Assembly: GCF_032027425.1 (NCBI RefSeq)
Contig: NZ_JAVSJA010000001.1
Span: 620,001 to 684,000, forward strand
DNA: 64,000 nucleotides
Direction: 5' to 3'
DNA from: Microcystis wesenbergii NRERC-220
GTDB taxonomy: Bacteria > Cyanobacteriota > Cyanobacteriia > Cyanobacteriales > Microcystaceae
Part shown: piece by piece, positions 1 to 64,000 of the stretch
How positions within the stretch are numbered: the first letter of the stretch is position 1
Layout: each line of letters starts with the position of its first letter
Notes under the pieces: model-generated
The model's input: the letters and a program-made list of their open reading frames with translations, nothing else
Told to the model about the DNA's origin: nothing
Database searches by the model: none
Made by a program: the position numbers and the translations under genes

Positions 1-274
1 GATGGCGGAATTAGTGCGCTCAATCGCCGCACAAGTGGTGGAAACCCCAGCCGGAATCGTTCCCGAATGTCAAACCATGGGAGGGGAAGATATGTCCTTC
101 TTTTTACAGGAAGTACCGGGCTGTTATTTCTTCTTGGGGTCCGCCAATCCCGAATTAGGATTAACCTATCCCCACCATCATCCCCGCTTTGATTTTGATG
201 AATCGGTGTTAGCCATGGGAGTGGAGATTTTTGTCCGTTGCGTGGAAAAATTCTGTAACTCTAAGACTTTCTAG
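1..274 (+). CDS. M20-family amidohydrolase, C-terminal fragment (5' end outside the window)
   Basis: Only the last 90 or so residues are present; the reading frame is open to the left edge. The visible GGEDMSFF motif and the following PHHHPRFDFDE block are the end of the metal-binding peptidase domain of M20D amidohydrolases (N-acyl-amino-acid or IAA-amino-acid hydrolase type), which remove acyl groups from amino acids or related amides. The family is normally about 400 residues, so roughly three quarters of the gene lies upstream. argB follows on the same strand after 79 bases. The true substrate cannot be told from this piece. Confidence 0.8.
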   Translation, partial: MAELVRSIAAQVVETPAGIVPECQTMGGEDMSFFLQEVPGCYFFLGSANPELGLTYPHHHPRFDFDESVLAMGVEIFVRCVEKFCNSKTF

Positions 275-332
275 AAATCCGTTCAAGGTGAACAGTTTTT
301 GTCAAACCCGAAACCGCTAAACTGGTCACTGA

Positions 333-1241
<909 letters not shown>

Positions 1242-1409
1242 TAGTAATTACCGTACTTTTGGTTAAAAAGACTTGCCTAAAACCAGAGAGCCGGTGTACA
1301 AGTAAGTTAATAAACGCGCTTCTCGCTCCTTTGTAATGGCAAAAGTTTTAGTCTTGAGTTAGTTTAGTCGGGAAGCGCAGAATCCGAAGTTTTCATAGCA
1401 ATTGAATTT

Positions 1410-1631
1410 ATGACCAAACAAGCTGTAGCTCACCCGATGGTGAAGTTTCAACGCAAGGTTAGCAAGTGGATAGATGCAAAAGTAGTCAAACCTAGCGATA
1501 GTATCTGGAAACTGGCTCTTTTATACGGAGATGAGTGGGTATACTGGAAGCAAGAGTTGCTCGATTTCGGTTTCTCCATGCAAGACCCTCTCAGCGAAGT
1601 GGTAGCGGTAGAAGCTTGGGACGAAGAATAA
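1410..1631 (+). CDS. Small conserved cyanobacterial protein (DUF4327-like)
   Basis: A 73-residue acidic-ended protein with a central block WKLALLYGDEWVYWKQEL and a C-terminus ending in WDEE. This pattern matches, from memory, the small cyanobacterial DUF4327 family, whose role is unknown. There is no signal peptide or membrane segment. It lies alone between argB and the membrane-fusion protein gene, 43 bases ahead of the latter, so the two could share a transcript. The family name is a recollection and not a search result. Confidence 0.65.
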   Translation: MTKQAVAHPMVKFQRKVSKWIDAKVVKPSDSIWKLALLYGDEWVYWKQELLDFGFSMQDPLSEVVAVEAWDEE

Positions 1632-1674
1632 GCGACCATCGACTCAAAAGCGGCTTTCTACTAGGACTATCCCC

Positions 1675-2895
1675 ATGGGATCGACTCCGATTATCCTTTC
1701 CGCTCTGGTTATCTTATCCTTAAGTGCGAGTTGTTCTCCCCAGACAGAAACCCAACCACCGCCACCAGCAGCCCGTACTACTACCGTCAACGTCACCACG
1801 GCTAAACCGGCAACCAGCGGACGCAATCTCGATTACACGGGAACTACCCGACCTTTAAAAGTCGTTTCTCTGCGATCGCAAGCCACGGGTCAGTTACTCA
1901 ATCTCCTCGTCGATGTGGGAGATGAGGTGCAATTAGGGCAAATCCTCGCTCGTGTTGATGATCGTCTCCTTGCCACCGTTGTCCGACAAGAAAAGGCTGC
2001 CCTATCGTCTCTAGAAGCAGAATTAGCCCGGGCGAGAATTGAAGTCAGTAACGCTGAAATTGAAGTGGAGCGCCTACAACTACAATACCAACAGGCCAAA
2101 AATGATGCCGAGCGCCTGCAAAAATTAGCCCTAGAAGGGGCGATTCCCCTGCAACAGGGCGAAACAGCCCAAACTACGGCGGCAGTGGCTTTAAAAGCCG
2201 TTAATAGCGGGCGATCAAGAATTAAAGTCGAGGAGCAGGTAGTGGCGGCAATTATCGGCAGAATTGCCGCCCAAAAATCGGTCATCGCTCAGGAACAACA
2301 ACGTCAGGCCTACGCTATTCTTAAATCACCAGCGACGGGGATAGTGATCGAAAAACTGAAAGAGCCGGGGGATTTAGTCAGTATCGGCGATGAAGTCCTC
2401 AAAATTGGTGATTTTAAACAGGTCAAGGTGGTAGTATTATTATCGGAATTGGATTTAAAAACGATTAATTTAGGACAAACGGTTAATGTCAGTCTTGATG
2501 CTTTCGGTGAGAGAAATTTTTCCGGTCGCATCACCAGGATTTTTCCCCTCAGCCAAGGCACGGCCCGGCGGATTCCCGTGGAGATTGCTCTACCCAATGG
2601 GGATGGTTTAATCAAAGGGGGATTATTGGCCCGGGTGCGGTTTAATAATAATTCTGCCCCTCAGGTGATTGTTCCCGAAACAGCAATTGTCGGTCAGGGG
2701 GAATCCTCGGCCATTTTCGTCCTTTCCGAGTCTAACTCGCAAGTGCAAAAACGTCCCGTTCGTCTCGGTCAAGCGCTCGACGGTCAAGTAGAAATTCTCA
2801 CTGGACTTGAACCGGGGGAGCGTTTCGTCGTCAATAGTAGTAAACCTTTGCAAAATGGTGAAAAAGTCCGCATCAGTATCCTGAGTAATCCTTGA
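1675..2895 (+). CDS. RND/HlyD-type efflux periplasmic adaptor lipoprotein
   Basis: A 406-residue membrane-fusion protein. The N-terminus has a lipoprotein signal ending in the lipobox LSASC near residue 20, then a proline-rich linker. Next come the first half of a biotinyl-lipoyl domain (LRSQATGQLLNLLVDVGDEV near 66), a long coiled-coil hairpin rich in A, E, L and Q (about 100-200), the second lipoyl half (SPATGIVIEKLKEPGDLV), and a beta-barrel with membrane-proximal domain. Such adaptors link an inner-membrane pump to an outer-membrane channel. No pump or TolC-like gene is next to it here, so it is an orphan within this window and its substrate is unknown. Confidence 0.88.
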   Translation: MGSTPIILSALVILSLSASCSPQTETQPPPPAARTTTVNVTTAKPATSGRNLDYTGTTRPLKVVSLRSQATGQLLNLLVDVGDEVQLGQILARVDDRLLATVVRQEKAALSSLEAELARARIEVSNAEIEVERLQLQYQQAKNDAERLQKLALEGAIPLQQGETAQTTAAVALKAVNSGRSRIKVEEQVVAAIIGRIAAQKSVIAQEQQRQAYAILKSPATGIVIEKLKEPGDLVSIGDEVLKIGDFKQVKVVVLLSELDLKTINLGQTVNVSLDAFGERNFSGRITRIFPLSQGTARRIPVEIALPNGDGLIKGGLLARVRFNNNSAPQVIVPETAIVGQGESSAIFVLSESNSQVQKRPVRLGQALDGQVEILTGLEPGERFVVNSSKPLQNGEKVRISILSNP

Positions 2896-2967
2896 TGAGT
2901 CAGGGGTTGGCGGCTTTTCAGTGATCAGTGAACAGTAATCAGTAGGGTGTGGGGTGTGGGGTGTGGG

Positions 2968-3016
2968 CTTCGGCCGTGAGCTCAGCGTTCGACCGAGCTC
3001 ACGCCGAGGTCCGAAC
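2968..3016. repeat. Palindromic interspersed repeat (copy 1)
   Basis: A 49-bp imperfect palindrome whose arms read GGCCGTGAGCTC and GAGCTCACGCCG around a short loop. It sits inside a run of GTGTGGG repeats after the adaptor gene. A near-identical copy in the opposite orientation lies at 62318-62368, also inside the same kind of ACACCC run, and half-copies occur inside the mobile repeats at about 35535 and 35933. Confidence 0.75.
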
Positions 3017-3131
3017 GGGTGTGGGGAAGGAAACCTCTTTCATCTGTGGGGGTGAAAATTTTTTCATCGGGACTGACTCCTAACTCCTGTCTCCTGTCTC
3101 CTAACTCCTGTCTCCTGTCTCCTGAAAGTTT

Positions 3132-3587
3132 TTAAATATTTTTCAACATCAGCAAAGAGCGAGTTTGAAAGCCGAGATTTTGGTAGAGATTGAGAGCATT
3201 GTCGTTATTGATGAAGACTTGTAAACCGATGCGGGTTTGTCCGCGACTTTTTGCCCAATCCTTAGCTCGATCGATTAGTGCGCTGGCGATACCTTGGCGA
3301 CGATGCTGGGGATCGACGTAAATTAGGAAAATATGACCATAGCGATCGCCTGTCACCTGATCGACGGCGCTCCCCATCCAGAGACAAGCGATCGCCGTTT
3401 GTTGTGCTTCGACGATCCACAGGGGAGTATCGAGGCAAAAAAACTGTCTGACTGTATCAGCTAGATGGGAGAGGTTTTTTTGTTCGGGAAAAAATTCTTC
3501 ATAGGTGCGGGTGAGAAAATTAATTAGTAGATAGCGATCGCTCGGTTTTCCCAGTCGCAGCCGATAATCTTCGGGAAGGTTAGCCAT
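3132..3587 (-). CDS. GNAT-family N-acetyltransferase
   Basis: A 151-residue single-domain acetyltransferase. The acetyl-CoA loop is clear: VDPQHRRQGIASALIDRA at about residues 94-111 (the R/Q-x-x-G-x-A motif), followed by the NDNALNLYQNLGF block typical of motif B. GNAT enzymes move an acetyl group from acetyl-CoA to an amine on a small molecule or protein; the acceptor cannot be predicted. Its start codon overlaps the end of the small gene upstream by eight bases, so the two are probably translated together. Confidence 0.88.
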   Translation of the reverse strand: MANLPEDYRLRLGKPSDRYLLINFLTRTYEEFFPEQKNLSHLADTVRQFFCLDTPLWIVEAQQTAIACLWMGSAVDQVTGDRYGHIFLIYVDPQHRRQGIASALIDRAKDWAKSRGQTRIGLQVFINNDNALNLYQNLGFQTRSLLMLKNI

Positions 3588-3744
3588 GCCAAGGATAAGA
3601 GAAAATTATGCCCAGGGATGGCTCGATCGGAGCGGGTGCGGCTAAATCTGCCGGTAAAAAAATCCGGATGCCAGTGGCAACCAGAGCAACTAAAAACACG
3701 AAGATAGTCAGGAGCGGGGCGATATATTGCCGGAAAAAAGCCAT
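3580..3744 (-). CDS. Small single-pass membrane protein upstream of the GNAT gene
   Basis: A 54-residue open frame starting MAFFRQYIAPLLTIFVF. Residues 7-30 form one clear membrane helix, followed by a short tail rich in A and P (LPADLAAPAPIEP). Its last codons overlap the GNAT start (ATGGCTAA), which suggests translational coupling. I recall similar short proteins in other cyanobacteria but can give no function. Support is the coding-like pattern, the conserved-looking helix and the tight overlap. Confidence 0.6.
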   Translation of the reverse strand: MAFFRQYIAPLLTIFVFLVALVATGIRIFLPADLAAPAPIEPSLGIIFSYPWHG

Positions 3745-3824
3745 AATTATTTGATCTGTAAACTACTATTCTTTCTATTTTAGGGATTGCCAGTTAAGAT
3801 ATCAGCAATTAAAAAAAATTCGCC

Positions 3825-3853
3825 CAAAAAAAGTGATCGGCATACCGATCACT
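3825..3853 (-). terminator. Rho-independent terminator for the 53-residue protein gene
   Basis: Perfect 9-bp stem AGTGATCGG / CCGATCACT with a CATA loop. On the minus strand it is followed directly by a run of seven T. It lies 41 bases past the stop of the small gene ending at 3894. Confidence 0.75.
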
Positions 3854-3893
3854 AGAAACCGACAACTAGACTATGACTAAACACCGATTAAAT

Positions 3894-4055
3894 CTAACGA
3901 AGGTGTAAATAGGCCGCCTCTGCTTCCAATTGACGTACTAAAGCTTCATTTCCCTGCGCTCTAGCTACTTCCAGTCGGTGTTGTAAATTTCTGCGGAGTG
4001 TTTCTCTATGAGCGACGGTGGCCTGTGTTAGGACTTGCTGACGATTTTTGTTCAT
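3894..4055 (-). CDS. Small conserved coiled protein, 53 residues
   Basis: Open frame starting MNKNRQQVLTQATVAHRETL and ending EAEAAYLHLR. It is almost entirely helical, charged and rich in Q, R and E, with no membrane segment. A clean hairpin terminator follows it, which supports a real transcription unit. Short proteins of this type are, from memory, common in cyanobacteria, but I know no function. Confidence 0.6.
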   Translation of the reverse strand: MNKNRQQVLTQATVAHRETLRRNLQHRLEVARAQGNEALVRQLEAEAAYLHLR

Positions 4056-4189
4056 GATGGACAGACTTTTGAGCGACTTAACTTACCTTATATCTAAATC
4101 ATAACATTCTCCTTGGTAAACTGTATCTTTAGCTACTGAATTTAGCGTTAAGATTTATTAAAGCTGTTGGCCACCTTAGTGACAAGTCA

Positions 4190-4987
4190 ATGACGGAACA
4201 GGCACTGATAACCCTTACTAGCGATTTTGGACTACGGGACGGTTATGTGGGCATTATCAAGGGAGTAATAGCGGGAATTGCCCCCCATGCTCGCACTATC
4301 GACCTGAATCATCAAATTTCGCCCCAAGACCTTTACGCTGGTCGTTTTATCCTCCTGAATGCCTATCAATATTTTCCCCAAGGCACTATTCATCTGGCAG
4401 TTATAGATCCGGGGGTAGGAAGCAAAAGACGCGGGGTAGGGATTCGTTTTGCCGGTGGTTATTTAGTTGGTCCAGATAATGGTTTATTTAGTGGCATTTT
4501 AAGCCAATCTACCGCTATATCCGCCGTTAATCTCAATAATTCTTCCTATTGGCGCACCCCTAACCCTAGCACTACTTTTCACGGTCGTGATGTTTTTGCT
4601 CCTGTGGCCGCTTATTTGTCCCGGGGAGTACCCCTAGAAATGTTAGGTGAGATTATTGATCCCGATAGCTTGCAACAATTAGCGATCGCTGTTCCGCAAA
4701 TCGAGGAAGATAAAATCAGGGGTCAAATTCAATATATTGACATTTTCGGCAATTTAATCAGCAATATTCCCGATTATCTCCTAGAGGGAAAAAATTGGTC
4801 AGTGCAGTTGGGGCCAAAAATTATCCCCGCAAAAAACACCTACAGTGATGTTCCTTCCGGAGAAATAGTCGCTTTTATCGGTAGTCACGGGGGGTTAGAA
4901 ATTGCCGTCAATAGTGGTAGCGCCCAAAAGCAATTACACCTAAATATTGGCGATGCGATCGAGGTTAGAATAGATAGGAGTCAGTGA
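4190..4987 (+). CDS. S-adenosyl-L-methionine hydroxide adenosyltransferase (DUF62 family)
   Basis: A 265-residue protein of the fluorinase/chlorinase fold. Visible blocks are TLTSDFGLRDGYVG at the N-terminus (SAM ribose-binding aspartate), AVIDPGVGSKRRG near 67, VGPDNGLFS near 92, and SHGGLEIAVNSGSA near 233 in the C-terminal domain. Most members split SAM with water into adenosine and methionine rather than making a halogenated product; the water-using activity is inferred from family frequency. It is monocistronic. A run of 7-bp tandem repeats begins seven bases after the stop. Confidence 0.88.
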   Translation: MTEQALITLTSDFGLRDGYVGIIKGVIAGIAPHARTIDLNHQISPQDLYAGRFILLNAYQYFPQGTIHLAVIDPGVGSKRRGVGIRFAGGYLVGPDNGLFSGILSQSTAISAVNLNNSSYWRTPNPSTTFHGRDVFAPVAAYLSRGVPLEMLGEIIDPDSLQQLAIAVPQIEEDKIRGQIQYIDIFGNLISNIPDYLLEGKNWSVQLGPKIIPAKNTYSDVPSGEIVAFIGSHGGLEIAVNSGSAQKQLHLNIGDAIEVRIDRSQ

Positions 4988-4993
4988 TCAAAA

Positions 4994-5083
4994 CTGATAA
5001 CTGATAACTGATAACTGATAACTGATAACTGATAACTGATAACTGATAACTGATAACTGATAACTGATAACTGATAACTGATA
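4994..5083. repeat. Tandem heptamer array (CTGATAA)n
   Basis: Twelve perfect head-to-tail copies of CTGATAA plus a partial unit, filling nearly the whole gap between convergent genes. It resembles the short tandemly repeated heptamers known from cyanobacteria. Related tracts occur near 9110-9152, 32683-32800 and 51090-51130. Confidence 0.95.
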
Positions 5084-5090
5084 TAGCCTT

Positions 5091-5939
5091 TTAATCAATT
5101 CTCATACTAATATCTAACCAAGTAGAACGGGTAATCGGGGCGCTAGTGGAAATATAATCTACTCCTGTTTCGGCAACGTTGCGAATGCGATCGAGGGTAA
5201 TATTTCCCGATGCTTCTATTTTGGTTTTACTATTAAAATTGCGGATCATCTCCACAGCAGTTTGCATCATCTCTAAATCCATATTATCTAACATAATGAT
5301 CTCTACCTGCTGCTGTAGGGCCTGATTCACTTCTTCTAATTGGCTGGTTTCTACCTCAATTGTGAGAGGATAGGGCATATTTTGCCGTACACGACGCACT
5401 GCTTCCTCGATGCTGCCGGCTGCTTGAATATGATTATCTTTAATCATAATTGCATCATCTAACCCCAAACGATGGTTAATAGCGCCACCGATACCGGAGG
5501 CATATTTTTCTAAAATTCGCAATCCGGGGGTAGTTTTGCGAGTATCCACCAATCTTGTCGATAAATCGGCAATTTTCTCCACATATTTGCGAGTGGCACT
5601 AGCAATCCCACTCAAGCGCATAGCAAGATTTAAAGCGACTCTTTCCCCAATTAACAGCGCATCGAGGGAACCTTCTATCTCGGCAATAACTTTAGACTTG
5701 GGGCAGAATTCCCCTTCGGCAACGGTGGGGGTAAAGTGAATAGTGGGGTTAAGCAGTTGAAAAACTCGTTCAGCTACGGGTAAACCGGCAATAACTCCCG
5801 CTTCTTTGGCAATCCAAGTAGCTTGACCGATTTTAGCATGACCGAAGAAAATTGCTTGGGTGGTGCGATCGCCTCTACCGAGATCTTCTCGTAACCAGTT
5901 TTCTAACAAGGGATCAAGGACTAATAGGGGCGGTAACAT
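5091..5939 (-). CDS. nadC: Nicotinate-nucleotide pyrophosphorylase (quinolinate phosphoribosyltransferase)
   Basis: Converts quinolinate and PRPP to nicotinate mononucleotide, the entry to NAD. The 282 residues match the family. Visible motifs are LREDLGRGDRTT near 16, TRKTTPGLRILEKYA near 131 (quinolinate-binding arginine and lysine), the HRLGLDDAIMIKDNHI block near 155, and EASGNITLDRI in the C-terminal half. No nadA or nadB is adjacent, as is usual in cyanobacteria. Confidence 0.96.
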   Translation of the reverse strand: MLPPLLVLDPLLENWLREDLGRGDRTTQAIFFGHAKIGQATWIAKEAGVIAGLPVAERVFQLLNPTIHFTPTVAEGEFCPKSKVIAEIEGSLDALLIGERVALNLAMRLSGIASATRKYVEKIADLSTRLVDTRKTTPGLRILEKYASGIGGAINHRLGLDDAIMIKDNHIQAAGSIEEAVRRVRQNMPYPLTIEVETSQLEEVNQALQQQVEIIMLDNMDLEMMQTAVEMIRNFNSKTKIEASGNITLDRIRNVAETGVDYISTSAPITRSTWLDISMRID

Positions 5940-6010
5940 AGAATTTATCGAAACAATCGGGACGTATTTATTTTAAGTTTAGGAATGTTTGACCTTTTTG
6001 TAAACTTTCT

Positions 6011-6577
6011 TTAATCGAAACTTATCCCTTCATAGATTAACTCGATCGCACAGTGAAAATCGAGACTAGATAGAATAATTTCTTCCCCTTGACTATAAGC
6101 GCAGTAAAACCAAATTTTATCTTCACCGCGACGATAAACCTCAACACTGATCGATTCGGGATCGACTAAAACGTATTCTTGTAAACTGGCAATCTGACGA
6201 TAATATTGTAACTTTTTAGTGCGATCATAGTTTCCTGTGCTGGGGGAAAGCACTTCAATAATCACTTGTGGATGTTGAATAAAATTACGAGATTCTCTAT
6301 CCCTAGAATCGCAACTAATCACCAAATCGGGATAAAAATAACGACTATTATTAGCTTGGACTTTCACATCAGATACATTGACTCGACAGCCTCGCGGACG
6401 GAGATGAAGTCTTAAAGCCGTATAAAAATTCAAGGTAATATCATTATGGGGCAGACTACCCCCGGTCATGGCGATAATTTCCCCATCAATATATTCATGG
6501 CGACATTCCTGGGTAGCGTCCCATTCTAGATACTCTTCCGGGGTCATTCTTTCTGGGTATTGAGGTTGAGCGATCAT
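6011..6577 (-). CDS. Uma2-family (DUF820) putative endonuclease
   Basis: A 188-residue protein with the PD-(D/E)XK fold signature of this very expanded cyanobacterial family: an N-terminal MTPEEYLEWD block, YIDGEIIAMTGG, then FYPDLVISCD near 105 and VIIEVLSPST near 128, which together carry the acidic residues and the following helix. These proteins are often near mobile elements and are suspected nucleases, but cellular roles are unproven. It stands alone 71 bases downstream of nadC. Confidence 0.88.
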   Translation of the reverse strand: MIAQPQYPERMTPEEYLEWDATQECRHEYIDGEIIAMTGGSLPHNDITLNFYTALRLHLRPRGCRVNVSDVKVQANNSRYFYPDLVISCDSRDRESRNFIQHPQVIIEVLSPSTGNYDRTKKLQYYRQIASLQEYVLVDPESISVEVYRRGEDKIWFYCAYSQGEEIILSSLDFHCAIELIYEGISFD

Positions 6578-6738
6578 TTTTCTTTTTCCTTGTCAACTAA
6601 CTAAATTAATATCCCATTTCCTTTTTATGTTATACCATTTTCTCGCCCGAAGATTGAAGAATAGTCATAATTAAGCGGTGACTGATTACCCTAATGATAA
6701 GATGGAGAGAGAAAGCATTATTGTCGCAGGTCGCTAAG

Positions 6739-7206
6739 ATGACGAAAACAGTTGCCGATATCATGACTCCCAATCCCATCACCGTCACCGCTAACACTTC
6801 TCTATCCGAAGCAGTGAAAATTTTGGCCGAAAAGCGGTTTAGTGGTTTACCCGTGGTGGATGACAATATGCGACTGATTGGGGTTATCTCCGAAACTGAC
6901 CTCATGTGGCAGGAAACGGGAGTAGAAGCTCCTCCTTACATTATGCTCCTCGATAGCGTCATCTATCTACAAAATCCTAGCCGTCACGAGAAATTACTCC
7001 ATAAAGCTCTCGGTCAAACCGTGGGGGAAGTAATGACCGATAAACCTATTAGTATCACGGCTGACCGCCCTTTGAAAGAAGCGGCCTCGTTAATGTACGA
7101 TCGTCATGTGCGTCGTTTACCGGTGATTGAGGAAGAAACCCACAAAGTAATTGGTATTATCACTCGCGGTGATATCATTCGCGATATGGCAAAATCCGAA
7201 GCATAA
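6739..7206 (+). CDS. Tandem CBS-domain protein
   Basis: From the ATG at 6739 the protein is 155 residues and almost wholly two CBS domains: VADIMTPNPITVTANTSLSEA to GVISETDL, and VGEVMTDKPISITADRPL to IGIITRGDII. Pairs of CBS domains bind adenine nucleotides or SAM and act as energy-state sensors. The frame is open back to 6694, but the first 15 residues do not look like family sequence, so the later start is preferred. With no catalytic domain attached, it probably regulates a partner encoded elsewhere. Confidence 0.88.
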   Translation: MTKTVADIMTPNPITVTANTSLSEAVKILAEKRFSGLPVVDDNMRLIGVISETDLMWQETGVEAPPYIMLLDSVIYLQNPSRHEKLLHKALGQTVGEVMTDKPISITADRPLKEAASLMYDRHVRRLPVIEEETHKVIGIITRGDIIRDMAKSEA

Positions 7207-7248
7207 TTGCTTTTCTAGGGCAACAATTAACTAAAAGGTCTTGAACAA

Positions 7249-7706
7249 ATGAATCAATCTCAGGAAACGGTTACTTATTCCCTAGAAACTATCTTGATGC
7301 GGATTGAGGGAAAAATCGATTCTTTACAAAAAGATGTGACGTAACTGTTCAGGGGGTAGGGTTGATTCATGAATCAACCCTACAATGAATCAACCCTAGT
7401 TCAGGGGGGGACAAAATCTGATAATCTAAAAAGGCGTAGAAAAGAGCGGCTACTGTGGGAGAGTAGTATCCATGCCTCTAGGAAAGGCAGTTCTTCTCCT
7501 TCTCTGCTGCCCCAGGAGAGTCCTTCCACAGAGTCAATGCCACTGGCGGCTTGACATCCCCCCCCCTGAACGGTTACGATGTGACGGATTTAAAGATAGG
7601 GCAAGCGGTGTTAACGGGAAAAGTTGAGGGAATAGAAAATCGACTAAACTCATGGGAGGAAAACCAGAAATATGTGAAAACTTTTTTTCTGAGCAGTAAT
7701 CCCTAA
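7249..7706 (+). pseudogene. Small coiled-coil protein gene split by a MITE
   Basis: The frame begins MNQSQETVTYSLETILMRIE and is stopped by TAA at 7342-7344, two bases into an inserted element. Removing the element and one copy of its 8-bp target duplication restores one continuous frame of about 70 codons: SLQKDVTDLKIGQAVL then EGIENRLNSWEENQKY and a stop at 7704-7706. The intact product would be a short coiled coil, similar in style to the 112-residue protein at 53125-53463. Function unknown. Confidence 0.85.
7341..7577. mobile_element. 237-bp MITE of IS66 type with 8-bp target duplication
   Basis: Terminal inverted repeats GTAACTGTTCAGGGGG and, read inward from the other end, GTAACCGTTCAGGGGGGG. 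It is flanked by the direct repeat GATGTGAC (7333-7340 and 7578-7585). GTAA ends with an 8-bp duplication are hallmarks of the IS66 family. There is no transposase; the interior holds a perfect palindrome GGTTGATTCATGAATCAACC near 7360-7379. It needs a helper IS66 enzyme elsewhere. Confidence 0.88.
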
Positions 7707-7745
7707 ATTCTTGTTTCCCTTGCAATTTTTCTAAAAACTATCAGG

Positions 7746-8792
7746 ATGAAGCGCCGTCAATTTCTCACTAATTCCGCCCTAACTGCTGTTAGTTTTTCCC
7801 TAGTTCCTAGAAAAGTCGTTAGCACTAATTTTCCTCTGATTAAACCGCCACATCTACAACCGGGGGACGGAGTGGGTATTATTAGTCCGGCGGGGGCAAC
7901 TTTTAAAGAAGATGATTTGAATATAGTTATCGAAGCAGTTAAAGCTTTAAAATTAGTCCCAAAAGTTGGTCAACACGCTTTAGATCGTTATGGTTATTTA
8001 GCAGGTAAAGATAGGGAGCGAGCGTCGGATATAAATCAATTTTTTGCCGATGATAATATTGCCCTAATTTTACCAATTCGCGGCGGTTGGGGAAGCGCTC
8101 GTTTATTACCTTATCTCGACTACGATTTAATTGGCCGTCATCCGAAAATTATCTGTGGTTTTAGTGATATAACTTCTTTATTATTAGCTATTTATGCCAA
8201 AACTGGTTTAGTTACTTTCCATGCTCCCAATGGCTTTTCTAGTTGGCGCACCGCTCAAACTGAAAGCTTTCGACAGGTTTTATTTTCCGGGGAAAAGTTG
8301 ACTTTTAGAAATATTCCCGATCCCGATGATGCCAATCGTTTAATGCGGGTAAAAAATCGGATTCAAACTATTACTAAAGGTCAAGCAAAAGGTAAATTAA
8401 TCGGTGGTAATTTAACCACTTTAGCCTCGATCGCAGGTTCTCCCTATCTACCAGATTTTACCAGTGCTATCCTATTTTTAGAAGATATTGGTGAAGATAT
8501 TTATGAAATAGATCGCCTGTTAAATCAATTAAAATTAGCGGGAATTCTCGATAATTTAGCTGGTTTTATCTTCGGTCAATGCAGCAATTGTAGCGCCAAT
8601 AGTGACTATGGTTCCTTGACTTTAGAAGAAGTGATCCGAGAATATATTCAACCCTTAAAAATTCCCGCTTGTCTAGGATTAACTATCGGACATTTAGAAA
8701 TTATTGAAACTATTCCCATCGGTATTGCAGTAGAATTTGATGCGAATCAGGGAACAATTACTATGTTAGAATCGGCGGTTAGTAAACCGTAA
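7746..8792 (+). CDS. LD-carboxypeptidase, S66 family (exported)
   Basis: A 348-residue S66 peptidase, which trims the terminal D-alanine from murein tetrapeptides in peptidoglycan recycling. Catalytic elements are visible: the nucleophile region RGGWGSARLLPYLDYD near 118, LIGGNLTTL near 220, the acidic FLEDIGEDIYEIDRLL block near 244, and the histidine in TIGHLE near 317. The N-terminus MKRRQFLTNSALTAVSFSL is a twin-arginine-like signal, so this version is probably exported folded, unlike the cytoplasmic E. coli LdcA. It stands alone. Confidence 0.86.
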   Translation: MKRRQFLTNSALTAVSFSLVPRKVVSTNFPLIKPPHLQPGDGVGIISPAGATFKEDDLNIVIEAVKALKLVPKVGQHALDRYGYLAGKDRERASDINQFFADDNIALILPIRGGWGSARLLPYLDYDLIGRHPKIICGFSDITSLLLAIYAKTGLVTFHAPNGFSSWRTAQTESFRQVLFSGEKLTFRNIPDPDDANRLMRVKNRIQTITKGQAKGKLIGGNLTTLASIAGSPYLPDFTSAILFLEDIGEDIYEIDRLLNQLKLAGILDNLAGFIFGQCSNCSANSDYGSLTLEEVIREYIQPLKIPACLGLTIGHLEIIETIPIGIAVEFDANQGTITMLESAVSKP

Positions 8793-9149
8793 AATAGGTG
8801 ACTGTTGCTATTCCCTTTTTTAACTGATAACGGAATATTTAGACTGGCGAAGTTACATTATGGGCGCACGCAGTTCGATCAACTCACTGACCACGGTGCG
8901 CCCCTACCATTGGCGCAATAATATTATTGTCGGGGCGAATTGCATTCGCCCTTTCCTCGATAATATTTGCTCATCACCATAACCCTGAATGACACACCGT
9001 ATTTTTTCAAGTTTAAGGCTGCTTGATCTGGATTCCAGTCAAACTTTCATAATTAAAATAGTCACTCGCACTGTTGGTCACTATCATTGGCAATCCCTAA
9101 AAATATATAGCTGATTACTGATTACTGATTACTGATAACTAATTACTGA
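8793..9149. other. Intergenic gap with a dispersed repeat and ACTGATT tracts
   Basis: No coding signal was found. The stretch 8855-8955 is a repeat also present, inverted, inside the mobile element at 32954-33147. At 9110-9152 there are ragged TGATTAC/TGATAAC tandem units just past the pilQ stop. Confidence 0.7.
8855..8955. repeat. Dispersed repeat, about 100 bp (copy 1)
   Basis: Begins ACATTATGGGCGCACGCAG and ends near TGCATTCGCCC. The same sequence with a few changes occurs on the other strand at about 33014-33115, inside a MITE with clear ends. Here the flanking terminal repeats (GGGTGCATC) are missing, so this copy is a core fragment. Confidence 0.8.
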
Positions 9150-11243
9150 TTACTGTCGCGGTTGTACGGGGAAACCTTGACGCTGAAGCATTTCCGCCGC
9201 GTCTTGGCCAGGTTGATAGTTGATGCCGAGGGTAGAGGTGGCCGTATCTTCGATGATTTTGGGAGTGAGGAGAATGATCACCTCGCTGCGAGTATTGCTA
9301 TTGCTACGACTGCGGAATAAAGCCCCTAAAATGGGAATATCGCCTAAAATCGGCACTTTTGTCTCGTTAGTCTGTTGGCGCTCTTGGATAATGCCGGAAA
9401 GAATTAAACTCTGTCCATCCCGGAGACGAATCACCCCAGAAGTTAATTCCCGACGAATCAGGGGGGTAAGGGTGTTGACTGTGAGACCACCGCTATCAAA
9501 TTCAATTGGAGACCCCGGAGTGGCAACAGTGGGACTAACGGACAGGGAAATAAAGCCGTTATCATCCACCTGATCGATGTTTACCGCTAAAGTTAATCCA
9601 GCATCGGCCAGTACAGGGGTAGTGGTGCGTACGCCACTGAGAGGATCCACCTGTGTGTTAACACTTTCTAGCACTTTCTCGGTCAGCTTAACGGTGGCCT
9701 GTTGACCTTCCTGCACCACCAGCGAGGGATCGGTGAGAATCTTGGCATTTCCTGTCTGAATTGACGCTTGCAGGGTCATCAGGAATTTTTGGGGATACTG
9801 GAAGAGGGTCGGGGGTTCGTATTCATACTCTATTATTCCCGTCTCTGGGTCAATAGTAATATCACTCAATCCGGGTTGGAAGGGGTTAACAGTGCGACCA
9901 AAACTAGGGCGCGAGTAGGGTGTCAGACCCCCTGAAAAGTCATTCGGTCCCCGGTTAACACGCCCAAAGGGAGCGCCATTCTGAATGTCAAAAAAAGGTT
10001 GAATTTCTGCTGTTCCCGTACCCGATATGATATCGAAAATCGGCACAACAGGCTGTGCAAAAGCCCCCGGTCTGCCTACAGTTGAGCTAGTGGGTGGGTT
10101 CATATTACCAAAGTTCAGCACTGCTGCCCCGTTATCTTGAACGAAGAAACCATCGTTAAAACCGAAGGAAAAACTACTGCTAAAACTGTCGGTATTGAGC
10201 AGGTTGACATCAATAACTTTCACATTGACCACTACCTGACGGCGACGGGCATCCAGTTGGGTTAATAAAGATGTGGCGATCTGGACTTGGCGGGGTTCGC
10301 CGATTAAATTGATAGAATTAAGGCGATCATCGGCGGCGATTCTTAAACCAGTTAAAAGTAAGGCCGCTTTTGAGCCTTCTGTGTTTTGAGGGGCCAGTGG
10401 CTCTAGGGTGGGAGGAGTATCCCGGCGACCAGTCACCCGTCCGGTGAGGGGATCGACGATATCCTCGGTTTGGGTAACTAAACGCTGGTATTCTGCCCCT
10501 TGGGTGGCGAGGAAAATGGCGGCGGCGACAGCTTTAACTTGGTTGAGACGCAGGGTGCGGCTAATCAGATTGCGAGCGCCTTGGGGTAATTGCGCCCCAA
10601 CAAAGATAGTTGTACCCTGACGGTTGGCCTGTAATCCGGAAACTAACAACACGGCGTTAAAAATGCTTTCCACCGATTCGTTAGTAAATTCCAAGGAAAC
10701 TGTCTGAGAAGTGGCGTTAGCTTCCCCCTGGGCGCTGGTGAAAACGACGTTATAACCAGCAATGTTAGCAAGGGTCATTAACACTTCTCTAGCGGAAGCT
10801 TCCCGGAGTAAAACACGAGGTACGGTGACATTGCGATCAAATTTGACCTTTTCGGCACTAGCATCGATGTTAGAGATGGCAATGTCTCCCACCGGTGGGG
10901 CGACGGCTCGCGGTAGGGTGGGAGCGCCGGGAGCTTGGGGGGCGCCTTGAATGATAATTTCCGGGTTGGGAACAAGGGGCGCACTTTGGGCGAGCAGTTT
11001 TTCACTGGCTAAAATGCGATCGCTGATTTCCTTTTGTACGGCATCGGGGGTGGGAACGAAATTCTTAGGTCTTTTTTGTAAATTTTCTTGACTAAACTCT
11101 TGCGAAAATTCAATTTTTGATGTACTCGATTTTAACTCTGAACCATCGAAGGATTCGGGGGTTTCGGCCAAGGCGCTCAGGGGAGCCATCAATAAAAACG
11201 AGGCAATTTGCGGGATAAACAGGGCATAGCGAGACTGATTCAC
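9150..11243 (-). CDS. pilQ: Type IV pilus secretin PilQ
   Basis: Outer-membrane secretin ring through which type IV pili pass (motility and DNA uptake). The product is about 697 residues. After a signal peptide (ALFIPQIASFLLMAPLSALA) comes a disordered linker, a secretin/TonB short domain (SAREVLMTLANIAGYNVVF), N-domains (RTLRLNQVKAVAAAIFLA; LDARRRQVVVNVKVIDVN) and the secretin core ending LSGIIQE...VPILGDIPILGALF. I prefer the GTG at 11243, preceded by GAGGAG at good spacing, over the ATG at 11276, because the signal peptide then starts cleanly. It is last in the pilM-N-O-Q operon. Confidence 0.93.
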   Translation of the reverse strand: MNQSRYALFIPQIASFLLMAPLSALAETPESFDGSELKSSTSKIEFSQEFSQENLQKRPKNFVPTPDAVQKEISDRILASEKLLAQSAPLVPNPEIIIQGAPQAPGAPTLPRAVAPPVGDIAISNIDASAEKVKFDRNVTVPRVLLREASAREVLMTLANIAGYNVVFTSAQGEANATSQTVSLEFTNESVESIFNAVLLVSGLQANRQGTTIFVGAQLPQGARNLISRTLRLNQVKAVAAAIFLATQGAEYQRLVTQTEDIVDPLTGRVTGRRDTPPTLEPLAPQNTEGSKAALLLTGLRIAADDRLNSINLIGEPRQVQIATSLLTQLDARRRQVVVNVKVIDVNLLNTDSFSSSFSFGFNDGFFVQDNGAAVLNFGNMNPPTSSTVGRPGAFAQPVVPIFDIISGTGTAEIQPFFDIQNGAPFGRVNRGPNDFSGGLTPYSRPSFGRTVNPFQPGLSDITIDPETGIIEYEYEPPTLFQYPQKFLMTLQASIQTGNAKILTDPSLVVQEGQQATVKLTEKVLESVNTQVDPLSGVRTTTPVLADAGLTLAVNIDQVDDNGFISLSVSPTVATPGSPIEFDSGGLTVNTLTPLIRRELTSGVIRLRDGQSLILSGIIQERQQTNETKVPILGDIPILGALFRSRSNSNTRSEVIILLTPKIIEDTATSTLGINYQPGQDAAEMLQRQGFPVQPRQ

Positions 11244-11335
11244 TTTAATTTCACTCCTCACAATTAGGGGATTCAACGGATAAAAAACGCAATACTGACA
11301 ATGGAATCAAGACTATTTAATCATTGAAAGTTCTC

Positions 11336-12136
11336 CTATTGGGGCGGACTAGCGGCGGGTTGACCTTCGGCGGGTGGTTGACCTTCAGCGGGGGGGGGCG
11401 GTGCTAATTTCGCCAATTCTTCAGCATTGAGAGGAATAATCACATTGAGAAGAAAGGTGGTAGTAACGGGTTGATCGCCTTGGCGCTCGATAGTGGCTTT
11501 ATTGTTACCGGTACTAACCACTTTAACCGCCGATCCTTCCTTTTCCATCTGGGTATTGAGACTATTCAGCAAAATCAGCGGTTGTAATCTTTCTAAATCC
11601 CGAATCACCTTTTGGCTGTTAGTATAGTTCCCTTCGATCTTGACGTTAAAAGTTTGACGCTTGAGCTTATTATTAACCGCACTACCGAGGGAACTATCGG
11701 AGACCAGCACCGGCTCTAGTCCTTGGGGCTGGAAACTAATCAGCTTAACATTGTGAGACTTAAATATCTTGCTAATATCTAAGAGAATTGTGCTTAAGTT
11801 CTTTTCTTGAGCAAAAAGCGCCAGAATTTGCTGTTTAGTTGCCTCTTTTTGTTGCAACTGACTCTCGATTTTTTGGAATTCCGTGGCACCGAGACCGCTT
11901 GTTTGTTGATCTACCTGTTGTTGTTTGCTATCTTTATCGATTTGCAGTTTCTGCAAGTCACTATAAGCGGGTATCACCCAAATATAAAGCAGATAGAGGG
12001 AGCCAAGTAAACCTACCACACCGGCGGTGATGCCACTATTGCGGGGAGTAAAAGTTATCCCGAAAGCGGTGGGATACTGGTCAAGTTCCTCTAATTCCCT
12101 GTCCTCATTGGCAATGTATTCTTCAGTAAAGGTCAT
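11336..12136 (-). CDS. pilO: Type IV pilus assembly protein PilO
   Basis: Inner-membrane alignment protein, 266 residues: a cytoplasmic N-terminus, one membrane helix (ITAGVVGLLGSLYLLYIWVIP near 35-55), a periplasmic coiled coil rich in K, Q and E, and a ferredoxin-like domain, ending in a proline/alanine-rich tail. Its start overlaps the pilN stop by four bases, showing translational coupling. In the family PilO pairs with PilN and links PilM in the cytoplasm to PilQ. Confidence 0.9.
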   Translation of the reverse strand: MTFTEEYIANEDRELEELDQYPTAFGITFTPRNSGITAGVVGLLGSLYLLYIWVIPAYSDLQKLQIDKDSKQQQVDQQTSGLGATEFQKIESQLQQKEATKQQILALFAQEKNLSTILLDISKIFKSHNVKLISFQPQGLEPVLVSDSSLGSAVNNKLKRQTFNVKIEGNYTNSQKVIRDLERLQPLILLNSLNTQMEKEGSAVKVVSTGNNKATIERQGDQPVTTTFLLNVIIPLNAEELAKLAPPPPAEGQPPAEGQPAASPPQ

Positions 12137-12903
12137 GGTTGAATGGCTCCTTGGTCTTTGAGGGTATTAATCCTAGTGACAACTCCTTCCGCTCCATTAC
12201 GTTTCAGCTGTTTCAGTTGTTCAGTAGCGGGGGTATCACTTAATTGGGCGGTGATCACAAATTGAACCGCTTGGGGGAAACTAACACTAATATTTTTGTA
12301 CTCATTGGCCACCTGTACGGGCAAATCGGCCAGGGCAGCACTTTCGATCACCGTTTTCTTACCCTGTAAAAAAGGAGAAGCTTGTAGGGTTAAGAGATAA
12401 TCATTGACTGCTTCGTAACTACTGGCAAAACCACTAATTTTTAACTGAGTAGCCGGATTCGGTTGCCCTTGCCCCGGGTTTGCGGGAACATCCACCTGTT
12501 GCAGACTGGTTAGCTGGACACTAGGGGGAGTTTGTAGACGAATTTCTTGGAGAATGGCTGACCAAGGCCTAATCTGATTGAATACAGTTACCAGAGCTTG
12601 ATTTTCTGCTTCTACCGCCGTTAATTGCCCTTTTAAATCCTCTATTTTTTTACTTTGGCCTTGCAGTTGACCTAATTTCCCGTCCAGTGTCTGAATTGTG
12701 GCCTGAGTTGCGCTGGTTTGCCAACCGACGATTAAACCGAGTAATCCCGTCAGGGCCAATAATCCGGCCCCCACTCCCACACCGATCAACAGGGGTTTTT
12801 GTTTACTCAGGTTAATAGCGGTGGGCATCTTGTCCGCGGTGGTTTTTTCGCCCGTTTGCTTAAGATGGCGATCCTTGAGAAAATTAACGTCAAGACTATA
12901 CAT
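12133..12903 (-). CDS. pilN: Type IV pilus assembly protein PilN
   Basis: 256 residues. The N-terminal MYSLDVNFLKDRHLK segment is the conserved tail that docks onto PilM. One membrane helix follows (LLIGVGVGAGLLALTGLLGL near 34-55), then a coiled coil and a periplasmic domain with SAILQEIRLQTPPSVQLTSL. It sits between pilM (nine bases upstream) and pilO (overlap). The QPNPATQLKI insertion region looks variable. Confidence 0.9.
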   Translation of the reverse strand: MYSLDVNFLKDRHLKQTGEKTTADKMPTAINLSKQKPLLIGVGVGAGLLALTGLLGLIVGWQTSATQATIQTLDGKLGQLQGQSKKIEDLKGQLTAVEAENQALVTVFNQIRPWSAILQEIRLQTPPSVQLTSLQQVDVPANPGQGQPNPATQLKISGFASSYEAVNDYLLTLQASPFLQGKKTVIESAALADLPVQVANEYKNISVSFPQAVQFVITAQLSDTPATEQLKQLKRNGAEGVVTRINTLKDQGAIQP

Positions 12904-12912
12904 AATTTTTGT

Positions 12913-14028
12913 CTATACCTCCCGTAATCCTAAACCGAGAACTGTTCCTAACCCCGGTCTTCGGGTATTGGGAATCTCTTGATTGATATCTAAGTTTAGC
13001 GCTGCGATCGGATCGATTGGCATGGTGGGGACGCTGAGATGTCGGGTAAAATACTCGTCTAGTTGTGCTATTCCCCCCCCGGGACCGGCTAAAAGTAACT
13101 GGACGATTTCCAGTTGCTCACTTTGGTTAACATAGAAGTTAATCGATCGCCGCAATTCATCGGTTAATTCTCCTAAAACCCGCATCAGTGCCATTATCCC
13201 AGCGTTAGTAGAGACTTGCGAAGTGCCAGTATTGGTGCTAAGACTATCAAAGCCAGTAATCGGGATTGTCATCCCCAAAAGAATCTCAGGACTGCGAGAG
13301 GTGGGCAAATTCAGCGCCCTGGCCATGGCATTTTGTAGCTGGAAAGTACCGATGGGGACAGTGCGAGAAAATTGGGGAACTCCATCCACCACGATGGCAA
13401 TTTCCGTGTTATCAAATTCTATATCGACAATCACGACGGCTTCATTGGAACTAAATTGTCGCAACTGTTCGCGAATTGTCCGAATTAGGGCAAAACTATT
13501 AATTTCTAGCACATCTACCTGTAATCCTGCCTGTTGGAAGGTTGACCTATAGGCATCGGTGATTTCCCGACGAGTGGCAACTAATAAGACTTGTACCTTT
13601 TCAATCCCGTCTTCACCCTGAAAGTAGCCCAGTTTTTGGTAGTCGAGATCCACTTCCTCGCGAGGATAGGGCAGATATAAACTGGCCTCATGATTTAAGA
13701 CTGTATCGTGCAATTCCTGATCGTCCAATTCCGAGGGAATGGGGATAATCCGGATAATTGACTCGCGCATGGGGACACCAGTAGCGACTTGTTTGCTAGT
13801 AATTTGATTTTCCTTGAGTAATTCTTGGATTAATTGCGCTAAAGCGGGGGAATCGGCGATTTTTCCCTCCTCAAAGATGCCTTCCGGGATATCCGACGAA
13901 CAATATTTAACTAATTTATAGTTTTGTCCCTGTTTGGCGATCTGAGCGACGTTAATGCGCTCTGGGGTAATCTCTAAGCCAACACCTGGAGATTTTCTTG
14001 TCAACAGCTTCTTAAAAAAACTTACCAT
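12913..14028 (-). CDS. pilM: Type IV pilus assembly protein PilM
   Basis: 371-residue actin-like cytoplasmic protein. It begins MVSFFKKLLTRKSPGVGLEI and has the actin-fold blocks GLEITPERINVAQIAK, VVIVDIEFDNTEIAIV near 196 (phosphate-2-like) and LLAGPGGGIAQLDEYF near 311 (adenosine-like). It binds the PilN tail and is the first gene of the operon. The 650-bp gap upstream, holding a repeat, probably carries the promoter. Confidence 0.92.
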   Translation of the reverse strand: MVSFFKKLLTRKSPGVGLEITPERINVAQIAKQGQNYKLVKYCSSDIPEGIFEEGKIADSPALAQLIQELLKENQITSKQVATGVPMRESIIRIIPIPSELDDQELHDTVLNHEASLYLPYPREEVDLDYQKLGYFQGEDGIEKVQVLLVATRREITDAYRSTFQQAGLQVDVLEINSFALIRTIREQLRQFSSNEAVVIVDIEFDNTEIAIVVDGVPQFSRTVPIGTFQLQNAMARALNLPTSRSPEILLGMTIPITGFDSLSTNTGTSQVSTNAGIMALMRVLGELTDELRRSINFYVNQSEQLEIVQLLLAGPGGGIAQLDEYFTRHLSVPTMPIDPIAALNLDINQEIPNTRRPGLGTVLGLGLREV

Positions 14029-14682
14029 AGATTTTCCTCGGCAGCTCTAAGGGAATTGGTGATTAACAAAGCAAACAATTTTTTGACCTGATTTCATCTA
14101 GTCCCGATCAAGGCAGTAAATCAGTCTATAAACGATCTTGACTGGGTAAATTACCCAGAAAAGGTGAAAATCGAGGAGTAGAGAACCTATTCCTGTACTC
14201 GCTACGGCGGATTCAGGCTCAGTCTGGTACATCTTCTAAGGGTCAAGGCTTATCCAATAAGGAGTTGTCTGTGCCAGATAGATAGAGGAACCGCCGTAAC
14301 CCGATTATCTTTGTTCAGCTCGAGGTTAATCTCGAGGGGGTGAGAGGAGAGGAAGTGCCTATTGATGGTGACATTGTAATCAATTTTGGTGAAAGAACCA
14401 AGTCCAAGCTAAAAATCGGCCATTACCCCCCCCTTTTTTTCTACTCCACTAGATCAAGTCAGCTTTCCCTAGTTAGGGTTTGCGGCAAAAAGTTTTTCGT
14501 GGGGGCAGGGTGTCGGGTGTCGGGCATCGGGTTTTAAGCTAAGAGGCATTTTCACGGCCCGCCAATTCAAAAATGAAACGCAGGACTCCTCAAGACAAAA
14601 GTTCAAGAAATCTTAGAAGTTATTAAAATAATACAAAAATAAACTCAACGTAAACCTAAAACATTGCCAGGGAAAATCAATC
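14029..14682. other. Intergenic region between pilM and the TPR gene
   Basis: No gene is supported. It holds a small mobile repeat (14203-14298), a TCGAG...CTCGA hairpin near 14320-14336, and at 14474-14520 an inverted copy of the end of the dispersed repeat seen at 57400-57445 and 62380-62410 (GGCAAAAAGTTTTTCGTGGG). At 14557-14600 there is a stretch repeated near 16008 behind the TPR gene. The pilM promoter should lie in the left part. Confidence 0.6.
14203..14298. mobile_element. 96-bp TACGGCGG-ended MITE (copy 1)
   Basis: Ends TACGGCGG and CCGCCGTA; the interior reads GTCTGGTACA...TGTGCCAGA, a second inverted repeat. A matching element lies at 62951-63046. If the outer TA on each side is the target duplication, it behaves like an IS630/Tc1-type element; this is suggested by the second copy, where removal restores a continuous frame. 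Confidence 0.7.
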
Positions 14683-15891
14683 ATGTTTCTCCGTCCTTTC
14701 TCTATCTTAATCACCCTCTGTCTCGGTTTAGGCTTCCTTTCTCTCCCTGGGCCCGTTCAATCTTTACCTTTAAATGCGCTCGCTAAAGTCAATGCTGCCT
14801 CAACTGCTCTGGACTTTTTCAATCAGGGAGTAAAAAGATTACAACAAGGTGATCTAGAGGCTGCCATTAATAATTTTAATGAAGCCATTCGTCTTAATCC
14901 TAACTATGCTCAAGCCTATGGCAACAGAGGAATTGCCTATAGTCGTTTACAGCAATATGACCAATCCCTGGCTGATTATAACCAATTTATTCGCTTTAAT
15001 CCCAATTCAGCAGCAGCTTACTATAACCGAGCAACTTTGTATGATAAATTGGGAGATTCTCAAAAAGCGATCGCCGATTATGATCCAGCAATACGACTGA
15101 ATCCTAATTTCACTCAAGCAATTAGGGGCCGAGAAATTGCTCAGAATAAATTAAGAACACCTCAACAAAGTATCTCCAATACTAACGTACTCGCTCAATA
15201 TTTTTCCAATGGAAGCACTGCTGAGAATTTTTTTGTTCAGGCGATGGATAAATATGACAAAGCAGATTTTGATGGTGCAATTGTCGATTTTAGCCAAGCG
15301 ATTCAACTCAAACCCGACTATGCTCAAGCTTACATGGGCAGGGCAATGGCATATAAGGGTTTAGGAGATTTAGAAAATCAGATCACAGAGCTACGAAAAG
15401 CGGCAGAATTACTTCAAAAACAGGGAGATACAGATACGGAAATATACCAGACAACCATAGATTTAATCAAAGTAACTCAGGATTTGATCGATAGCATTCG
15501 ATCAAATCCTAATTCTAAACTAGCCTTTGCCCAGTTCTTTTTAAATAAGGGAATAGAGGAATGGAAAAAAGGAGATTTTGTGCAAGCGATCGCAGGTTTT
15601 AACCTGGTGATACGTCTCAATCCTAACGATGCTAGTGCTTACCTTTTTCGAGGTAATGCCTATGGTCAATTAAAAGAATATCAAAAAGCGATCGCCGACT
15701 ACACCCAAACTCTTCGCCTCGATCCTAACTATGCTGATGCTTACAACCTGCGAGGGCTTGTCTATGGAATGTCAGGAAACCGTCAAAAAGCGATCGCCGA
15801 CTTGCAAAAAGCAGCCAATTTATATCGGCAACAGGGTGACACGGCAAAAGCTCAAAAAGTCTTAGATTTGTTGAAAGAATTACAGCAATAA
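14683..15891 (+). CDS. Secreted or periplasmic TPR-repeat protein
   Basis: 402 residues with a signal peptide (FSILITLCLGLGFLSLPG, cleavage near PVQS) and three groups of tetratricopeptide units: about residues 45-155, 180-245 and 280-400. Each unit has the usual pattern A-x-A-Y-x-N-R-G and DYxxAIRLNPN, for example NPNYAQAYGNRGIAYSRLQQ. The first unit of each group begins with a similar FFNQGVKRLQQGDLEAAI or FLNKGIEEWKKGDFVQAI start, which suggests internal duplication. TPRs bind partner proteins; no partner is indicated. A partial copy of its own 5' end follows the gene. Confidence 0.88.
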   Translation: MFLRPFSILITLCLGLGFLSLPGPVQSLPLNALAKVNAASTALDFFNQGVKRLQQGDLEAAINNFNEAIRLNPNYAQAYGNRGIAYSRLQQYDQSLADYNQFIRFNPNSAAAYYNRATLYDKLGDSQKAIADYDPAIRLNPNFTQAIRGREIAQNKLRTPQQSISNTNVLAQYFSNGSTAENFFVQAMDKYDKADFDGAIVDFSQAIQLKPDYAQAYMGRAMAYKGLGDLENQITELRKAAELLQKQGDTDTEIYQTTIDLIKVTQDLIDSIRSNPNSKLAFAQFFLNKGIEEWKKGDFVQAIAGFNLVIRLNPNDASAYLFRGNAYGQLKEYQKAIADYTQTLRLDPNYADAYNLRGLVYGMSGNRQKAIADLQKAANLYRQQGDTAKAQKVLDLLKELQQ

Positions 15892-16006
15892 ACTCAAGGT
15901 AAACCTAAAACATTCGGCCCGTTTAATCTTTACCTTTAAATGCGATCGCTTAAGTCAATGCTGCCTCAACTGCTCAGGACTTTTTCCATCAGGGAGTAAA
16001 ACAACG
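15888..16006 (+). pseudogene. Partial duplicate of the TPR gene's 5' region
   Basis: Immediately after the TPR stop the sequence repeats the leader and early coding part of the same gene: AAACTCAAGGTAAACCTAA matches 14640-14658, and CCGTTTAATCTTTACCTTT through CAGGGAGTAAAA matches about 14752-14832. The start codon and the front of the signal peptide are missing and the join is out of frame. It looks like a leftover from unequal recombination or a deleted paralogue. Confidence 0.75.
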
Positions 16007-16603
16007 CCAATTCAAAAATGAAACGCACGACTCCTCAAGATTTAACAGAAAAAGGCTCATCGGGTATTGTCCGAATCAATACAACCCAAATTCCGCAGGT
16101 GGAAAAAGACAAAGGAAAAGACAGAAAAAGCCGAACAATTCACTAAATATAAATACTCAAGAAAGTCTCAGGGTGAGTGCAGCTAAAACTCTATTGACAA
16201 TTGGTCAATTAGGTTTTGTCCCCTTAGATATTTCTGGCTAAAACTAAATATTTAGCCACGGTGTTAGGAACTAAGCTAAGACGCATTTAAACCGCTTACT
16301 CTTAGATTAGCCGAACCGCCCCCAATCCCTTTACTGTTGCCTTTTGCCTCTTGCCTCTTGCCTCGTCTCAACAAGCAATTTAAATTACGAACAGCTTAGC
16401 GTCGTCAGACGTGGATGTTGACACTCCCGTTGCCTAGTCGAGCCGTCAGGACTCAAACGGTAAGTCTGCCAAAGGAAGCGTCAAAAGCACAAAATCTGTG
16501 AGATTAGCGTTTCCAAAGCTAATCAAGCGCGAAGCGGATTAGCCTAGTTCATTTTTTCTAGACACTATTTTTTCGTGACTTCAGGAAACCGGCGATCAAA
16601 TGC
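16007..16603. other. Intergenic region before ilvC
   Basis: Holds a repeat of 14557-14580 near 16008, then a 42-codon open frame from 16018 (MKRTTPQDLTEKGSSGIVRI) and a second fragment near 16170 (KTLLTIGQLGFVPLDISG). These look like remains of a decayed gene but I cannot name it. GCCTCTTGCC units occur at 16340-16365. From 16425 there is GTTGACACTCCCGTTGCC, which resembles the edges of IS200/IS605-type elements. Confidence 0.45.
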
Positions 16604-17928
<1,325 letters not shown>

Positions 17929-17964
17929 AAGTTTATTTATAACTGTTAGCCGATTATTTCCATT

Positions 17965-18753
17965 TTAGTAGATCGCCTCTCTTGATTTGACCAGACCGAT
18001 CGCCCGTAAACCGGCAATCACACCACAACCGATCACCATACCGACAAAGGAACGAATCAGATTTTCTACGGGAACGATCCCAATTAAAGCGATCCAGACT
18101 TCTTCGGGCCAGTTAAAAATCGAGTAGGTAATGGCGACGACCCCTAAATGGGAGAGGCCGCTGGCGGTCCAGGTACCCCCAAAAATTCCCGCCGCTACTA
18201 GGACAAAATTGCTACCTTTGATCCAATGGGTAAAAAGAGTCCGGGTTGGTAGGATAAATAATACCAAAGCCGACCAATCGACGAAAGCCCCAGCAATAAA
18301 GATTCGTGGCGAAATGCCGTTCAGTCCGATCGCCCGGTTAGCGTAGATAAACAGGGGAATCAGAAAAATTAACGTTAATCCTAACCACCAATAACGGCGT
18401 TTTTTGCCTAAAACCATCGTTCCCGCCACAAAACTGGCTATAATTGCCCCAAAGACCGAAATAGCGGGAATTCCTGCCGTGTAGGGGGCGAGGAAAGCCC
18501 CAATTAAGGCCCCGATGCCACCAGCGATCGCTCCAGCGATCGGGCCGAGTAACCAACCCAAGAGGGGAAAAACCGCTTGACTGAGGGGCATACTACCGCC
18601 GGAAGCGAGGACAATCGAGAAGGGAATAAAAGAAAGGGTAGTGACAATGGCGGCTAAGACGACAATATAGGCGATCGGCGCACCATCAATAGCGGCACTA
18701 CTGACAGCTTCCACTTTGCGTTCTTCCCCTTCGGGGATAATATCTAGGGTCAT
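17965..18753 (-). CDS. Multi-pass membrane protein, resembling an ECF-transporter S component
   Basis: 262 residues with about six hydrophobic helices. The N-terminal half carries a glycine-rich pair of helices (LLGWLLGPIAGAIAGGIGAL near 83-102), which recalls substrate-binding S components of energy-coupling-factor vitamin transporters. The C-terminal half has VPVENLIRSFVGMVIGCGVI. No ECF ATPase or T component is nearby, so the family call is a judgement from hydrophobic pattern only. Confidence 0.55.
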   Translation of the reverse strand: MTLDIIPEGEERKVEAVSSAAIDGAPIAYIVVLAAIVTTLSFIPFSIVLASGGSMPLSQAVFPLLGWLLGPIAGAIAGGIGALIGAFLAPYTAGIPAISVFGAIIASFVAGTMVLGKKRRYWWLGLTLIFLIPLFIYANRAIGLNGISPRIFIAGAFVDWSALVLFILPTRTLFTHWIKGSNFVLVAAGIFGGTWTASGLSHLGVVAITYSIFNWPEEVWIALIGIVPVENLIRSFVGMVIGCGVIAGLRAIGLVKSREAIY

Positions 18754-19246
18754 AAGCTGTTAAGAATTTAAATTGCTTGTTGGGATCAGGCAAGAGGCAC
18801 TCTTGCAAGAGGCAACACCACCCCAACCCCCCCGACGTCGGGGTGGCAAGGGGGGGGAGATTTCAGCCTATCATCCTCTGGTTTGATCTTCTTCGGGCAA
18901 TGATTGATTTTTTCGATAAGACCGCACGGTAATGTGATCTAAATCCGTTGAGTATAGGCTACATATCAGGACAGGCAAGAGGCACTCTTGCAAGAGGCAA
19001 GAGGCACTCTTGCAAAACGGAGAATAAATAATCAGTTTTTAATAACCGGATTTAGTATGACATCCAAACAGATAAAACTAAAAAACAGTAGCACCAGCTT
19101 TTGGCGTATATCCGCAAAAACTGGCACCGTCTATCTACTGACTTTCATATATTTAAGGTCTTTATCTTGGCTGACCTCATTTCAAATTATCTATAGTATC
19201 TCCTACTTTTCGCTATTTCCCTCTATACTTAATTATTTTTTAATAT
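18754..19246. other. Intergenic repeat-rich stretch
   Basis: Contains GCAAGAGGCACTCTTGCAAG units (18788 on), a hairpin CACCCCAACCCCCC...GGGGTG at about 18821-18846, and a MITE at 18939-19055. An open frame runs from 19058 (MTSKQIKLKNSSTSFWRISA) into the next gene on the opposite strand, but it lacks supporting signals. Confidence 0.6.
18939..19055. mobile_element. CTAAATCC-ended MITE (copy 1)
   Basis: Ends CTAAATCCGTTGAGTATAGG and, at the right, AATAACCGGATTTAG. The inverted ends share CTAAATCC. The interior has GGCAAGAGGCACTCTTGC repeats. The same element occurs at 35483-35608, 35666-35735 (partial), 35882-36007 and 47245-47346. No coding capacity. Confidence 0.8.
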
Positions 19247-19852
19247 TTACTTTTGTGAGGATTGGTCAGGTTTGATTAAGTAATGCTGCGGATGGAGGGA
19301 AACGCCGAGAATTTGTGATATCCACACCTCAAAATCGTGGATTGGATAAGCTTGCCCCCCCGTCAAGGGATTTACCATTGGTTTCACCAGAATGGTAAAC
19401 ATTCCCAGACGATTTCCCGCTAAAACATCGGTAAACAAGCGATCGCCAACCATAGCAATTTGTTGGGGGGGAAGTCCCATGGCTGCCATCGCTTGCCGAA
19501 GTTTGCGTCGAGAGGGTTTCACCGCACCGAGAAGGTAGGGAAGTTGTAAATTATCAGCGATCGCACCGATCCGATTTTCACTCAGATTATTGCTGACCAA
19601 CCAAATCGGTAGATAAAGACGCAAGGAATCGACCCAACGCTGTAAATCCTCAGAAACCGTGGTTTCCTGGAGGGGAACAAGGGTGTCGTCCACATCGAGA
19701 ATCAATCCCTTAATCTGACGCTGACTCAAAATCTCCAGACTGAGACCGAGAATCGTATCCCCTAAAATTAAATCAGGTTGTAGAATTTTTGCTCTAGTCA
19801 TTAACTTCTCAAAAATAACTGGCACTGAGTCGATCAAACTCAGCTTGATCAA
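19247..19852 (-). CDS. YqeG-family HAD phosphatase (class IIIA)
   Basis: The HAD nucleophile motif is clear: GLILDVDDTLVPLQ. So are motif II (WLVSNNLSENRIG), the lysine region KPSRRKLRQAM, and the acidic motif GDRLFTDVLAGNRLG. The family is a small phosphatase related to phosphatidylglycerophosphate phosphatase; the substrate here is not established. An internal ATG at 19801 (MTRAKILQPDLIL) matches the usual family N-terminus better than the listed start. Confidence 0.85.
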   Translation of the reverse strand: MIKLSLIDSVPVIFEKLMTRAKILQPDLILGDTILGLSLEILSQRQIKGLILDVDDTLVPLQETTVSEDLQRWVDSLRLYLPIWLVSNNLSENRIGAIADNLQLPYLLGAVKPSRRKLRQAMAAMGLPPQQIAMVGDRLFTDVLAGNRLGMFTILVKPMVNPLTGGQAYPIHDFEVWISQILGVSLHPQHYLIKPDQSSQK

Positions 19853-19917
19853 AAAACCGTTGCCTTATTTAGTATAAATGACCGACTGCCTCTGAAAATC
19901 TTCCCCGGTCAATCCCT

Positions 19918-20547
19918 TCACTTGGCCGCTTGAATCACCTGTAAACTGCCACCAGCGTATAATTTTTGTTGACAATCACGAAAACCGAGCGCCTGTAAAG
20001 ATTGGATCAGATCCGTATCGATAAATTGCCAAGCGGTATGGGTTTCAAATAATTGCAAAAATAGGGCCAAAGAAGGCCAAAAAAGCGGGTTAGTGGGTCG
20101 ATGAAAATCCACGAGGGCAAAAATTCCCCCCGGTCTGAGAACTCGATACACTTCTTTAAGGATTTCCTGTAACTGCTCCGGTTCCATTTCGTGGAGAGCG
20201 GTGCTAGTATGCACAAGGGCGAATTCTCCGGCACTAAAGGGCATTTTTTCGGCTAATCCCTCCACATAATGCGCTTGCGGCACCGCTAAACTAGCTCGCT
20301 CCAGGGCCCGGGGAGAGACATCTAAACCGGTACAGCGATCGGATAGGGGTACTAAATAACGGGTGGTTTGACCCGCACCACAACAGAGATCGAGGATAGG
20401 GTCATTTTTAGCGATTTTTAAACCTTCTAGGGCCAATTGCCGAAAACGGTTTTCCCCACCCACCGCTAGGGCAGCCAGACGGGAGATACCATCGTAAAGC
20501 CATTGATATTGATAACTGAGGGGACGTAAAATTGTAGCCAAGATCAA
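19918..20547 (-). CDS. Class I SAM-dependent methyltransferase (UbiE-like)
   Basis: 209 residues. Motif I is PILDLCCGAGQTTRYL near 52, motif II TGLDVSPRALERASL, and the post-motif VHTSTALHEMEPEQLQEIL followed by EVYRVLRPGGIFALVDFH. It has the Methyltransf_11 layout seen in quinone and sterol methyltransferases. The substrate is unknown. It sits alone between the YqeG gene and divergent hemH. Confidence 0.85.
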   Translation of the reverse strand: MILATILRPLSYQYQWLYDGISRLAALAVGGENRFRQLALEGLKIAKNDPILDLCCGAGQTTRYLVPLSDRCTGLDVSPRALERASLAVPQAHYVEGLAEKMPFSAGEFALVHTSTALHEMEPEQLQEILKEVYRVLRPGGIFALVDFHRPTNPLFWPSLALFLQLFETHTAWQFIDTDLIQSLQALGFRDCQQKLYAGGSLQVIQAAK

Positions 20548-20660
20548 CCTCCAAGATTTGATTAAGTTCTCTGTAGCCTGTAATTTGTTTTAACGGTTCC
20601 ACCGATATATTGTTAAACTTGGTAAAGAATCTGAAAATTTAAAAATTATCTGTTAACACT

Positions 20661-21824
20661 ATGGGTCGCGTTGGCGTTTTATTATTAAATTTGGGTGGGC
20701 CGGAGCGGTTAGAGGATGTGCGTCCTTTTCTATTTAACCTTTTTTCTGACCCAGAGATCATCCGTTTACCGATCAAAGGATTACAAAAACCGTTAGCTTG
20801 GTTAATATCGACGCTAAGAGCGAGTAAATCCAGGGAAAATTACCGTCAGATTGGTGGTGGCTCCCCTTTACTCAAGATTACGGAAGCACAGGCCACGGCA
20901 CTGCAACAACGTCTCGCGGAAATGGGGCGCGAGGTGAGCGTTTATATCGGGATGCGTTACTGGAATCCCTTCACCGAAGAGGCGATCGAGCGGATTAAAC
21001 GGGATCATATCAAAAAATTGGTTATTCTTCCCCTTTATCCCCAATTTTCCATCAGCACCAGTGGTTCCAGTTTTCGTGTACTGGAGGAAATGTGGCAGCA
21101 GGATCCCTATCTGCGTTTGACGGAATATACTCTCATCCCCTCTTGGTACGATCATCCCACTTATCTGAGCGCTATGGCGGATCTGATTGCGCGAGAATTA
21201 GAGCAGTGTCCTAATCCTGACCAAGTACATATCTTTTTTAGCGCCCATGGTGTCCCCCAAAGTTATGTGGAGGAAGCGGGAGATCCTTATCAAAGGGAAA
21301 TTGAAGAATGCACTAGGGCGATCATGCGTACGCTAAACCGACCCAATCAGTACACTTTAGCCTATCAAAGTCGCGTCGGTCCGGTGGAATGGCTAAAACC
21401 CTATACTGAAGATGCTTTAAAAGGGTTGGGAGAGCAGGGAATTAAGCATTTACTGGTCGTGCCGATTAGCTTTGTCTCGGAACATATCGAAACTCTGCAA
21501 GAAATTGATATAGAGTACCGAGAAGTGGCGGAAGAAGCGGGAATTGAACATTTTCAGCGAGTACCGGCTCTTAACACTCACCCGATGTTTATCGAATCTC
21601 TCTCCCAGTTAGTGGTCAAATCCTTAGAGGAAAAACCCACCACTTTCGAGCAAATTACCCATCCGAAAGCGAATATGAAAATGTATCCCCAGGAGCGTTG
21701 GGAATGGGGGATGACAACGGCAGCTGAGGTGTGGAATGGTCGATTAGCGATGATCGGTTTTCTGGCAATTATTATCGAATTAATTACCGGTCAAGGACCG
21801 TTACATTTTGTTGGTTTATTATAA
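20661..21824 (+). CDS. hemH: Ferrochelatase with C-terminal CAB/HLIP helix
   Basis: Inserts Fe2+ into protoporphyrin IX, the last step of protoheme synthesis at the membrane. 387 residues: N-terminal [20 protein letters not shown], catalytic histidine block [20 protein letters not shown] near 192, [13 protein letters not shown], and [16 protein letters not shown]. After a linker comes a chlorophyll a/b-binding-like helix ([20 protein letters not shown]) whose E-x-x-N-x-R motif can bind chlorophyll. This extension is the known cyanobacterial form, thought to tune heme against chlorophyll. Confidence 0.96.
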
Positions 21825-21870
21825 CCTCGATCTTCGCTGCCATTGCTTTTGATGGTAACTACCAAAATAA

Positions 21871-21899
21871 GGTTGGGTTTAACTATATTTAACCCAACC
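21871..21899. terminator. Hairpin between convergent hemH and the 83-residue gene
   Basis: GGTTGGGTT and AACCCAACC form a 9-bp stem around an A/T-rich loop. It lies 46 bases past the hemH stop and 18 bases past the stop of the opposing gene, so it could serve both. No long T-run follows. Confidence 0.5.
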
Positions 21900-21916
21900 A
21901 TTGGCGATTTTATCTC

Positions 21917-22168
21917 TTAGGACATCATATTAGCAGAACGAACATTAACGTTAACTTCTAGCCTGCCATTGCCGAGCATATCTAACCCAGTGACGCTAAA
22001 CAGATTAGCTTTAATCCCCCTTTCCTGAAAATTAGCCTGTAATTCTTTGATGAGAACCTCTTCCACTTTCCCTTCATCATCTGCTAGAGCTTGGACGATT
22101 TTAGCGGCGAAAGAGCCAATTTTTGCGCTCAATATTTCTTCCACATTGGTAATCTCGATAATAACCAT
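21917..22168 (-). CDS. Conserved small protein of unknown function
   Basis: 83 residues starting MVIIEITNVEEILSAKIGSF and ending NVNVRSANMMS. It reads as a soluble alpha/beta domain: helices with VEEVLIKELQANFQERGI and strands ending RLEVNVNV. There is no signal or membrane segment. It is monocistronic, downstream of prfB on the same strand by 82 bases. I do not recognise the family. Confidence 0.65.
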   Translation of the reverse strand: MVIIEITNVEEILSAKIGSFAAKIVQALADDEGKVEEVLIKELQANFQERGIKANLFSVTGLDMLGNGRLEVNVNVRSANMMS

Positions 22169-22249
22169 TGATTTTTCTTCTTAGTAGAGGACAAATAGCT
22201 TAACAAGCAATAAGAACAGAATTTGCAAGAAAATAGAGCTGCTCTCATC

Positions 22250-23375
22250 TTAGGAATCAGTATAACCCGCACTGTTCCCGCCCAAACGTAAATAGGCTTC
22301 AATAAAGCTATCTAAATCCCCATTCATTACCCCGGTAACATCAGTGGTTTCCACATTACTGCGGAGATCCTTAACTAATTGATAGGGATGAAAAACATAG
22401 TTACGGATTTGATTGCCCCAAGCGGCCTCCACCATATCGCCGCGAATTTCGGCGATCGCTTGAGCCTGTTGTTCCCGAGCGATAATTAACAATTTCGCCT
22501 TTAATAAAGCTAGGGCTTTTTCTTTATTTTGTAATTGCGATCGCTCTTGGGTACAACGCACAGCGATACCTGTGGGAAGATGAACTACACGCACGGCAGT
22601 TTCCACTTTATTAACATTTTGTCCACCTTTTCCCCCCGATCTAGTGGTGGTAATTTCTAAATCTTTATCGGGAATTTCTACCCTCACCGCATCATCGCCC
22701 AAAATTGGCATCACTTCCACCCCGGCGAAACTGGTTTGACGTTTACCATTAGCATTAAAAGGGGATATTCTTACTAACCGATGGGTGCCTTTTTCTCCTT
22801 TCAGATAACCGTAAGCATAAGTTCCGGCAATTTCAATTGTCACCGATTTAATTCCCGCTTCATCTCCTTCTGATATTTCCGCTAAAGTGACTTTATAACC
22901 CTGTTTCTCGGCCCAGCGAGAATACATTCTCAGGAGCATTTCTGTCCAATCCTGGGCATCGGTTCCCCCGGCCCCCGCATTAATCGTTAAAACTGCTCCT
23001 TTTGGGTCGTAGGGACCATTTAAAAGCTGTTGCAATTCCCAATGATCGAGGTCATGCTGTAAATGAGTTAAATTGTCCGTCGCTTCTTCTAGTAAAGTTC
23101 GATCGGACTCTAATTCTAATAACTCGATAATTGCCTTGGTATCTTCTAATTGTTCACACCAACCCTGATAGGTTTCTAAAGAAGATTTACATTCGTTTAG
23201 TTCTTGCAGGGTTTTTTGAGCAGTATCGGGATTATCCCAAAAAGTGGGGACGGCTGCCACCTGTTCTAAGTCTTTAATTTTCGCCCTTAAAGTGGGTAAG
23301 TCAAAGATAGTCCTGGGTTTTACCCAGGCGCAATCCTACTATCTCGATACCTTTTTTTAGTTCCGATATTTCCAT
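22250..23375 (-). CDS. prfB: Peptide chain release factor 2, with programmed +1 frameshift
   Basis: Terminates translation at UGA and UAA. The main frame from 23302 to 22250 contains the codon-recognition motif SPF ([11 protein letters not shown]) and the peptidyl-hydrolysis motif GGQ ([13 protein letters not shown]). Upstream, an ATG at 23375 opens a 24-codon frame ([20 protein letters not shown], then QDYL) that ends CTT TGA C at 23306-23300, the classic RF2 slippery stop. Skipping one base joins it to [23 protein letters not shown] just before the slip resembles the internal Shine-Dalgarno that promotes shifting. The full product is about 374 residues, normal for RF2. When RF2 is scarce the UGA is read slowly and shifting rises, giving self-control. 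Confidence 0.95.
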
Positions 23376-23434
23376 GTTATCAGTTAAGTAAGTGGTTCTA
23401 ATTAAACGATAGATTTTGGGTTCGATCCCCCCTG

Positions 23435-23490
23435 CCCCCCTTGATAAGGGGGGTGCCGATCCCCCCTTAATCCCCCCTTAATAAGGGGGG
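23435..23490. repeat. Two CCCCCC/GGGGGG hairpins
   Basis: Two similar stem-loops at 23435-23453 and 23472-23490, each CCCCCCTT-loop-AAGGGGGG. They lie between prfB and the DUF3747 gene. They may be a duplicated repeat unit or block transcription; there is no T-run. Confidence 0.7.
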
Positions 23491-23510
23491 CATCTAACAA
23501 TTTTTAAAGG

Positions 23511-24662
23511 CTAAAATGGTACGATCGATCCGCGCAGGGGGGCAAGAGTTTGTAAAGCGTTTTCAGCCTTATCGCGACTGCTAAACGCGCCTATTTGCCA
23601 GACGCGACGACCTTGGTGGGAAGTGGGGAAAGCGTCGGGATAGAGAGAACGAACCTTAGTGCGATCGCTTTCGGTTTTAGCTTCAATTACTACTTTAAAG
23701 CCTTTGCGGCCACTATTGCTCATATTACCACTACTGGGATTAGCAGCCGGTCGATTAAAAGTAATCACATCCGATAAACTTCTCTGATTGCCTAGGTTGC
23801 GCGGCGGCGGTGGTGGTACAATTGCATTATTATTCTGAGCATTGGCTTGCCCTGAGCCAAGTCGAAGGGGAGGAGTCAGGGGAGGTAAATTAGGGGTAAC
23901 AGGGGTCTGTGGCGTAAAATTTGGCTCTGGTACTGGATTAGTGACCCCTGGCCGAGGATTGCTCTGTACTGCTGTTTCTGCAGCCGTAAAGGTATATTCT
24001 CGCACTTCGGGATTAGCAGCAGGATTAACCGGTGTTTCTGCTTTGACGGATTCTCTGGGGAGGGGTGTGGGGGGGATAGACGATTGGGTACCCGCGAGTA
24101 ATTCCGGGGGAGGATTGAAATTGGGACTATCGGCAGTTAGATAGATATGACTGAGATTTTGACTGGCTAGACTGCGTTTAGTAAAGCGCCAGCCATCGAT
24201 GAGATAAATTTGCATTAAACCGGTCCCTAAACCTTTTGTCCGTCCAATAATTACCTCCGATTGCCTGGGATTGCGGGGGGTTCCCACGAGGACTAATTCC
24301 CCGTTGCGTTGTACGATACGCAGCAGGTATTCTAAACCGTAATCTTTGCCCTGAATGCGAAGGGAATAACCGTTACTGTCGGTGGCCCGTTCACAACTGC
24401 CGGTAAAATCGAAATCGAGGAGCAGAGGCTGAACAATGGTCGGTTCTGTGCCATTTACCGCCCAACATTGGCGTTTTCCTGGGATTTGTTGCAAAATCAG
24501 TAAATCGTATTTACCGTTACCGTAGGGTCGGGCAATAGCGATAAAATCCTCTTGATTAACTTCTCGTTGTTCAAAGAGAGTCGCTTGACTAGGTGTAGTC
24601 AGGAGACAACCCCCCAGAAGTGAAAACAGTAGGGTAAATTTTAAGGATGATTTTAGATTCAT
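23511..24662 (-). CDS. Secreted DUF3747-type protein with C-terminal SPOR-like segment
   Basis: 383 residues. A signal peptide (LLFSLLGGCLLTTPSQA) is followed by a domain beginning LFEQREVNQEDFIAIARPYG and containing KRQCWAVNG and LIDGWRFTKRSLA, which I recognise as the cyanobacterial DUF3747 domain (role unknown). A proline-rich linker leads to a C-terminal block VWQIGAFSSRDKAENALQTL that looks like a SPOR-type peptidoglycan-binding repeat. The linker contains LRLGSGQA, encoded by a dispersed 26-bp repeat inserted in frame at 23845-23870. Confidence 0.75.
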   Translation of the reverse strand: MNLKSSLKFTLLFSLLGGCLLTTPSQATLFEQREVNQEDFIAIARPYGNGKYDLLILQQIPGKRQCWAVNGTEPTIVQPLLLDFDFTGSCERATDSNGYSLRIQGKDYGLEYLLRIVQRNGELVLVGTPRNPRQSEVIIGRTKGLGTGLMQIYLIDGWRFTKRSLASQNLSHIYLTADSPNFNPPPELLAGTQSSIPPTPLPRESVKAETPVNPAANPEVREYTFTAAETAVQSNPRPGVTNPVPEPNFTPQTPVTPNLPPLTPPLRLGSGQANAQNNNAIVPPPPPRNLGNQRSLSDVITFNRPAANPSSGNMSNSGRKGFKVVIEAKTESDRTKVRSLYPDAFPTSHQGRRVWQIGAFSSRDKAENALQTLAPLRGSIVPF

Positions 24663-24758
24663 AAATAGAGTGCGTTGTTATGGAGATCGTACTTGCATTT
24701 ATTTTATCGATCTAGACGCAAGCGAGAGAATTTTGTTTTCCTAGGGGAAATAGTTTTA

Positions 24759-24952
24759 AGTAGTCGTGCAAAATTAATTTCCTAGTCGAGACAGGAGACG
24801 GTCGTCAGGAGACGGTCGTCAGGAGACGGGGACTCCGGGACAGCTATCAGGGATCAGATTTGAATTTTTAGTTCACTGTTTACTGGTCACAGCAAAAAGC
24901 TTTTGGCTGACGGGTGACGGCTTGGATGTGTAATTAATTTTGCTTAGGTACT
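24759..24952. mobile_element. AGTA-ended MITE with TA duplication (copy 1, enlarged)
   Basis: Left end AGTAGTCGTGCAAAATTAAT, right end AATTAATTTTGCTTAGGTACT; flanked by TA on both sides (24757-24758, 24953-24954). The 194-bp length exceeds the 102-bp copies because the centre carries CAGGAGACGGTCGT repeats. TA duplication suggests the IS630/Tc1-mariner group. Confidence 0.8.
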
Positions 24953-25065
24953 TATGATTCAGTCGTCAGCTTTTTAGCTATCAGCCGTCAGCCATCAGGA
25001 AAGGCAATCATGCCAATTGAAAGGTCTTGGAGTCTGTCCAATTCTGCTGGATTTTTGCTAAGGAT

Positions 25066-25439
25066 TTATTTTATCTCGGAGAATAAAGCTTCTAAGTCTT
25101 GACGACCGCTAAGTAGTCGTGCAAAATTAATTTCCTAGTGAAGATAGGCAAGAGGCACTCTTGCAAGAGGCAAGAGGTGTTTAGATATGTGTAATTAATT
25201 TTGCTTAGGTACTTAACTATTCTTAAAATCTCTACTGTGTCATCAATAACTCAAGAGAAAATAATATATCCATCTAAAGGTAAACCTCTCAAGGATGGTC
25301 TAATATGACTGTAACTACGTCCTCAATTGGGAAATTGTGCTAATTGTTGACACTTTGGGGAAAATTTTATCAATAGTTTTTCCCCAGCTTCCACGTTTAA
25401 ATCTTGACTGGCTGATGGGGCAATAATATAAAGATTCAT
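25066..25439 (-). pseudogene. ParE/RelE-type toxin gene, inactivated
   Basis: The frame starts MNLYIIAPSASQDLN two bases after the antitoxin stop. It continues as KFSPKCQQLAQFPN, a TGA stop, GRSYSHIRPSLRGLPLDGYI, IFS, a second TGA, and VIDDTVEILRIV. A 102-bp MITE then interrupts it, and the tail SGRQDLEALFSEIK with its stop lies beyond. The order and the IRPSLRGLPL and VIDDTVEILRIV blocks are those of ParE-family ribonuclease or gyrase-inhibitor toxins. Two nonsense codons plus an insertion make it surely dead. Confidence 0.88.
25112..25213. mobile_element. AGTA-ended MITE with TA duplication (copy 2, inside the toxin gene)
   Basis: 102 bp with ends AGTAGTCGTGCAAAATTAAT and AATTAATTTTGCTTAGGTACT. 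Removing it with one of the flanking TA dinucleotides (25110-25111, 25214-25215) restores the toxin frame, which proves the exact ends and the 2-bp target duplication. Interior GGCAAGAGGCACTCTTGC units match other repeats here. Confidence 0.9.
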
Positions 25440-25441
25440 GA

Positions 25442-25702
25442 TTAGGATTGACGCTCTTTCTGAAATTTTTCTAAAATATTGTTGATAACCGTTTCGACCT
25501 CTAATCCTTCCCCGTTGTCTAATTCGGCTACAGCAATATCAATTTGATGACCAGTTTCTTCTCGCCATTGTAAATAATCTTCATTGATGGTGTCCAGCAA
25601 GTGTAAAGCGGTATCTATGAGCTGCTCTACATGATCAAATCTGCCACTTTTTAACTGTTCTTCGATAAATTTTTCTTGATTGGGTTTTAGTTGAATATTC
25701 AT
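25442..25702 (-). CDS. ParD-like antitoxin
   Basis: 86 residues with the ParD/CopG-type opening MNIQLKPNQEKFIEEQLKSG (short DNA-binding strand, then helices), followed by FDHVEQLIDTALHLLD and an acidic toxin-binding tail. It directly precedes the broken toxin gene with a TAATCATG junction. The family neutralises ParE toxins and represses its own promoter. Since the toxin is dead, this antitoxin is either a relic or may counter related toxins elsewhere. Confidence 0.82.
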   Translation of the reverse strand: MNIQLKPNQEKFIEEQLKSGRFDHVEQLIDTALHLLDTINEDYLQWREETGHQIDIAVAELDNGEGLEVETVINNILEKFQKERQS

Positions 25703-25873
25703 ACTAATTTTTGTCAGTTCAAGGACTAAATTATAAGCATTCTATTTTATTAGACTGCAAGGAGCAGACAGAATAGACTAAGATTATCGCTTATCTAGGG
25801 GCAGAAATAAGGTAACAATCCACAGTAGGATAGAGATTGCTAAAAATTGACTCTTGAGTAGAGTGGCAACAAG

Positions 25874-27223
25874 ATGGCGAAAGCGGCGATTATTGGATTG
25901 GGAAGATCGGGAATAGCAGCGGCAAGATGCTTAAAACGGGATGGTTGGCAGGTGACATTAAGCGATCGCTCCGATTCTCCCAGTTTACAAGCAACCAAAA
26001 CCAATCTGGAAAGGGAAGGAATTATTGTCAATCTTGGTCAAAATCTCAGTCTAGAGGCTTCGGACTTGCCCGATCTTATCGTGGTTAGCCCCGGCGTGCC
26101 TTGGGATGCCCCGATTTTAATTACCGCTAGAGAAAAAGGCATCGATACGATCGGAGAATTAGAATTAGCTTGGCGTTATCTGCAATCTTCTCCTTGGTTG
26201 GGGATTACGGGAACTAACGGCAAAACCACCACCACCGCCCTCTGTGCCGCTATTTTTCAAAAAGCGGGGTTAAATGCCCCTTCCTGCGGTAATATCGGCT
26301 ATGCTGCCTGTGAATTGGCTTTAAAAGCCGATCAATACGATTGGATTATTGCGGAGATTAGTAGTTATCAGATCGAGTCTAGTCGGGATTTATCGCCGAA
26401 AATCGGCATCTGGACAACTTTTACCCCCGATCACCTCAGTCGTCATCAAACCCTGGCAAATTATTATCAGATTAAAGCCTCTTTACTGCAAAGAAGCGAT
26501 CGCCAAATCCTCAACGGTGATGATCCCTATCTGCGTCAAATCGGTGTTAGTCAATGGCAACAAGCTTACTGGACTTCTGTGCAGGGCAAAGATGCGCTTT
26601 TGGGCGATCCTAGTCGTGGTGTTTATCTGCAAGATAACTGGATCGTGGCTTTTGGGGAGTTAATTGCCCCAGTTAATCTCCTGAAAATGGTGGGTAGTCA
26701 CAATCAGCAGAATTTGCTTATGGCTGTGGCCGCCGCTAGATTGGCAGGAATCGAGAAAAAAGCCATTACCGAAGCGATCGCCACTTTCCCCGGAGTTGCC
26801 CATCGCTTAGAGTATATTTGTACTTATAAAGGACTAGACTTTATTAATGATAGTAAAGCAACTAACTACGATGCGGCCGCAGTAGGCTTACAATCCGTCC
26901 CGAGTCCGGTGATTTTAATCGCGGGGGGAGAAGCGAAAGCAGGGGATGATCGGGCTTGGATCGCTGAAATTAAGGCAAAAGTCGCCACTGTGCTGCTTAT
27001 TGGTGACGCTGCCGCCGATTTTGCCCGTCGTTTACAGTCAGCTGGTTATCAAGATTATGAATGTGTAGAAACGATGGACAGGGCAGTTCAACGCGCAGCC
27101 GAACTAGGACTGGCAAAAGAGGCTAAAGTGGTGTTATTATCCCCCGCTTGCGCTAGTTTTGACCAATACCAAAGTTTTGAACATCGCGGCGATCACTTTC
27201 GGCAATTGTCTCTACAGTTGTAG
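25874..27223 (+). CDS. murD: UDP-N-acetylmuramoylalanine-D-glutamate ligase
   Basis: Adds D-glutamate to UDP-MurNAc-L-Ala in cytoplasmic peptidoglycan precursor synthesis. 449 residues: an N-terminal Rossmann-like domain ([13 protein letters not shown]), the central ATPase P-loop [14 protein letters not shown] at about 110-123, the Mur-ligase block [20 protein letters not shown], and the C-terminal [18 protein letters not shown] with [12 protein letters not shown]. The divergent antitoxin gene starts 172 bases upstream. No other mur genes are adjacent. Confidence 0.96.
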
Positions 27224-27227
27224 GGAG

Positions 27228-27360
27228 ATGGGGAATAGGGAAGTGGGGGAATGGGGAAGTGGGGGAGTAGGGAAGTGGGGAATTTCAACTAAAACCCCAA
27301 CACCCTAACACCCTAAAACCCTAACACCCTAAAACCCTAACACCCCAATACCCTGAAACC
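27228..27360. repeat. Low-complexity GGGGAAGTG and CCCTAA tracts
   Basis: After murD there is a purine-rich run of GGGAAGTGGGG units (27228-27280) and then about eight AACACCCTAA/AAACCCTAA units (27293-27360). Both are simple-sequence tracts of the type seen in many gaps here. Confidence 0.8.
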
Positions 27361-27466
27361 CTGTTGCCGACAGCTAAGACGCAATTTTTGTTCCCAAAGA
27401 TACTCTTTTTTGGCTAAGTTGGGTAAAATCAGGAGGAGTTAACCAAAAAAATTAAGAGAAAAAAAC

Positions 27467-30118
27467 GTGCTGGGATCGTCCTTCCGTCTTGATCATCTTT
27501 TTAACAAGCCCCTAATTGCCGGTCTCTTGTCCTGTGTGGGTGTCTTGCTGCCGATCCCAGTTTTAGCGACACCGGTGGCAGTGTTAAAAAGTCAAGAAAA
27601 TGCCAATCAATGGACAGCTATCACCAATCGTTTGCAAAATGTCGGCGTTAATTACTGCATTCTCCAGAGTAATCAGTGGCAAACTGACAAGGATTTAAAT
27701 AAAATTAAGGTTCTCATCATCCCCAACGTCGAGACTATTTCCGGTTTACAAGCTGGTGTCTTGAGTCGTTGGCTTAATCGCGGTGGTAAAATTATTGTCA
27801 CCGGTCCGGCGGGGAATCTTTCGGAACCTGCTGTGCGTAATCAACTGCGATCGCTATTTGGGGCCTACTGGGCCTATCCCCACTCCCAAGCTTACACCCT
27901 GCGGCCGACTAATTTAGGTGAATTGAAAAACCAAAAACCTTTAGCCAGCAGTCTCCTCGGTGGTGTGGTTATCCCCACGGGAGTTAATAGCCAAACCGTT
28001 GCCGTCTGGGGGGCGCGCAATAATCCCCCCGCCGTTGTCCTCAATAATAACTCGATCTTTCTCGGTTGGCGCTGGGGCAGCGATGCCGTCGCTAATCTCG
28101 CCCTCGATAGCGCTTGGCTAGAAACCGCCCTGCAACGCTACGGCATTAATCGCAGTTCTTCTCTTAACACAATTGCGCCCTATTGTCAAGGCCAATCAAC
28201 AATAGTTAATAATATTAATAATACCCCAACAGCGATCTCGCGTAGCGAGCGCGTTGCGACCGCACCCCGTCGCCCTCTACCGCAGATTTCAGAAAATCCC
28301 CCCAGGGAAACGGCGAGATTAAGTCCGAGTACCGGGCAAATTCCCCCCAAAGCGAGCCTAACTCCCCAACAAATTAGCCAGATGACTGCGGAATTGCAGG
28401 GATTAATCGGGCGTTATGGGGTGACTCTCTTAGCTTCAGAGGCCAGTAATAGTAATATATCCAATACTGATAAATCCTTAGCACAAGCATTTCATAATCG
28501 TGGGAAAAATTCCCCCACCACAGATACAGCCAGACGATTCCGTTTAGCTCTAGAAAATGCCCAAGGAACCTTAAATAATTTTCAGAATTTAATCGTCCAG
28601 GGTTCCTATACCCAAGCGAGGGAATTTTGGTTACAAGCGCGGCGAAATCTTTGGGATAATTATCCCACTAATCGACAATTTGCCCAACCAGAAATACGGG
28701 CAATGTGGTTAGATCGAGGCACGATCGTAGAAGCTAAAAACGAGGAGGATTTAGCTAAAGTATTCGATCGCATGGCGGCAGCGGGTATTAATGTGGTCTT
28801 TTTCGAGACAGTTAATGCTAGTTATACTATTTATCCCAGTCAAGTTGCCCCCGAACAAAACCCTTTAACTAGAGGTTGGGATCCCCTTAAAGTTGCCGTT
28901 AAATTAGCCCATGAACGCAATATGGAAATCCACGCCTGGGTGTGGGTTTTTGCGGCGGCTAATCAAGCTCATAATAAAGTATTAGGGCAACCATTAGATT
29001 ATCTGGGTCCAGTTTTATCGCGTAATCCCGATTGGCGGGCAACTAATAAAAGTGGTGGTTCTTTTGATTACAGTCAAGGCACGAAAAAAGCCTTTTTTGA
29101 TCCTGCTAATCCCGACGTACAGAACTATCTTTTATCTCTTTACGAGGAAATTGTCAAGAATTACGATGTGGATGGCTTGCAGTTAGATTATATTCGCTAT
29201 CCCTTCCAGAGTCAAAATTCTCATCAAACCTATGGTTATGGTAAATCCAGCCGTTGGTTATTTAAACAAATGACAGGAGTTGATCCCATTACTTTAAATA
29301 CCCGGGGTGCTTTATGGGAACAATGGACTAGCTTTAAAATCCGTCAGGTTGATACTTTTGTCTCGCAAGTTTCCACTCGATTAAAACAGATCCGCCCCCA
29401 CTTAAAAATGTCGGCGGCGGTGTTTCCCCTAGAACAAAAAGAACGATTATATCGTATTCAACAAAACTGGGAAGAATGGGGACAAAATCAATGGATAGAC
29501 CTGATATTTTTAATGACTTATGCGCTCGATACAGGGACTTTAGAAGATAAAACCCAGTCTTTATTTGATCGCCAAATAGCAGGAAATGCTCTGATTATAC
29601 CCGGTATCCGTCTGTTAAAAGTACCCGATCAAGTCACCATCGATCAACTACAATTTATTCGCAATCTTCCCACTTCGGGATTCGCTCTTTTTGCCACAGA
29701 AAATCTCAATCCCAACCTGCAAACAATTCTTAATCGCATTCAGGGATCGATAATTACGAAAAAAGCCGAACCTTTACCCCACCGTCAACCCTTTAAAACG
29801 GCAGCATCGCGGTTTAATTTCCTGCGTCAAGAGTGGAGTTTTTTAATAACGAATAATTTATGGGCAATGGAGGAGCTAACCTTAAAAACTTGGGGGCAAG
29901 AAGTGGACGAAATGGCTAATTTATTAGAGCAATTAGCTAATAATCCCAGCCCTCGCAATTGGACTTTAACTCAAAATGCCTTAAAGCGATTTAGCTATCA
30001 ATTTAAATCTGTGATGTCCCGACAAAAAGATTTATCTCCCTATCAAATACAAGTCTGGGAAAATCGCCTCGCCACCCTACAAGGTCTCTTAAGTTATGGT
30101 CAAAGGGTTGAGTTTTAA
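27467..30118 (+). CDS. Large secreted GHL10-type glycosyl hydrolase-like protein
   Basis: 883 residues from a GTG start. A signal-like helix (GLLSCVGVLLPIPVLA) leads to an N-terminal domain of unknown type (TAITNRLQNVGVNYCILQS). After a disordered linker comes a barrel typical of family-10-like glycosylhydrolases (PF02638): EIRAMWLDRGTIVEAKNEED, INVVFFETVNASYTIYPSQ, MEIHAWVWVFAA, YDVDGLQLDYIRYP and IFLMTYALDTG. The DYIRYP aspartate and the glutamate-containing strands form the likely active site. The C-terminal 100 residues are helical. The linker holds [10 protein letters not shown], encoded by an in-frame palindromic repeat (28232-28263). Substrate unknown; possibly cell-wall glycan. Confidence 0.78.
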   Translation: MLGSSFRLDHLFNKPLIAGLLSCVGVLLPIPVLATPVAVLKSQENANQWTAITNRLQNVGVNYCILQSNQWQTDKDLNKIKVLIIPNVETISGLQAGVLSRWLNRGGKIIVTGPAGNLSEPAVRNQLRSLFGAYWAYPHSQAYTLRPTNLGELKNQKPLASSLLGGVVIPTGVNSQTVAVWGARNNPPAVVLNNNSIFLGWRWGSDAVANLALDSAWLETALQRYGINRSSSLNTIAPYCQGQSTIVNNINNTPTAISRSERVATAPRRPLPQISENPPRETARLSPSTGQIPPKASLTPQQISQMTAELQGLIGRYGVTLLASEASNSNISNTDKSLAQAFHNRGKNSPTTDTARRFRLALENAQGTLNNFQNLIVQGSYTQAREFWLQARRNLWDNYPTNRQFAQPEIRAMWLDRGTIVEAKNEEDLAKVFDRMAAAGINVVFFETVNASYTIYPSQVAPEQNPLTRGWDPLKVAVKLAHERNMEIHAWVWVFAAANQAHNKVLGQPLDYLGPVLSRNPDWRATNKSGGSFDYSQGTKKAFFDPANPDVQNYLLSLYEEIVKNYDVDGLQLDYIRYPFQSQNSHQTYGYGKSSRWLFKQMTGVDPITLNTRGALWEQWTSFKIRQVDTFVSQVSTRLKQIRPHLKMSAAVFPLEQKERLYRIQQNWEEWGQNQWIDLIFLMTYALDTGTLEDKTQSLFDRQIAGNALIIPGIRLLKVPDQVTIDQLQFIRNLPTSGFALFATENLNPNLQTILNRIQGSIITKKAEPLPHRQPFKTAASRFNFLRQEWSFLITNNLWAMEELTLKTWGQEVDEMANLLEQLANNPSPRNWTLTQNALKRFSYQFKSVMSRQKDLSPYQIQVWENRLATLQGLLSYGQRVEF
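28232..28263 (+). repeat. In-frame palindromic repeat encoding [10 protein letters not shown] (copy 1)
   Basis: Contains the small hairpin CTCGCGTAGCGAG inside a 32-bp unit. The same unit, inverted, lies in pstB (38388-38419), and a shorter variant lies in the sulfate-binding protein gene (about 44660-44690). Here it sits in a disordered linker. Confidence 0.85.
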
Positions 30119-30333
30119 TTAGGGTTTGCCCAAAAAGTTTATTGGTGGAGTTAGGAGACAGGATTCAGGAGACAGGATTCAGGAGACAGGAGACAGCTTT
30201 TATTTATTCTCCCCACTCCCCAATTCATAATTCATCATTGCCACACCCCACATTCTACACTCTCTTGTCAGAGGCCCGCCGGAATATGTAACAATTTATG
30301 GGAGAAACCCCAAGCAAATTTAACGAGAAAAAC

Positions 30334-30549
30334 ATGGCAGCTACAATTAAGAAAGGAGCTTTAGTCCGCGTGGTGACGGGAAACCTAGAAAATAGCCTCG
30401 AAGCCCTAGCCAGCGATCGCCGTTTACCCAGTTATATGTTCAACTCGACAGCAGAAGTCTTGGATATAAAAGATGATTACGCTTTGGTTAAATTCTACGT
30501 TCCTACCCCCAGTGTGTGGCTAAAGCTCGAACAACTGGAACCCGCCTGA
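30334..30549 (+). CDS. ndhO: NAD(P)H-quinone oxidoreductase subunit O
   Basis: A 71-residue peripheral subunit of the photosynthetic NDH-1 complex on the thylakoid membrane. The protein MAATIKKGALVRVVTGNLEN to VKFYVPTPSVWLKLEQLEPA matches the NdhO pattern I know. The frame is open from 30298, but the first twelve residues do not belong to the family, so the ATG at 30334 is chosen. mdh follows 25 bases later on the same strand. Confidence 0.92.
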   Translation: MAATIKKGALVRVVTGNLENSLEALASDRRLPSYMFNSTAEVLDIKDDYALVKFYVPTPSVWLKLEQLEPA

Positions 30550-30574
30550 TGAGGAATTGCCTCATCCATAAACC

Positions 30575-31552
30575 ATGGTTGACTTCTACGATACACCCAT
30601 CCCCTGTCAATCGCCCCGAGTCTCGGTTATTGGTGCTGGCAACGTCGGACGCACCCTGGCCCAACGCATCGCCGAAAAAAACCTCGCCGATGTGGTTCTC
30701 CTCGATATCGTCAATGGTTTGCCCCAGGGTATTGCCCTAGATTTGATGGAAGCCCAGGGCATAGAACTGCACGACAGCGAGATTATTGGCACTAATAACT
30801 ACGAAGACACGGCAGGCTCGGATATTGTCGTGATTACGGCCGGATTAGCCAGAAAACCGGGCATGAGTCGCGATGATCTCATGAATGTCAATGCCAAAAT
30901 TGTTGTCGAGGCCGCCACTAAATGCCTCCAGTATTCTCCAGAGGCCATTTTTATCGTCATCACTAATCCCCTTGATGTGATGACCTATCTAGTCTGGCAA
31001 TCAACCGGTTTACCCCCCCAAAGAGTGATGGGAATGGCCGGAGTCCTCGATTCTTCCCGTTTACAAACCTTTATCGCCATGGAATTGGGGGTTAGTACCG
31101 CCGACGTTCATGCTATGGTCTTGGGTGGTCACGGTGATTTAATGTTGCCCCTACCCCGTTACTGTACCGTCAGTGGTGTGCCGATTACCGAATTAATGGA
31201 CGAGATAACGATTAATCGTCTAGTGGAGAGAACTCGCAACGGTGGGGCTGAAATCGTCAAATTACTGCAAACTGGCGGCGCTTATTACGCCCCCGCTTCC
31301 TCTGCCTGTATCATGGTCGAGACGATATTGAGAAATCAATCCCGTTTACTGCCGGCGGCAGCCTATCTTAAAGGTGAATACGGTTTACAGGATGTCTATC
31401 TGGGGGTTCCCTGTCGCTTAGGCTGTCGGGGTGTGGAAAGTATTCTGGAAGTGCGTTTGACCGATGCTGAACGTCTGGATTTACACACTTCTGCCGCCTC
31501 AGTTCGTCAGAATGTTCATTTAGCCCTTGACAGTCTCAAGGTTTTGATGTAG
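30575..31552 (+). CDS. mdh: Malate dehydrogenase (LDH-like)
   Basis: Interconverts malate and oxaloacetate with NAD. 325 residues: nucleotide loop VIGAGNVGRTLAQRI near 16, the substrate loop AGLARKPGMSRDDL near 92 whose arginines favour malate over lactate, ITNPLDVMTYLVW, GMAGVLDSSRLQTF, and the catalytic histidine GGHGDLMLP near 185. It ends exactly one base before the convergent methyltransferase gene, so the two stops touch. ndhO lies 25 bases upstream. Confidence 0.94.
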   Translation: MVDFYDTPIPCQSPRVSVIGAGNVGRTLAQRIAEKNLADVVLLDIVNGLPQGIALDLMEAQGIELHDSEIIGTNNYEDTAGSDIVVITAGLARKPGMSRDDLMNVNAKIVVEAATKCLQYSPEAIFIVITNPLDVMTYLVWQSTGLPPQRVMGMAGVLDSSRLQTFIAMELGVSTADVHAMVLGGHGDLMLPLPRYCTVSGVPITELMDEITINRLVERTRNGGAEIVKLLQTGGAYYAPASSACIMVETILRNQSRLLPAAAYLKGEYGLQDVYLGVPCRLGCRGVESILEVRLTDAERLDLHTSAASVRQNVHLALDSLKVLM

Positions 31553-32680
31553 TTAATACAATTCGTATTTTAAGAGGGTACAGGGCAAAGAACCGTTATA
31601 CAAGGGAGTGCGACGGGAAGAACGCAGACCGATTTGTTTAGTCAGTTCTTTGTTTCCCGATAAAATATAGGCTGTCCAACCCTTAAACCTCTGTTTTAAG
31701 ACATCACCGAAGGATTTATATAAGGCCCCTAATTCTTCGGTATTGCCCAATCTTTTGCCGTAAGGGGGATTACAGAGAATAATCCCTCGATCGCTCGTCG
31801 GTTCTAAATCGGTGATGCTTTGCAAGCTAAAATTAATATGGTCCTGCACTTGACAAAAATAGGCATTATCCTCGGCCTGATGTAGAACCTCGTAATCGGC
31901 ATCACTAGCATAAATTGGCGCATTTAGCTGAAATTTTTGTTTTTCTTTAGCTTCCTTAAGCAAAGATTGCCATAAATCCGGTTGATAGTCTGGCCACTTC
32001 TGAAATCCGAACTGGGAACGAGATAAACCGGGGGCAATATTTAAAGCTTTTAAGGTCGCTTCGATGACAATAGTTCCCGAACCACAAAAAGGGTCTAAAA
32101 GCGCCATATCATCCTGCCATGCCGATAATTCTACCAAAGCAGCGGCGAGACTTTCTTTCAGAGGTGCGACTCCCATGGCCCGATGATACCCGCGACGATG
32201 TAAACTGTGGCCAGAACTATCTAAACTAAGCACACAGCGATTTTTCTCGATATGAGCGTTAATTTGCAGGTCGGGATTTTCTGTATCCACAAAAGAACGG
32301 GGATTCCCCTGTTGACGCTGTTGGTCGATAATAGCGTTTTTGATGCTTAAGGCGGTGTAATGGGTGTGATTGAGGCGATCGTTCGTTCCCGTACATTGTA
32401 CCGCTAAAGTTTCCTCACTGCTGAGATAATCGCGCCAATCAATGGCTTGAATGCCATCATAAAGTTCCTTCCCATCCCCACAGGGAATTTCGGCAATGGG
32501 AACCAAAACCCGAAAAATAATTCTTGACCAAAGATTGACTCGATAGAGTAGGGCCAGATCTCCCTGAAAATGGACTCCCGTGAATACTGGTTTCACTTCT
32601 TTAGCCCCTAGGAATTCTAATTCCCTAGCGGCAATTTCTTCTAGTCCCCTAGCGGTAGTAGCAAAATAGGATCGAGTCAT
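31553..32680 (-). CDS. THUMP-domain 23S rRNA methyltransferase (RlmL/YcbY N-terminal type)
   Basis: 375 residues. The N-terminal THUMP region (ATTARGLEEIAARELEFLGA to VQCTGTNDRLNHTHYTALSI) binds structured RNA. The C-terminal Rossmann methyltransferase has DPFCGSGTIVIEATLKALNI and the catalytic NPPYG motif (IILCNPPYGKRLG). The layout is that of m2G-forming N2-guanine methyltransferases such as RlmL and the TrmN group; the exact rRNA or tRNA site is not determined. It is convergent and adjacent to mdh. Confidence 0.88.
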   Translation of the reverse strand: MTRSYFATTARGLEEIAARELEFLGAKEVKPVFTGVHFQGDLALLYRVNLWSRIIFRVLVPIAEIPCGDGKELYDGIQAIDWRDYLSSEETLAVQCTGTNDRLNHTHYTALSIKNAIIDQQRQQGNPRSFVDTENPDLQINAHIEKNRCVLSLDSSGHSLHRRGYHRAMGVAPLKESLAAALVELSAWQDDMALLDPFCGSGTIVIEATLKALNIAPGLSRSQFGFQKWPDYQPDLWQSLLKEAKEKQKFQLNAPIYASDADYEVLHQAEDNAYFCQVQDHINFSLQSITDLEPTSDRGIILCNPPYGKRLGNTEELGALYKSFGDVLKQRFKGWTAYILSGNKELTKQIGLRSSRRTPLYNGSLPCTLLKYELY

Positions 32681-32682
32681 TT

Positions 32683-32800
32683 CAGTTATCAGTTTTCAGT
32701 TTTCAGTTATCAGTTATCAGTTATCAGTTATCAGTTATCAGGTTTCAGGTTTCAGGTTTCAGGTTTCAGTTTTCAGTTTTCAGTTTTCAGTTTTCAGTGA
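32683..32800. repeat. Tandem TTATCAG / TTTCAGG heptamer array
   Basis: Upstream of the methyltransferase gene is a run of related 7-bp units: TTATCAG copies, then TTTCAGG, then TTTTCAG. It is the complement-type relative of the CTGATAA array at 4994. Confidence 0.9.
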
Positions 32801-32953
32801 CTAGCGCCGGTCGTTGGTAGCTTGAAATCAGAAAGATTTTAATTTTTATCCCCTTGTAAATTCCCTATCTGATTCCCTCAAGTCAGTTAAAATCGACTAA
32901 TGTCATAGGATTTAGTGCATCGGAAAATTTTACGCAATCACAAGCATAATAAT

Positions 32954-33147
32954 GGGTGCATCTCATATTTTGTGATTTTCTCTCACCTATAGGTGAGCAG
33001 CAGAAATTATTAAAAGAGGGCGAAGGCAATTCGCCCCGACAATCATATTATTGCGCCAATGGTAGGGGCGCATCGTGGTCAGTGAGTTTATCGAACTGCG
33101 TGCGCCCAAATGTAATATAGATATTTCTCCAAAATTCAGATGCACCC
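32954..33147. mobile_element. 194-bp MITE with 8-bp target duplication ATAATAAT
   Basis: Inverted ends GGGTGCATCTCATATTTTG and, from the right, GGGTGCATCTGAATTTTG. Direct repeats ATAATAAT flank it at 32946-32953 and 33148-33155. The core (33014-33115) is the dispersed repeat also found at 8855-8955. A perfect CTCACCTATAGGTGAG palindrome lies near 32990. There is no transposase. Confidence 0.82.
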
Positions 33148-33281
33148 ATAATAATCCTCTTTTGTCAAGGCAGAAATGCTTAAGAATTGTGTCGCTGTGG
33201 TCATTAGTTTTATCCTGACTCTGTGGATATCTCCTCTCCCCTAGATTCTTAACAAGTAATTGAGATGCACGGGCAGCTAAT

Positions 33282-33638
33282 CTACTGAGAAACCCAAAAA
33301 ATGCGTCTTTGATTAGGATCCCGTCGGGGACTTTGTTCCCCCATGACTTGCCGCGCTTGACTAGGATCGAAGCTGCGAGTAAATTGACCGCGTAATTGAT
33401 TGACGCGTTCCTCCTTTTCTTCGACCGCCAAACGCACTTCTTCCAGTTTTGCCTGTTGCATCTGTTGGTAGGGTAGCAAACGAGCGATCGCAAAAACTGC
33501 CGTGATGGAAAGAGCGCTATAGGCAATAATTCGCAGCCAAATCTCGATAACTTGCCATTTTTGGGATTTATTGCCGCTTTTTTGCTTTGTTCGTGGTTTT
33601 TTGTCGGTTTGATTTCGATTAACTGTTCGTGCGGTCAT
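33282..33638 (-). CDS. Small membrane-anchored coiled-coil protein
   Basis: 118 residues: a very basic N-terminus rich in K, Q and T, one membrane helix (IIAYSALSITAVFAIARLLP near 36-55), then a coiled coil (QMQQAKLEEVRLAVEEKEER, VNQLRGQF) and a short tail. The layout resembles FtsB/FtsL-type division proteins, but the sequence link is weak, and cyanobacteria have many such hypothetical proteins. The next gene on the same strand is psaM, 163 bases upstream, with a terminator between. Confidence 0.7.
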   Translation of the reverse strand: MTARTVNRNQTDKKPRTKQKSGNKSQKWQVIEIWLRIIAYSALSITAVFAIARLLPYQQMQQAKLEEVRLAVEEKEERVNQLRGQFTRSFDPSQARQVMGEQSPRRDPNQRRIFWVSQ

Positions 33639-33732
33639 AGATTTACGAGTATAAGTAAAATCGGTCAGAAAAGTGGCTAATTACTTTCAATTTACACCCA
33701 ATCACCGACAACTGGTAACTGATGACCGATAA

Positions 33733-33788
33733 CTGAAAAACCCTAATCGGTCTATCCTATAGCTAGGTCAGACGGGATTAGGGTTTAT
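33733..33788 (-). terminator. Terminator downstream of psaM
   Basis: A long stem-loop with outer arms AAACCCTAATC and GATTAGGGTTT. Read on the minus strand it ends in TTTTT. It lies 13 bases after the psaM stop. Confidence 0.75.
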
Positions 33789-33800
33789 TGAAAGCGGTTT

Positions 33801-33892
33801 TACTTATAAAGTTCCGTCGCTAGACGAAAAGCCAAAATCCCGGGGATTAAAGCAATTACCAGAGCGACCAAAACTTGAGTATCAGAAAGCAT
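33801..33892 (-). pseudogene. psaM: Photosystem I subunit XII (PsaM), apparently frameshifted
   Basis: The minus strand reads MLSDTQVLVALVIALIPG and then, one base out of step, ILAFRLATELYK and TAA. These are the two halves of PsaM, a 30-residue single-helix subunit at the photosystem I trimer interface. The span is 92 bases instead of 93. One base, probably a G in the CCCCGG run around 33839-33844, is missing, and the uncorrected frame instead gives FWLFV and a stop. A strong terminator follows. Either the gene is truly broken or the sequence has a base-call error; the intact surroundings favour an error. Confidence 0.8.
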
Positions 33893-34081
33893 TGCTGATT
33901 ATCTCCTCATAAAGATATTCATCCAATACTTTCCGACATCATCGGGGTCCTCTGCATCATTTCGTTACAAGACTTCATATCTCCCCACCCCGATGACGGT
34001 TATCTCCCCTAGAAAAGAAAGTTGTAAAAGCGTTAAGCTGGGGTATTGCCATGATTACATTTATTTTTACCTGCGGCCTCA

Positions 34082-34801
34082 ATGTTAGACTCGCTCCTTG
34101 ATTCATCTCTAACCCTTAGTCTAAAAACCCCGTTAATTCTGTTGGTTCTCATTGCCCTAGAAGCGGTATTATCAGCAGATAACGCCATTGCTCTCGCTTC
34201 CATAGCACAGGGATTAGGAGATCATCAGCGTCAACGTCAGGCCTTGAATATTGGCTTAGTTTTCGCCTATATTCTCCGTATGATCTTGATTCTTACCGCC
34301 ACCTGGGTGGTTAAATACTGGCAGTTTGAACTTTTGGGAGCAGTATATTTGCTCTGGTTAGTCTTTAATTACTTTGCCTCCCCTGAAGACAAGGATCACA
34401 GCCATCATAGTCTCCAGTTTCACTCTCTCTGGCAAGCTATCCCCCTAATTGCCGTTACCGATTTAGCTTTTTCCCTCGATAGTGTCACCACCTCCATCGC
34501 CGTGGCCGATGATACTTGGTTAATTCTGCTTGGTGGTACGATCGGAGTAGTTACCCTGCGCTTTATGGCGGGTTTATTTATTCGCTGGTTAGAGGAATAC
34601 ACCCACCTAGAAGATGCTGGTTTTGTCACCGTCGGTTTGGTGGGTTTAAGATTGCTGTTGCGGGTGATTAGCCCCGATTTTGTGCCGCCAGAATGGATTA
34701 TGATTAGTTTAATTGCTATCCTCTTTGCTTGGGGTTTCTCAAAACGCAACGATCGAGAACCAATAGAGAGTGATACCATCCAATCTGATAAATTGCCATA
34801 A
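34082..34801 (+). CDS. TerC-family integral membrane protein
   Basis: 239 residues with about seven helices. The TerC signature is clear: LIALEAVLSADNAIALASIA near 20, VFAYILRMILILTATW, and the second acidic repeat VTDLAFSLDSVTTSIAVADD near 125. These aspartates and glutamates are linked in the family to metal (Mn) export or tolerance of metals during membrane-protein insertion. It is monocistronic. I saw no convincing yybP-ykoY manganese riboswitch upstream. Confidence 0.88.
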   Translation: MLDSLLDSSLTLSLKTPLILLVLIALEAVLSADNAIALASIAQGLGDHQRQRQALNIGLVFAYILRMILILTATWVVKYWQFELLGAVYLLWLVFNYFASPEDKDHSHHSLQFHSLWQAIPLIAVTDLAFSLDSVTTSIAVADDTWLILLGGTIGVVTLRFMAGLFIRWLEEYTHLEDAGFVTVGLVGLRLLLRVISPDFVPPEWIMISLIAILFAWGFSKRNDREPIESDTIQSDKLP

Positions 34802-34945
34802 AATAATCATCAGGAGTCAGTATTCTCCGAGCCAGTATTCAGGAGATTGCTTTTATTTATTCTCCCCACTTCCCCACTTCCCCACTCCCTACTTCTCAAC
34901 CCCTCAATAATTACCGACCACTGAAAAGAGAATCCCTAGAAGATC

Positions 34946-35428
34946 ATGTCATCTTTACCGACTCCATCTGCTGATACCTTAGAAAATTCTACTCGATCGC
35001 CCTCTTGGAAAATTAAACTCCTCTACGATGGAGAATGTCCCCTCTGCTTGCGGGAGGTTAATTTTCTGCAAAAACGGGATGCTGGGAGAGGATTAGTTGC
35101 TTTTGTCGATATTGCCGCCGAAAACTATAATCCGGAGGAAAATGGCGGTATTTCCTTCGCGGCGGCCATGGGACGAATCCACGCTGTACTAGCCGATGGT
35201 ACTATCCTCCAAAATGTGGAAGTGTTTCGCCAAGTCTATGATATTTTGGGCATCGGTTGGATTTATGCCGCTACCAAATGGCCGGTTATTGGGTTTCTAG
35301 TGGATATTATCTATGAAATTTGGGCTTCTTGGCGATTAACCTTAACCGGAAGACCGAATGTAAAAACAATCTTAGCAGAGCGTCAAAAACGTCTGGAATG
35401 CAACTCATCAAATCGTTGTTCTCAGTGA
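34946..35428 (+). CDS. Thiol-disulfide oxidoreductase, DCC family (DUF393)
   Basis: 160 residues. The defining DGxCPLC motif is LLYDGECPLCLREVNFL near residue 29, a CXXC redox centre in a thioredoxin-like context. It is followed by LADGTILQNVEVFRQVYDIL and a hydrophobic stretch (WPVIGFLVDIIYEIWASWRL) that may touch the membrane. The family is widespread and its role is mostly untested. A dense mobile-repeat cluster follows. Confidence 0.85.
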   Translation: MSSLPTPSADTLENSTRSPSWKIKLLYDGECPLCLREVNFLQKRDAGRGLVAFVDIAAENYNPEENGGISFAAAMGRIHAVLADGTILQNVEVFRQVYDILGIGWIYAATKWPVIGFLVDIIYEIWASWRLTLTGRPNVKTILAERQKRLECNSSNRCSQ

Positions 35429-35482
35429 GTTAAAATCTCCTAACCCTACACCCTACTCAGAATCACCCCTTGGGATGTGATA

Positions 35483-35608
35483 CTAAATCCGTTGAGTATA
35501 GGCTACTTATAAGGACAGTCAAAAGGCAAAAGGCTTCGGCCGTGAGCTCAGCCGAACGGCAAGAGGCAAAAGGAGAAATAAATAATCAGTTTTTAATAAC
35601 CAGATTTA
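35483..35608. mobile_element. CTAAATCC-ended MITE (copy 2)
   Basis: Flanked by direct ATGTGATA repeats (35475-35482 and 35609-35616), a probable 8-bp target duplication. The right end is mutated (CAGATTTA for GGATTTAG). The inside carries half of the palindromic repeat seen at 2968. Confidence 0.8.
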
Positions 35609-35665
35609 ATGTGATAATTCTGCCTGGGAAATAGAAACTGAAATAACGCAAATTCGTCGATCATA

Positions 35666-35735
35666 CTAAATCCGTTAAGTATAAGCTACATATCAGGAGA
35701 GGTACTCCTGCAAGGGGAGTGACTCTTAAATTATT
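35666..35735. mobile_element. CTAAATCC-ended MITE (copy 3, truncated)
   Basis: Only the left end CTAAATCCGTTAAGTATAAG and a short interior remain; the right end is lost. Confidence 0.65.
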
Positions 35736-35881
35736 ACAGATGCGTCAGCAGCTGCGTGTAAGCATCCCACCGAAAAACTAATGCGCGAGGGGTTTGGGGA
35801 CGGCGCTTGCGTCCCCAACGGGGGGTTTGGGGGGTAGAACCCCCCAAAAGCTTGGATTGAGTGATCAAGTGGGAAGTAATA

Positions 35882-36007
35882 CTAAATCCGTTGAGTATAG
35901 GCTACTTATAAGGACAGTCAAAAGGCAAAAGGCTTCGGCCGTGAGCTCAGCCGAACGGCAAGAGGCAAAAGGAGAAATAAATAATCAGTTTTTAATAACC
36001 AGATTTA
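35882..36007. mobile_element. CTAAATCC-ended MITE (copy 4, left border of the island)
   Basis: Nearly identical to copy 2, including the right flank ATGTGATAATTCTGCCTA, but with a different left flank, so it arose by segmental duplication and not by a fresh insertion. It directly precedes the G+C-rich island. Confidence 0.8.
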
Positions 36008-36041
36008 ATGTGATAATTCTGCCTAGTAAATAAATGGTATT

Positions 36042-36758
36042 TTATTTTCTTGCCAGTCCCTGACTGCGACCGATGATCGCCCAGAGATAGCTAATTCCTA
36101 AGGCCAAAAACGCGAGGGGAATACTTTCTTTGACGATAAAAATACCCAGACCGATCAGCACACAGGGAACGAAGGTACTTCCCTGACTGGTTAAGATAGT
36201 GGCGATGGTCGGCACACTGGTCAACCCGTAGGCGAACGCACACCAAACCCCCACCAGAATCAAAAAAACGCTGACGATAACGATCAGACTTGTTATGCTA
36301 CTACTGGCGAACAGGGGAACGTAAATACCGATATTATCGCTCCCGTTGGCGACGGTCAACGCAGCCACGCTATAGGTGCGCGGGTCAAACCAACGGCCGA
36401 AGGGTTTACCCTGAGCTACGCCGAAGGGGGAATGTTTCGCACCCTCCAGGTCCAATTCGACATTCTCCGGCTCTTCCTCCTTCTCCTCTTCTTTGAGAAG
36501 GGAAACGATGCCGAGAATCACAGGAACGAGGCCTAGATAGCGAATCCAGGGGGTAGGGATGAGAAAACAGCCGAAAAATCCCGCCAAACTGGCAATAACC
36601 AGCAGACTAAAGCCGATATACTGACCGATGACGATATCGCGATGACGGAAGAGTTTTCCCGTTTGGCTGAAGAGAATCGTCAGGATCAATATATCGTCGA
36701 GGTTGGTGGCGACGAATGCTGCTACACCAGTAGATATCGCGATCACAATCTCGATCAT
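36042..36758 (-). CDS. CadD-like cadmium-resistance family transporter (1)
   Basis: 238 residues, five or six helices. The start IVIAISTGVAAFVATNLDDI with the acidic NLDDILIL motif and the second half VAALTVANGSDNIGIYVPLF are those of the CadD/LysE-fold exporters, reported to give cadmium tolerance. A cytoplasmic acidic loop (EEEKEEEPENVELDLEG) is followed by GVAQGKPFG, which is encoded by a variant of the dispersed 26-bp repeat (36404-36429). It is the last gene of the minus-strand island cluster. A paralogue lies at 45089-45772. Confidence 0.82.
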   Translation of the reverse strand: MIEIVIAISTGVAAFVATNLDDILILTILFSQTGKLFRHRDIVIGQYIGFSLLVIASLAGFFGCFLIPTPWIRYLGLVPVILGIVSLLKEEEKEEEPENVELDLEGAKHSPFGVAQGKPFGRWFDPRTYSVAALTVANGSDNIGIYVPLFASSSITSLIVIVSVFLILVGVWCAFAYGLTSVPTIATILTSQGSTFVPCVLIGLGIFIVKESIPLAFLALGISYLWAIIGRSQGLARK

Positions 36759-36924
36759 GGTTTTTTCCTTAAGATGGCCGTCGGGTTCGTCCGTTCGTTA
36801 CACCTTCACCGTGACAGGGGAAACCGAAATATTCGGCGTTCGGCTTTTCCTTCAAAGGTTCTGGAACGGGAGAATTTTACTACCTATCCCGATTGAGAAA
36901 CTGTATTTCGCACGACCGATCGCC

Positions 36925-38040
36925 CTAGGCCGCTGCGGGATGGAAAAAGAAAGCGAGGGCGATCACCGCGTAGGTCGCGACGAGTAATATACCCTCTAGC
37001 CAGTTCGAGCGACCGTCGTTACTGATCGAGTTAGTCAGCCACACCGCGACGGCGACGGCGACCAATTCAAACGGATCAAAATCGAGAGCCATCGGCTGAC
37101 CGAGGAAATAACCCGCGATTACGAGAACCGGCGCGACAAAAAGTGCGATTTGCAGACTCGAACCCACCGTCACGGAAACCGCCAGATCCATTTTGTCTTT
37201 TAAGGCGACCCTAACCGCGGTGGCGTGTTCGGCCGCGTTGCCGATAATTGGCAGCAGGATCACCCCCGTGAAAAGGGTCGTTAATCCTAATTTATGCGTG
37301 GCTTCCTCTAGGGTATTAACTAATAATTCCGATTCGACCGCCACACCGAGCGTCACGAGCAGTAATATCCCCACCCAGAGCCAGAGATTCGGCTTTTTTA
37401 CGCTTACCGCTTCCCCCGACTCTTGATCGAGATCTGCGTCCCCCACCTCGTAAAGATAGGTATGGGTCTTCATCGAAAACAGCAGACTCAGGCAATACAC
37501 AAAAATTAATACCGCCGCCACCGTTACCGAGAGACGCTGTAGGACGCTCTCCTCGATTGCGGCGGAGGTGTATTGAACGGTCGTGGGTAGGAGGATCGCT
37601 GCCACGGCGAGATTCATCGACGAGGAATTTAAACGGGCGGTCACGGGCTGGAATTTCTGTTCTTTATAGCGTAAGCCGCCGAAAAACATCGATAAGCCCG
37701 TTACCAGCAGCAGATTCCCGATAATCGAACCGGTAATCGTCGCTTTCACCACCTCGATCAAACCCTCTTCCAGGGCGGCGTAGGCGAGAATTAATTCGGT
37801 GGCGTTGCCGAAGGTGGCGTTCAGTAAACCGCCGAGATTGGGACCGACCACGACGGCGATTTCCTCGGTCGCTTTTCCCATGTAAGCGGCCAGGGGAACG
37901 ATCGCCAGACAGGCGCTCAGGAAAACGAGCGTCACGTCCCAATGGAGGAAATTCCCAGCGATCGAGATCGGGACAAAAACCAACAAAATGGCGAAAATCC
38001 GGTTCTTTATATTCATACCAAGGGGTGTTTGTTTCGGCAT
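36925..38040 (-). CDS. cax: Ca2+/H+ antiporter, CaCA superfamily
   Basis: 371 residues, about eleven helices. Both alpha-repeat signatures of the Cax family are present: GLLNATFGNATELILAYAAL near 87 and PIIGNAAEHATAVRVALKDK near 262, with the GNA(T/A)E(L/H) acid that carries calcium. An acidic loop (EVGDADLDQESGEA) lies between the halves. It exports calcium in exchange for protons at the cytoplasmic or thylakoid membrane. It starts 53 bases after the pstB stop on the same strand, so probable co-transcription with the pst genes is unusual. An alternative start is nine codons in (MNIKNRIF). Confidence 0.9.
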   Translation of the reverse strand: MPKQTPLGMNIKNRIFAILLVFVPISIAGNFLHWDVTLVFLSACLAIVPLAAYMGKATEEIAVVVGPNLGGLLNATFGNATELILAYAALEEGLIEVVKATITGSIIGNLLLVTGLSMFFGGLRYKEQKFQPVTARLNSSSMNLAVAAILLPTTVQYTSAAIEESVLQRLSVTVAAVLIFVYCLSLLFSMKTHTYLYEVGDADLDQESGEAVSVKKPNLWLWVGILLLVTLGVAVESELLVNTLEEATHKLGLTTLFTGVILLPIIGNAAEHATAVRVALKDKMDLAVSVTVGSSLQIALFVAPVLVIAGYFLGQPMALDFDPFELVAVAVAVWLTNSISNDGRSNWLEGILLVATYAVIALAFFFHPAAA

Positions 38041-38092
38041 AAAACCGCGGACGGTTTTGAAAAACAGACTATCAGCCTTTTTTCTGTTTCGA

Positions 38093-38914
38093 TTACCCGA
38101 ATCGCCCAGTAATATACTCCCGGGCCTCGTCGGTTTGCGGATTGCCGAACATAACTTCCGTGGGGCTGAATTCGACTAATTTTCCCCGGCGTTTCCCGGA
38201 CGGATCGGTTTCGGTGTTAAAAAATGCCGTCCAGTCGGCGATCCGCGATGCCTGCTGCATATTGTGGGTAACGGTAATGATCGTGTAACTTTCCTTCAGT
38301 TGTAGGCACAATTCCTCCACCTGACGGGTAGAGATGGGATCGAGGGCCGAACAGGGTTCATCCATCAATAAAACATCTGGCTTCATAGCGGTCGCAACGC
38401 GCTCGCTACGCGAGATCGCACGGGCGATACAGAGACGCTGTTGTTGTCCCCCCGATAGTGCCGTTCCTTTTTCTTTCAGTTTGTCCTTTACTTCCTCCCA
38501 GATCGCCGCCTGCCGCAGGGAATACTCGACCAATTCGTCCAGATTGCCCTGATAACCGTTGGTTCGGGGCGCGTAGGCGATATTCTCGTAAATGCTCTTG
38601 GGAAAAGGGTTCGGACGTTGGAAAACCATCCCCACCTGTCGCCGTAACTTGACCGCGTTGACCTGCGGATCGTAAATATTCTGATTTCGGTAAAGTAGTT
38701 TTCCCTCCACCTTGGCACCGGGGATCAGATCATTCATTCGGTTAAAGCAGCGCAAGAGGGTACTTTTCCCGCAACCAGACGGGCCGATAAAGGCGATGAT
38801 TTTTCGTGCGGGAATTTTAATATGAACGTCCACAAGAGCGAGAAACCCGTTATAAAAAACTTTCACTCCTTCCGCCTCGAAAACACTGTGATCTGGGTTA
38901 AGGTGGGTAGTCAT
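38093..38914 (-). CDS. pstB: Phosphate ABC transporter ATPase, with an inserted repeat
   Basis: Energises high-affinity phosphate import. 273 residues: Walker [19 protein letters not shown]-loop [20 protein letters not shown], signature [15 protein letters not shown], Walker [15 protein letters not shown], and H-loop [20 protein letters not shown]. Between the signature and Walker B, where family members read ARAIAMKPD, there are about nine to ten extra residues (SRSERVATA) encoded by the inverted palindromic repeat at 38388-38419. The insertion is in frame but lies in the catalytic core, so activity is doubtful. It follows pstA by 139 bases. Confidence 0.92.
38388..38419 (-). repeat. In-frame palindromic repeat inside pstB (copy 2)
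   Basis: A 32-bp unit identical in sense to that at 28232-28263 and read here as [10 protein letters not shown]. It lies between the ABC signature and Walker B. Confidence 0.85.
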
Positions 38915-39053
38915 GGCAAAAATTCTCCTGATCGTTTATTAAAGATCGATGGTTTTTTTAGAGGGGCGGGTTTGCAAACCCTCCCGTACTGGAGAAGTGG
39001 GGAGTGCAGGAGTAGGGAAGGTTCTGTATCTACCCCCTTGCCCGCTGCCTTCC

Positions 39054-39944
39054 CTAATTCAGTGTCGAATAACGTTGACGTAGATAGATGGCGATGGCGT
39101 TGAGGGCGAGAATTAACAGGATCAGAACGATAATCGCGGCCGCCGCCGCATTGGCGAAACCTGGTTCGGGACGGGTGATATAGCTGAAAATTTGAATCGG
39201 TAGTGCCATAAAGCGTTGGAATAAACCAGGATCGAAAGTGAGGAAACTAACCGCGCCGACGACCATTAAGGAAGCCGCGTCCCCGATCGCCCGCGACACG
39301 GAGATAATCACCCCCGTGAGAATCCCTGGCACCGCGTAGGGTAAAACATGGTGTTGGATCGTTTGCCATTTGGTACTGCCTAGACCGTAGGAGGCTTGGC
39401 GTAGGGAATCGGGAACCGCCCGGATCGCCTCCCGCGCCGTGACGATAATCACCGGCAGCGAGAGAAGCGCAAGGGTTAACGCGCCGGAAATCAGCGTCGG
39501 GCCAAAATTGAGCAGATAGTTAAAAACCGCTAATCCTAATAAGCCGTAGACGATCGAGGGAACCCCAGCCAGATTGCCGATATTCACCTCGATCAGTGCC
39601 GTCCACCAAGTTTTCGGGGCGTATTCCTCTAGATACAAAGCCGACCCGACCCCGATCGGCACCGCCACGAGAAGCACGATAATCCCCAGATAGAAACTAC
39701 CGATGATCGCCGGACGGATACCGCCCCTTTCCGGGAAACGGGAAGGCGTTTCCGTGAGGAATCCGGGGGTTAAGAGTCGTCCGAGTCCATCGTGGGCGAT
39801 ATTCAACACCAACAGCGCCAGAACGAACAAACCGATCAGTAAACCGAAGAGGAAAAGATACTCGCAGAATTTGCCGATCGCCTCGCGGCGTTCGAGATGG
39901 TCGATAAATTCAACGGTATCGGATTTGACAGAGGATTTAACCAT
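39054..39944 (-). CDS. pstA: Phosphate ABC transporter permease PstA
   Basis: 296 residues, six helices. The permease signature is VNIGNLAGVPSIVYGLLGLA followed by LALLSLPVIIVTAREAIRAV, and the EAA-type loop EAIRAVPDSLRQASYGLGST contacts the ATPase. Start MVKSSVKSDTVEFIDHLERR is cytoplasmic. It begins six bases after the pstC stop. With pstC it forms the membrane channel. Confidence 0.93.
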   Translation of the reverse strand: MVKSSVKSDTVEFIDHLERREAIGKFCEYLFLFGLLIGLFVLALLVLNIAHDGLGRLLTPGFLTETPSRFPERGGIRPAIIGSFYLGIIVLLVAVPIGVGSALYLEEYAPKTWWTALIEVNIGNLAGVPSIVYGLLGLAVFNYLLNFGPTLISGALTLALLSLPVIIVTAREAIRAVPDSLRQASYGLGSTKWQTIQHHVLPYAVPGILTGVIISVSRAIGDAASLMVVGAVSFLTFDPGLFQRFMALPIQIFSYITRPEPGFANAAAAAIIVLILLILALNAIAIYLRQRYSTLN

Positions 39945-40802
39945 GGGAAATCAATCGTATTTTTCTTTAAAACGGTGGGATATCCAGTAACTGGCTAGAT
40001 TCAGCACCAGCGTGATCAAAAAAAGCACCGCGCCGACTGCGTAGAGGGTTTTAAAACTGAGACTGCCCCGGGGCGCATCTCCCCCGGAAATCTCGGCCAT
40101 AAAAGCGGTCATCGTGGCGATCGACTCGAAGGGATTGAGGGTAAGCCGGGGTTGCGAGCCGGCGGCGATCAACACCGTCATCGTTTCCCCCACCGCCCGC
40201 GACATTCCCAGAATAATCGAGGCCATGATCCCGGAGAGGGCGGCGGGGAGAACCACTTTAAAAATCGTTTCCAGCTTGGTAATTCCTAGGGCGTAGGAAC
40301 CCTCGCGCAGGGAACGGGGAACCGCTCGGATCGCGTCTAAACTAATCGATCCCACCGTGGGAGTGATCATGATCCCCATCATTAGCCCGGCACTGAGGGC
40401 GTTAAAAATCTCGACGGGGAAAAGATTCCGCAAAGTGGGCGTGACAACGAGTAGGGCGAAGTACCCGTACACCACCGTGGGAATCCCGGCAAGAAGTTCC
40501 ACCGCAGGGTGTAAAATCGCCGCCAGGTTCGGTTTCGCGTATTCGGCGAGGTAGATCGCGGAAGATAGGCCTAAAGGAACCGCGACGGACATAGCGATCG
40601 CTGTGGTTAAAAATGTCCCGTTAATCAGCGGCCAGATGCCGAAATGAGGGGTGGCGAACAGTGGAGTCCAACGGGTATCGAGAAAGAATTGGGCGAAAGA
40701 TACCTCTTGAAAAAATCCCCAGGTTTCACTAAAAATAATCGCCACGATGCCGAGCGTCGTCGCCACGGAAACGAAAGCGCAAACAAAGAGAATTAGCGCG
40801 AT

Positions 40803-42641
40803 TCAGCAATTCTCATTTTGAAAACAAAAGAAGATAAAGTTCTCTATGTGAACAAGAGAACTTCTGTCTAATTATCATTTTTTTTCAAGATAATCATCAT
40901 AATTAGCTTCAAGAGACAGTTTTAAAATATCTGCCCATAAAAAACTTATCTCAACTCATAAATTTAGCTGAAATTCTGACCTAATTTGTGGTTTTTTCAA
41001 TGAATAAAATAATCTTTCCTTCTCTCGAAAAATTGACATTTTTAACTAGAATTTATTTTTTTGAGCGGGACATATTCGGTAAGAATAAACAAGAAAAACT
41101 CTGACCAATTCTTAAAACAAAAATATTTTAATAAAGTACGAATATCATTAAAAAAACTGGTGCGAGTAACTAATAACTCACGAATCTTTTGATAAGTATG
41201 ATTAACTAAATCTAAAACGGTATGAAATAAAAAAGCTAGTAAATTTAAAGACAACAAGAACTCGCATAAATGACTTTGACCATGACCAAAATTATGTTCT
41301 AAATTATAACCGTGATTTTTAAGAACGTTATTTCCTTCATTCTCAACTTTCCATCTGCTGCGTCCAGCTTTGACAATTTTTTCAACATTATTTTCAGTAA
41401 TTTGATGATTGGTAATCCAATTATTTTGATAGATAATTTTCTGTGTTTTTTCATTAATGACCGTGACTTCACACCAATTAACTTCGAGACTTGACTCGAC
41501 CTCTCTCAGAGGAACTCTAGAAACATAACGATAACGATAAATGAGATTCTTTCGTCCATCCCATTGTTTCTTTTCTACGGTTTTAACTTCTCCACTTTTT
41601 TCTAAAAATTCTAGCCATTCATATAAGGTTTTATGAGAAGTTTCAAGACAAACAAAAATAAAATTATAACCTTGTTTTAGAGCTAACTCACAGATAGGTT
41701 GGCGAGAGTATAAGTCATCTCCTAACAGGGTTACAGGATAACCATACTTCTTTTGATGATTCTTATCTAACCATCTTTTAACAGCCGCATTTTCACAATC
41801 TTGTTTTTGCTGCCCATCTTGTTTTTTAATAAATTCTGGTTCTAAATTAATCACTTGTTTTTGCTCAGGAGAAACCACAATTGGCGTGACGCAACCATGA
41901 AAATAAGTTGTCGTTCCCTTACGATGATTGCGGCAATTACAATGGGGACAACTAATTTTCTTTGAAGAAAAATATTCCGTACCATCTAAAGCTATTAAAA
42001 TTTCCTCATCTAAGTAGAAAAAATTTTTAATAACTCCCTGTTTTTTTAACCATTGATAGACTTGTTGAAAAGAGCCAAATATTGTGGCAGCTGGGATAGG
42101 ATCTAACAGGTTTCTGATTTGATTATCACAAGGTATTTTTTTGATACCAAATAAACTTGAAGCATTATCTTTTCCCTTACTAATTTTCATCAAACGTTGA
42201 TGCTCTAAAAAAGAAGGTGACTGAGTAAAAAAAACCGAAAAAGCCGCCTTAACTGCATCTTCTACCTGATATTTGGTATTGTTTCCTGGTTTTCTGTCAT
42301 CGGGTAAGTCATGTAATTCTTGAACTAAAAATTGTATTAATTCAGGAATTTCTAAAGTCACAGCCTTTTTCGTCATCGCAGAACAGTTTGATTAATTAAT
42401 ATTTCCAACTTAATAATTTTACCTCAACAGACAACAATCATCAATTTTTATTTGGTTCTCTTTCTGATGTAGAGAACTTTTGTTCTAGATTTCTCCCATC
42501 TTTCAAATATTTTGAGTATAAATACTCTATATACTCACTTCTCTGCGATGCAGTCGCACTCGCGGGAGCGCATTTTGTAGCTTGCTTAAAGCTTTGTTTC
42601 TGTCTGTATCACTTGTTACTTTTTAAAATGAGAATTGCTGA
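40803..42641 (-). mobile_element. Complete 1.84-kb insertion sequence in pstC
   Basis: Inverted ends TCAGCAATTCTCATTTT on both sides; 7-bp target duplication GCGCGAT at 40796-40802 and 42642-42648. It holds one transposase gene (41042-42376). The element is much richer in A+T than the island around it. The 7-bp duplication and protein type suggest an ISNCY (ISDol1-like) or IS4-superfamily element; the family needs an ISfinder comparison. Confidence 0.92.
41042..42376 (-). CDS. DDE transposase of the pstC insertion sequence
   Basis: 444 residues, uninterrupted, so probably active. Candidate catalytic acids: the first D in LIALDGTEYFSSKKI near 130, the second in TLLGDDLYSRQPIC near 219, and the E in WKVENEGNNVLKNHGYNLEH near 345. 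A zinc-like CPHCNC pair follows the first D. The N-terminal helical domain (LVQELHDLPDDRKPGNNTKY) is the type seen in H-repeat and ISNCY transposases. It cuts at the element ends and rejoins at a new site. The start ATG is at 42376, about 265 bases inside the element. Confidence 0.88.
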   Translation of the reverse strand: MTKKAVTLEIPELIQFLVQELHDLPDDRKPGNNTKYQVEDAVKAAFSVFFTQSPSFLEHQRLMKISKGKDNASSLFGIKKIPCDNQIRNLLDPIPAATIFGSFQQVYQWLKKQGVIKNFFYLDEEILIALDGTEYFSSKKISCPHCNCRNHRKGTTTYFHGCVTPIVVSPEQKQVINLEPEFIKKQDGQQKQDCENAAVKRWLDKNHQKKYGYPVTLLGDDLYSRQPICELALKQGYNFIFVCLETSHKTLYEWLEFLEKSGEVKTVEKKQWDGRKNLIYRYRYVSRVPLREVESSLEVNWCEVTVINEKTQKIIYQNNWITNHQITENNVEKIVKAGRSRWKVENEGNNVLKNHGYNLEHNFGHGQSHLCEFLLSLNLLAFLFHTVLDLVNHTYQKIRELLVTRTSFFNDIRTLLKYFCFKNWSEFFLFILTEYVPLKKINSS

Positions 42642-42761
42642 GCGCGATTATCTTCTCTTGAATATCGTCGCCGGGGTGCTTGAGGAGTGAATTATCTCCC
42701 GCGAAAAAAGAATTATCGAAAGAACTCGGGGTTAAGGTCATGGTTTGACAAAATTCCTTTT

Positions 42762-43760
42762 TTAGATAAAGTTCGTGATCGGTTCTCCCGGTTTAGCTTT
42801 GCCGAATTTCGATCCCGTTTCCCCGCGCTCGAATTTCCGCAGGGTTTTGACGTAGGCCTCATCAGGTAAAGCGACGTAACCCACGCCATCGACCCATTTC
42901 CATGAATTTTCTAAATAGAAGCGCACGAATTTTTCCAGGGATGGATTCGTTTTTAAATTATTCTTGTTGACGTAGATAAACAGGGGACGGGAAAGGGGAT
43001 TATAGACATTGCGGAGAACGTTATCGATGGGGACCGGTTTGACGCATTTTCCTTCATTATTTTCGATCGCCACCAAGTTCAATCGATCTTGGTTCTGCAT
43101 ATAGAAAGAGATGCCTAAATAGGCAAGCGCGGATGGATTGCCGATCACCCCCTGTACGAGGGCGTTTTGATTGCGGTTCGGGGTGAAATCGGTACGGCTA
43201 TTTCTCCGTTTTCCCGTAATCGCTTGGGTGAAATAATCGAAGGTTCCCGTATCGGAAGGCGGCGCGAAAAGTAATAATCTTTCGTCGGGAAATTTGGGAT
43301 TAATCTGTTTCCAACTGGTAATCCTACCCTCCGCTTTCGTGTTCCACATTTTATCGAGTTCTTTAATCGTTAAACACTTGGCGAATTGATTTTTTTTATT
43401 GACGATCACCGCCAATCCGTCGATCGCCATCGGTAATTCCAGAAATTCCACGCCGTTTTCCCGACATTTCTCGATCTCTTCTTTCCGGATCACCCGCGAT
43501 GCCCCGGCGATGTCGAGATTTCCGGCGCAGAACTTACTAAAACCGCCCCCGGTTCCACTGGTGGCGACGCTTACCCGCGCTTCGGGATGGATTCTCTGAT
43601 ATTCTTCGGCAACGGCGAGGGAGAGGGCGAAACCCACCGCACCACCGTCGATCGAGACTGGCGCTTCTTTCTCGGCCGAGTCGGCCGGGCGACCGCAACC
43701 GGCGATCAAATTACTGGCCATCAGAAGGGAGATTAGGAAAAAATAATGAGAGAATTTCAT
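42762..43760 (-). CDS. pstS: Phosphate-binding lipoprotein PstS/SphX type
   Basis: 332 residues. The lipobox is LIAGC near residue 18-22. The binding fold has DGGAVGFALSLAVAEEYQRI, SGTGGGFSKFCAGNLDIAGA (the STGTG-like phosphate loop) and LLFAPPSDTGTFDYFTQAIT. It captures phosphate in the periplasm for the Pst channel. It directly precedes pstC (20 bases). A MITE occupies the region just upstream of its start, so its promoter may be altered; I saw no Pho-box CTTAACCT repeats there. Confidence 0.9.
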   Translation of the reverse strand: MKFSHYFFLISLLMASNLIAGCGRPADSAEKEAPVSIDGGAVGFALSLAVAEEYQRIHPEARVSVATSGTGGGFSKFCAGNLDIAGASRVIRKEEIEKCRENGVEFLELPMAIDGLAVIVNKKNQFAKCLTIKELDKMWNTKAEGRITSWKQINPKFPDERLLLFAPPSDTGTFDYFTQAITGKRRNSRTDFTPNRNQNALVQGVIGNPSALAYLGISFYMQNQDRLNLVAIENNEGKCVKPVPIDNVLRNVYNPLSRPLFIYVNKNNLKTNPSLEKFVRFYLENSWKWVDGVGYVALPDEAYVKTLRKFERGETGSKFGKAKPGEPITNFI

Positions 43761-43766
43761 AGATTA

Positions 43767-43868
43767 AGTAGTCGTGCAAAATAAATTTCCTAGTGAAGAA
43801 AGGCACTCATGCAAGAGACAAGAGGCAAGAGGTGGTTAGATATGTGTAATTAATTTTGCTTAGGTACT
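43767..43868. mobile_element. AGTA-ended MITE with TA duplication (copy 3, upstream of pstS)
   Basis: 102 bp with the same ends as the copy at 25112-25213 and flanking TA (43765-43766, 43869-43870). It fills almost all of the gap between the sulfate-binding gene and pstS, seven bases upstream of the pstS ATG. Confidence 0.88.
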
Positions 43869-43884
43869 TAAAGCGGGAAAAATG

Positions 43885-44982
43885 TTAAGAAGCGGACTGG
43901 TTCTTAATTTGCTCGAAGATGCCTTTATCGGCGAGAAATTCTGTTTGGATCAACGTCCAGCCGCCGAGATCTTGGGCGTTGAAAAGAGTTTCGATCGGCG
44001 GGAATTGTAATCCTTCATCCTTGGCCACGAAGGGATTGACCGATCGATAGCCCAATTTGGCCAATTCCTGTTGTGCCGGTTCGGAATAGAGGAAATCCAC
44101 AAAGGCCTCGGCCACCTCTCGCGTGCCGTGTTTATCGACATTTCTATCCACCACCGCCACGGGATTATCGATCGAGATATTGACCGGGGGGACTAAGTAA
44201 CTGGTATCGGGTTGATTTCTTGCCGCTAGAATTACCTCGTTTTCGTAGGTGACTAAAACATCCCCCTTTCCTTCTTGGAAAAAGGCATTGCTGGCTTCCC
44301 GCGCGTCCCTGTCTAGGGTGGGAATCTTTTGATAGATCCGGCGGACAAAATCCCATGCCTGTTGCGGTTCGCCCCCCGTTTGCGTCACCGAACCCCAGAG
44401 GGCTAATAACTGCCAAATAGCGATCCCAGAAGTTTTCGGATCGGCGGATAGAACCGTAACGTCCTCTCTAGCCAGATCCGCCCAAGATTGAATCTTTTTC
44501 GGATTTCCCGCCCGCGTGACGATCGCCGCCACCGAGTGACTCACCACCCCCCGCCGCGGCACCCGATCTTCCCAACCGCGATTAATCAGGCCGGCTTGAG
44601 ATATCCGCATCACGTCGAGGGGAAGGGCGAGATGTACCACGTCCGCCTCTTGTTTCCCGGCGATCTCGCGTAGCGAGCGCTTTGCGTTCACGTCATCGGC
44701 CTGGGCTAGGGAACCGCCGTAACTCCGCTGGAAAATGACTTTTTGGTTATGCTCTTTCCGCCATTTCTCGACGAATTTCGGGATAATCTGGTCGTGGGCG
44801 GCTTTCGTGACCGAGAAGGAAACGAGATTCAGTTTCACCTCCGGTTTCGAGCCGATCCCGCCGCAGGAGGCGAGGGCGAGACTTGCCAACAGTCCCACTA
44901 ACAGGAAGGAAAGGAAGCTCCTCCCCGAAAGGGAACGAAAGCGACGAAACAGCGATCGAATTGACAACAGTGATACATTCAT
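43885..44982 (-). CDS. sbpA: Sulfate/thiosulfate-binding lipoprotein, with an inserted repeat
   Basis: 365 residues. The lipobox is LALASC near 40, after a long basic N-terminus. Family blocks: LVSFSVTKAAHDQIIPKFVE, FQRSYGGSLAQA, ADVVHLALPLDVM and DPKTSGIAIWQLLALWGS. Between SYGGSLAQADDVN and EADVVHLAL lies NAKRSLREIAGKQ, part of which is encoded by a variant of the palindromic repeat (44660-44690) read in the other direction. No cysT, cysW or cysA is near, so it must work with a permease elsewhere. It may instead bind a different oxyanion. Confidence 0.87.
   Translation of the reverse strand: MNVSLLSIRSLFRRFRSLSGRSFLSFLLVGLLASLALASCGGIGSKPEVKLNLVSFSVTKAAHDQIIPKFVEKWRKEHNQKVIFQRSYGGSLAQADDVNAKRSLREIAGKQEADVVHLALPLDVMRISQAGLINRGWEDRVPRRGVVSHSVAAIVTRAGNPKKIQSWADLAREDVTVLSADPKTSGIAIWQLLALWGSVTQTGGEPQQAWDFVRRIYQKIPTLDRDAREASNAFFQEGKGDVLVTYENEVILAARNQPDTSYLVPPVNISIDNPVAVVDRNVDKHGTREVAEAFVDFLYSEPAQQELAKLGYRSVNPFVAKDEGLQFPPIETLFNAQDLGGWTLIQTEFLADKGIFEQIKNQSAS
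44660..44690 (-). repeat. In-frame palindromic repeat inside the sulfate-binding gene (copy 3)
   Basis: Shares GCGATCTCGCGTAGCGAGCG with copies at 28232 and 38388, with changes in the right part. It is translated here as KRSLREIAG. Confidence 0.75.
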
Positions 44983-45088
44983 CGGGATTTTCTCGATAAG
45001 GTTGATCTAAACCAACTAATTTTTATTCTCTCTTCCTGAATTTTGACTCCCGTGGGAGCCGGAGATTGGCGTTTACGGGGGGTCTAAT

Positions 45089-45772
45089 TTAGCCGATGGG
45101 AATCAACAGGCGATAGGAGCCGTTATCGAGAATAATCCGTAGGCCCAACCACATCAGCACAAAAGGGAAAAGCTTACTCGCATAACGGCTGAGGACAACT
45201 GCGATCCCCGGTTGGCGGGTTAGATTATAGGAGAGAAATAACCAAGTACAGACGATTAAATAGCAGATCGGGATGATTACGGCTAACTGCGCCACGGTAC
45301 TATTGGCGAATAGGGGAATGTAGATACCGAGATTATTGCCGCCATTGGATATCGTGACCGCGGAGACTCGATAGGTTTGGCGATCTCTGAGGACTTGAGC
45401 GAGGGATAGTCTGCGGGAGGCGAACCCATGAAATTGGGCGTTTCTTTGCAAATTCACCTTGCGATCTGCGGTTTCCCTCTCGTTATCGCGATTTAAAGTC
45501 ACTAAATTTCTCACACCGATGAGGAGCGGCAAGATTCCGAGAAGACCGATATAAATCGGCGGGATGATTAGGCCGAGTAGAAAACCCAGCAAGCTAACCG
45601 ATACTAAGGCCGTAAACCCGACTAGCTCGCCGACGACGACGTGAACCGGGCGAAAGGTACGATTTACCTCGCTAAAGAAGCCAGTTAGATAAATATTGTC
45701 GTCGAAGGTGGTGGCTATGCCGGTGGCCACCGCGATTTTGACGATTTCGATCAACCAATCCATCCATACCAC
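45089..45772 (-). CDS. CadD-like cadmium-resistance family transporter (2)
   Basis: 227 residues, paralogue of the gene at 36042-36758. The N-terminal acidic motif is ATGIATTFDDNIYLTGF and the second-half motif VSAVTISNGGNNLGIYIPLF. The first has FDDN in place of NLDD and the second GGNN in place of GSDN, so one acidic site is lost and ion choice may differ. Helices: about six. It is the first gene of the minus-strand island cluster, upstream of the sulfate-binding gene by 106 bases. Confidence 0.8.
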   Translation of the reverse strand: MVWMDWLIEIVKIAVATGIATTFDDNIYLTGFFSEVNRTFRPVHVVVGELVGFTALVSVSLLGFLLGLIIPPIYIGLLGILPLLIGVRNLVTLNRDNERETADRKVNLQRNAQFHGFASRRLSLAQVLRDRQTYRVSAVTISNGGNNLGIYIPLFANSTVAQLAVIIPICYLIVCTWLFLSYNLTRQPGIAVVLSRYASKLFPFVLMWLGLRIILDNGSYRLLIPIG

Positions 45773-45908
45773 CTCGATCTCTCAAATGCGGGCGCAATTT
45801 AATTTTAAAACTATATCATTTTCAATACATTTATAAATGTAATTCACTACACAATCTAGGAGTCGTGGATTTCTATAGTATGTAGATAAAACTAATGGAA
45901 CCTCTCCC

Positions 45909-45933
45909 GCTTGCCCTGAGCCAAGTCGAAGGG
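45909..45933. repeat. Dispersed 26-bp repeat (CTTGCCCTGAGCCAAGTCG), intergenic copy
   Basis: Same unit as in-frame copies at 23845-23870, 50203-50228 and 52527-52552, with a diverged one at 36404-36429. Here it lies in the gap upstream of the SsuA-like gene. Confidence 0.85.
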
Positions 45934-45982
45934 ATCGAGTTGGGAAACCCTTCCCTCTTGTCTCCTTGCCCGACGATAAATC

Positions 45983-47242
45983 TTGTTTTCTGCGAGAAAT
46001 CCCATGCTCCACCGTTCGATCAAGTGTCTCTGGAAACCGTGGCGAAATTGGCGGGGAGTTCGTCCCGCGGTGCTTTTTGTGACCAGCCTGGTCGGGAGCT
46101 TTCTCCTGGCTGGATTTTCCCACACGATCGCCGTCGGTCAAAATTCTCGATCCGATAACCCGATTCTCAACCTCGTCGATAGCTTTAAATTCCCCCGGAA
46201 TACCACTCCCCGGCTATTGGAAACCGTGGGATTATTTATCGCCGGAATTCTCTTCTGTATCCTGATCGATCGCTGGTTCAAGCGCTCAACCCCCGACCCT
46301 ATCACTCCCCTCGCCAAACAAGCGCGGCGGTTAGGAACCCTCAAGATCGGCTACCCTGAGGGCATGACCAATCTGGAAGTTCTCCGCGCCCAGGCCTTTC
46401 TGGAAAGACGCTTAAAACCCTTTGGGGTGACGGTAACGTGGACGAGTTTTCTGGCCGCTTCCTCTCTGATCGAGGCTTTGAGTAACGGAATGATCGACTT
46501 CTGCGGTGGTGGCGGTACGGCGAGTATTTTCTCCCAAGCGGCCGAACACGTCTTCGTCCGGGTAGCCAAGGAAAAATATACCGCCCCCAAAGGTCAGGCG
46601 ATCCTCGTGCCGGAGGATTCGCCAATAGAGACGTTGGCGGATTTAAAAGGAAAAAGAATCGCCTTCGATCGGGGTTCGAGCGCCCATTACGTCCTCATCC
46701 GCGCCCTGATGAGAGTGAATCTAGAATTAAGCGATATCGAACCGGTGTATGCAACCCAACCGGAAGCACTGGTGCTTTTCCGTCGCGGTGAGATCGACGC
46801 TTGGGTGGTGTGGGTTCCCTACTCGCCCACGGAGACGCGCACCTATCCGGGAAGATCGTTGGCCGATTTGGAGAGCATCTTCGGGGAAAACGCCTCTCTA
46901 GAAGTGCCGACCTATTATTATGCGGTTCCCGAATTGGTGCGAGATTATCCCGATGTACTGAAGGTGATTTTAGAAGAGGTGAACGAGGCGGGGGCCTGGG
47001 CGAAACAACAGGAGTTAGAGGCGACGAGACGCTTGGCAGCCCACCACGAGATCGATCCGGCGATCGTGGCTAATCTCGAACAACGGGCCTCTGAACGTGC
47101 CATTATCCCGATCGATGATCGCTCTCTGACGGCCCTACAACACCAAGCTCATATCTTCCGAGACCTGAAGCTGATCCCCCATCGGGTCAATGTGCGCGAC
47201 GGAACCTACACCCTACAGACGAAACAAAATTGGACATATTAA
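45983..47242 (+). CDS. Membrane-anchored SsuA/TauA-like substrate-binding protein
   Basis: Up to 419 residues; an ATG at 46004 (MLHRSIKCLWKPWRNW) is an alternative start. Two hydrophobic helices precede the domain: VLFVTSLVGSFLLAGF and VGLFIAGILFCILIDRWF. The binding domain has LKIGYPEGMTNLEVLRAQAF, WTSFLAASSLIEALSNGMID, DLKGKRIAFDRGSSAHYVLI and GEIDAWVVWVPYSP, the NMT1/SsuA pattern of aliphatic sulfonate or taurine binders. No ssuB or ssuC is adjacent. It is divergent from the CadD-like gene and closes the island. Confidence 0.8.
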   Translation: MFSARNPMLHRSIKCLWKPWRNWRGVRPAVLFVTSLVGSFLLAGFSHTIAVGQNSRSDNPILNLVDSFKFPRNTTPRLLETVGLFIAGILFCILIDRWFKRSTPDPITPLAKQARRLGTLKIGYPEGMTNLEVLRAQAFLERRLKPFGVTVTWTSFLAASSLIEALSNGMIDFCGGGGTASIFSQAAEHVFVRVAKEKYTAPKGQAILVPEDSPIETLADLKGKRIAFDRGSSAHYVLIRALMRVNLELSDIEPVYATQPEALVLFRRGEIDAWVVWVPYSPTETRTYPGRSLADLESIFGENASLEVPTYYYAVPELVRDYPDVLKVILEEVNEAGAWAKQQELEATRRLAAHHEIDPAIVANLEQRASERAIIPIDDRSLTALQHQAHIFRDLKLIPHRVNVRDGTYTLQTKQNWTY

Positions 47243-47244
47243 TA

Positions 47245-47346
47245 CTAAATCCGTTGAGTATAGGCTACATATCAGGATAGGCAAGAGGCACTCTTGCAAG
47301 AGGCAAAAGGAGGAATAACTAATCAGTTTTTAATAACAGGATTTAG
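47245..47346. mobile_element. CTAAATCC-ended MITE (copy 5, right border of the island)
   Basis: Begins CTAAATCCGTTGAGTATAGG two bases after the SsuA-like stop and ends AACAGGATTTAG. It has the same orientation as copy 4 at 35882-36007, so the island lies between direct repeats. Confidence 0.82.
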
Positions 47347-47427
47347 GATTACTGTTTACTGTTTACTGTTCACTGAAAATACTCCCCACACCCTGCCCCC
47401 AGGAAAAACTTTTTCCACATACCCTAA

Positions 47428-48672
47428 CTAACTCAACGCTTCAAAATAATCGCAAATTTGATGATGTCGCTGGGATTGACGCAGTTTTTGCAACGCTTTC
47501 GACTCAATTTGTCGTACCCTTTCCCGGGATAATTCCAAAGTGCGACCGATATCAGCCAAAGAATGGGATTTACCATCGAGAAAACCATAGCGCAATTCAA
47601 TCACTTCTCGTTCACGAGCGGTTAAATCTGCCAATAATTCTCTCATATCTCTTTGCAAAGATTCATAGACAAGATGATTTTCTGAAGACAGTGCTTCGGT
47701 TTCCAAAAGGTCTAATAATTCCGTATCTTTTTCCTTACCTACTTTTATTTCTAAGGAAACCGAACGCGGCACTTTCATCAACAATTCCCGCACAGCTTCA
47801 GGAGTCAGAGCTAACTCTTGGGCAATTTCCTCTACGGTCGCAGTGCGACCGCGCATTTGCGAGATTTTCGTTTGTGCCTTCTTAATTCTGTTGAGTTTTT
47901 CGGTAATATGAACCGGTAAGCGAATAATCCGGCTTTGAGTTGCGATCGCTCTCGTCATTCCTTGACGGATCCACCAGTAGGCATAGGTACTAAAACGATA
48001 GCCTTTGCTGGGATCAAATTTCTTGACGGCCCGTTCTAAACCCAGGGTTCCCTCTTGAATCAAATCCAATAATTCTAAACCGCGATTCTGATATTTTTTG
48101 GCCACCGACACCACTAGACGTAAATTGGCCTTGATCATCTGTTCTTTGGCACGGGTACCAAGGGTAATAATTTCTTCTAATTTCCCCACTTCTAAGCCCG
48201 CTAGGTGCGCCCAACGCTGTTTTCCTGCTTTTAAAGCATTTTTTAACTCAGACACGGTGATTTGGGCGGTTTTTGCCCAACGTTCTAGGGAGGGACGATG
48301 GGCTGATCGAGCGGTTAGCCGATCGCAAATCTCAATTAACTTGACAAATTGCTGTACTTGTGCATCACCTTGTTTAACGGCGGCGGCGCGTAATTTCAGT
48401 AAAGACAGATGACGCTGCACCCGTTGCGCTTGTTCAACTTCCTCCTCCTGTTTGAGTAGAGGCACTCTGCCAATGTCTTGTAGATATAAACGTACTAAAT
48501 CAGTAGTTGTCCCTTTGCTGTAGCTTTTTTCAGGACTAGATACTAAATCATCTTCTAAATCACTGCCGAGAAAATCTTCATCTAGGTCGATCGAGTTTTC
48601 CTTCAATTTTAGGACAGAAAAAGAGGGAGAGATGAATTCAGTTTCGAGCGTCGAGGGATTAATTGCAGACAT
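47428..48672 (-). CDS. sigC: Group 2 sigma-70 factor, SigC-like
   Basis: 414 residues. Region 1.2 is DLVRLYLQDIGRVPLLKQEE; regions 2.1-2.4 are NLRLVVSVAKKYQNRGLELL to KGYRFSTYAYWWIRQGMTRA; region 3 follows; and region 4.2 has LELSRERVRQIESKALQKLR. It lacks the long RpoD region 1.1. The long 1.2-2.1 spacer with SLERWAKTAQITVSELKNAL and KQRWAHLAGLEVGKLEEI fits SigC among cyanobacterial group 2 factors, which serve stress and nitrogen or carbon conditions. The sub-group call rests on memory and length. Confidence 0.8.
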   Translation of the reverse strand: MSAINPSTLETEFISPSFSVLKLKENSIDLDEDFLGSDLEDDLVSSPEKSYSKGTTTDLVRLYLQDIGRVPLLKQEEEVEQAQRVQRHLSLLKLRAAAVKQGDAQVQQFVKLIEICDRLTARSAHRPSLERWAKTAQITVSELKNALKAGKQRWAHLAGLEVGKLEEIITLGTRAKEQMIKANLRLVVSVAKKYQNRGLELLDLIQEGTLGLERAVKKFDPSKGYRFSTYAYWWIRQGMTRAIATQSRIIRLPVHITEKLNRIKKAQTKISQMRGRTATVEEIAQELALTPEAVRELLMKVPRSVSLEIKVGKEKDTELLDLLETEALSSENHLVYESLQRDMRELLADLTAREREVIELRYGFLDGKSHSLADIGRTLELSRERVRQIESKALQKLRQSQRHHQICDYFEALS

Positions 48673-48904
48673 GGCGGCTTCTCTACGGGCGACTGTGATA
48701 GGAATTAGAAACTTCTAAATCGTTCACCTTAGTCATAGCTTTCCCACTTGAGCGAGGAAATGATGCAGTCGGGAAAATTTTTTTCTCAAAAGTATTGATC
48801 TTTAAACCTAGAAGTTACACCAAGTCTGGGGTTTACCTTCTTAGTCCAACTTCTCGAATTAATGATTGATTTAGAAGTAATTTCCCCTACAGCCCTATTC
48901 CTAT

Positions 48905-49966
48905 CTATTCCTGATTTTCCAGATAATTACTGATCTGTTGCAGTTTAGCCAGAGCTTTTCCCGACTGTAAACATTTTTGTGCTTGTTGGAAACCCGTGGG
49001 TAGATCTGGGGCAATTCCACAGCGCCAAAGATAAAAACCACCGTTAAAAATTGCCGCATCGGTTAATTCATTATGTTCTCCAGCTAATAAACCCTTTAAT
49101 TTAGCGGTGAGCATCTCTAAAGATTCGAGGGGATAATCCGAAGGACAGAAGCCATAATCGCGAGGATTTAAGAAAAATCGCTGAAAGGAAGGGGGATCGG
49201 TGGGATTTCCCAGACCGATAATCGCCGTCCGATTACAGGCTAAATCACAACTCCCCTCTAATCCTTTCACGGTGGTGAAGTGAGAGATATTTCTCAGGGC
49301 AAAAGTTTCGCGAAAACGATCTTCGGTGGGGGGGTGAACAAAACCCGATATTTGATGAATATTACCGACAAAAGGCGACCAGATTAACTCTACCGTGGCC
49401 ATGGGGGGACGTTTACCGATTTGCTCCCGATAGGTAACAAAATTCTGTACTAGGGGAAAATGGCGCGGAATATAGAAAAAAGTCAATCCTGTGGTGATTA
49501 AACAGTCTTTCACTGCTGCTAAGGATAATTGACTAAAATCTGCTCCTAATTGCTGCCAGATTTCCCTGAGGGAAATACCGTATTTAGTCGGCATTCGATC
49601 GCCCCCGTGCAGGACTACGGGAACCCCTGCCGCCGCTAGGATTAAAGTAGTGATCGGAGTAACCGGGGCAGTGCGAGAACGTCCATCGTAGGGATTGCCC
49701 AAAATAGTGATCGGATGCTGAAAAGAGGCTGATTCTAGGGTTATTTGCGGGCCAAGCTCGGCGTAGGCATCAAGCATTCCCGCTAACTCATCGCTGGTGG
49801 GGCGTTTAATGCGATGGGCAATCATAAAAGCACCGATTTGAGCAGGAGTTGCTTCTTGGGTTAACATCATCTTGGTGGCCATCGCCGCTTCAGGACGGGT
49901 TAGATTTTTGCCCGTATGGGTGCCACTACCGATCGCTTTTAATAATTCTCGAAAAGTATCGCTCAT
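48905..49966 (-). CDS. Anthranilate phosphoribosyltransferase-like protein (TrpD2 group)
   Basis: 353 residues from the ATG at 49966 (MSDTFRELLKAIGSGTHTGK); the frame extends to 50050, but the extra 28 residues look non-coding. N-terminal helices: EAAMATKMMLTQEATPAQIG, AFMIAHRIKRPTSDEL. The PRPP loop region reads LHGGDRMPTKYGISLREIW in place of the canonical GTGGD, so it is not the true TrpD. It belongs to the TrpD2/YbiB-like branch, some of which bind nucleic acid and have no known reaction. A LysR gene lies upstream by 67 bases on the same strand. Confidence 0.82.
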   Translation of the reverse strand: MSDTFRELLKAIGSGTHTGKNLTRPEAAMATKMMLTQEATPAQIGAFMIAHRIKRPTSDELAGMLDAYAELGPQITLESASFQHPITILGNPYDGRSRTAPVTPITTLILAAAGVPVVLHGGDRMPTKYGISLREIWQQLGADFSQLSLAAVKDCLITTGLTFFYIPRHFPLVQNFVTYREQIGKRPPMATVELIWSPFVGNIHQISGFVHPPTEDRFRETFALRNISHFTTVKGLEGSCDLACNRTAIIGLGNPTDPPSFQRFFLNPRDYGFCPSDYPLESLEMLTAKLKGLLAGEHNELTDAAIFNGGFYLWRCGIAPDLPTGFQQAQKCLQSGKALAKLQQISNYLENQE

Positions 49967-50033
49967 CTCAAGGAAGAAAATAAAGAGTAAATAGGATTGA
50001 TTGGGATTTTTAAGGCTGGACAGGGGGATTTTC

Positions 50034-51005
50034 TCAGCTTTTAACCACACTTTGCTTCATTTGCCGCACTAATTGACAAAAATGAGCGATCGGTGGTATC
50101 TGTAGGCGATCGCTGGTGGTGACAAGGACTACCTGACGGGTGAGACGATGACTAAATTTACCATTATTAAGATGGGGATTTTCGCCACTAGGGGAAGCAA
50201 GAGCTTGCCCTGAGCCAAGTCGAAGGGGACGAATGGCGAGGGTAGCATCGCTACGAGCCTCCATCAGGGCAGATTGGGGCAGAAGAGCGATAATATTACC
50301 CTGACGCACCACACCGCGAAAAGCATCGAGAGTGTTTAATTCCATGACAGTTTTCAGGTGGGCATCCTGACGGGAAAACCATTCTTGTACTAATCTTTGC
50401 ATTCCGTAGCCATCTTTGAAAACCACTTGCGGATAGGGGATTAATTCTGACCATGGCACTTCTTTGTATTGGGTGAGGGGATGATTAGCGGCCATGAGAA
50501 TTTCGATCGCTTCTTCATATAATATTTCTACCACCATCTCCGGGCTAGAGGTGAGAAAACGATTATTCATTACCAAGGCCACATCTACTAAACCATCCCG
50601 CAAGACTTTTAAAGCGCGATCGCTGCCTAGGGCTGTCACTCTTAACTGAACTTCTGGGTATTCAGCACAAAATTTCGGCAAAATCGGCGGTAAATAATGG
50701 GCGCACACGGAATGAATCGCCGCCACGCACAATTCTGGCTGTTTTCCTGCCTGTAGGTCGGTGATTTCCTCGTGAACATTCGTCCATTCTTGACAAATCC
50801 GTTTCGCCCGGGGCAGTAATTTCTCCCCGGCAATGGTTAACTTCGCTTGGGCGGTACGATGGAAAAGAGGTAAGCCCAAATCGGTTTCTAGGGATTGAAT
50901 CTGGCGGCTGATAGTCGATTGGGTGACTCCACACTGGCGCGCTGCTTGACCGAAATTGCCCGTATCGGCTACGGCTAAAAAGGCTTGCAATTGCTCAATC
51001 CGCAT
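50034..51005 (-). CDS. LysR-family transcriptional regulator, with an inserted repeat
   Basis: 323 residues. The N-terminal winged helix is MRIEQLQAFLAVADTGNFGQ with AARQCGVTQSTISRQIQSLE, then the linker helix and a co-inducer domain (AAIHSVCAHYLPPILPKFCA, VNNRF-like VALVMNNRFL). Near residue 260, AIRPLRLGSGQALASPSGEN is partly encoded by the dispersed 26-bp repeat (50203-50228); it is in frame and lies in a surface loop of the sensor domain. It probably acts on neighbouring or carbon-metabolism genes, but no divergent partner is present to identify the target. Confidence 0.88.
   Translation of the reverse strand: MRIEQLQAFLAVADTGNFGQAARQCGVTQSTISRQIQSLETDLGLPLFHRTAQAKLTIAGEKLLPRAKRICQEWTNVHEEITDLQAGKQPELCVAAIHSVCAHYLPPILPKFCAEYPEVQLRVTALGSDRALKVLRDGLVDVALVMNNRFLTSSPEMVVEILYEEAIEILMAANHPLTQYKEVPWSELIPYPQVVFKDGYGMQRLVQEWFSRQDAHLKTVMELNTLDAFRGVVRQGNIIALLPQSALMEARSDATLAIRPLRLGSGQALASPSGENPHLNNGKFSHRLTRQVVLVTTSDRLQIPPIAHFCQLVRQMKQSVVKS
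50203..50228 (-). repeat. Dispersed 26-bp repeat, in frame in the LysR gene
   Basis: Carries CTTGCCCTGAGCCAAGTCG on the plus strand; read on the minus strand it encodes LRLGSGQA. Confidence 0.88.
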
Positions 51006-51180
51006 TCTTTCTCGTTTTAATTACATTCCCTCATGACTTTATGACAATAACGAATTTTATTCTGACTTTTGGTAGAAATTGCTACCGTTTTCTCAGTTAT
51101 CAGTTACCAGTTATCAGTTATCAGATGTGAGTTTTCAGTTCACTGATTACTGTTTACTGTGGACTGATCACTGAAAAAAA

Positions 51181-52428
51181 CTAGCCCTGCACTACCTGTT
51201 TAAGGGTGGTAAAGGTTTCTAGGTTGATTAACCCCCGGCGCTGGCCTTTTTGGTTGGAAATGCCCAAAAATACCGATTCTCCCTGTTTGGGATTGCGATC
51301 AAATCGGGGTGAAGAATTGATATAAACTAAAGCACTATCGGACTCCATGGCGAATTGACGACTTTCTCGATAGGATTCGGTGACAATACAATCGGCATGA
51401 CCGCTACTATACTTATTAATCCAAGCGATCGCATCAGTGAGGGTATCCACTAACCTAAAGGCCAGGGTTTTTTCTAAATAGGGTCTTTGCCAATCATTAT
51501 CGGTAGCAATGGTTAAATGTTCCGGAAAATCCGCCGCTAATCGGGTATCTCCCCGCAATTTAAAGCCTTTTTCCTGCAAACTTTTAAACAAACGACTTAA
51601 AGTCGAAGAATTCTGATGGGGACTAATTAAAACTTTTTCGATCGCATTAACCGGATCGGGTATACTGCCATGACTATCGATAATTACCTGACGGGCTAAC
51701 TCCAAATCGCCACTAGGAGACCAATACAAATAACAGTTTCCCATCGCCGCGCGCAAAACGGGAACCGTGGCCAATTGACTTACCCGACCGATTAAACTAG
51801 GGCGACCGTAGGGAATAATCAAATTAACATAATTTTCCTGGGTCAGCAACTCCTCTAGGGAGGGACTAGAATCACAGGGCAAACCACTCACACAATCCAC
51901 GGGTAAACCCACATCTTCCAATGCTTCTTGGATGATTTCCGTAATCACCCCATCGGAATGACTAGAGGCATTGGAACCGCGAATAATCAAACTATTGCCA
52001 CTTTTTAGGGAAAATCCCGCCGCTACCATTGCTAATTCGGGAAAACCTTCATAGACGAAGGCAATCACTCCTAAAGGCATCCTTTGGCAATAGGTTTGGG
52101 AAGGATTCAGTTGATAGGCAGCGTTAATTACCTGTTGCAGCGGATCCGATGCTTCCGCTAGTTGTTGCAATACCTCCACCGTCGTCTCTAAACGTTCGGG
52201 AGTTAACCGTAACCAGCGAATCATTTGTTCTGAGACGGCCATCTCTCGACTGACTTCTAAATCGAGGGTATTGGCTTCTAAAATGCGATCAAAGCCAGTT
52301 TTAATGCCCTTAGCGATCGCAATTACTCCGCGATTTCTTTCGTTGCCATTAAATTGACCTAGAGCCAGAAAAGCATTGTATGCTTGCTTAAAGATCGTCA
52401 GGGGGGGGGTGGAGGAACTTTCGATCAT
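51181..52428 (-). CDS. ProA-like gamma-glutamyl phosphate reductase paralogue, catalytic Cys absent
   Basis: 415 residues with the aldehyde-dehydrogenase-like ProA fold: N-terminal FLALGQFNGNERNRGVIAIA, cofactor block RMPLGVIAFVYEGFPELAMV, SGNSLIIRGSNASSHS and LIIPYGRPSLIGRVSQLA. In canonical ProA the catalytic cysteine lies in (A/V)CNALE; here the matching segment is DPVNAIEKVLISP, with valine. The GGEFGLGAEIGIST block near the end is also replaced, by QGESVFLGISNQK. So this is a diverged paralogue that may not do the proline reaction; a normal ProA would be elsewhere. It is followed by a membrane protein gene. Confidence 0.82.
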   Translation of the reverse strand: MIESSSTPPLTIFKQAYNAFLALGQFNGNERNRGVIAIAKGIKTGFDRILEANTLDLEVSREMAVSEQMIRWLRLTPERLETTVEVLQQLAEASDPLQQVINAAYQLNPSQTYCQRMPLGVIAFVYEGFPELAMVAAGFSLKSGNSLIIRGSNASSHSDGVITEIIQEALEDVGLPVDCVSGLPCDSSPSLEELLTQENYVNLIIPYGRPSLIGRVSQLATVPVLRAAMGNCYLYWSPSGDLELARQVIIDSHGSIPDPVNAIEKVLISPHQNSSTLSRLFKSLQEKGFKLRGDTRLAADFPEHLTIATDNDWQRPYLEKTLAFRLVDTLTDAIAWINKYSSGHADCIVTESYRESRQFAMESDSALVYINSSPRFDRNPKQGESVFLGISNQKGQRRGLINLETFTTLKQVVQG

Positions 52429-52438
52429 AGATTCTTGT

Positions 52439-52870
52439 CTAGCGTCGATAGGCTAACCAAAAGATGAATGCGGGCAAAATAACTAATAGCATAACTAGAA
52501 TTGCCCCAAAAATCACGCTTACCCCCGCTTGCCCTGAGCCAAGTCGAAGGGGCGGTGATTTCAAAATTAAGGGTAGCCACACGATCGATAATAACAGAAT
52601 TATCCCCATCATTAGGGGTAATACCTCTTGCCCAAGCCGCTGATTGGTACTCACCCAACGAAATCCCGTCCAGCGCCAAGTGCGTTTATAGGGATAGTGG
52701 GGGGCTAATTGTTCGATAATTTGGCCGTTTTCCTGTACCACAAATATCTGTTGACAGCGATCGCATCCAAAGGCATCGGTCAATAAAATCGGGCATAATG
52801 TCCCTTTCCGACGACAGGGACAGGGATAGTCTTGGTGTTGGTCGATTTTGGTATATTTATGCGGTCGCAC
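52439..52870 (-). CDS. Small zinc-ribbon membrane protein, with an inserted repeat
   Basis: 143 residues. Cysteine pairs CPCRRKGTLCPI and CDRCQQIF near 17-43 suggest a zinc ribbon. Two membrane helices follow (PLMMGIILLLSIVWLPLIL near 85-103 and VIFGAILVMLLVILPAFIFW near 118-137). The loop between them contains LRLGSGQAG, encoded by the 26-bp dispersed repeat (52527-52552). Its gene ends ten bases before the proA-like start on the same strand, so the two are likely co-transcribed. Function unknown. Confidence 0.72.
   Translation of the reverse strand: MRPHKYTKIDQHQDYPCPCRRKGTLCPILLTDAFGCDRCQQIFVVQENGQIIEQLAPHYPYKRTWRWTGFRWVSTNQRLGQEVLPLMMGIILLLSIVWLPLILKSPPLRLGSGQAGVSVIFGAILVMLLVILPAFIFWLAYRR
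52527..52552 (-). repeat. Dispersed 26-bp repeat, in frame in the membrane protein gene
   Basis: Same unit as at 50203 and 23845; it encodes LRLGSGQA between two membrane helices. Confidence 0.88.
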
Positions 52871-53041
52871 AAGCTAATTTTTTGTTTATAAACGGTTGTT
52901 TTTAGTCGCTCGTGAGCAATAGCTCAGGGATTCAATGGTTGCCCAAAATCCTGAAACCTGTTTCTCACGGGTAATTCCTATCTTAAGGGATACCTCTAAA
53001 TTATTCATCCCAATTTTAAAATCTATTTCAAGATTTTTTCA

Positions 53042-53113
53042 AGCGGGCAACGCGATTCGAACGCGCGACATTCACCTTGGCAAGGTGACGCTCTACCACT
53101 GAGCTATGCCCGC
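53042..53113 (-). tRNA. tRNA-Gly (anticodon GCC)
   Basis: 72-nt cloverleaf on the minus strand: acceptor GCGGGCA paired with TGCCCGC, D-loop TAGCTCAGTGGTAGAG, anticodon stem-loop CACCTTGCCAAGGTG with GCC, and T-arm GCGTTCGAATCGC. CCA is not encoded. It reads glycine codons GGC and GGU. Confidence 0.96.
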
Positions 53114-53124
53114 AAGCCGTTTTT

Positions 53125-53463
53125 TTACACTTCCCTAAGTATGCCAAATCTCAGAGCATTTGTCAAGTAGTTTGCAGCATTTTTTGACAATGATTCATCT
53201 TCTGGCAAATCCCCCAAACCGGTAATAGCTTCGAGAACCACTTCTATCTTAGCCTGTAGTCGGTTGAACTGATGTTCCAAGCGATCAAAGCGCTTGTCAA
53301 TGGCGGCGAATTTTTCAGCGATATGGCGTTCCATAGCGTCAAAAGCTTCCGTAATCCGCCCCTCTGGTTCTAAATCTAATTCCAGAGTCTTGATTCTCTC
53401 GACAGCGTTGACTAATTGCCGTCTCAGTTGGTTAATATATTTGTTCTGTTGGGCTTCGCTCAT
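53125..53463 (-). CDS. Coiled-coil protein of unknown function
   Basis: 112 residues, nearly all helical: MSEAQQNKYINQLRRQLVNA, then FDAMERHIAEKFAAIDKRFD and RLEHQFNRLQAKIEVVLEAI in heptad pattern, ending in a short tail. Similar short Ser/Glu/Arg-rich coiled coils are frequent in this genus, and the broken gene at 7249-7706 is of the same style. It lies 11 bases upstream of the tRNA-Gly. No functional motif. Confidence 0.65.
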   Translation of the reverse strand: MSEAQQNKYINQLRRQLVNAVERIKTLELDLEPEGRITEAFDAMERHIAEKFAAIDKRFDRLEHQFNRLQAKIEVVLEAITGLGDLPEDESLSKNAANYLTNALRFGILREV

Positions 53464-53520
53464 CAGTGGAACTCCTGGAGAGTGGGGATAACTAAAACCC
53501 TAAATACTGGGGGAATTTTC

Positions 53521-54066
53521 TTAGCCTTCTATCAGTGCCTGTTGGGGATTATTTTGCAATAATCCTAGGGGTTTATCTTCATCCCGGGGGCGCAATTGAC
53601 GCATGAGACTAGCCATTTCTAGGGCAGATAGGCCATAATTCCAGCCCAAATTACTTTTAATACCGGCCCGTTCGAGGGCCTGTTGTAGGGTATCAGTGGT
53701 GAGAATACCGAAGACAACGGGAACACCTGTCTGAAAAGCGGCCGCAGCGATACCCTTAGCGGCCTCGGCGGCAACGTAATCAAAATGGGGCGTTTGGCCG
53801 CGAATAATTGCCCCTAGACAAATAACGGCATCGTAACGGTGGGAAAGGGCGACTTGACGGGCTACCATTGGCACTTCAAAGCTACCCGGTACCCAGATAT
53901 AATCCACTTGAGTGCCATCGGGATTAATATCAACCCCGTGACGCTTGAGACAGTCTTGACAGCCTGATAACAGTTTATCAGTGACGAGATCATTAAAACG
54001 ACCAATCACGATCGCAAAGCGCCAAGAGGATATATCCTCGGTAAAATTTCCCTCAAAAACAGTCAT
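53521..54066 (-). CDS. ribH: 6,7-dimethyl-8-ribityllumazine synthase
   Basis: Penultimate step of riboflavin synthesis, forming a 60-mer shell in many species. From the ATG at 54066 the product is 181 residues: [33 protein letters not shown], and [20 protein letters not shown] with the catalytic histidine, then [19 protein letters not shown]. The frame is open to 54438, but those upstream codons are repeat-like and cross psbZ on the same strand, so they are rejected. Confidence 0.95.
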
Positions 54067-54188
54067 AGATAGAAGGGGATAGGGGTTGGGGAGTGGGGAG
54101 TGGGGGAGAAGGGAGTGGGGAGAGGGGGAGAGGGGAGAATCAATAAAAATAGTCTCCTGTCTCGGAGTCTCCCGTCTCCTGATCAAGA

Positions 54189-54377
54189 CTAAATCACTAA
54201 AAAGTTTAAAATAGCGACGGCAACGACTAAAATCGCCCAAATTGCCGAACCCACATAGAGAAGGGGTTTCGATTGGTCCCAGTTTTGGGGGGAAGCATAG
54301 GCAACGGGGACACCAATCACCATTAGCAAGGAAAATAAAACTAGGGCAATGAGAAAAAATTGAAAGACAATAGACAT
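54189..54377 (-). CDS. psbZ: Photosystem II protein PsbZ
   Basis: 62 residues with two membrane helices ([20 protein letters not shown] and [19 protein letters not shown]) joined by [19 protein letters not shown], the known PsbZ pattern. It sits at the edge of photosystem II near CP43 and steadies the antenna interaction. It is upstream of ribH on the same strand; the 122-bp gap is repeat-like. Confidence 0.96.
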
Positions 54378-54534
54378 GATTGGGTTCTCCTAAAACACTT
54401 GATATTAGATAATTCTCCCTGATATAGTACCCTACCAAATTTTGTTACTTAATGGAAATGTAGGGGAGTAGGAAGAAAAAAACTGATTACTGATTACCGA
54501 AAAACCCTCAACCCCTAAAACCCCAAAAAAAACT

Positions 54535-57231
54535 ATGGATTTAATTTTATGTCATCAAACGGCGGATTTTGACGCTTTGGGGGCAGCGGTGGGTTTATCG
54601 TTGCTGAAAGCGGGTAGTCGCATTGTGTTAACGGGGGGAGCGCACCCAACAGTAAGGGAATTTTTGGCCCTGCATCGGGATGAATTCGCTTTAATTGAAC
54701 TGCGTAGTGTCAATCCGGACCGTATTCGCTCTTTAATTGTCGTTGATAATCAGTGGCGGGAGCGTCTGGGAAAAGCCTCCCAGTGGCTAGATTTAGGGCA
54801 TTTACAGGCGATCGAATTGTATGATCATCATTTAGATAGTGAAAGTGATATTCATGCCTCTAGCGTCCATTTAGAGGCAGTGGGAGCTACCACGACTTTA
54901 ATTGTCGAAGCTTTACAAAAAGCCCATATTCAACCAAACTCGATGGCAGCGACGGTAATGGCGCTCGGTATTCACGTTGACACGGGTTCCCTGACTTTTG
55001 CCGGTAGTACCCCCAGGGATGCCTATGCTTTGGCCTGGTTAATGACCTATGGTGCTAACATTAAAACGATCGCCCAATACTGTCAACCGAGTTTTTCCCC
55101 CCGCTTACAGGAGTTATTTAGCCTTGCTTGGGAAAATCTGGAGATTAAAACGATCCATGGCCGTAAAATCGCCCATGTTCTTCTCCATACTGCCGATTTT
55201 ATCCCCGGTTTGTCTAGTGTGGCCGAGCGCCTACTGGAATTATCCGATAGTGATGCGCTACTTTTCGGCCATAGTTATAGTAAAAACGAGGAAGATAATT
55301 CCCGACAGCGTTTAACTGTGATTGGTCGCTCTAGGATCGATGGGGTGAATCTATATCAGCTTTTTTCCCCCTATAACGGCGGTGGTCATGCTCAGGCCGC
55401 TTCGGTGAGTTTTCGCGATGTTCAGCCAGTTCAACAGTTAAATCAACTACTGGGGGACTTAATTGCTCAAATTCCTCCTCCTCCCACCGCTAGGGATTTA
55501 ATGTCTTCTCCGGTGCGGACAATTCGTCCCGATACTTCCATATCTCAAGCCGAGCGCATCCTTTTTCGTTACGGCCATTCGGGGTTATCAGTGGTAGATG
55601 AGCAGGATCGCTTAGTTGGGGTGATTTCTCGTCGTGACCTCGATTTAGCTCTCCATCACGGCTTTTCTCACTCTCCCGTGAAGGGATACATGACTTGTAA
55701 TCCGAAAACTATTACCCCGGACACTTCTCTTCAGGAAATCGAGTCGCTGATGGTAACGTATGATTTGGGGCGTTTACCTGTACTAGAAAACGGGCAGTTA
55801 GTCGGTATCGTCACTCGTACAGATGTATTAAGACAGATTCATCAAAATGAGCGGGTGCGTTTTGAAGGGGTTGCTTTGGTTTCCTGTCTTTTACCGACGA
55901 TTAAAGAGCGTTTAGAGCCGGTTTTATGGTCATTCCTGCAAGCTGCCGCCGCTGCCGCTCAAAAACGCGGTTGGCATCTCTATCTGGTTGGGGGTGCGGT
56001 GCGCGATTTATTGTTAGCGGCAGAAAGGGATACTTTATTGTTACAGGATATCGATTTAGTGGTGGATGGCTGCCATCGCGCCGCCGATGTGGGTGCGGGG
56101 GTAGAATTGGCTAATTGTTTACAGGAAATTTATCCGGGGGCCCGGTTATCGATTCACGGGGAATTTCAGACGGCGGCTTTGTTATGGCACAAAGATGAGC
56201 GTTTTGGCTCGTTATGGGTGGATATCGCCACGGCACGCACGGAATTCTATCCCTATCCTGCCAGCAATCCCCAAGTGGAGGCTAGTTCGATTCGACAGGA
56301 TTTGTATAGAAGGGATTTTACGATTAATGCTCTGGCAATTCGCCTAACTTCGCCGAAAGAGGGGGAATTACTCGACTTTTTTGGCGGTATGTTGGATTTA
56401 CGCGCCCAACAAATCCGGGTTTTACACGCTAATAGTTTTATCGAGGATCCGACGCGCATCTATCGAGCGGTGCGTTTTGCCACTCGGTTAGGATTTGTTA
56501 TTGAACCCTTGACAGAAAGCTATATTAGGTATGCGATCGAAAGTGGAGTTTATGATCGCTCACGGCAACAAAATCAGAATGCACCTGCTTTACAGTCCCG
56601 TTTAAAAGCGGAGTTGAATTATATTTTAGAGGCGGATTACTGGGAAAGTGCCTTAGAAAAGTTGGCTGAGTTGGGGGCTTTGCACTGTTTACACGGGGAT
56701 TTAAGTTTAAATCAGGCTTTATGGCGACAATTGCGCTCTCTCAGTCGTTGGTTAGATTGTTTAAGTCTGGAATTGCCGGTGAATGCCTGGTTAATGCGGT
56801 TGGAATTATTAATCGCTTCTCTGGCTGTGGGGGAAAGAATAGCGATCGCTAATAATTTACAATTGCCCAAAGATAGTGTGGAGCGTTTACAAAAACTAGA
56901 AGTTATGGAAAGGGAGATTAGCAATAATTTTGCTTATGCTCGACCCGTTAGTCAAATTGTCAGCTTTTTCAATGGTTATAAGGTTCCTAGTTTGTTACTG
57001 GTGGCGATGCGGAGTCAGACTAGGATGCGGGCTTTAATCTGGCAATATTTAACTAAATGGTCGCAGATCGAGGCTCCTATCGACGGCAATGACCTAAAAG
57101 CTTTGGGTTATCAACCGGGTCCCCAGTTTAAATCGTTACTTGCGGCAGTCTTGGGGGCAACTTTAGATGGAATAGTCAGCAATAAAAGCGAGGCTATGGC
57201 TTTTATTGCTAGATTAACTCGGGCTTGCTGA
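54535..57231 (+). CDS. DHH-CBS-tRNA nucleotidyltransferase fusion protein
   Basis: 898 residues with three modules. Residues 1-315 are a DHH/DHHA1 phosphoesterase: [34 protein letters not shown] and the GGGHAQAA motif. Two CBS domains follow ([40 protein letters not shown]) at about 320-440. From 470 on is a class II polyA polymerase/CCA enzyme: [28 protein letters not shown] (DxD metal site), [13 protein letters not shown] and [18 protein letters not shown]. This is a cyanobacterial type of A-adding or CCA-adding enzyme; which bases it adds is not clear. A dispersed repeat begins exactly at its stop codon. Confidence 0.9.
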
Positions 57232-57445
57232 ATAAATCTAAAAACCTTATTGGGTAAGACTTTTAGACTTTTTGTCAATCAAAAAGTACCAGTTGTGGGA
57301 GAGATAGGGGGAAAATTCTGGGACTTTTTCTCTGAAAATTAGGTAATTGACCAGATGAGAATCGGTAAAACCCTACACCCCACACCCCACACCCTACACC
57401 CTGTCCCCACGAAAAACTTTTTGCCGCAGACCCTAACTAAGTCAG
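57229..57445. repeat. Dispersed repeat, about 215 bp (copy 1)
   Basis: Runs from TGAATAAATCTAAAAACCTT to CACGAAAAACTTTTTGCCGC. A second copy is at 62172-62412. Shared middle parts include GGGTAAGACTTTTAGACTTT and GGGACTTTTTC. The CACCC-rich stretch near 57375-57400 is variable. Confidence 0.82.
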
Positions 57446-57449
57446 CAGA

Positions 57450-57614
57450 TTAGGTATCGGCTGCCCCTTCATTTTCCGAAGATTGTCTTTGATCGCTGGA
57501 ATAACCGCCTCTACCTCCTCTGGTGGTGGTACGATTAGAGGCGGCCCGGAATTGACGAGCGTAGGCGCGGTTGCGTTCCGCTTTTTCTTTTTTCAAATTA
57601 CGACGTTTGGCCAC
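57450..57614 (-). CDS. Small basic protein downstream of the RNA-binding protein gene
   Basis: 54 residues from a GTG start, preceded by AAGGAG at seven bases. The N-terminal half is strongly basic (MAKRRNLKKEKAERNRAYAR), the middle is RTTTRGGRGGYSS, and the tail is acidic. The gene lies on the same strand as the rbp gene, with an IS605-type relic between them. Its basic, glycine-arginine content hints at RNA or ribosome contact, but I know no function. Confidence 0.68.
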   Translation of the reverse strand: MAKRRNLKKEKAERNRAYARQFRAASNRTTTRGGRGGYSSDQRQSSENEGAADT

Positions 57615-57671
57615 AAGAATCTCCTTGGGATATTAGATAGACAAGCGGGGAAACGAGCGCTCGCTCCCCCT

Positions 57672-58015
57672 ATTGACATTGACACTCTCCGCCCTAAAAG
57701 TGCGGAGATTCTTGGGCTGAATCCTGCCTCCACTAGCAACGCTAATTTTGGTCTTACGGTTTCATGTCTAGTCCGACTACACCGATAAGGCAAGCACTCT
57801 TATGGACTACTCCCCAAGCGTAAATTTCTGTGTGTCCCACAGTATTTAATTGTTTTGCGTTCTTACAGTTTGGACTTAATTGAACACCATTGACTGTTAG
57901 AAATTTTGAGATCACGGAGTAGGACGTTTAACCTGTTTCCTCACGTTCTCACGCTCGGAACCACCGACAAACATTCTCGCACAAAGCCGTCCTAAAAGGA
58001 CGGGGTTTTCAACCC
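57672..58015 (-). mobile_element. Relic of an IS200/IS605-type (TnpB) element without tnpB
   Basis: Read on the minus strand, the left end has hairpin CCGTCCTAAAAGGACGG (57987-58003) after GGGTTGAAAACCCC, and the right end has hairpin CTCCGC/GCGGAG (57687-57707) followed by GAGTGTCAATGTCAAT. The right-end text CCAAGAATC...AGTGTCAATG matches that next to the tnpB relic at 62782-62816. The 344-bp interior has no long frame. Palindromic ends and absence of inverted repeats fit this group. Confidence 0.7.
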
Positions 58016-58051
58016 AAATTTCCGATAACCTAGAATGGTTACGGTCGGGGA

Positions 58052-58348
58052 TTAGTAGCGACGCTCCCGATTGCGATCGCCGCCAGCACCGAAGGAAGAT
58101 CTGGGTTCTTTTTCACGAGCTTGATTGACTTTTAATTCTCGTCCCATCCATTGAGCGCCGTCAAGAGCGGCAATAGCGGCCGATTCTTGCTCTGGGGTTT
58201 CCATTTCCACGAAAGCGAACCCGCGTTTTCTTTTCGTTTCCCGATCCATGGGGAGGTGAACGCGCTTGATTTTACCATATTCGGTAAAAACCTCCACTAC
58301 GTCTTCTTGGTCAACCTCGAAGGGGAGATTACCAACATAAATTGACAT
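58052..58348 (-). CDS. rbp: RRM-type RNA-binding protein (cold-inducible Rbp)
   Basis: 98 residues from the ATG at 58348. It is a single RRM with RNP2 (SIYVGNLPFEV) at the N-terminus and RNP1 (KRKRGFAFVEME) near 40, then a glycine-arginine tail (SFGAGGDRNRERRY). Cyanobacterial Rbp proteins bind mRNA, rise in the cold, and some localise photosynthetic mRNAs to the thylakoid. The frame opens earlier to 58420, but the RRM pattern starts at MSIYVGN. The tail is shorter than in the glycine-rich Rbp class. Confidence 0.93.
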   Translation of the reverse strand: MSIYVGNLPFEVDQEDVVEVFTEYGKIKRVHLPMDRETKRKRGFAFVEMETPEQESAAIAALDGAQWMGRELKVNQAREKEPRSSFGAGGDRNRERRY

Positions 58349-58589
58349 AAAACCTATCCTTGCACAGATAAAAACAACAGATTTGTAGAGAACGAAGATT
58401 TCGGGAACTAGCTGAACCAATACTAAACAGAAACGCTTTGACCATTAATACTGACAACGAGCCGCAGTGCCGACTTTTATTCTCGACTCCCATCCTAGCA
58501 CATAGCTATTAGCTTTGATCGATTCTGCCTCTCCCGCCACCCGAGCAGATAAACTAGACTAGAATGCTGCCCTATAAAATGCCCTAATT

Positions 58590-59594
58590 ATGAGTTTATC
58601 CCCCCATCCGATCGAAACTGCCCTAAAAACCCTGGCAGGGAAAGCGGAAAATTCCATCGAACAAACAACAACCCTAGAAGACTTAGAACAGCTAAGGGTG
58701 AATTATCTCGGTAAGAAAGGAGAATTATCGCAGATTTTACGCGAAATGGGCAAATTAACCCCCGAAGAGAGACCGCGCCTCGGTGCGATCGCTAATGAGG
58801 TAAAAGAATTAGTACAATCGCTGCTGGAATCCCGGCGAGAAAGTCTCCAGAATGCCCAAATTAAGGCGAAATTAGCGGCGGAAACCCTCGATGTCACCCT
58901 ACCTGCTCTTAGCCGTCCTTTAGGGCGAATTCACCCCTTAAATAGCACAGTTGATCGCATGATCGATATTTTCGTCGGTCTGGGTTACACCATCGCCACT
59001 GGGCCGCAGGTAGAAACCGATTATTATAATTTTGAGGCTTTAAATATCCCTGCTGACCATCCGGCCCGGGATATGCAGGATACTTTTTTCTTGAGGGATG
59101 GTCGTTTATTGCGGACCCATACCTCTCCGGTGCAGATTCGCTACATGGAAAGTCACGAACCCCCGATTCGGATTGTGGCCCCGGGCCGTGTTTATCGTCG
59201 CGATACCGTGGATGCAACCCATTCTGCGGTTTTCCATCAAGTGGAATTATTAGCGGTGGACCGGGGATTAACCTTTACGGATTTGAAAGGAACAATTAAA
59301 GAATTTCTTAAGCAAATGTTTGGGGCTGATTTACCGGTTAAATTCCGCGCTTCCTACTTCCCTTTTACCGAACCCTCGGCCGAGGTAGATGTGCAGTGGA
59401 AAGGCAAATGGTTGGAGGTGATGGGCTGTGGTATGGTGGATCCCAATGTCTTAAAAGCAGTCGGTTATGACCCCCAAATCTATACGGGTTTTGCTGCCGG
59501 TTTTGGTGTGGAAAGATTTGCTATGGTATTACATGAGATAGACGATATTCGCCGTTGTTATAATAGTGATATCCGCTTTCTCCGCCAATTTTAG
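58590..59594 (+). CDS. pheS: Phenylalanyl-tRNA synthetase alpha subunit
   Basis: Charges tRNA-Phe with phenylalanine as part of the (alpha-beta)2 enzyme. 334 residues: an N-terminal coiled coil ([20 protein letters not shown]), motif 1 region [20 protein letters not shown], motif 2 [20 protein letters not shown], and motif 3 [20 protein letters not shown]. pheT is not adjacent, as in other cyanobacteria. The next gene starts 14 bases later. Confidence 0.96.
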
Positions 59595-59607
59595 GGGGAT
59601 AAACCCG

Positions 59608-59952
59608 ATGGTCATGAGTGAAGATTTAACCAAAAAAAGACTCCTATCCGTGGCTTGTCATGCCTCGATCTTTTTGAGTGCTACGCTGGTATCGGTGGGG
59701 ATTCCCTTAGCTATTTATTTCATTTCTGATGATGGAACGGTGAAGGAAAACGCCAAAGAAGCTTTAAACTTTCACCTGAATATGTGGTTATACTACCTAA
59801 TTGCCGGGATTCTAGTTTGGGTTTTAATCGGTTATTTGCTCTTACCGATTCTTGCTGTGGTGAATATTGTTCTCCCCATTCTTGCTATCCTGCAAGTCTG
59901 GAAAGATGCCTATAAGGTTTTCCGTTATCCTTTTATTTTCCGGGTTCTGTAA
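59608..59952 (+). CDS. DUF4870 membrane protein
   Basis: 114 residues from the ATG at 59608 (MVMSEDLTKKRLLSVACHAS); the earlier frame overlaps pheS. Three helices: the first with HASIFLSATLVSVGIPLAIY, then VKENAKEALNFHLNMWLYYL (the conserved AKEALNFHL block of DUF4870) and a last pair ending FRYPFIFRVL. The family is of unknown function. It probably shares the pheS transcript. Confidence 0.85.
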   Translation: MVMSEDLTKKRLLSVACHASIFLSATLVSVGIPLAIYFISDDGTVKENAKEALNFHLNMWLYYLIAGILVWVLIGYLLLPILAVVNIVLPILAILQVWKDAYKVFRYPFIFRVL

Positions 59953-60026
59953 TTAATTATCGGGGTTGAAACCGGTTCAACCCTTTTTTAGTCCTATTCC
60001 CACTAGAAAAATAGCCTCTGGAGTTT

Positions 60027-61154
60027 ATGACTAAAATTGTCATCATCGGTGCGGGGATAGTGGGGGCCACCATTGCCTACGAATTAAGCGCCATCGAAGG
60101 ATTAGAAATTACCCTCATCGATGAAAAAAAACCGGGACAAGGAGCAACCGGGGCAGCTTTAGGGATTTTAATGGGTATTATCAGCCATAAAACTAAAGGT
60201 AGAGCCTGGAAACTGCGGCAAGAAAGTTTAAAACGTTACGAAACCCTCCTTCCTGAGCTAGAATCCCTCACCGGACTGACTATTCCCTGTAACCGTGATG
60301 GTATTGTCCTACTGAGATCGAGTGCCGAAGACGAAGAAAATTGGCGCAAGTTAGCCCAAATCCGCCAAGAACAGGGATATTGTCTAGAAATCTGGGATAA
60401 AGAGACTTTGAAGCAAAAATGTCCCCAGGTGGCCGGGGAGCATCTCCAGGGTGCTATCTATTCTCCCAGGGATCGTCAAATTAACCCGGTCCTGCTGACG
60501 GAGGCTCTCGTCGCTGCTGCGGCAAGAAGGGGGGTAAAATGTCAATTTGGGTTAAAAGTGGAAAATTTCGGCAAGACAGGGCTTCAAGGCTCTAATTTGA
60601 GGCAATGCACCCAGGTTTATAGTTCCAATGGTATAGAGGAAACTGACTTTTTGGTTCTTTGTGCGGGAATCGGTGCCACTGCTTTAACCGAAACTCTTAC
60701 CCATCCAGTGGATATCCGACCGGTTTTAGGGCAAGCTTTACAGATAAAATTGACGCAACCCCTAGAAAGTTCCGATTTTAAGCCGATTTTAACAGGAAAT
60801 GACCTGCATATTCTGCCTTTGGCTGGATCGGAATACTGGATTGGGGCAACGGTGGAATTTATGGACGAAAAGGGCGAAATTATCGCCGATACTGCCCTAT
60901 TAGAGCAAGTGTATCAACAGGCGATCACTTTTTGTCCCTCTTTGGCTGCAGGTGCGATCGTGCGTACTTGGTCCGGTAAGCGACCGCGACCGGAGAAAAA
61001 ATCCGCTCCCATCATCGAATATTTGCCCGGATACGATAACGTTATTCTGGCCACGGGACACTACCGTAACGGGGTTTTATTGGCCCCTGCTACCGCTAAA
61101 ATGGTCAGGGAAATGTTAAGTGGTAAGTTAGGTTTTGCTGAAAAAGTTTGTTGA
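60027..61154 (+). CDS. FAD-dependent oxidoreductase, DAO/glycine-oxidase type
   Basis: 375 residues. Dinucleotide motif VIIGAGIVGATIAYELSAIE at the N-terminus, then TGAALGILMG, LLTEALVAAAARRGVKCQFG, CAGIGATALTE, and the C-terminal FAD block ILATGHYRNGVLLAPATAKM. The ending HYRNGVLLAP is typical of ThiO (glycine oxidase, thiamine thiazole route) and close D-amino acid oxidases. ThiO is possible, but no thi gene is near, so the substrate is left open. Confidence 0.86.
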   Translation: MTKIVIIGAGIVGATIAYELSAIEGLEITLIDEKKPGQGATGAALGILMGIISHKTKGRAWKLRQESLKRYETLLPELESLTGLTIPCNRDGIVLLRSSAEDEENWRKLAQIRQEQGYCLEIWDKETLKQKCPQVAGEHLQGAIYSPRDRQINPVLLTEALVAAAARRGVKCQFGLKVENFGKTGLQGSNLRQCTQVYSSNGIEETDFLVLCAGIGATALTETLTHPVDIRPVLGQALQIKLTQPLESSDFKPILTGNDLHILPLAGSEYWIGATVEFMDEKGEIIADTALLEQVYQQAITFCPSLAAGAIVRTWSGKRPRPEKKSAPIIEYLPGYDNVILATGHYRNGVLLAPATAKMVREMLSGKLGFAEKVC

Positions 61155-61690
61155 TGGAGTTAGGAGTCAGGATTCGGCTTTTTTCTCCCCTCTCTACAAT
61201 AATTACTCGCAGCCAGAAATACGTTGGGGAATATCATACTTTGTGCTTTTTGTCAAAAAAACTTTTTTTTTGCAATAAAACTACATAAAAAAAAGATCAT
61301 CGTTGTGGGTGAAATTGACTGATTTACCCGTCTTAATTAGGATCACCTTCTAGGTGTGGCAACGGTTTCAACCACTGCTGCCCAAAAAAGCACAGAATAC
61401 CCCATTATGAAATTCAGTAAAATCGCTGTTACCATAATAACATCGTTGTTAAATAAAAATCTTTCTCAATTAATTCTTAAGATTTTATAAATATTGCGGA
61501 ATGTTAATTTAAATATTCTCAAGTTTTTGCAGTCAATAAATAATTTTTGCTTATCTTTGTCGGAAAATAGAACTCCTGCAACAATCCAACATCTACCATT
61601 GGGTTAGGAGTCAGTATTTAGGAGTCAGGATTCGGCTTTTTTCTCCCCTCTCCCTTCTCCTTTCTCCCCTCTCCCTGCTATCGGCAGCCG
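61155..61690. other. Intergenic gap before cdd
   Basis: A/T-rich with no supported gene. A short frame from 61408 (MKFSKIAVTIITSLLNKNLS) stops after 27 codons and could be a decayed signal peptide. GGAGTCAGGATTCGGCTTTT occurs at both edges (about 61161 and 61623), a direct repeat that brackets the gap. Confidence 0.5.
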
Positions 61691-62098
61691 ATGACCCTAT
61701 CTGACCAAGAAAGACAACAACTCTGTGACACTGCTCGGGAAGTGGCGAAACTTTCCTATTCTCCCTATTCCCGTTTTCGGGTGGGGGCAGCGGTCTTGAC
61801 AAATAAAAAGATTTATGCTGGTACTAATGTAGAGAACGCTAGTTATGGCTTGAGTTTGTGCGCGGAAAGGGCAACTTTAGCGCAAATAATCGCGGCGGGC
61901 GATCGAGAAGTACGGGCGATCGCTATAGCCTGTATCGATGGGGTGGACAAGGATGATATTAGTCAGTTAACTCCCTGCGGAGCCTGTCGTCAATGGATGG
62001 CCGAATTAGCGCCGAAAGCAGAGATTATTATCTGTGGAACCCAGCAAAATTATCGTTTTAATCTCTCGGATTTACTGCCTTTTTCCTTTCGTTTTTAA
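61691..62098 (+). CDS. cdd: Cytidine deaminase
   Basis: Converts cytidine and deoxycytidine to uridine forms in pyrimidine salvage. 135 residues, the short homotetrameric class. Substrate block SPYSRFRVGAAVL near 20, catalytic NVENASYGLSLCAERATLAQ near 44 (His replaced by Cys as in the tetrameric class), and the zinc pair PCGACRQWMAEL near 97. It ends with the short FSLSDLLPFSF-like tail (FNLSDLLPFSFRF). It stands alone. Confidence 0.95.
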   Translation: MTLSDQERQQLCDTAREVAKLSYSPYSRFRVGAAVLTNKKIYAGTNVENASYGLSLCAERATLAQIIAAGDREVRAIAIACIDGVDKDDISQLTPCGACRQWMAELAPKAEIIICGTQQNYRFNLSDLLPFSFRF

Positions 62099-62171
62099 CT
62101 GTGGGCAATGGGGGGAGGAGCGAGCGTTTACTCATTTTGCGCTGATAGGAAATGCGATCGAGATAGGGTTG

Positions 62172-62412
62172 GCTGAATAAATCTAAAAACCTTGTTGGGT
62201 AAGACTTTTAGACTTTTTGGACATCAAAAAGTGCCAGCCATTGGAGGGATCGGGGGGAAAATTCCGGGACTTTTTCCCTGAAAATGGGTAAAACCCTACA
62301 CCCCACACCCTACACCCGTTCGGACCTCGGCGTGAGCTTTTGTCGAACGCAAAAGCTCACGGCCGAAGCCCACACCCTGCCCCCACGAAAAACTTTTTGC
62401 CGCAAACCCTAA
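62172..62412. repeat. Dispersed repeat, about 240 bp (copy 2), containing the palindrome
   Basis: Second copy of 57229-57445, starting TGAATAAATCTAAAAACCTT. Inserted in its CACCC-rich part is the 51-bp palindromic repeat (62318-62368), inverted relative to 2968-3016. The right end abuts the tnpB relic. Confidence 0.82.
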
Positions 62413-62816
62413 ATATGGTAAGGCTACGGTAGCCGTACCACCTCACAACACAAGTCAAAATTGCTCTAATTGTGCTCAAAAAGTACCTAAATCACGCGAT
62501 GTGCAACTAAAAACGACAGAATCAGGGTTCCAGAGGATACTTTATCTCTGCTAATTTCTGAAAGCCTTGTAAATCAAGACTAAAAATATAGTTGCACATC
62601 GCGTTAAATCTCTATCTACAAGAACATAGATTTGTCCCGATTGTGGCTATGTAGAAGATAGAGACATTAACGCCGCTATCAATATTCTGAAAAGAGGACT
62701 AAGTACGGTAGAGCATACCGAAACCCCCCCCTGGCGAATGTTGGATACGTCCTGCCAGATTAAGGAAACTCGGCGGAACCAAGAATCCCTCGCTTTTAGC
62801 GACGGGAGTGTCAATG
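62411..62816 (+). pseudogene. tnpB: TnpB (IS200/IS605) C-terminal remnant, split by a MITE
   Basis: The reading frame gives KYGKATVAVPPHNTSQNCSN, CAQKVPK, a 111-bp insertion, then SLSTRT, a TAG stop, and ICPDCGYVEDRDINAAINIL with KRGLSTVEHTET. The two CXXC pairs form the zinc finger, and DRDINAA is the RuvC-III aspartate motif of TnpB, the RNA-guided ancestor of Cas12. About 300 N-terminal residues are gone. The text after it (CCAAGAATC, hairpin, AGTGTCAATG) is the element's right end, where the guide RNA is encoded in intact relatives. Confidence 0.88.
62494..62604. mobile_element. 111-bp MITE inside the tnpB relic, 6-bp target duplication
   Basis: Perfect 16-bp inverted ends ACGCGATGTGCAACTA / TAGTTGCACATCGCGT, flanked by direct TAAATC (62488-62493, 62605-62610). 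Excision with one duplication restores the frame VPKSLSTRT. Family unknown. Confidence 0.9.
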
Positions 62817-62818
62817 TG

Positions 62819-63095
62819 CTAAACGCTTTTCAAATGAGCGAACCGTGAGTCCTGAAATTTTCTGGTTCTCATTAAGCCGAGATTTTGTGGCAACTTATTG
62901 AGAATGTAGTCTCTGAAACGCTCATAATTGCCTTCCATATTCTCAATAACTACGGCGGATTCAGGATTAGTCTGGTACATTCTCCACGCGGAAAAGCTTA
63001 TCCAATAAGGAATTAGCTGTGCCAGACGAATAAAGCAACCGCCGTAATTGATTCTCAATTGCAATAAAATCCAGTATGATTTATTACGCTTCCAG
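62819..63095 (-). pseudogene. Fragment of an unknown gene, carrying a MITE
   Basis: Read on the minus strand, removing the MITE at 62951-63046 with one TA gives a continuous stretch ILDFIAIENQLVIENMEGNY and ERFRDYILNKLPQNLGLMRT, then RKFQDSRFAHLKSV and a stop at 62819. The 5' part is lost at about 63095, where the composition changes abruptly. I do not recognise the protein; the tail looks helical and basic. Confidence 0.45.
62951..63046. mobile_element. TACGGCGG-ended MITE (copy 2)
   Basis: Matches 14203-14298 along its whole length, with ends TACGGCGG and CCGCCGTA and the internal GTCTGGTACA/TGTGCCAGA pair. It interrupts the gene fragment at 62819-63095. Confidence 0.78.
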
Positions 63096-63101
63096 GGCCG
63101 C

Positions 63102-64000
63102 TCACATCAGGAAGAAATCGCTGCTGACCAGGTTGGGGAAGACCGCGTTGGCCGACGCCACATCCGAGGGGAAGGCCGGATTGAAGCGGTTCAGGTTGGC
63201 GATCTGCGTGGCCGCGACAACGCCGGTGCCGTCGGGATCAAAGAACAGATCACCGTTGGAGAGGTTGTAGATGAAGCGTTGGTTCGCCGTAGTGGCCACC
63301 GTGGCCCCGGCCTCCGCCCGCAGCTGGGCCGCGGTGAGGGTGGAGCCGCTCAGGCCTGCGTAGACGATCTTGTCGAAGACCAGTTTGTCCACACCGGAGG
63401 TGAAGTCCCGCAGCTGATCCACCCCATTGAGGCCTGGGGCTTCGTTGAAGGTGAAGAGATCGTTTCCTCCACCCCCTGTGATGATGTCGTTCCCCTGGCC
63501 GCCGATGAGGGTGTCGTTACCAGCCTGTCCCTTCACCAGATCATTGCCGAGGCTGCCGCTGACAACGTCGTCGCCATTGCCGCCGTTGAGATCATCGGCA
63601 CCATCCTCACCGAAGAGGCTGTCGTTCCCCTCTCCGCCATACATATCGTCGTTGCCGGTGCCGCCATACATCTGATCTTTGCCGGCATCCCCACGCAACA
63701 TATCAAAGCCGTTTTCACCGTAGATCGTGTCATCCCCTTCACCGCCATCGACAAAGTCATTGTCATCGCCGGCCCAGAAGGTGTCCGCGCCTGCATCGCC
63801 CCACATGCAGTCATCCCCACCCAAGCCCTTGAATTGATCGGCGCCGCTGGTGCCGCCAAAGAGCTCGCTGGCCTTGCCCTCCCCGTTGGGACTGAACACG
63901 CCGCGGGCATCAAGGTAGTTGCCACCATTGCCGACAAGCACGCCATTCACATAGCCAGCCCTGCCCACCAACCGTTGAGTTCCGGTGATATCAACCACCG
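63102..64000 (-). CDS. RTX calcium-binding protein, C-terminal part (5' end outside the window)
   Basis: About 299 residues visible; the frame runs off the right edge. From residue 60 on there are some ten GGxGxDxL-type nonapeptides (for example GGTGNDDMYGGEGNDSLFGE), which bind Ca2+ as a parallel beta-roll. The C-terminal region FTSGVDKLVFDKIVYAGLSG and FDPDGTGVVAATQIANLNRF is the usual peptidase-M10/RTX-type secretion tail. Such proteins leave by type I secretion and fold outside. The DNA looks far richer in G+C, with codons ending in G or C, unlike every neighbour. Only 37 bases separate the last native-looking sequence from it. Confidence 0.85.
   Translation of the reverse strand, partial: VVDITGTQRLVGRAGYVNGVLVGNGGNYLDARGVFSPNGEGKASELFGGTSGADQFKGLGGDDCMWGDAGADTFWAGDDNDFVDGGEGDDTIYGENGFDMLRGDAGKDQMYGGTGNDDMYGGEGNDSLFGEDGADDLNGGNGDDVVSGSLGNDLVKGQAGNDTLIGGQGNDIITGGGGNDLFTFNEAPGLNGVDQLRDFTSGVDKLVFDKIVYAGLSGSTLTAAQLRAEAGATVATTANQRFIYNLSNGDLFFDPDGTGVVAATQIANLNRFNPAFPSDVASANAVFPNLVSSDFFLM

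Follow-up and report, generated by a model that had tools for sequence, protein, structure and literature searches.

On balance, the transporter genes between a DCC1-like gene and a predicted sigma-factor gene of Microcystis wesenbergii NRERC-220 appear to form an accessory block for nutrient-oxyanion transport, in which the CadD-like proteins most likely serve sulfur homeostasis and not storage; we hold this explanation as a whole to be probable, with room for doubt. The block lies in the window analyzed here, the whole 64,000-nucleotide stretch of contig NZ_JAVSJA010000001.1 from position 620,001 to 684,000, and would combine two modules with cadD1 and cax. One is an sbpA-pstSCAB operon of cyanobacterial type, whose pst-linked SbpA is distinct; the other is a divergent gene pair of Microcystaceae, cadD2 and an ssuA-like gene. 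While sulfate or sulfonate is taken up, the CadD-like proteins would most likely export a sulfur anion, a thiol, or a metal bound to a thiol, or protect against it, and would have no part in calcium-phosphate or polyphosphate storage. Features are given by position in the window.

34946..35428 (+): DCC1-like thiol-disulfide oxidoreductase, left flank (PF04134)
35882..36007 (+): left-edge MITE, same direction as the right copy
36042..36758 (-): cadD1 (PF03596, 97.6 bits; NLDD in TMS1 and NGSDN in TMS4, the canonical CadD motifs)
36925..38040 (-): cax, Ca2+/H+ antiporter (TIGR00378, 492 bits, above the cut-off of 211)
38093..38914 (-): pstB (TIGR00972, 352.8 bits, cut-off 343.2)
39054..39944 (-): pstA (TIGR00974, 261 bits, cut-off 193)
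39951..40766 (-): pstC, 3' part only as an open reading frame, 271 aa (TIGR02138, 270 bits, cut-off 196)
40803..42640 (-): insertion sequence inside pstC
42762..43760 (-): pstS, phosphate-binding protein (TIGR02136, 250 bits, cut-off 207)
43885..44982 (-): sbpA, pst-linked type, loop TSGIAIW (TIGR00971, 208.8 bits, cut-off 155.5)
45089..45772 (-): cadD2 (PF03596, 78.5 bits; TFDDN in TMS1, NGGNN in TMS4)
45983..47242 (+): ssuA-like binding protein, divergent from cadD2 (profile and structure-sequence matches)
47245..47346 (+): right MITE, 71% identical to the left copy
47428..48672 (-): sigma-70 family factor, right flank

Open reading frame (ORF) and profile scans upheld the gene content and strands of the first-pass annotation, with cadD1-cax-pstB-pstA-pstC-pstS-sbpA-cadD2 on the minus strand and the ssuA-like gene divergent. 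The one-strand cluster that it proposed has the genes and strands claimed but is not intact, an insertion sequence within pstC having been overlooked. This element (∼1.84 kb) carries a 444-aa transposase ORF (41042-42376; G+C, 0.32), has a 9-bp target duplication as read by eye, and occurs in four near-identical copies in the NRERC-220 genome. All four PstSCAB subunits exceed their curated cut-offs, PstC as its 271-aa remainder (the intact protein has 314 aa in relative G007), and with pstC interrupted this strain probably lacks a working second Pst transporter. In profile scans none of the 10 block ORFs was an integrase, and the block ORFs scanned held no polyphosphate gene or ssuB/ssuC permease; there was no Rfam match at gathering score within 34 to 49 kb of the window.

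The composition of the block looks foreign to its host. In 2-kb windows its G+C is 0.50 to 0.52, but 0.34 to 0.43 around the insertion sequence, while windows outside the block span 0.41 to 0.52, two of them at 0.50 and 0.52. GC3 of all nine block genes is 0.575 to 0.655, against a mean of 0.408 in 124 other ORFs from the window and seven stretches of the same genome (Mann-Whitney P = 6e-7); one or two of these 124 match or exceed the GC3 of any one block gene. The higher G+C that the first-pass annotation had seen by eye is borne out by both measures; it had proposed a check of composition gene by gene. In a PstS tree built from 32 of 80 loci fetched with PstS, seven other stretches, and the window, the nearest PstS outside Microcystis is that of Chlorogloea (98/95), and the pst core of the block falls into two alleles within the genus. 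A plasmid origin was rejected: PstS matched 91 of 72,556 plasmid records, in every case below 60% identity, the best listed at 55%.

Of 12 Microcystis genomes, six have all or nearly all of the block, four have part of it, one has just a relocated cadD2-ssuA pair, and in one it was not found, although many of these genomes are drafts, so that parts missing at contig ends (G009 and G011) may be assembly gaps, and some genus searches may leave out G011, which is not among their matches. Where the block occurs in G001, its proteins are 89 to 100% identical to those of NRERC-220. The distribution is therefore accessory, and conservation across all relatives, which the first-pass annotation had named as evidence against acquisition, is not what these genomes display; the block combines the atypical composition and accessory distribution looked for in genomic islands. 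The proposal of a horizontally acquired unit gains from its composition, its distribution, and the Chlorogloea affinity, but not in its further claim of mobility bounded by MITEs.

That claim held that same-direction MITEs border the block exactly and could delete it by recombination. Both copies and their direction are as described, but the copy taken as the left border has a 100% identical counterpart at 35483..35608 (plus strand), with a third, partial match between the two at 35666; a genome search returned 45 matches to the MITE, partial ones counted. G003 and G006 have the block without the left MITE, and in five strains (G003, G004, G006, G008, and G010) the place of the right MITE is taken by a short segment that matches the DCC1-like gene of the left flank, so deletion or mobility between the repeats finds no support. 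Nor does the predicted empty site with a single MITE: in the one block-free junction read, that of G005, 47 bp without a MITE separate the aligned ends. Composite mobility mediated by MITEs is disfavored by these MITE-free alleles and the G005 site; the MITEs are probably not the vehicle of the block and seem to have come to it later. The block was probably gained before most sampled strains split and would since have been partly lost and partly relocated; a different allele would have replaced its sbpA-pstSCA core, and MITEs and the insertion sequence would have arrived after the gain.

The pairing of sbpA with pst extends well beyond Microcystis. In 67 of the 80 PstS-fetched loci an sbpA gene is found no more than 1.5 kb upstream of pstS, whereas the 79 non-Microcystis loci include 10 with cadD and two with cax (L021 and L025). 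The linkage of phosphate, sulfate, calcium, and cadmium transport that the first-pass annotation saw in one unit is thus real here but unequal elsewhere. As an observation that runs counter to the explanation we favor, cax does occur near sbpA-pst in L025 and L021. Block SbpA exceeds the TIGR00971 cut-off but departs from the SSGGARW loop (residues 129-135) of 1SBP, which we take to contact the ligand: its aligned window reads TSGIAIW, as do 61 of 70 pst-linked rows, the other nine having TSGIG[IVN]W. The seven cys-linked rows read TSGGARW (five) or TSGVARW (two), and four other SbpA rows are mixed, two with TSGIAIW. Loss of 1SBP Trp192 was rejected as a specificity signal because Tyr replaces it in pst-linked and cys-linked SbpA alike. 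The block gene shares its SbpA family with the Synechocystis sulfate permease operon sbpA-cysTWA (slr1452-1455) but goes with pstSCAB, lacks cysTWA, and has the changed loop. Judged by title, none of the papers listed in our literature search deals with the pairing of sbpA with pst.

Both CadD-like proteins belong to the CadD family (PF03596, TC 2.A.77; gathering score, 26.2) and share its TMS1 DD motif, but at 132.5 bits (CadD1) and 92.6 bits (CadD2) both fall below the curated TIGR00779 cut-off of 181.65. An Asp in TMS4 is fully conserved in 85 CadD and 85 MntP proteins, according to excerpts of PMC4608589. CadD1 keeps it, along with the other canonical acidic residues, so metal export is possible for CadD1; in CadD2 and 22 further sequences of one clade it is replaced by Asn (23 of 132 distinct CadD sequences, the remaining 109 having Asp). 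In Microcystis and three other genera of Microcystaceae, the gene opposite cadD2 is SsuA-like. In G187 the pair is some 3 to 5 kb from sbpA-NIL-cysTWA, and in G166 a TSUP gene, the pair, ssuD, sbpA, cadD, and sbpA-pstSCA all fall inside 19 kb. Residues 119 to 407 of the SsuA-like protein align with the aliphatic sulfonate-binding protein SsuA (PDB 2x26; E = 1.5e-39), and its TIGR01728 score of 161.7 bits is just under the cut-off of 163.5. It differs from SsuA in the ∼118 residues before the shared domain, hydrophobic by eye, in having no ssuBC in the block, and in its divergent cadD2 neighbor.

The sulfur reading draws on the surroundings of CadD across cyanobacteria. In 30 of 56 genomes the best CadD locus has sulfur genes within ∼9.5 kb, as do 0 of 40 control loci of Cax. 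This comparison favors CadD, since the probes were drawn from CadD neighborhoods (some for nearness to SbpA), and uses a single control family at 40 of 52 planned loci. Iterated profiles started from these probes gave the same 30/56; the other 26 loci have no listed sulfur gene. Positive loci occur in 12 of 15 families but unevenly (f28, 8/9 genomes; f29, 7/11; f22, 1/9; f11, 0/6). Taken singly, only TSUP, CysK, rhodanese, and CysA are significant, and SbpA, CysT, CysW, SsuD, and YeeE are not (56 CadD loci versus controls). The commonest neighbor is TSUP (TauE/SafE type; 25/56), and cysK is near eight. Of the two other CadD loci in NRERC-220, one has the arrangement LysR|cadD-DUF202-TSUP-cysA and the second cysK..Crp-cadD-SPFH-DUF202..rhodanese. 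Among the matches listed (117 CadD, 150 SbpA, and 69 Cax places, the SbpA of the block itself and some second copies of Cax being left out), CadD lies within 10 kb of SbpA in at least 7 of 57 genomes (expected, 0.41) and of Cax in at least 2 of 57, NRERC-220 included (expected, 0.36). These counts, and the frequency of sulfur genes at CadD loci, count against the metal-phosphate balance or polyphosphate storage first suggested. A CadD-Cax or calcium-phosphate unit was likewise set aside, proximity being near chance outside the block (exceptions, L025, L021, and G127). Among the papers listed in our literature search, none concerns a cyanobacterial CadD-sulfur link, as judged by title.

Metal detoxification is a possible, though not a likely, alternative: the CadDs would export Cd2+/Zn2+-type cations, with sulfur genes nearby because thiol synthesis buffers metals and sulfate uptake feeds cysteine and glutathione. 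The description of the family as Cd2+ efflux proteins (in excerpts of PMC4608589), the TMS4 Asp of CadD1 and 108 others of the 132 sequences, and cysK near 8/56 loci all fit, yet TSUP, the most frequent sulfur neighbor, and the sulfate permease genes do not, nor does a CadD2 without that Asp. We think it unlikely that a plastic site between two genes simply gathered unrelated transporters with no common function. Repeated insertions, deletions, and allele swaps there, and cax near pst in just 2/79 non-Microcystis loci, are what such a hot spot would leave, but sbpA directly upstream of pstS in 67/80 loci, the cadD2-ssuA pair in three other genera, and the 19-kb G166 cluster are not. Very improbable is the first-pass reading itself, an acquired metal-phosphate or polyphosphate-storage island deletable between direct MITEs; it accommodates the foreign composition, the joint presence of cax, cadD, and pst, and the MITEs at both ends in NRERC-220, but the MITEs look secondary, the single block-free junction read (G005) has none, CadD-Cax proximity apart from the block is near chance among the matches listed, and the block ORFs scanned include no polyphosphate gene.

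Within the sulfur-homeostasis explanation that we prefer, a more specific joint reading is offered tentatively. Cyanobacterial CadD proteins would be mainly sulfur-homeostasis exporters; the clade of CadD2, in which Asn has replaced the TMS4 Asp, would move a sulfur anion or organosulfur compound and no longer a divalent cation; in Microcystaceae the SsuA-like protein encoded opposite, held at the membrane, would be its partner for binding or sensing; and pst-linked SbpA would be a second oxyanion receptor of the Pst permease.

Its gene order identifies the block with the second of the pst clusters published for Microcystis aeruginosa NIES-843 (MAE 09250-09280): both have the order pstB-A-C-S, and a binding-protein gene four numbers further (MAE 09320, "phnD") would, from its place, be the ssuA-like gene. 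Excerpts of the literature present the NIES-843 cluster as one of two pst clusters, and do not mention its accessory distribution, its CadD/SbpA/Cax context, the existence of two alleles, or the insertion in pstC. The second cluster is mildly induced by low phosphate: in strain LE-3, with NIES-843 numbering, pstC rises 3.55-fold, pstS 3.11-fold, and phnD 1.43-fold, the excerpted report giving no value for second-cluster pstA and pstB, versus 4.6- to about 21-fold for MAE 18340-18380 and 49-fold for pstS MAE 18310 (PMC3720943). The same excerpts give a 2.90-fold rise of second-cluster pstC at low nitrogen, so its response is not phosphate specific.

Since the second Pst varies among strains, the possession of two pst clusters should be ascribed to Microcystis as a whole only with caution. 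PF03596 bears the name cadmium resistance transporter; if the main cyanobacterial role of CadD is in sulfur, that name would mislead studies of metal tolerance and blooms, and this family of the LysE superfamily would gain a testable new substrate class.

The window, at 620001-684000 of contig 1 in a genome of 4.68 Mb, carries a block of transporter genes between a DCC1-like gene and a sigma factor gene. Its closest named relative by PstS is M. viridis FACHB-1342 (99% identity).

Features of the block and its edges (window positions)
35483-35608 and 35882-36007: left-side MITEs; two identical copies and one partial copy lie on this side
36042-45772, minus strand: cadD2, sbpA, pstS, pstC, pstA, pstB, cax and cadD1, in order of transcription
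from 45983, plus strand: ssuA-like gene, opposite to the other block genes
47245-47346: right MITE copy, 71% identical to the left

The block is an accessory version of already known transporters. GC3 is 0.575 to 0.655 in all nine of its genes, compared to a mean of 0.408 in 124 other ORFs, bearing out gene by gene the higher G+C described in the first-pass annotation. The pst part in Chlorogloea is likewise GC rich (0.507 versus 0.442 in its surroundings), and that of three other loci compared (L011, L013, L218) shows no GC enrichment. One ORF elsewhere in the window (63105-63998; GC, 0.61; GC3, 0.75) exceeds every block gene. Across 12 Microcystis genomes the block is variable rather than uniformly conserved, which upholds the earlier view of it as an island insofar as it is accessory.

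Occurrence of the block in the window's genome (G000) and 11 other Microcystis genomes
G000 (pstC interrupted), G001 (presumably NIES-843), G007, G008: whole or nearly whole
G003, G006: whole or nearly whole, spanning contig breaks
G010: partial; pstB-to-sbpA stretch missing internally
G004: partial; CadD1 remnant, with an SbpA piece, CadD2 and SsuA on a separate contig
G009: partial; CadD1, 110-aa Cax piece, PstB, PstA, PstC, then contig end; SsuA absent
G011: partial; CadD1, Cax, PstB start, then contig end; close PstS absent
G005: cadD2/ssuA pair only, relocated, adjoining other CadD genes
G002: none found of close PstS, SsuA, CadD1 or CadD2

G003, G006, and G008 carry a second core allele (PstS, 59 to 60%; PstC, 83 to 84%; PstA, 87 to 88%; SbpA, 76 to 82%), matched by PstC and PstA of G009, and their CadD, Cax, PstB, and SsuA remain 89 to 97% identical to those of the window. 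In a 40-row PstS tree, the window allele groups with Chlorogloea purpurea (support, 98/95) and the other stands apart on a long branch. G001 has insertions of about 1.2 kb and 2.2 kb inside and after the block (L150, 9478-10716 and 14184-16369). Within the window, pstC is interrupted by a 1.84-kb insertion sequence that carries a transposase ORF and is present in four near-identical genomic copies; the transposase falls below the curated cutoffs of PF01609 and NF033591. G007 joins window positions 40802 and 42639 with a 10-base overlap, and its PstC has 314 aa compared to a 271-aa remainder in the window. Judged from this interruption, Pst function of the block has likely been lost in the window's strain; a second pst cluster lies near 1.34 Mb.

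The first-pass annotation had proposed that recombination between the bordering MITEs could delete the block, with an empty site expected to hold a single copy. The genome has 45 matches to the block-edge MITE, and an excerpted report on M. aeruginosa PCC 7806 delta-mcyB (PMC11448079), where a MITE has inserted into the sbp gene linked to cysTWA, implies that such elements have moved in culture. Position 35482 directly abuts 36008 in G003 and G006, whose blocks therefore have no left MITE; none was found after the SsuA stop in G003, G004, G006, G008, or G010; and at the block-free G005 site the flank ends align 47 bp apart with no MITE between them, all of which argues against this mechanism. 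After the SsuA stop lies instead a short piece of the left-flank DCC1-like gene (26/30 in G003, 56/61 in G004, 48/53 in G006, 64/71 in G008, and 45/49 in G010; scores of 40 to 107 versus shuffle maxima of 24 to 27, G003 being weakest). Pieces of one gene therefore bracket the block in five of the nine right ends tested, the piece not being found in G000, G007, G001, or the relocated G005 copy (scores, 14 to 16). From these alignments we infer that the block may have integrated or duplicated through recombination at the DCC1-like gene. Other repeats in the window include heptamer arrays (TTTCAGT/TCAGTTA) at 32680-32798 (17 copies at 32680) and 51093-51140, with an inverted relative at 4990-5084; a 92-bp inverted pair, 96% complementary and 24 kb apart (8861-8952 and 33017-33108); and a 98-bp direct repeat of 82% identity (14202-14299 and 62950-63047) with ends CTACGGCGG...CCGCCGTAA, which may be another MITE-like element.

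In 67/80 fetched loci, sbpA precedes pstS by no more than 1.5 kb; SbpA is absent in 10 and elsewhere in 3, and the loci are mostly from Nostocales and thus not independent. A loop of pst-linked SbpA reads TSGI in 70/70 rows (TSGIAIW in 61), and that of seven cys-linked SbpA reads TSGGARW (five) or TSGVARW (two). Published passages of Harke and Gobler 2013 (PMC3720943) list MAE 09250-09280 as pstB, A, C, and S and 09320 as phnD, with low-P values of 3.55 for pstC, 3.11 for pstS, and 1.43 for phnD and none for pstA and pstB; pstC also reaches 2.90 under low N. The same passages give 4.6- to about 21-fold low-P increases for the other pst cluster, a 49-fold increase for one pstS, and increases in five of seven sulfate binding and permease genes. 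Sulfur starvation induces sbpA-cysTWA according to part of PMC2491639, whose main text, as available, does not contain the word "cadmium."

Among 118 genomes, near-full-length relatives of the SsuA-like protein outside Microcystis (65 to 74%) occur only in three other Microcystaceae, G161 (two), G166, and G187; other matches reach at most 37%. Each has a CadD2-type gene opposite, with an intervening ORF at one G161 locus. Neighbors, representatives of which were checked against Pfam, comprise in G166, within 19 kb, a TauE/SafE-type protein (TSUP), divergent cadD2/ssuA, ssuD, sbpA, rhodanese, a YeeE-type gene, cadD, and sbpA-pstSCA, and in G187 cysK, Crp, rhodanese, three cadD/ssuA pairs, LysR, and sbpA-cysTWA. 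Speaking against an obligate pairing, the neighbors listed for ten CadD2-type loci include no such SsuA, and G167, which belongs to the same family, is represented among these loci; in four of the ten (L053, L055, L069, L269) a protein family with a "..LLETNEC" stretch adjoins the CadD2-type gene. TFDDN in transmembrane segment 1 (TMS1) and NGGNN in TMS4 occur together in 23/132 distinct CadD sequences, which form one clade (FastTree support, 1.0; nine from Microcystis); the remaining 109 have neither motif and keep the TMS4 aspartate. That residue is reported as fully conserved in 85 CadD and 85 MntP proteins in the section of the review PMC4608589 consulted, whose motif we located from the spacing between its G, D, N, Y, and P residues; either CadD2-type proteins were absent from that sample or our motif matching is wrong.

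CadD was found in 57/146 genomes of the class. We compared the best CadD locus from each of the 56 other genomes (973 kb) with Cax loci taken from those genomes as controls (40 of 52 planned; 712 kb), scoring TSUP, CysK, SbpA, CysT/W, rhodanese, SsuD, and YeeE. A sulfur gene lies within about 9.5 kb at 30/56 CadD loci versus 0/40 controls, with probes derived from CadD loci and some loci shortened by contig ends; scored genes are absent within that reach at 26. Without TSUP the counts are 17/56 and 0/40, and iterated profiles of five sulfur families again gave 30/56 and 0/40. Positive loci span 12 of 15 families unevenly (f28, 8/9; f29, 7/11; f22, 1/9; f11, 0/6). Further neighbors, each 0/40 in controls, are DUF202 (20/56), SPFH/Band 7 (22/56), amino acid permease (17/56), PAP2 (16/56), and proteins c2 (24/56) and small c7 (28/56), the last two without a Pfam match (L241-L296). 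Among the matches listed, and uncorrected for kinship, SbpA lies within 10 kb of CadD in 7/57 genomes (0.41 expected), within 5 kb in 2 (0.20 expected), and within 15 kb in 9 (0.61 expected); Cax lies within 10 kb in 2/57, own genome counted (0.36 expected). With CadD so seldom near Cax and often among sulfur genes, the metal-phosphate function suggested in the first-pass annotation is unsupported, as is its MITE mechanism, in an observation otherwise mostly right. More interesting than the block are the link of many CadD loci in cyanobacteria to sulfur genes and the clade of CadD2 proteins that lack the aspartate in TMS4.
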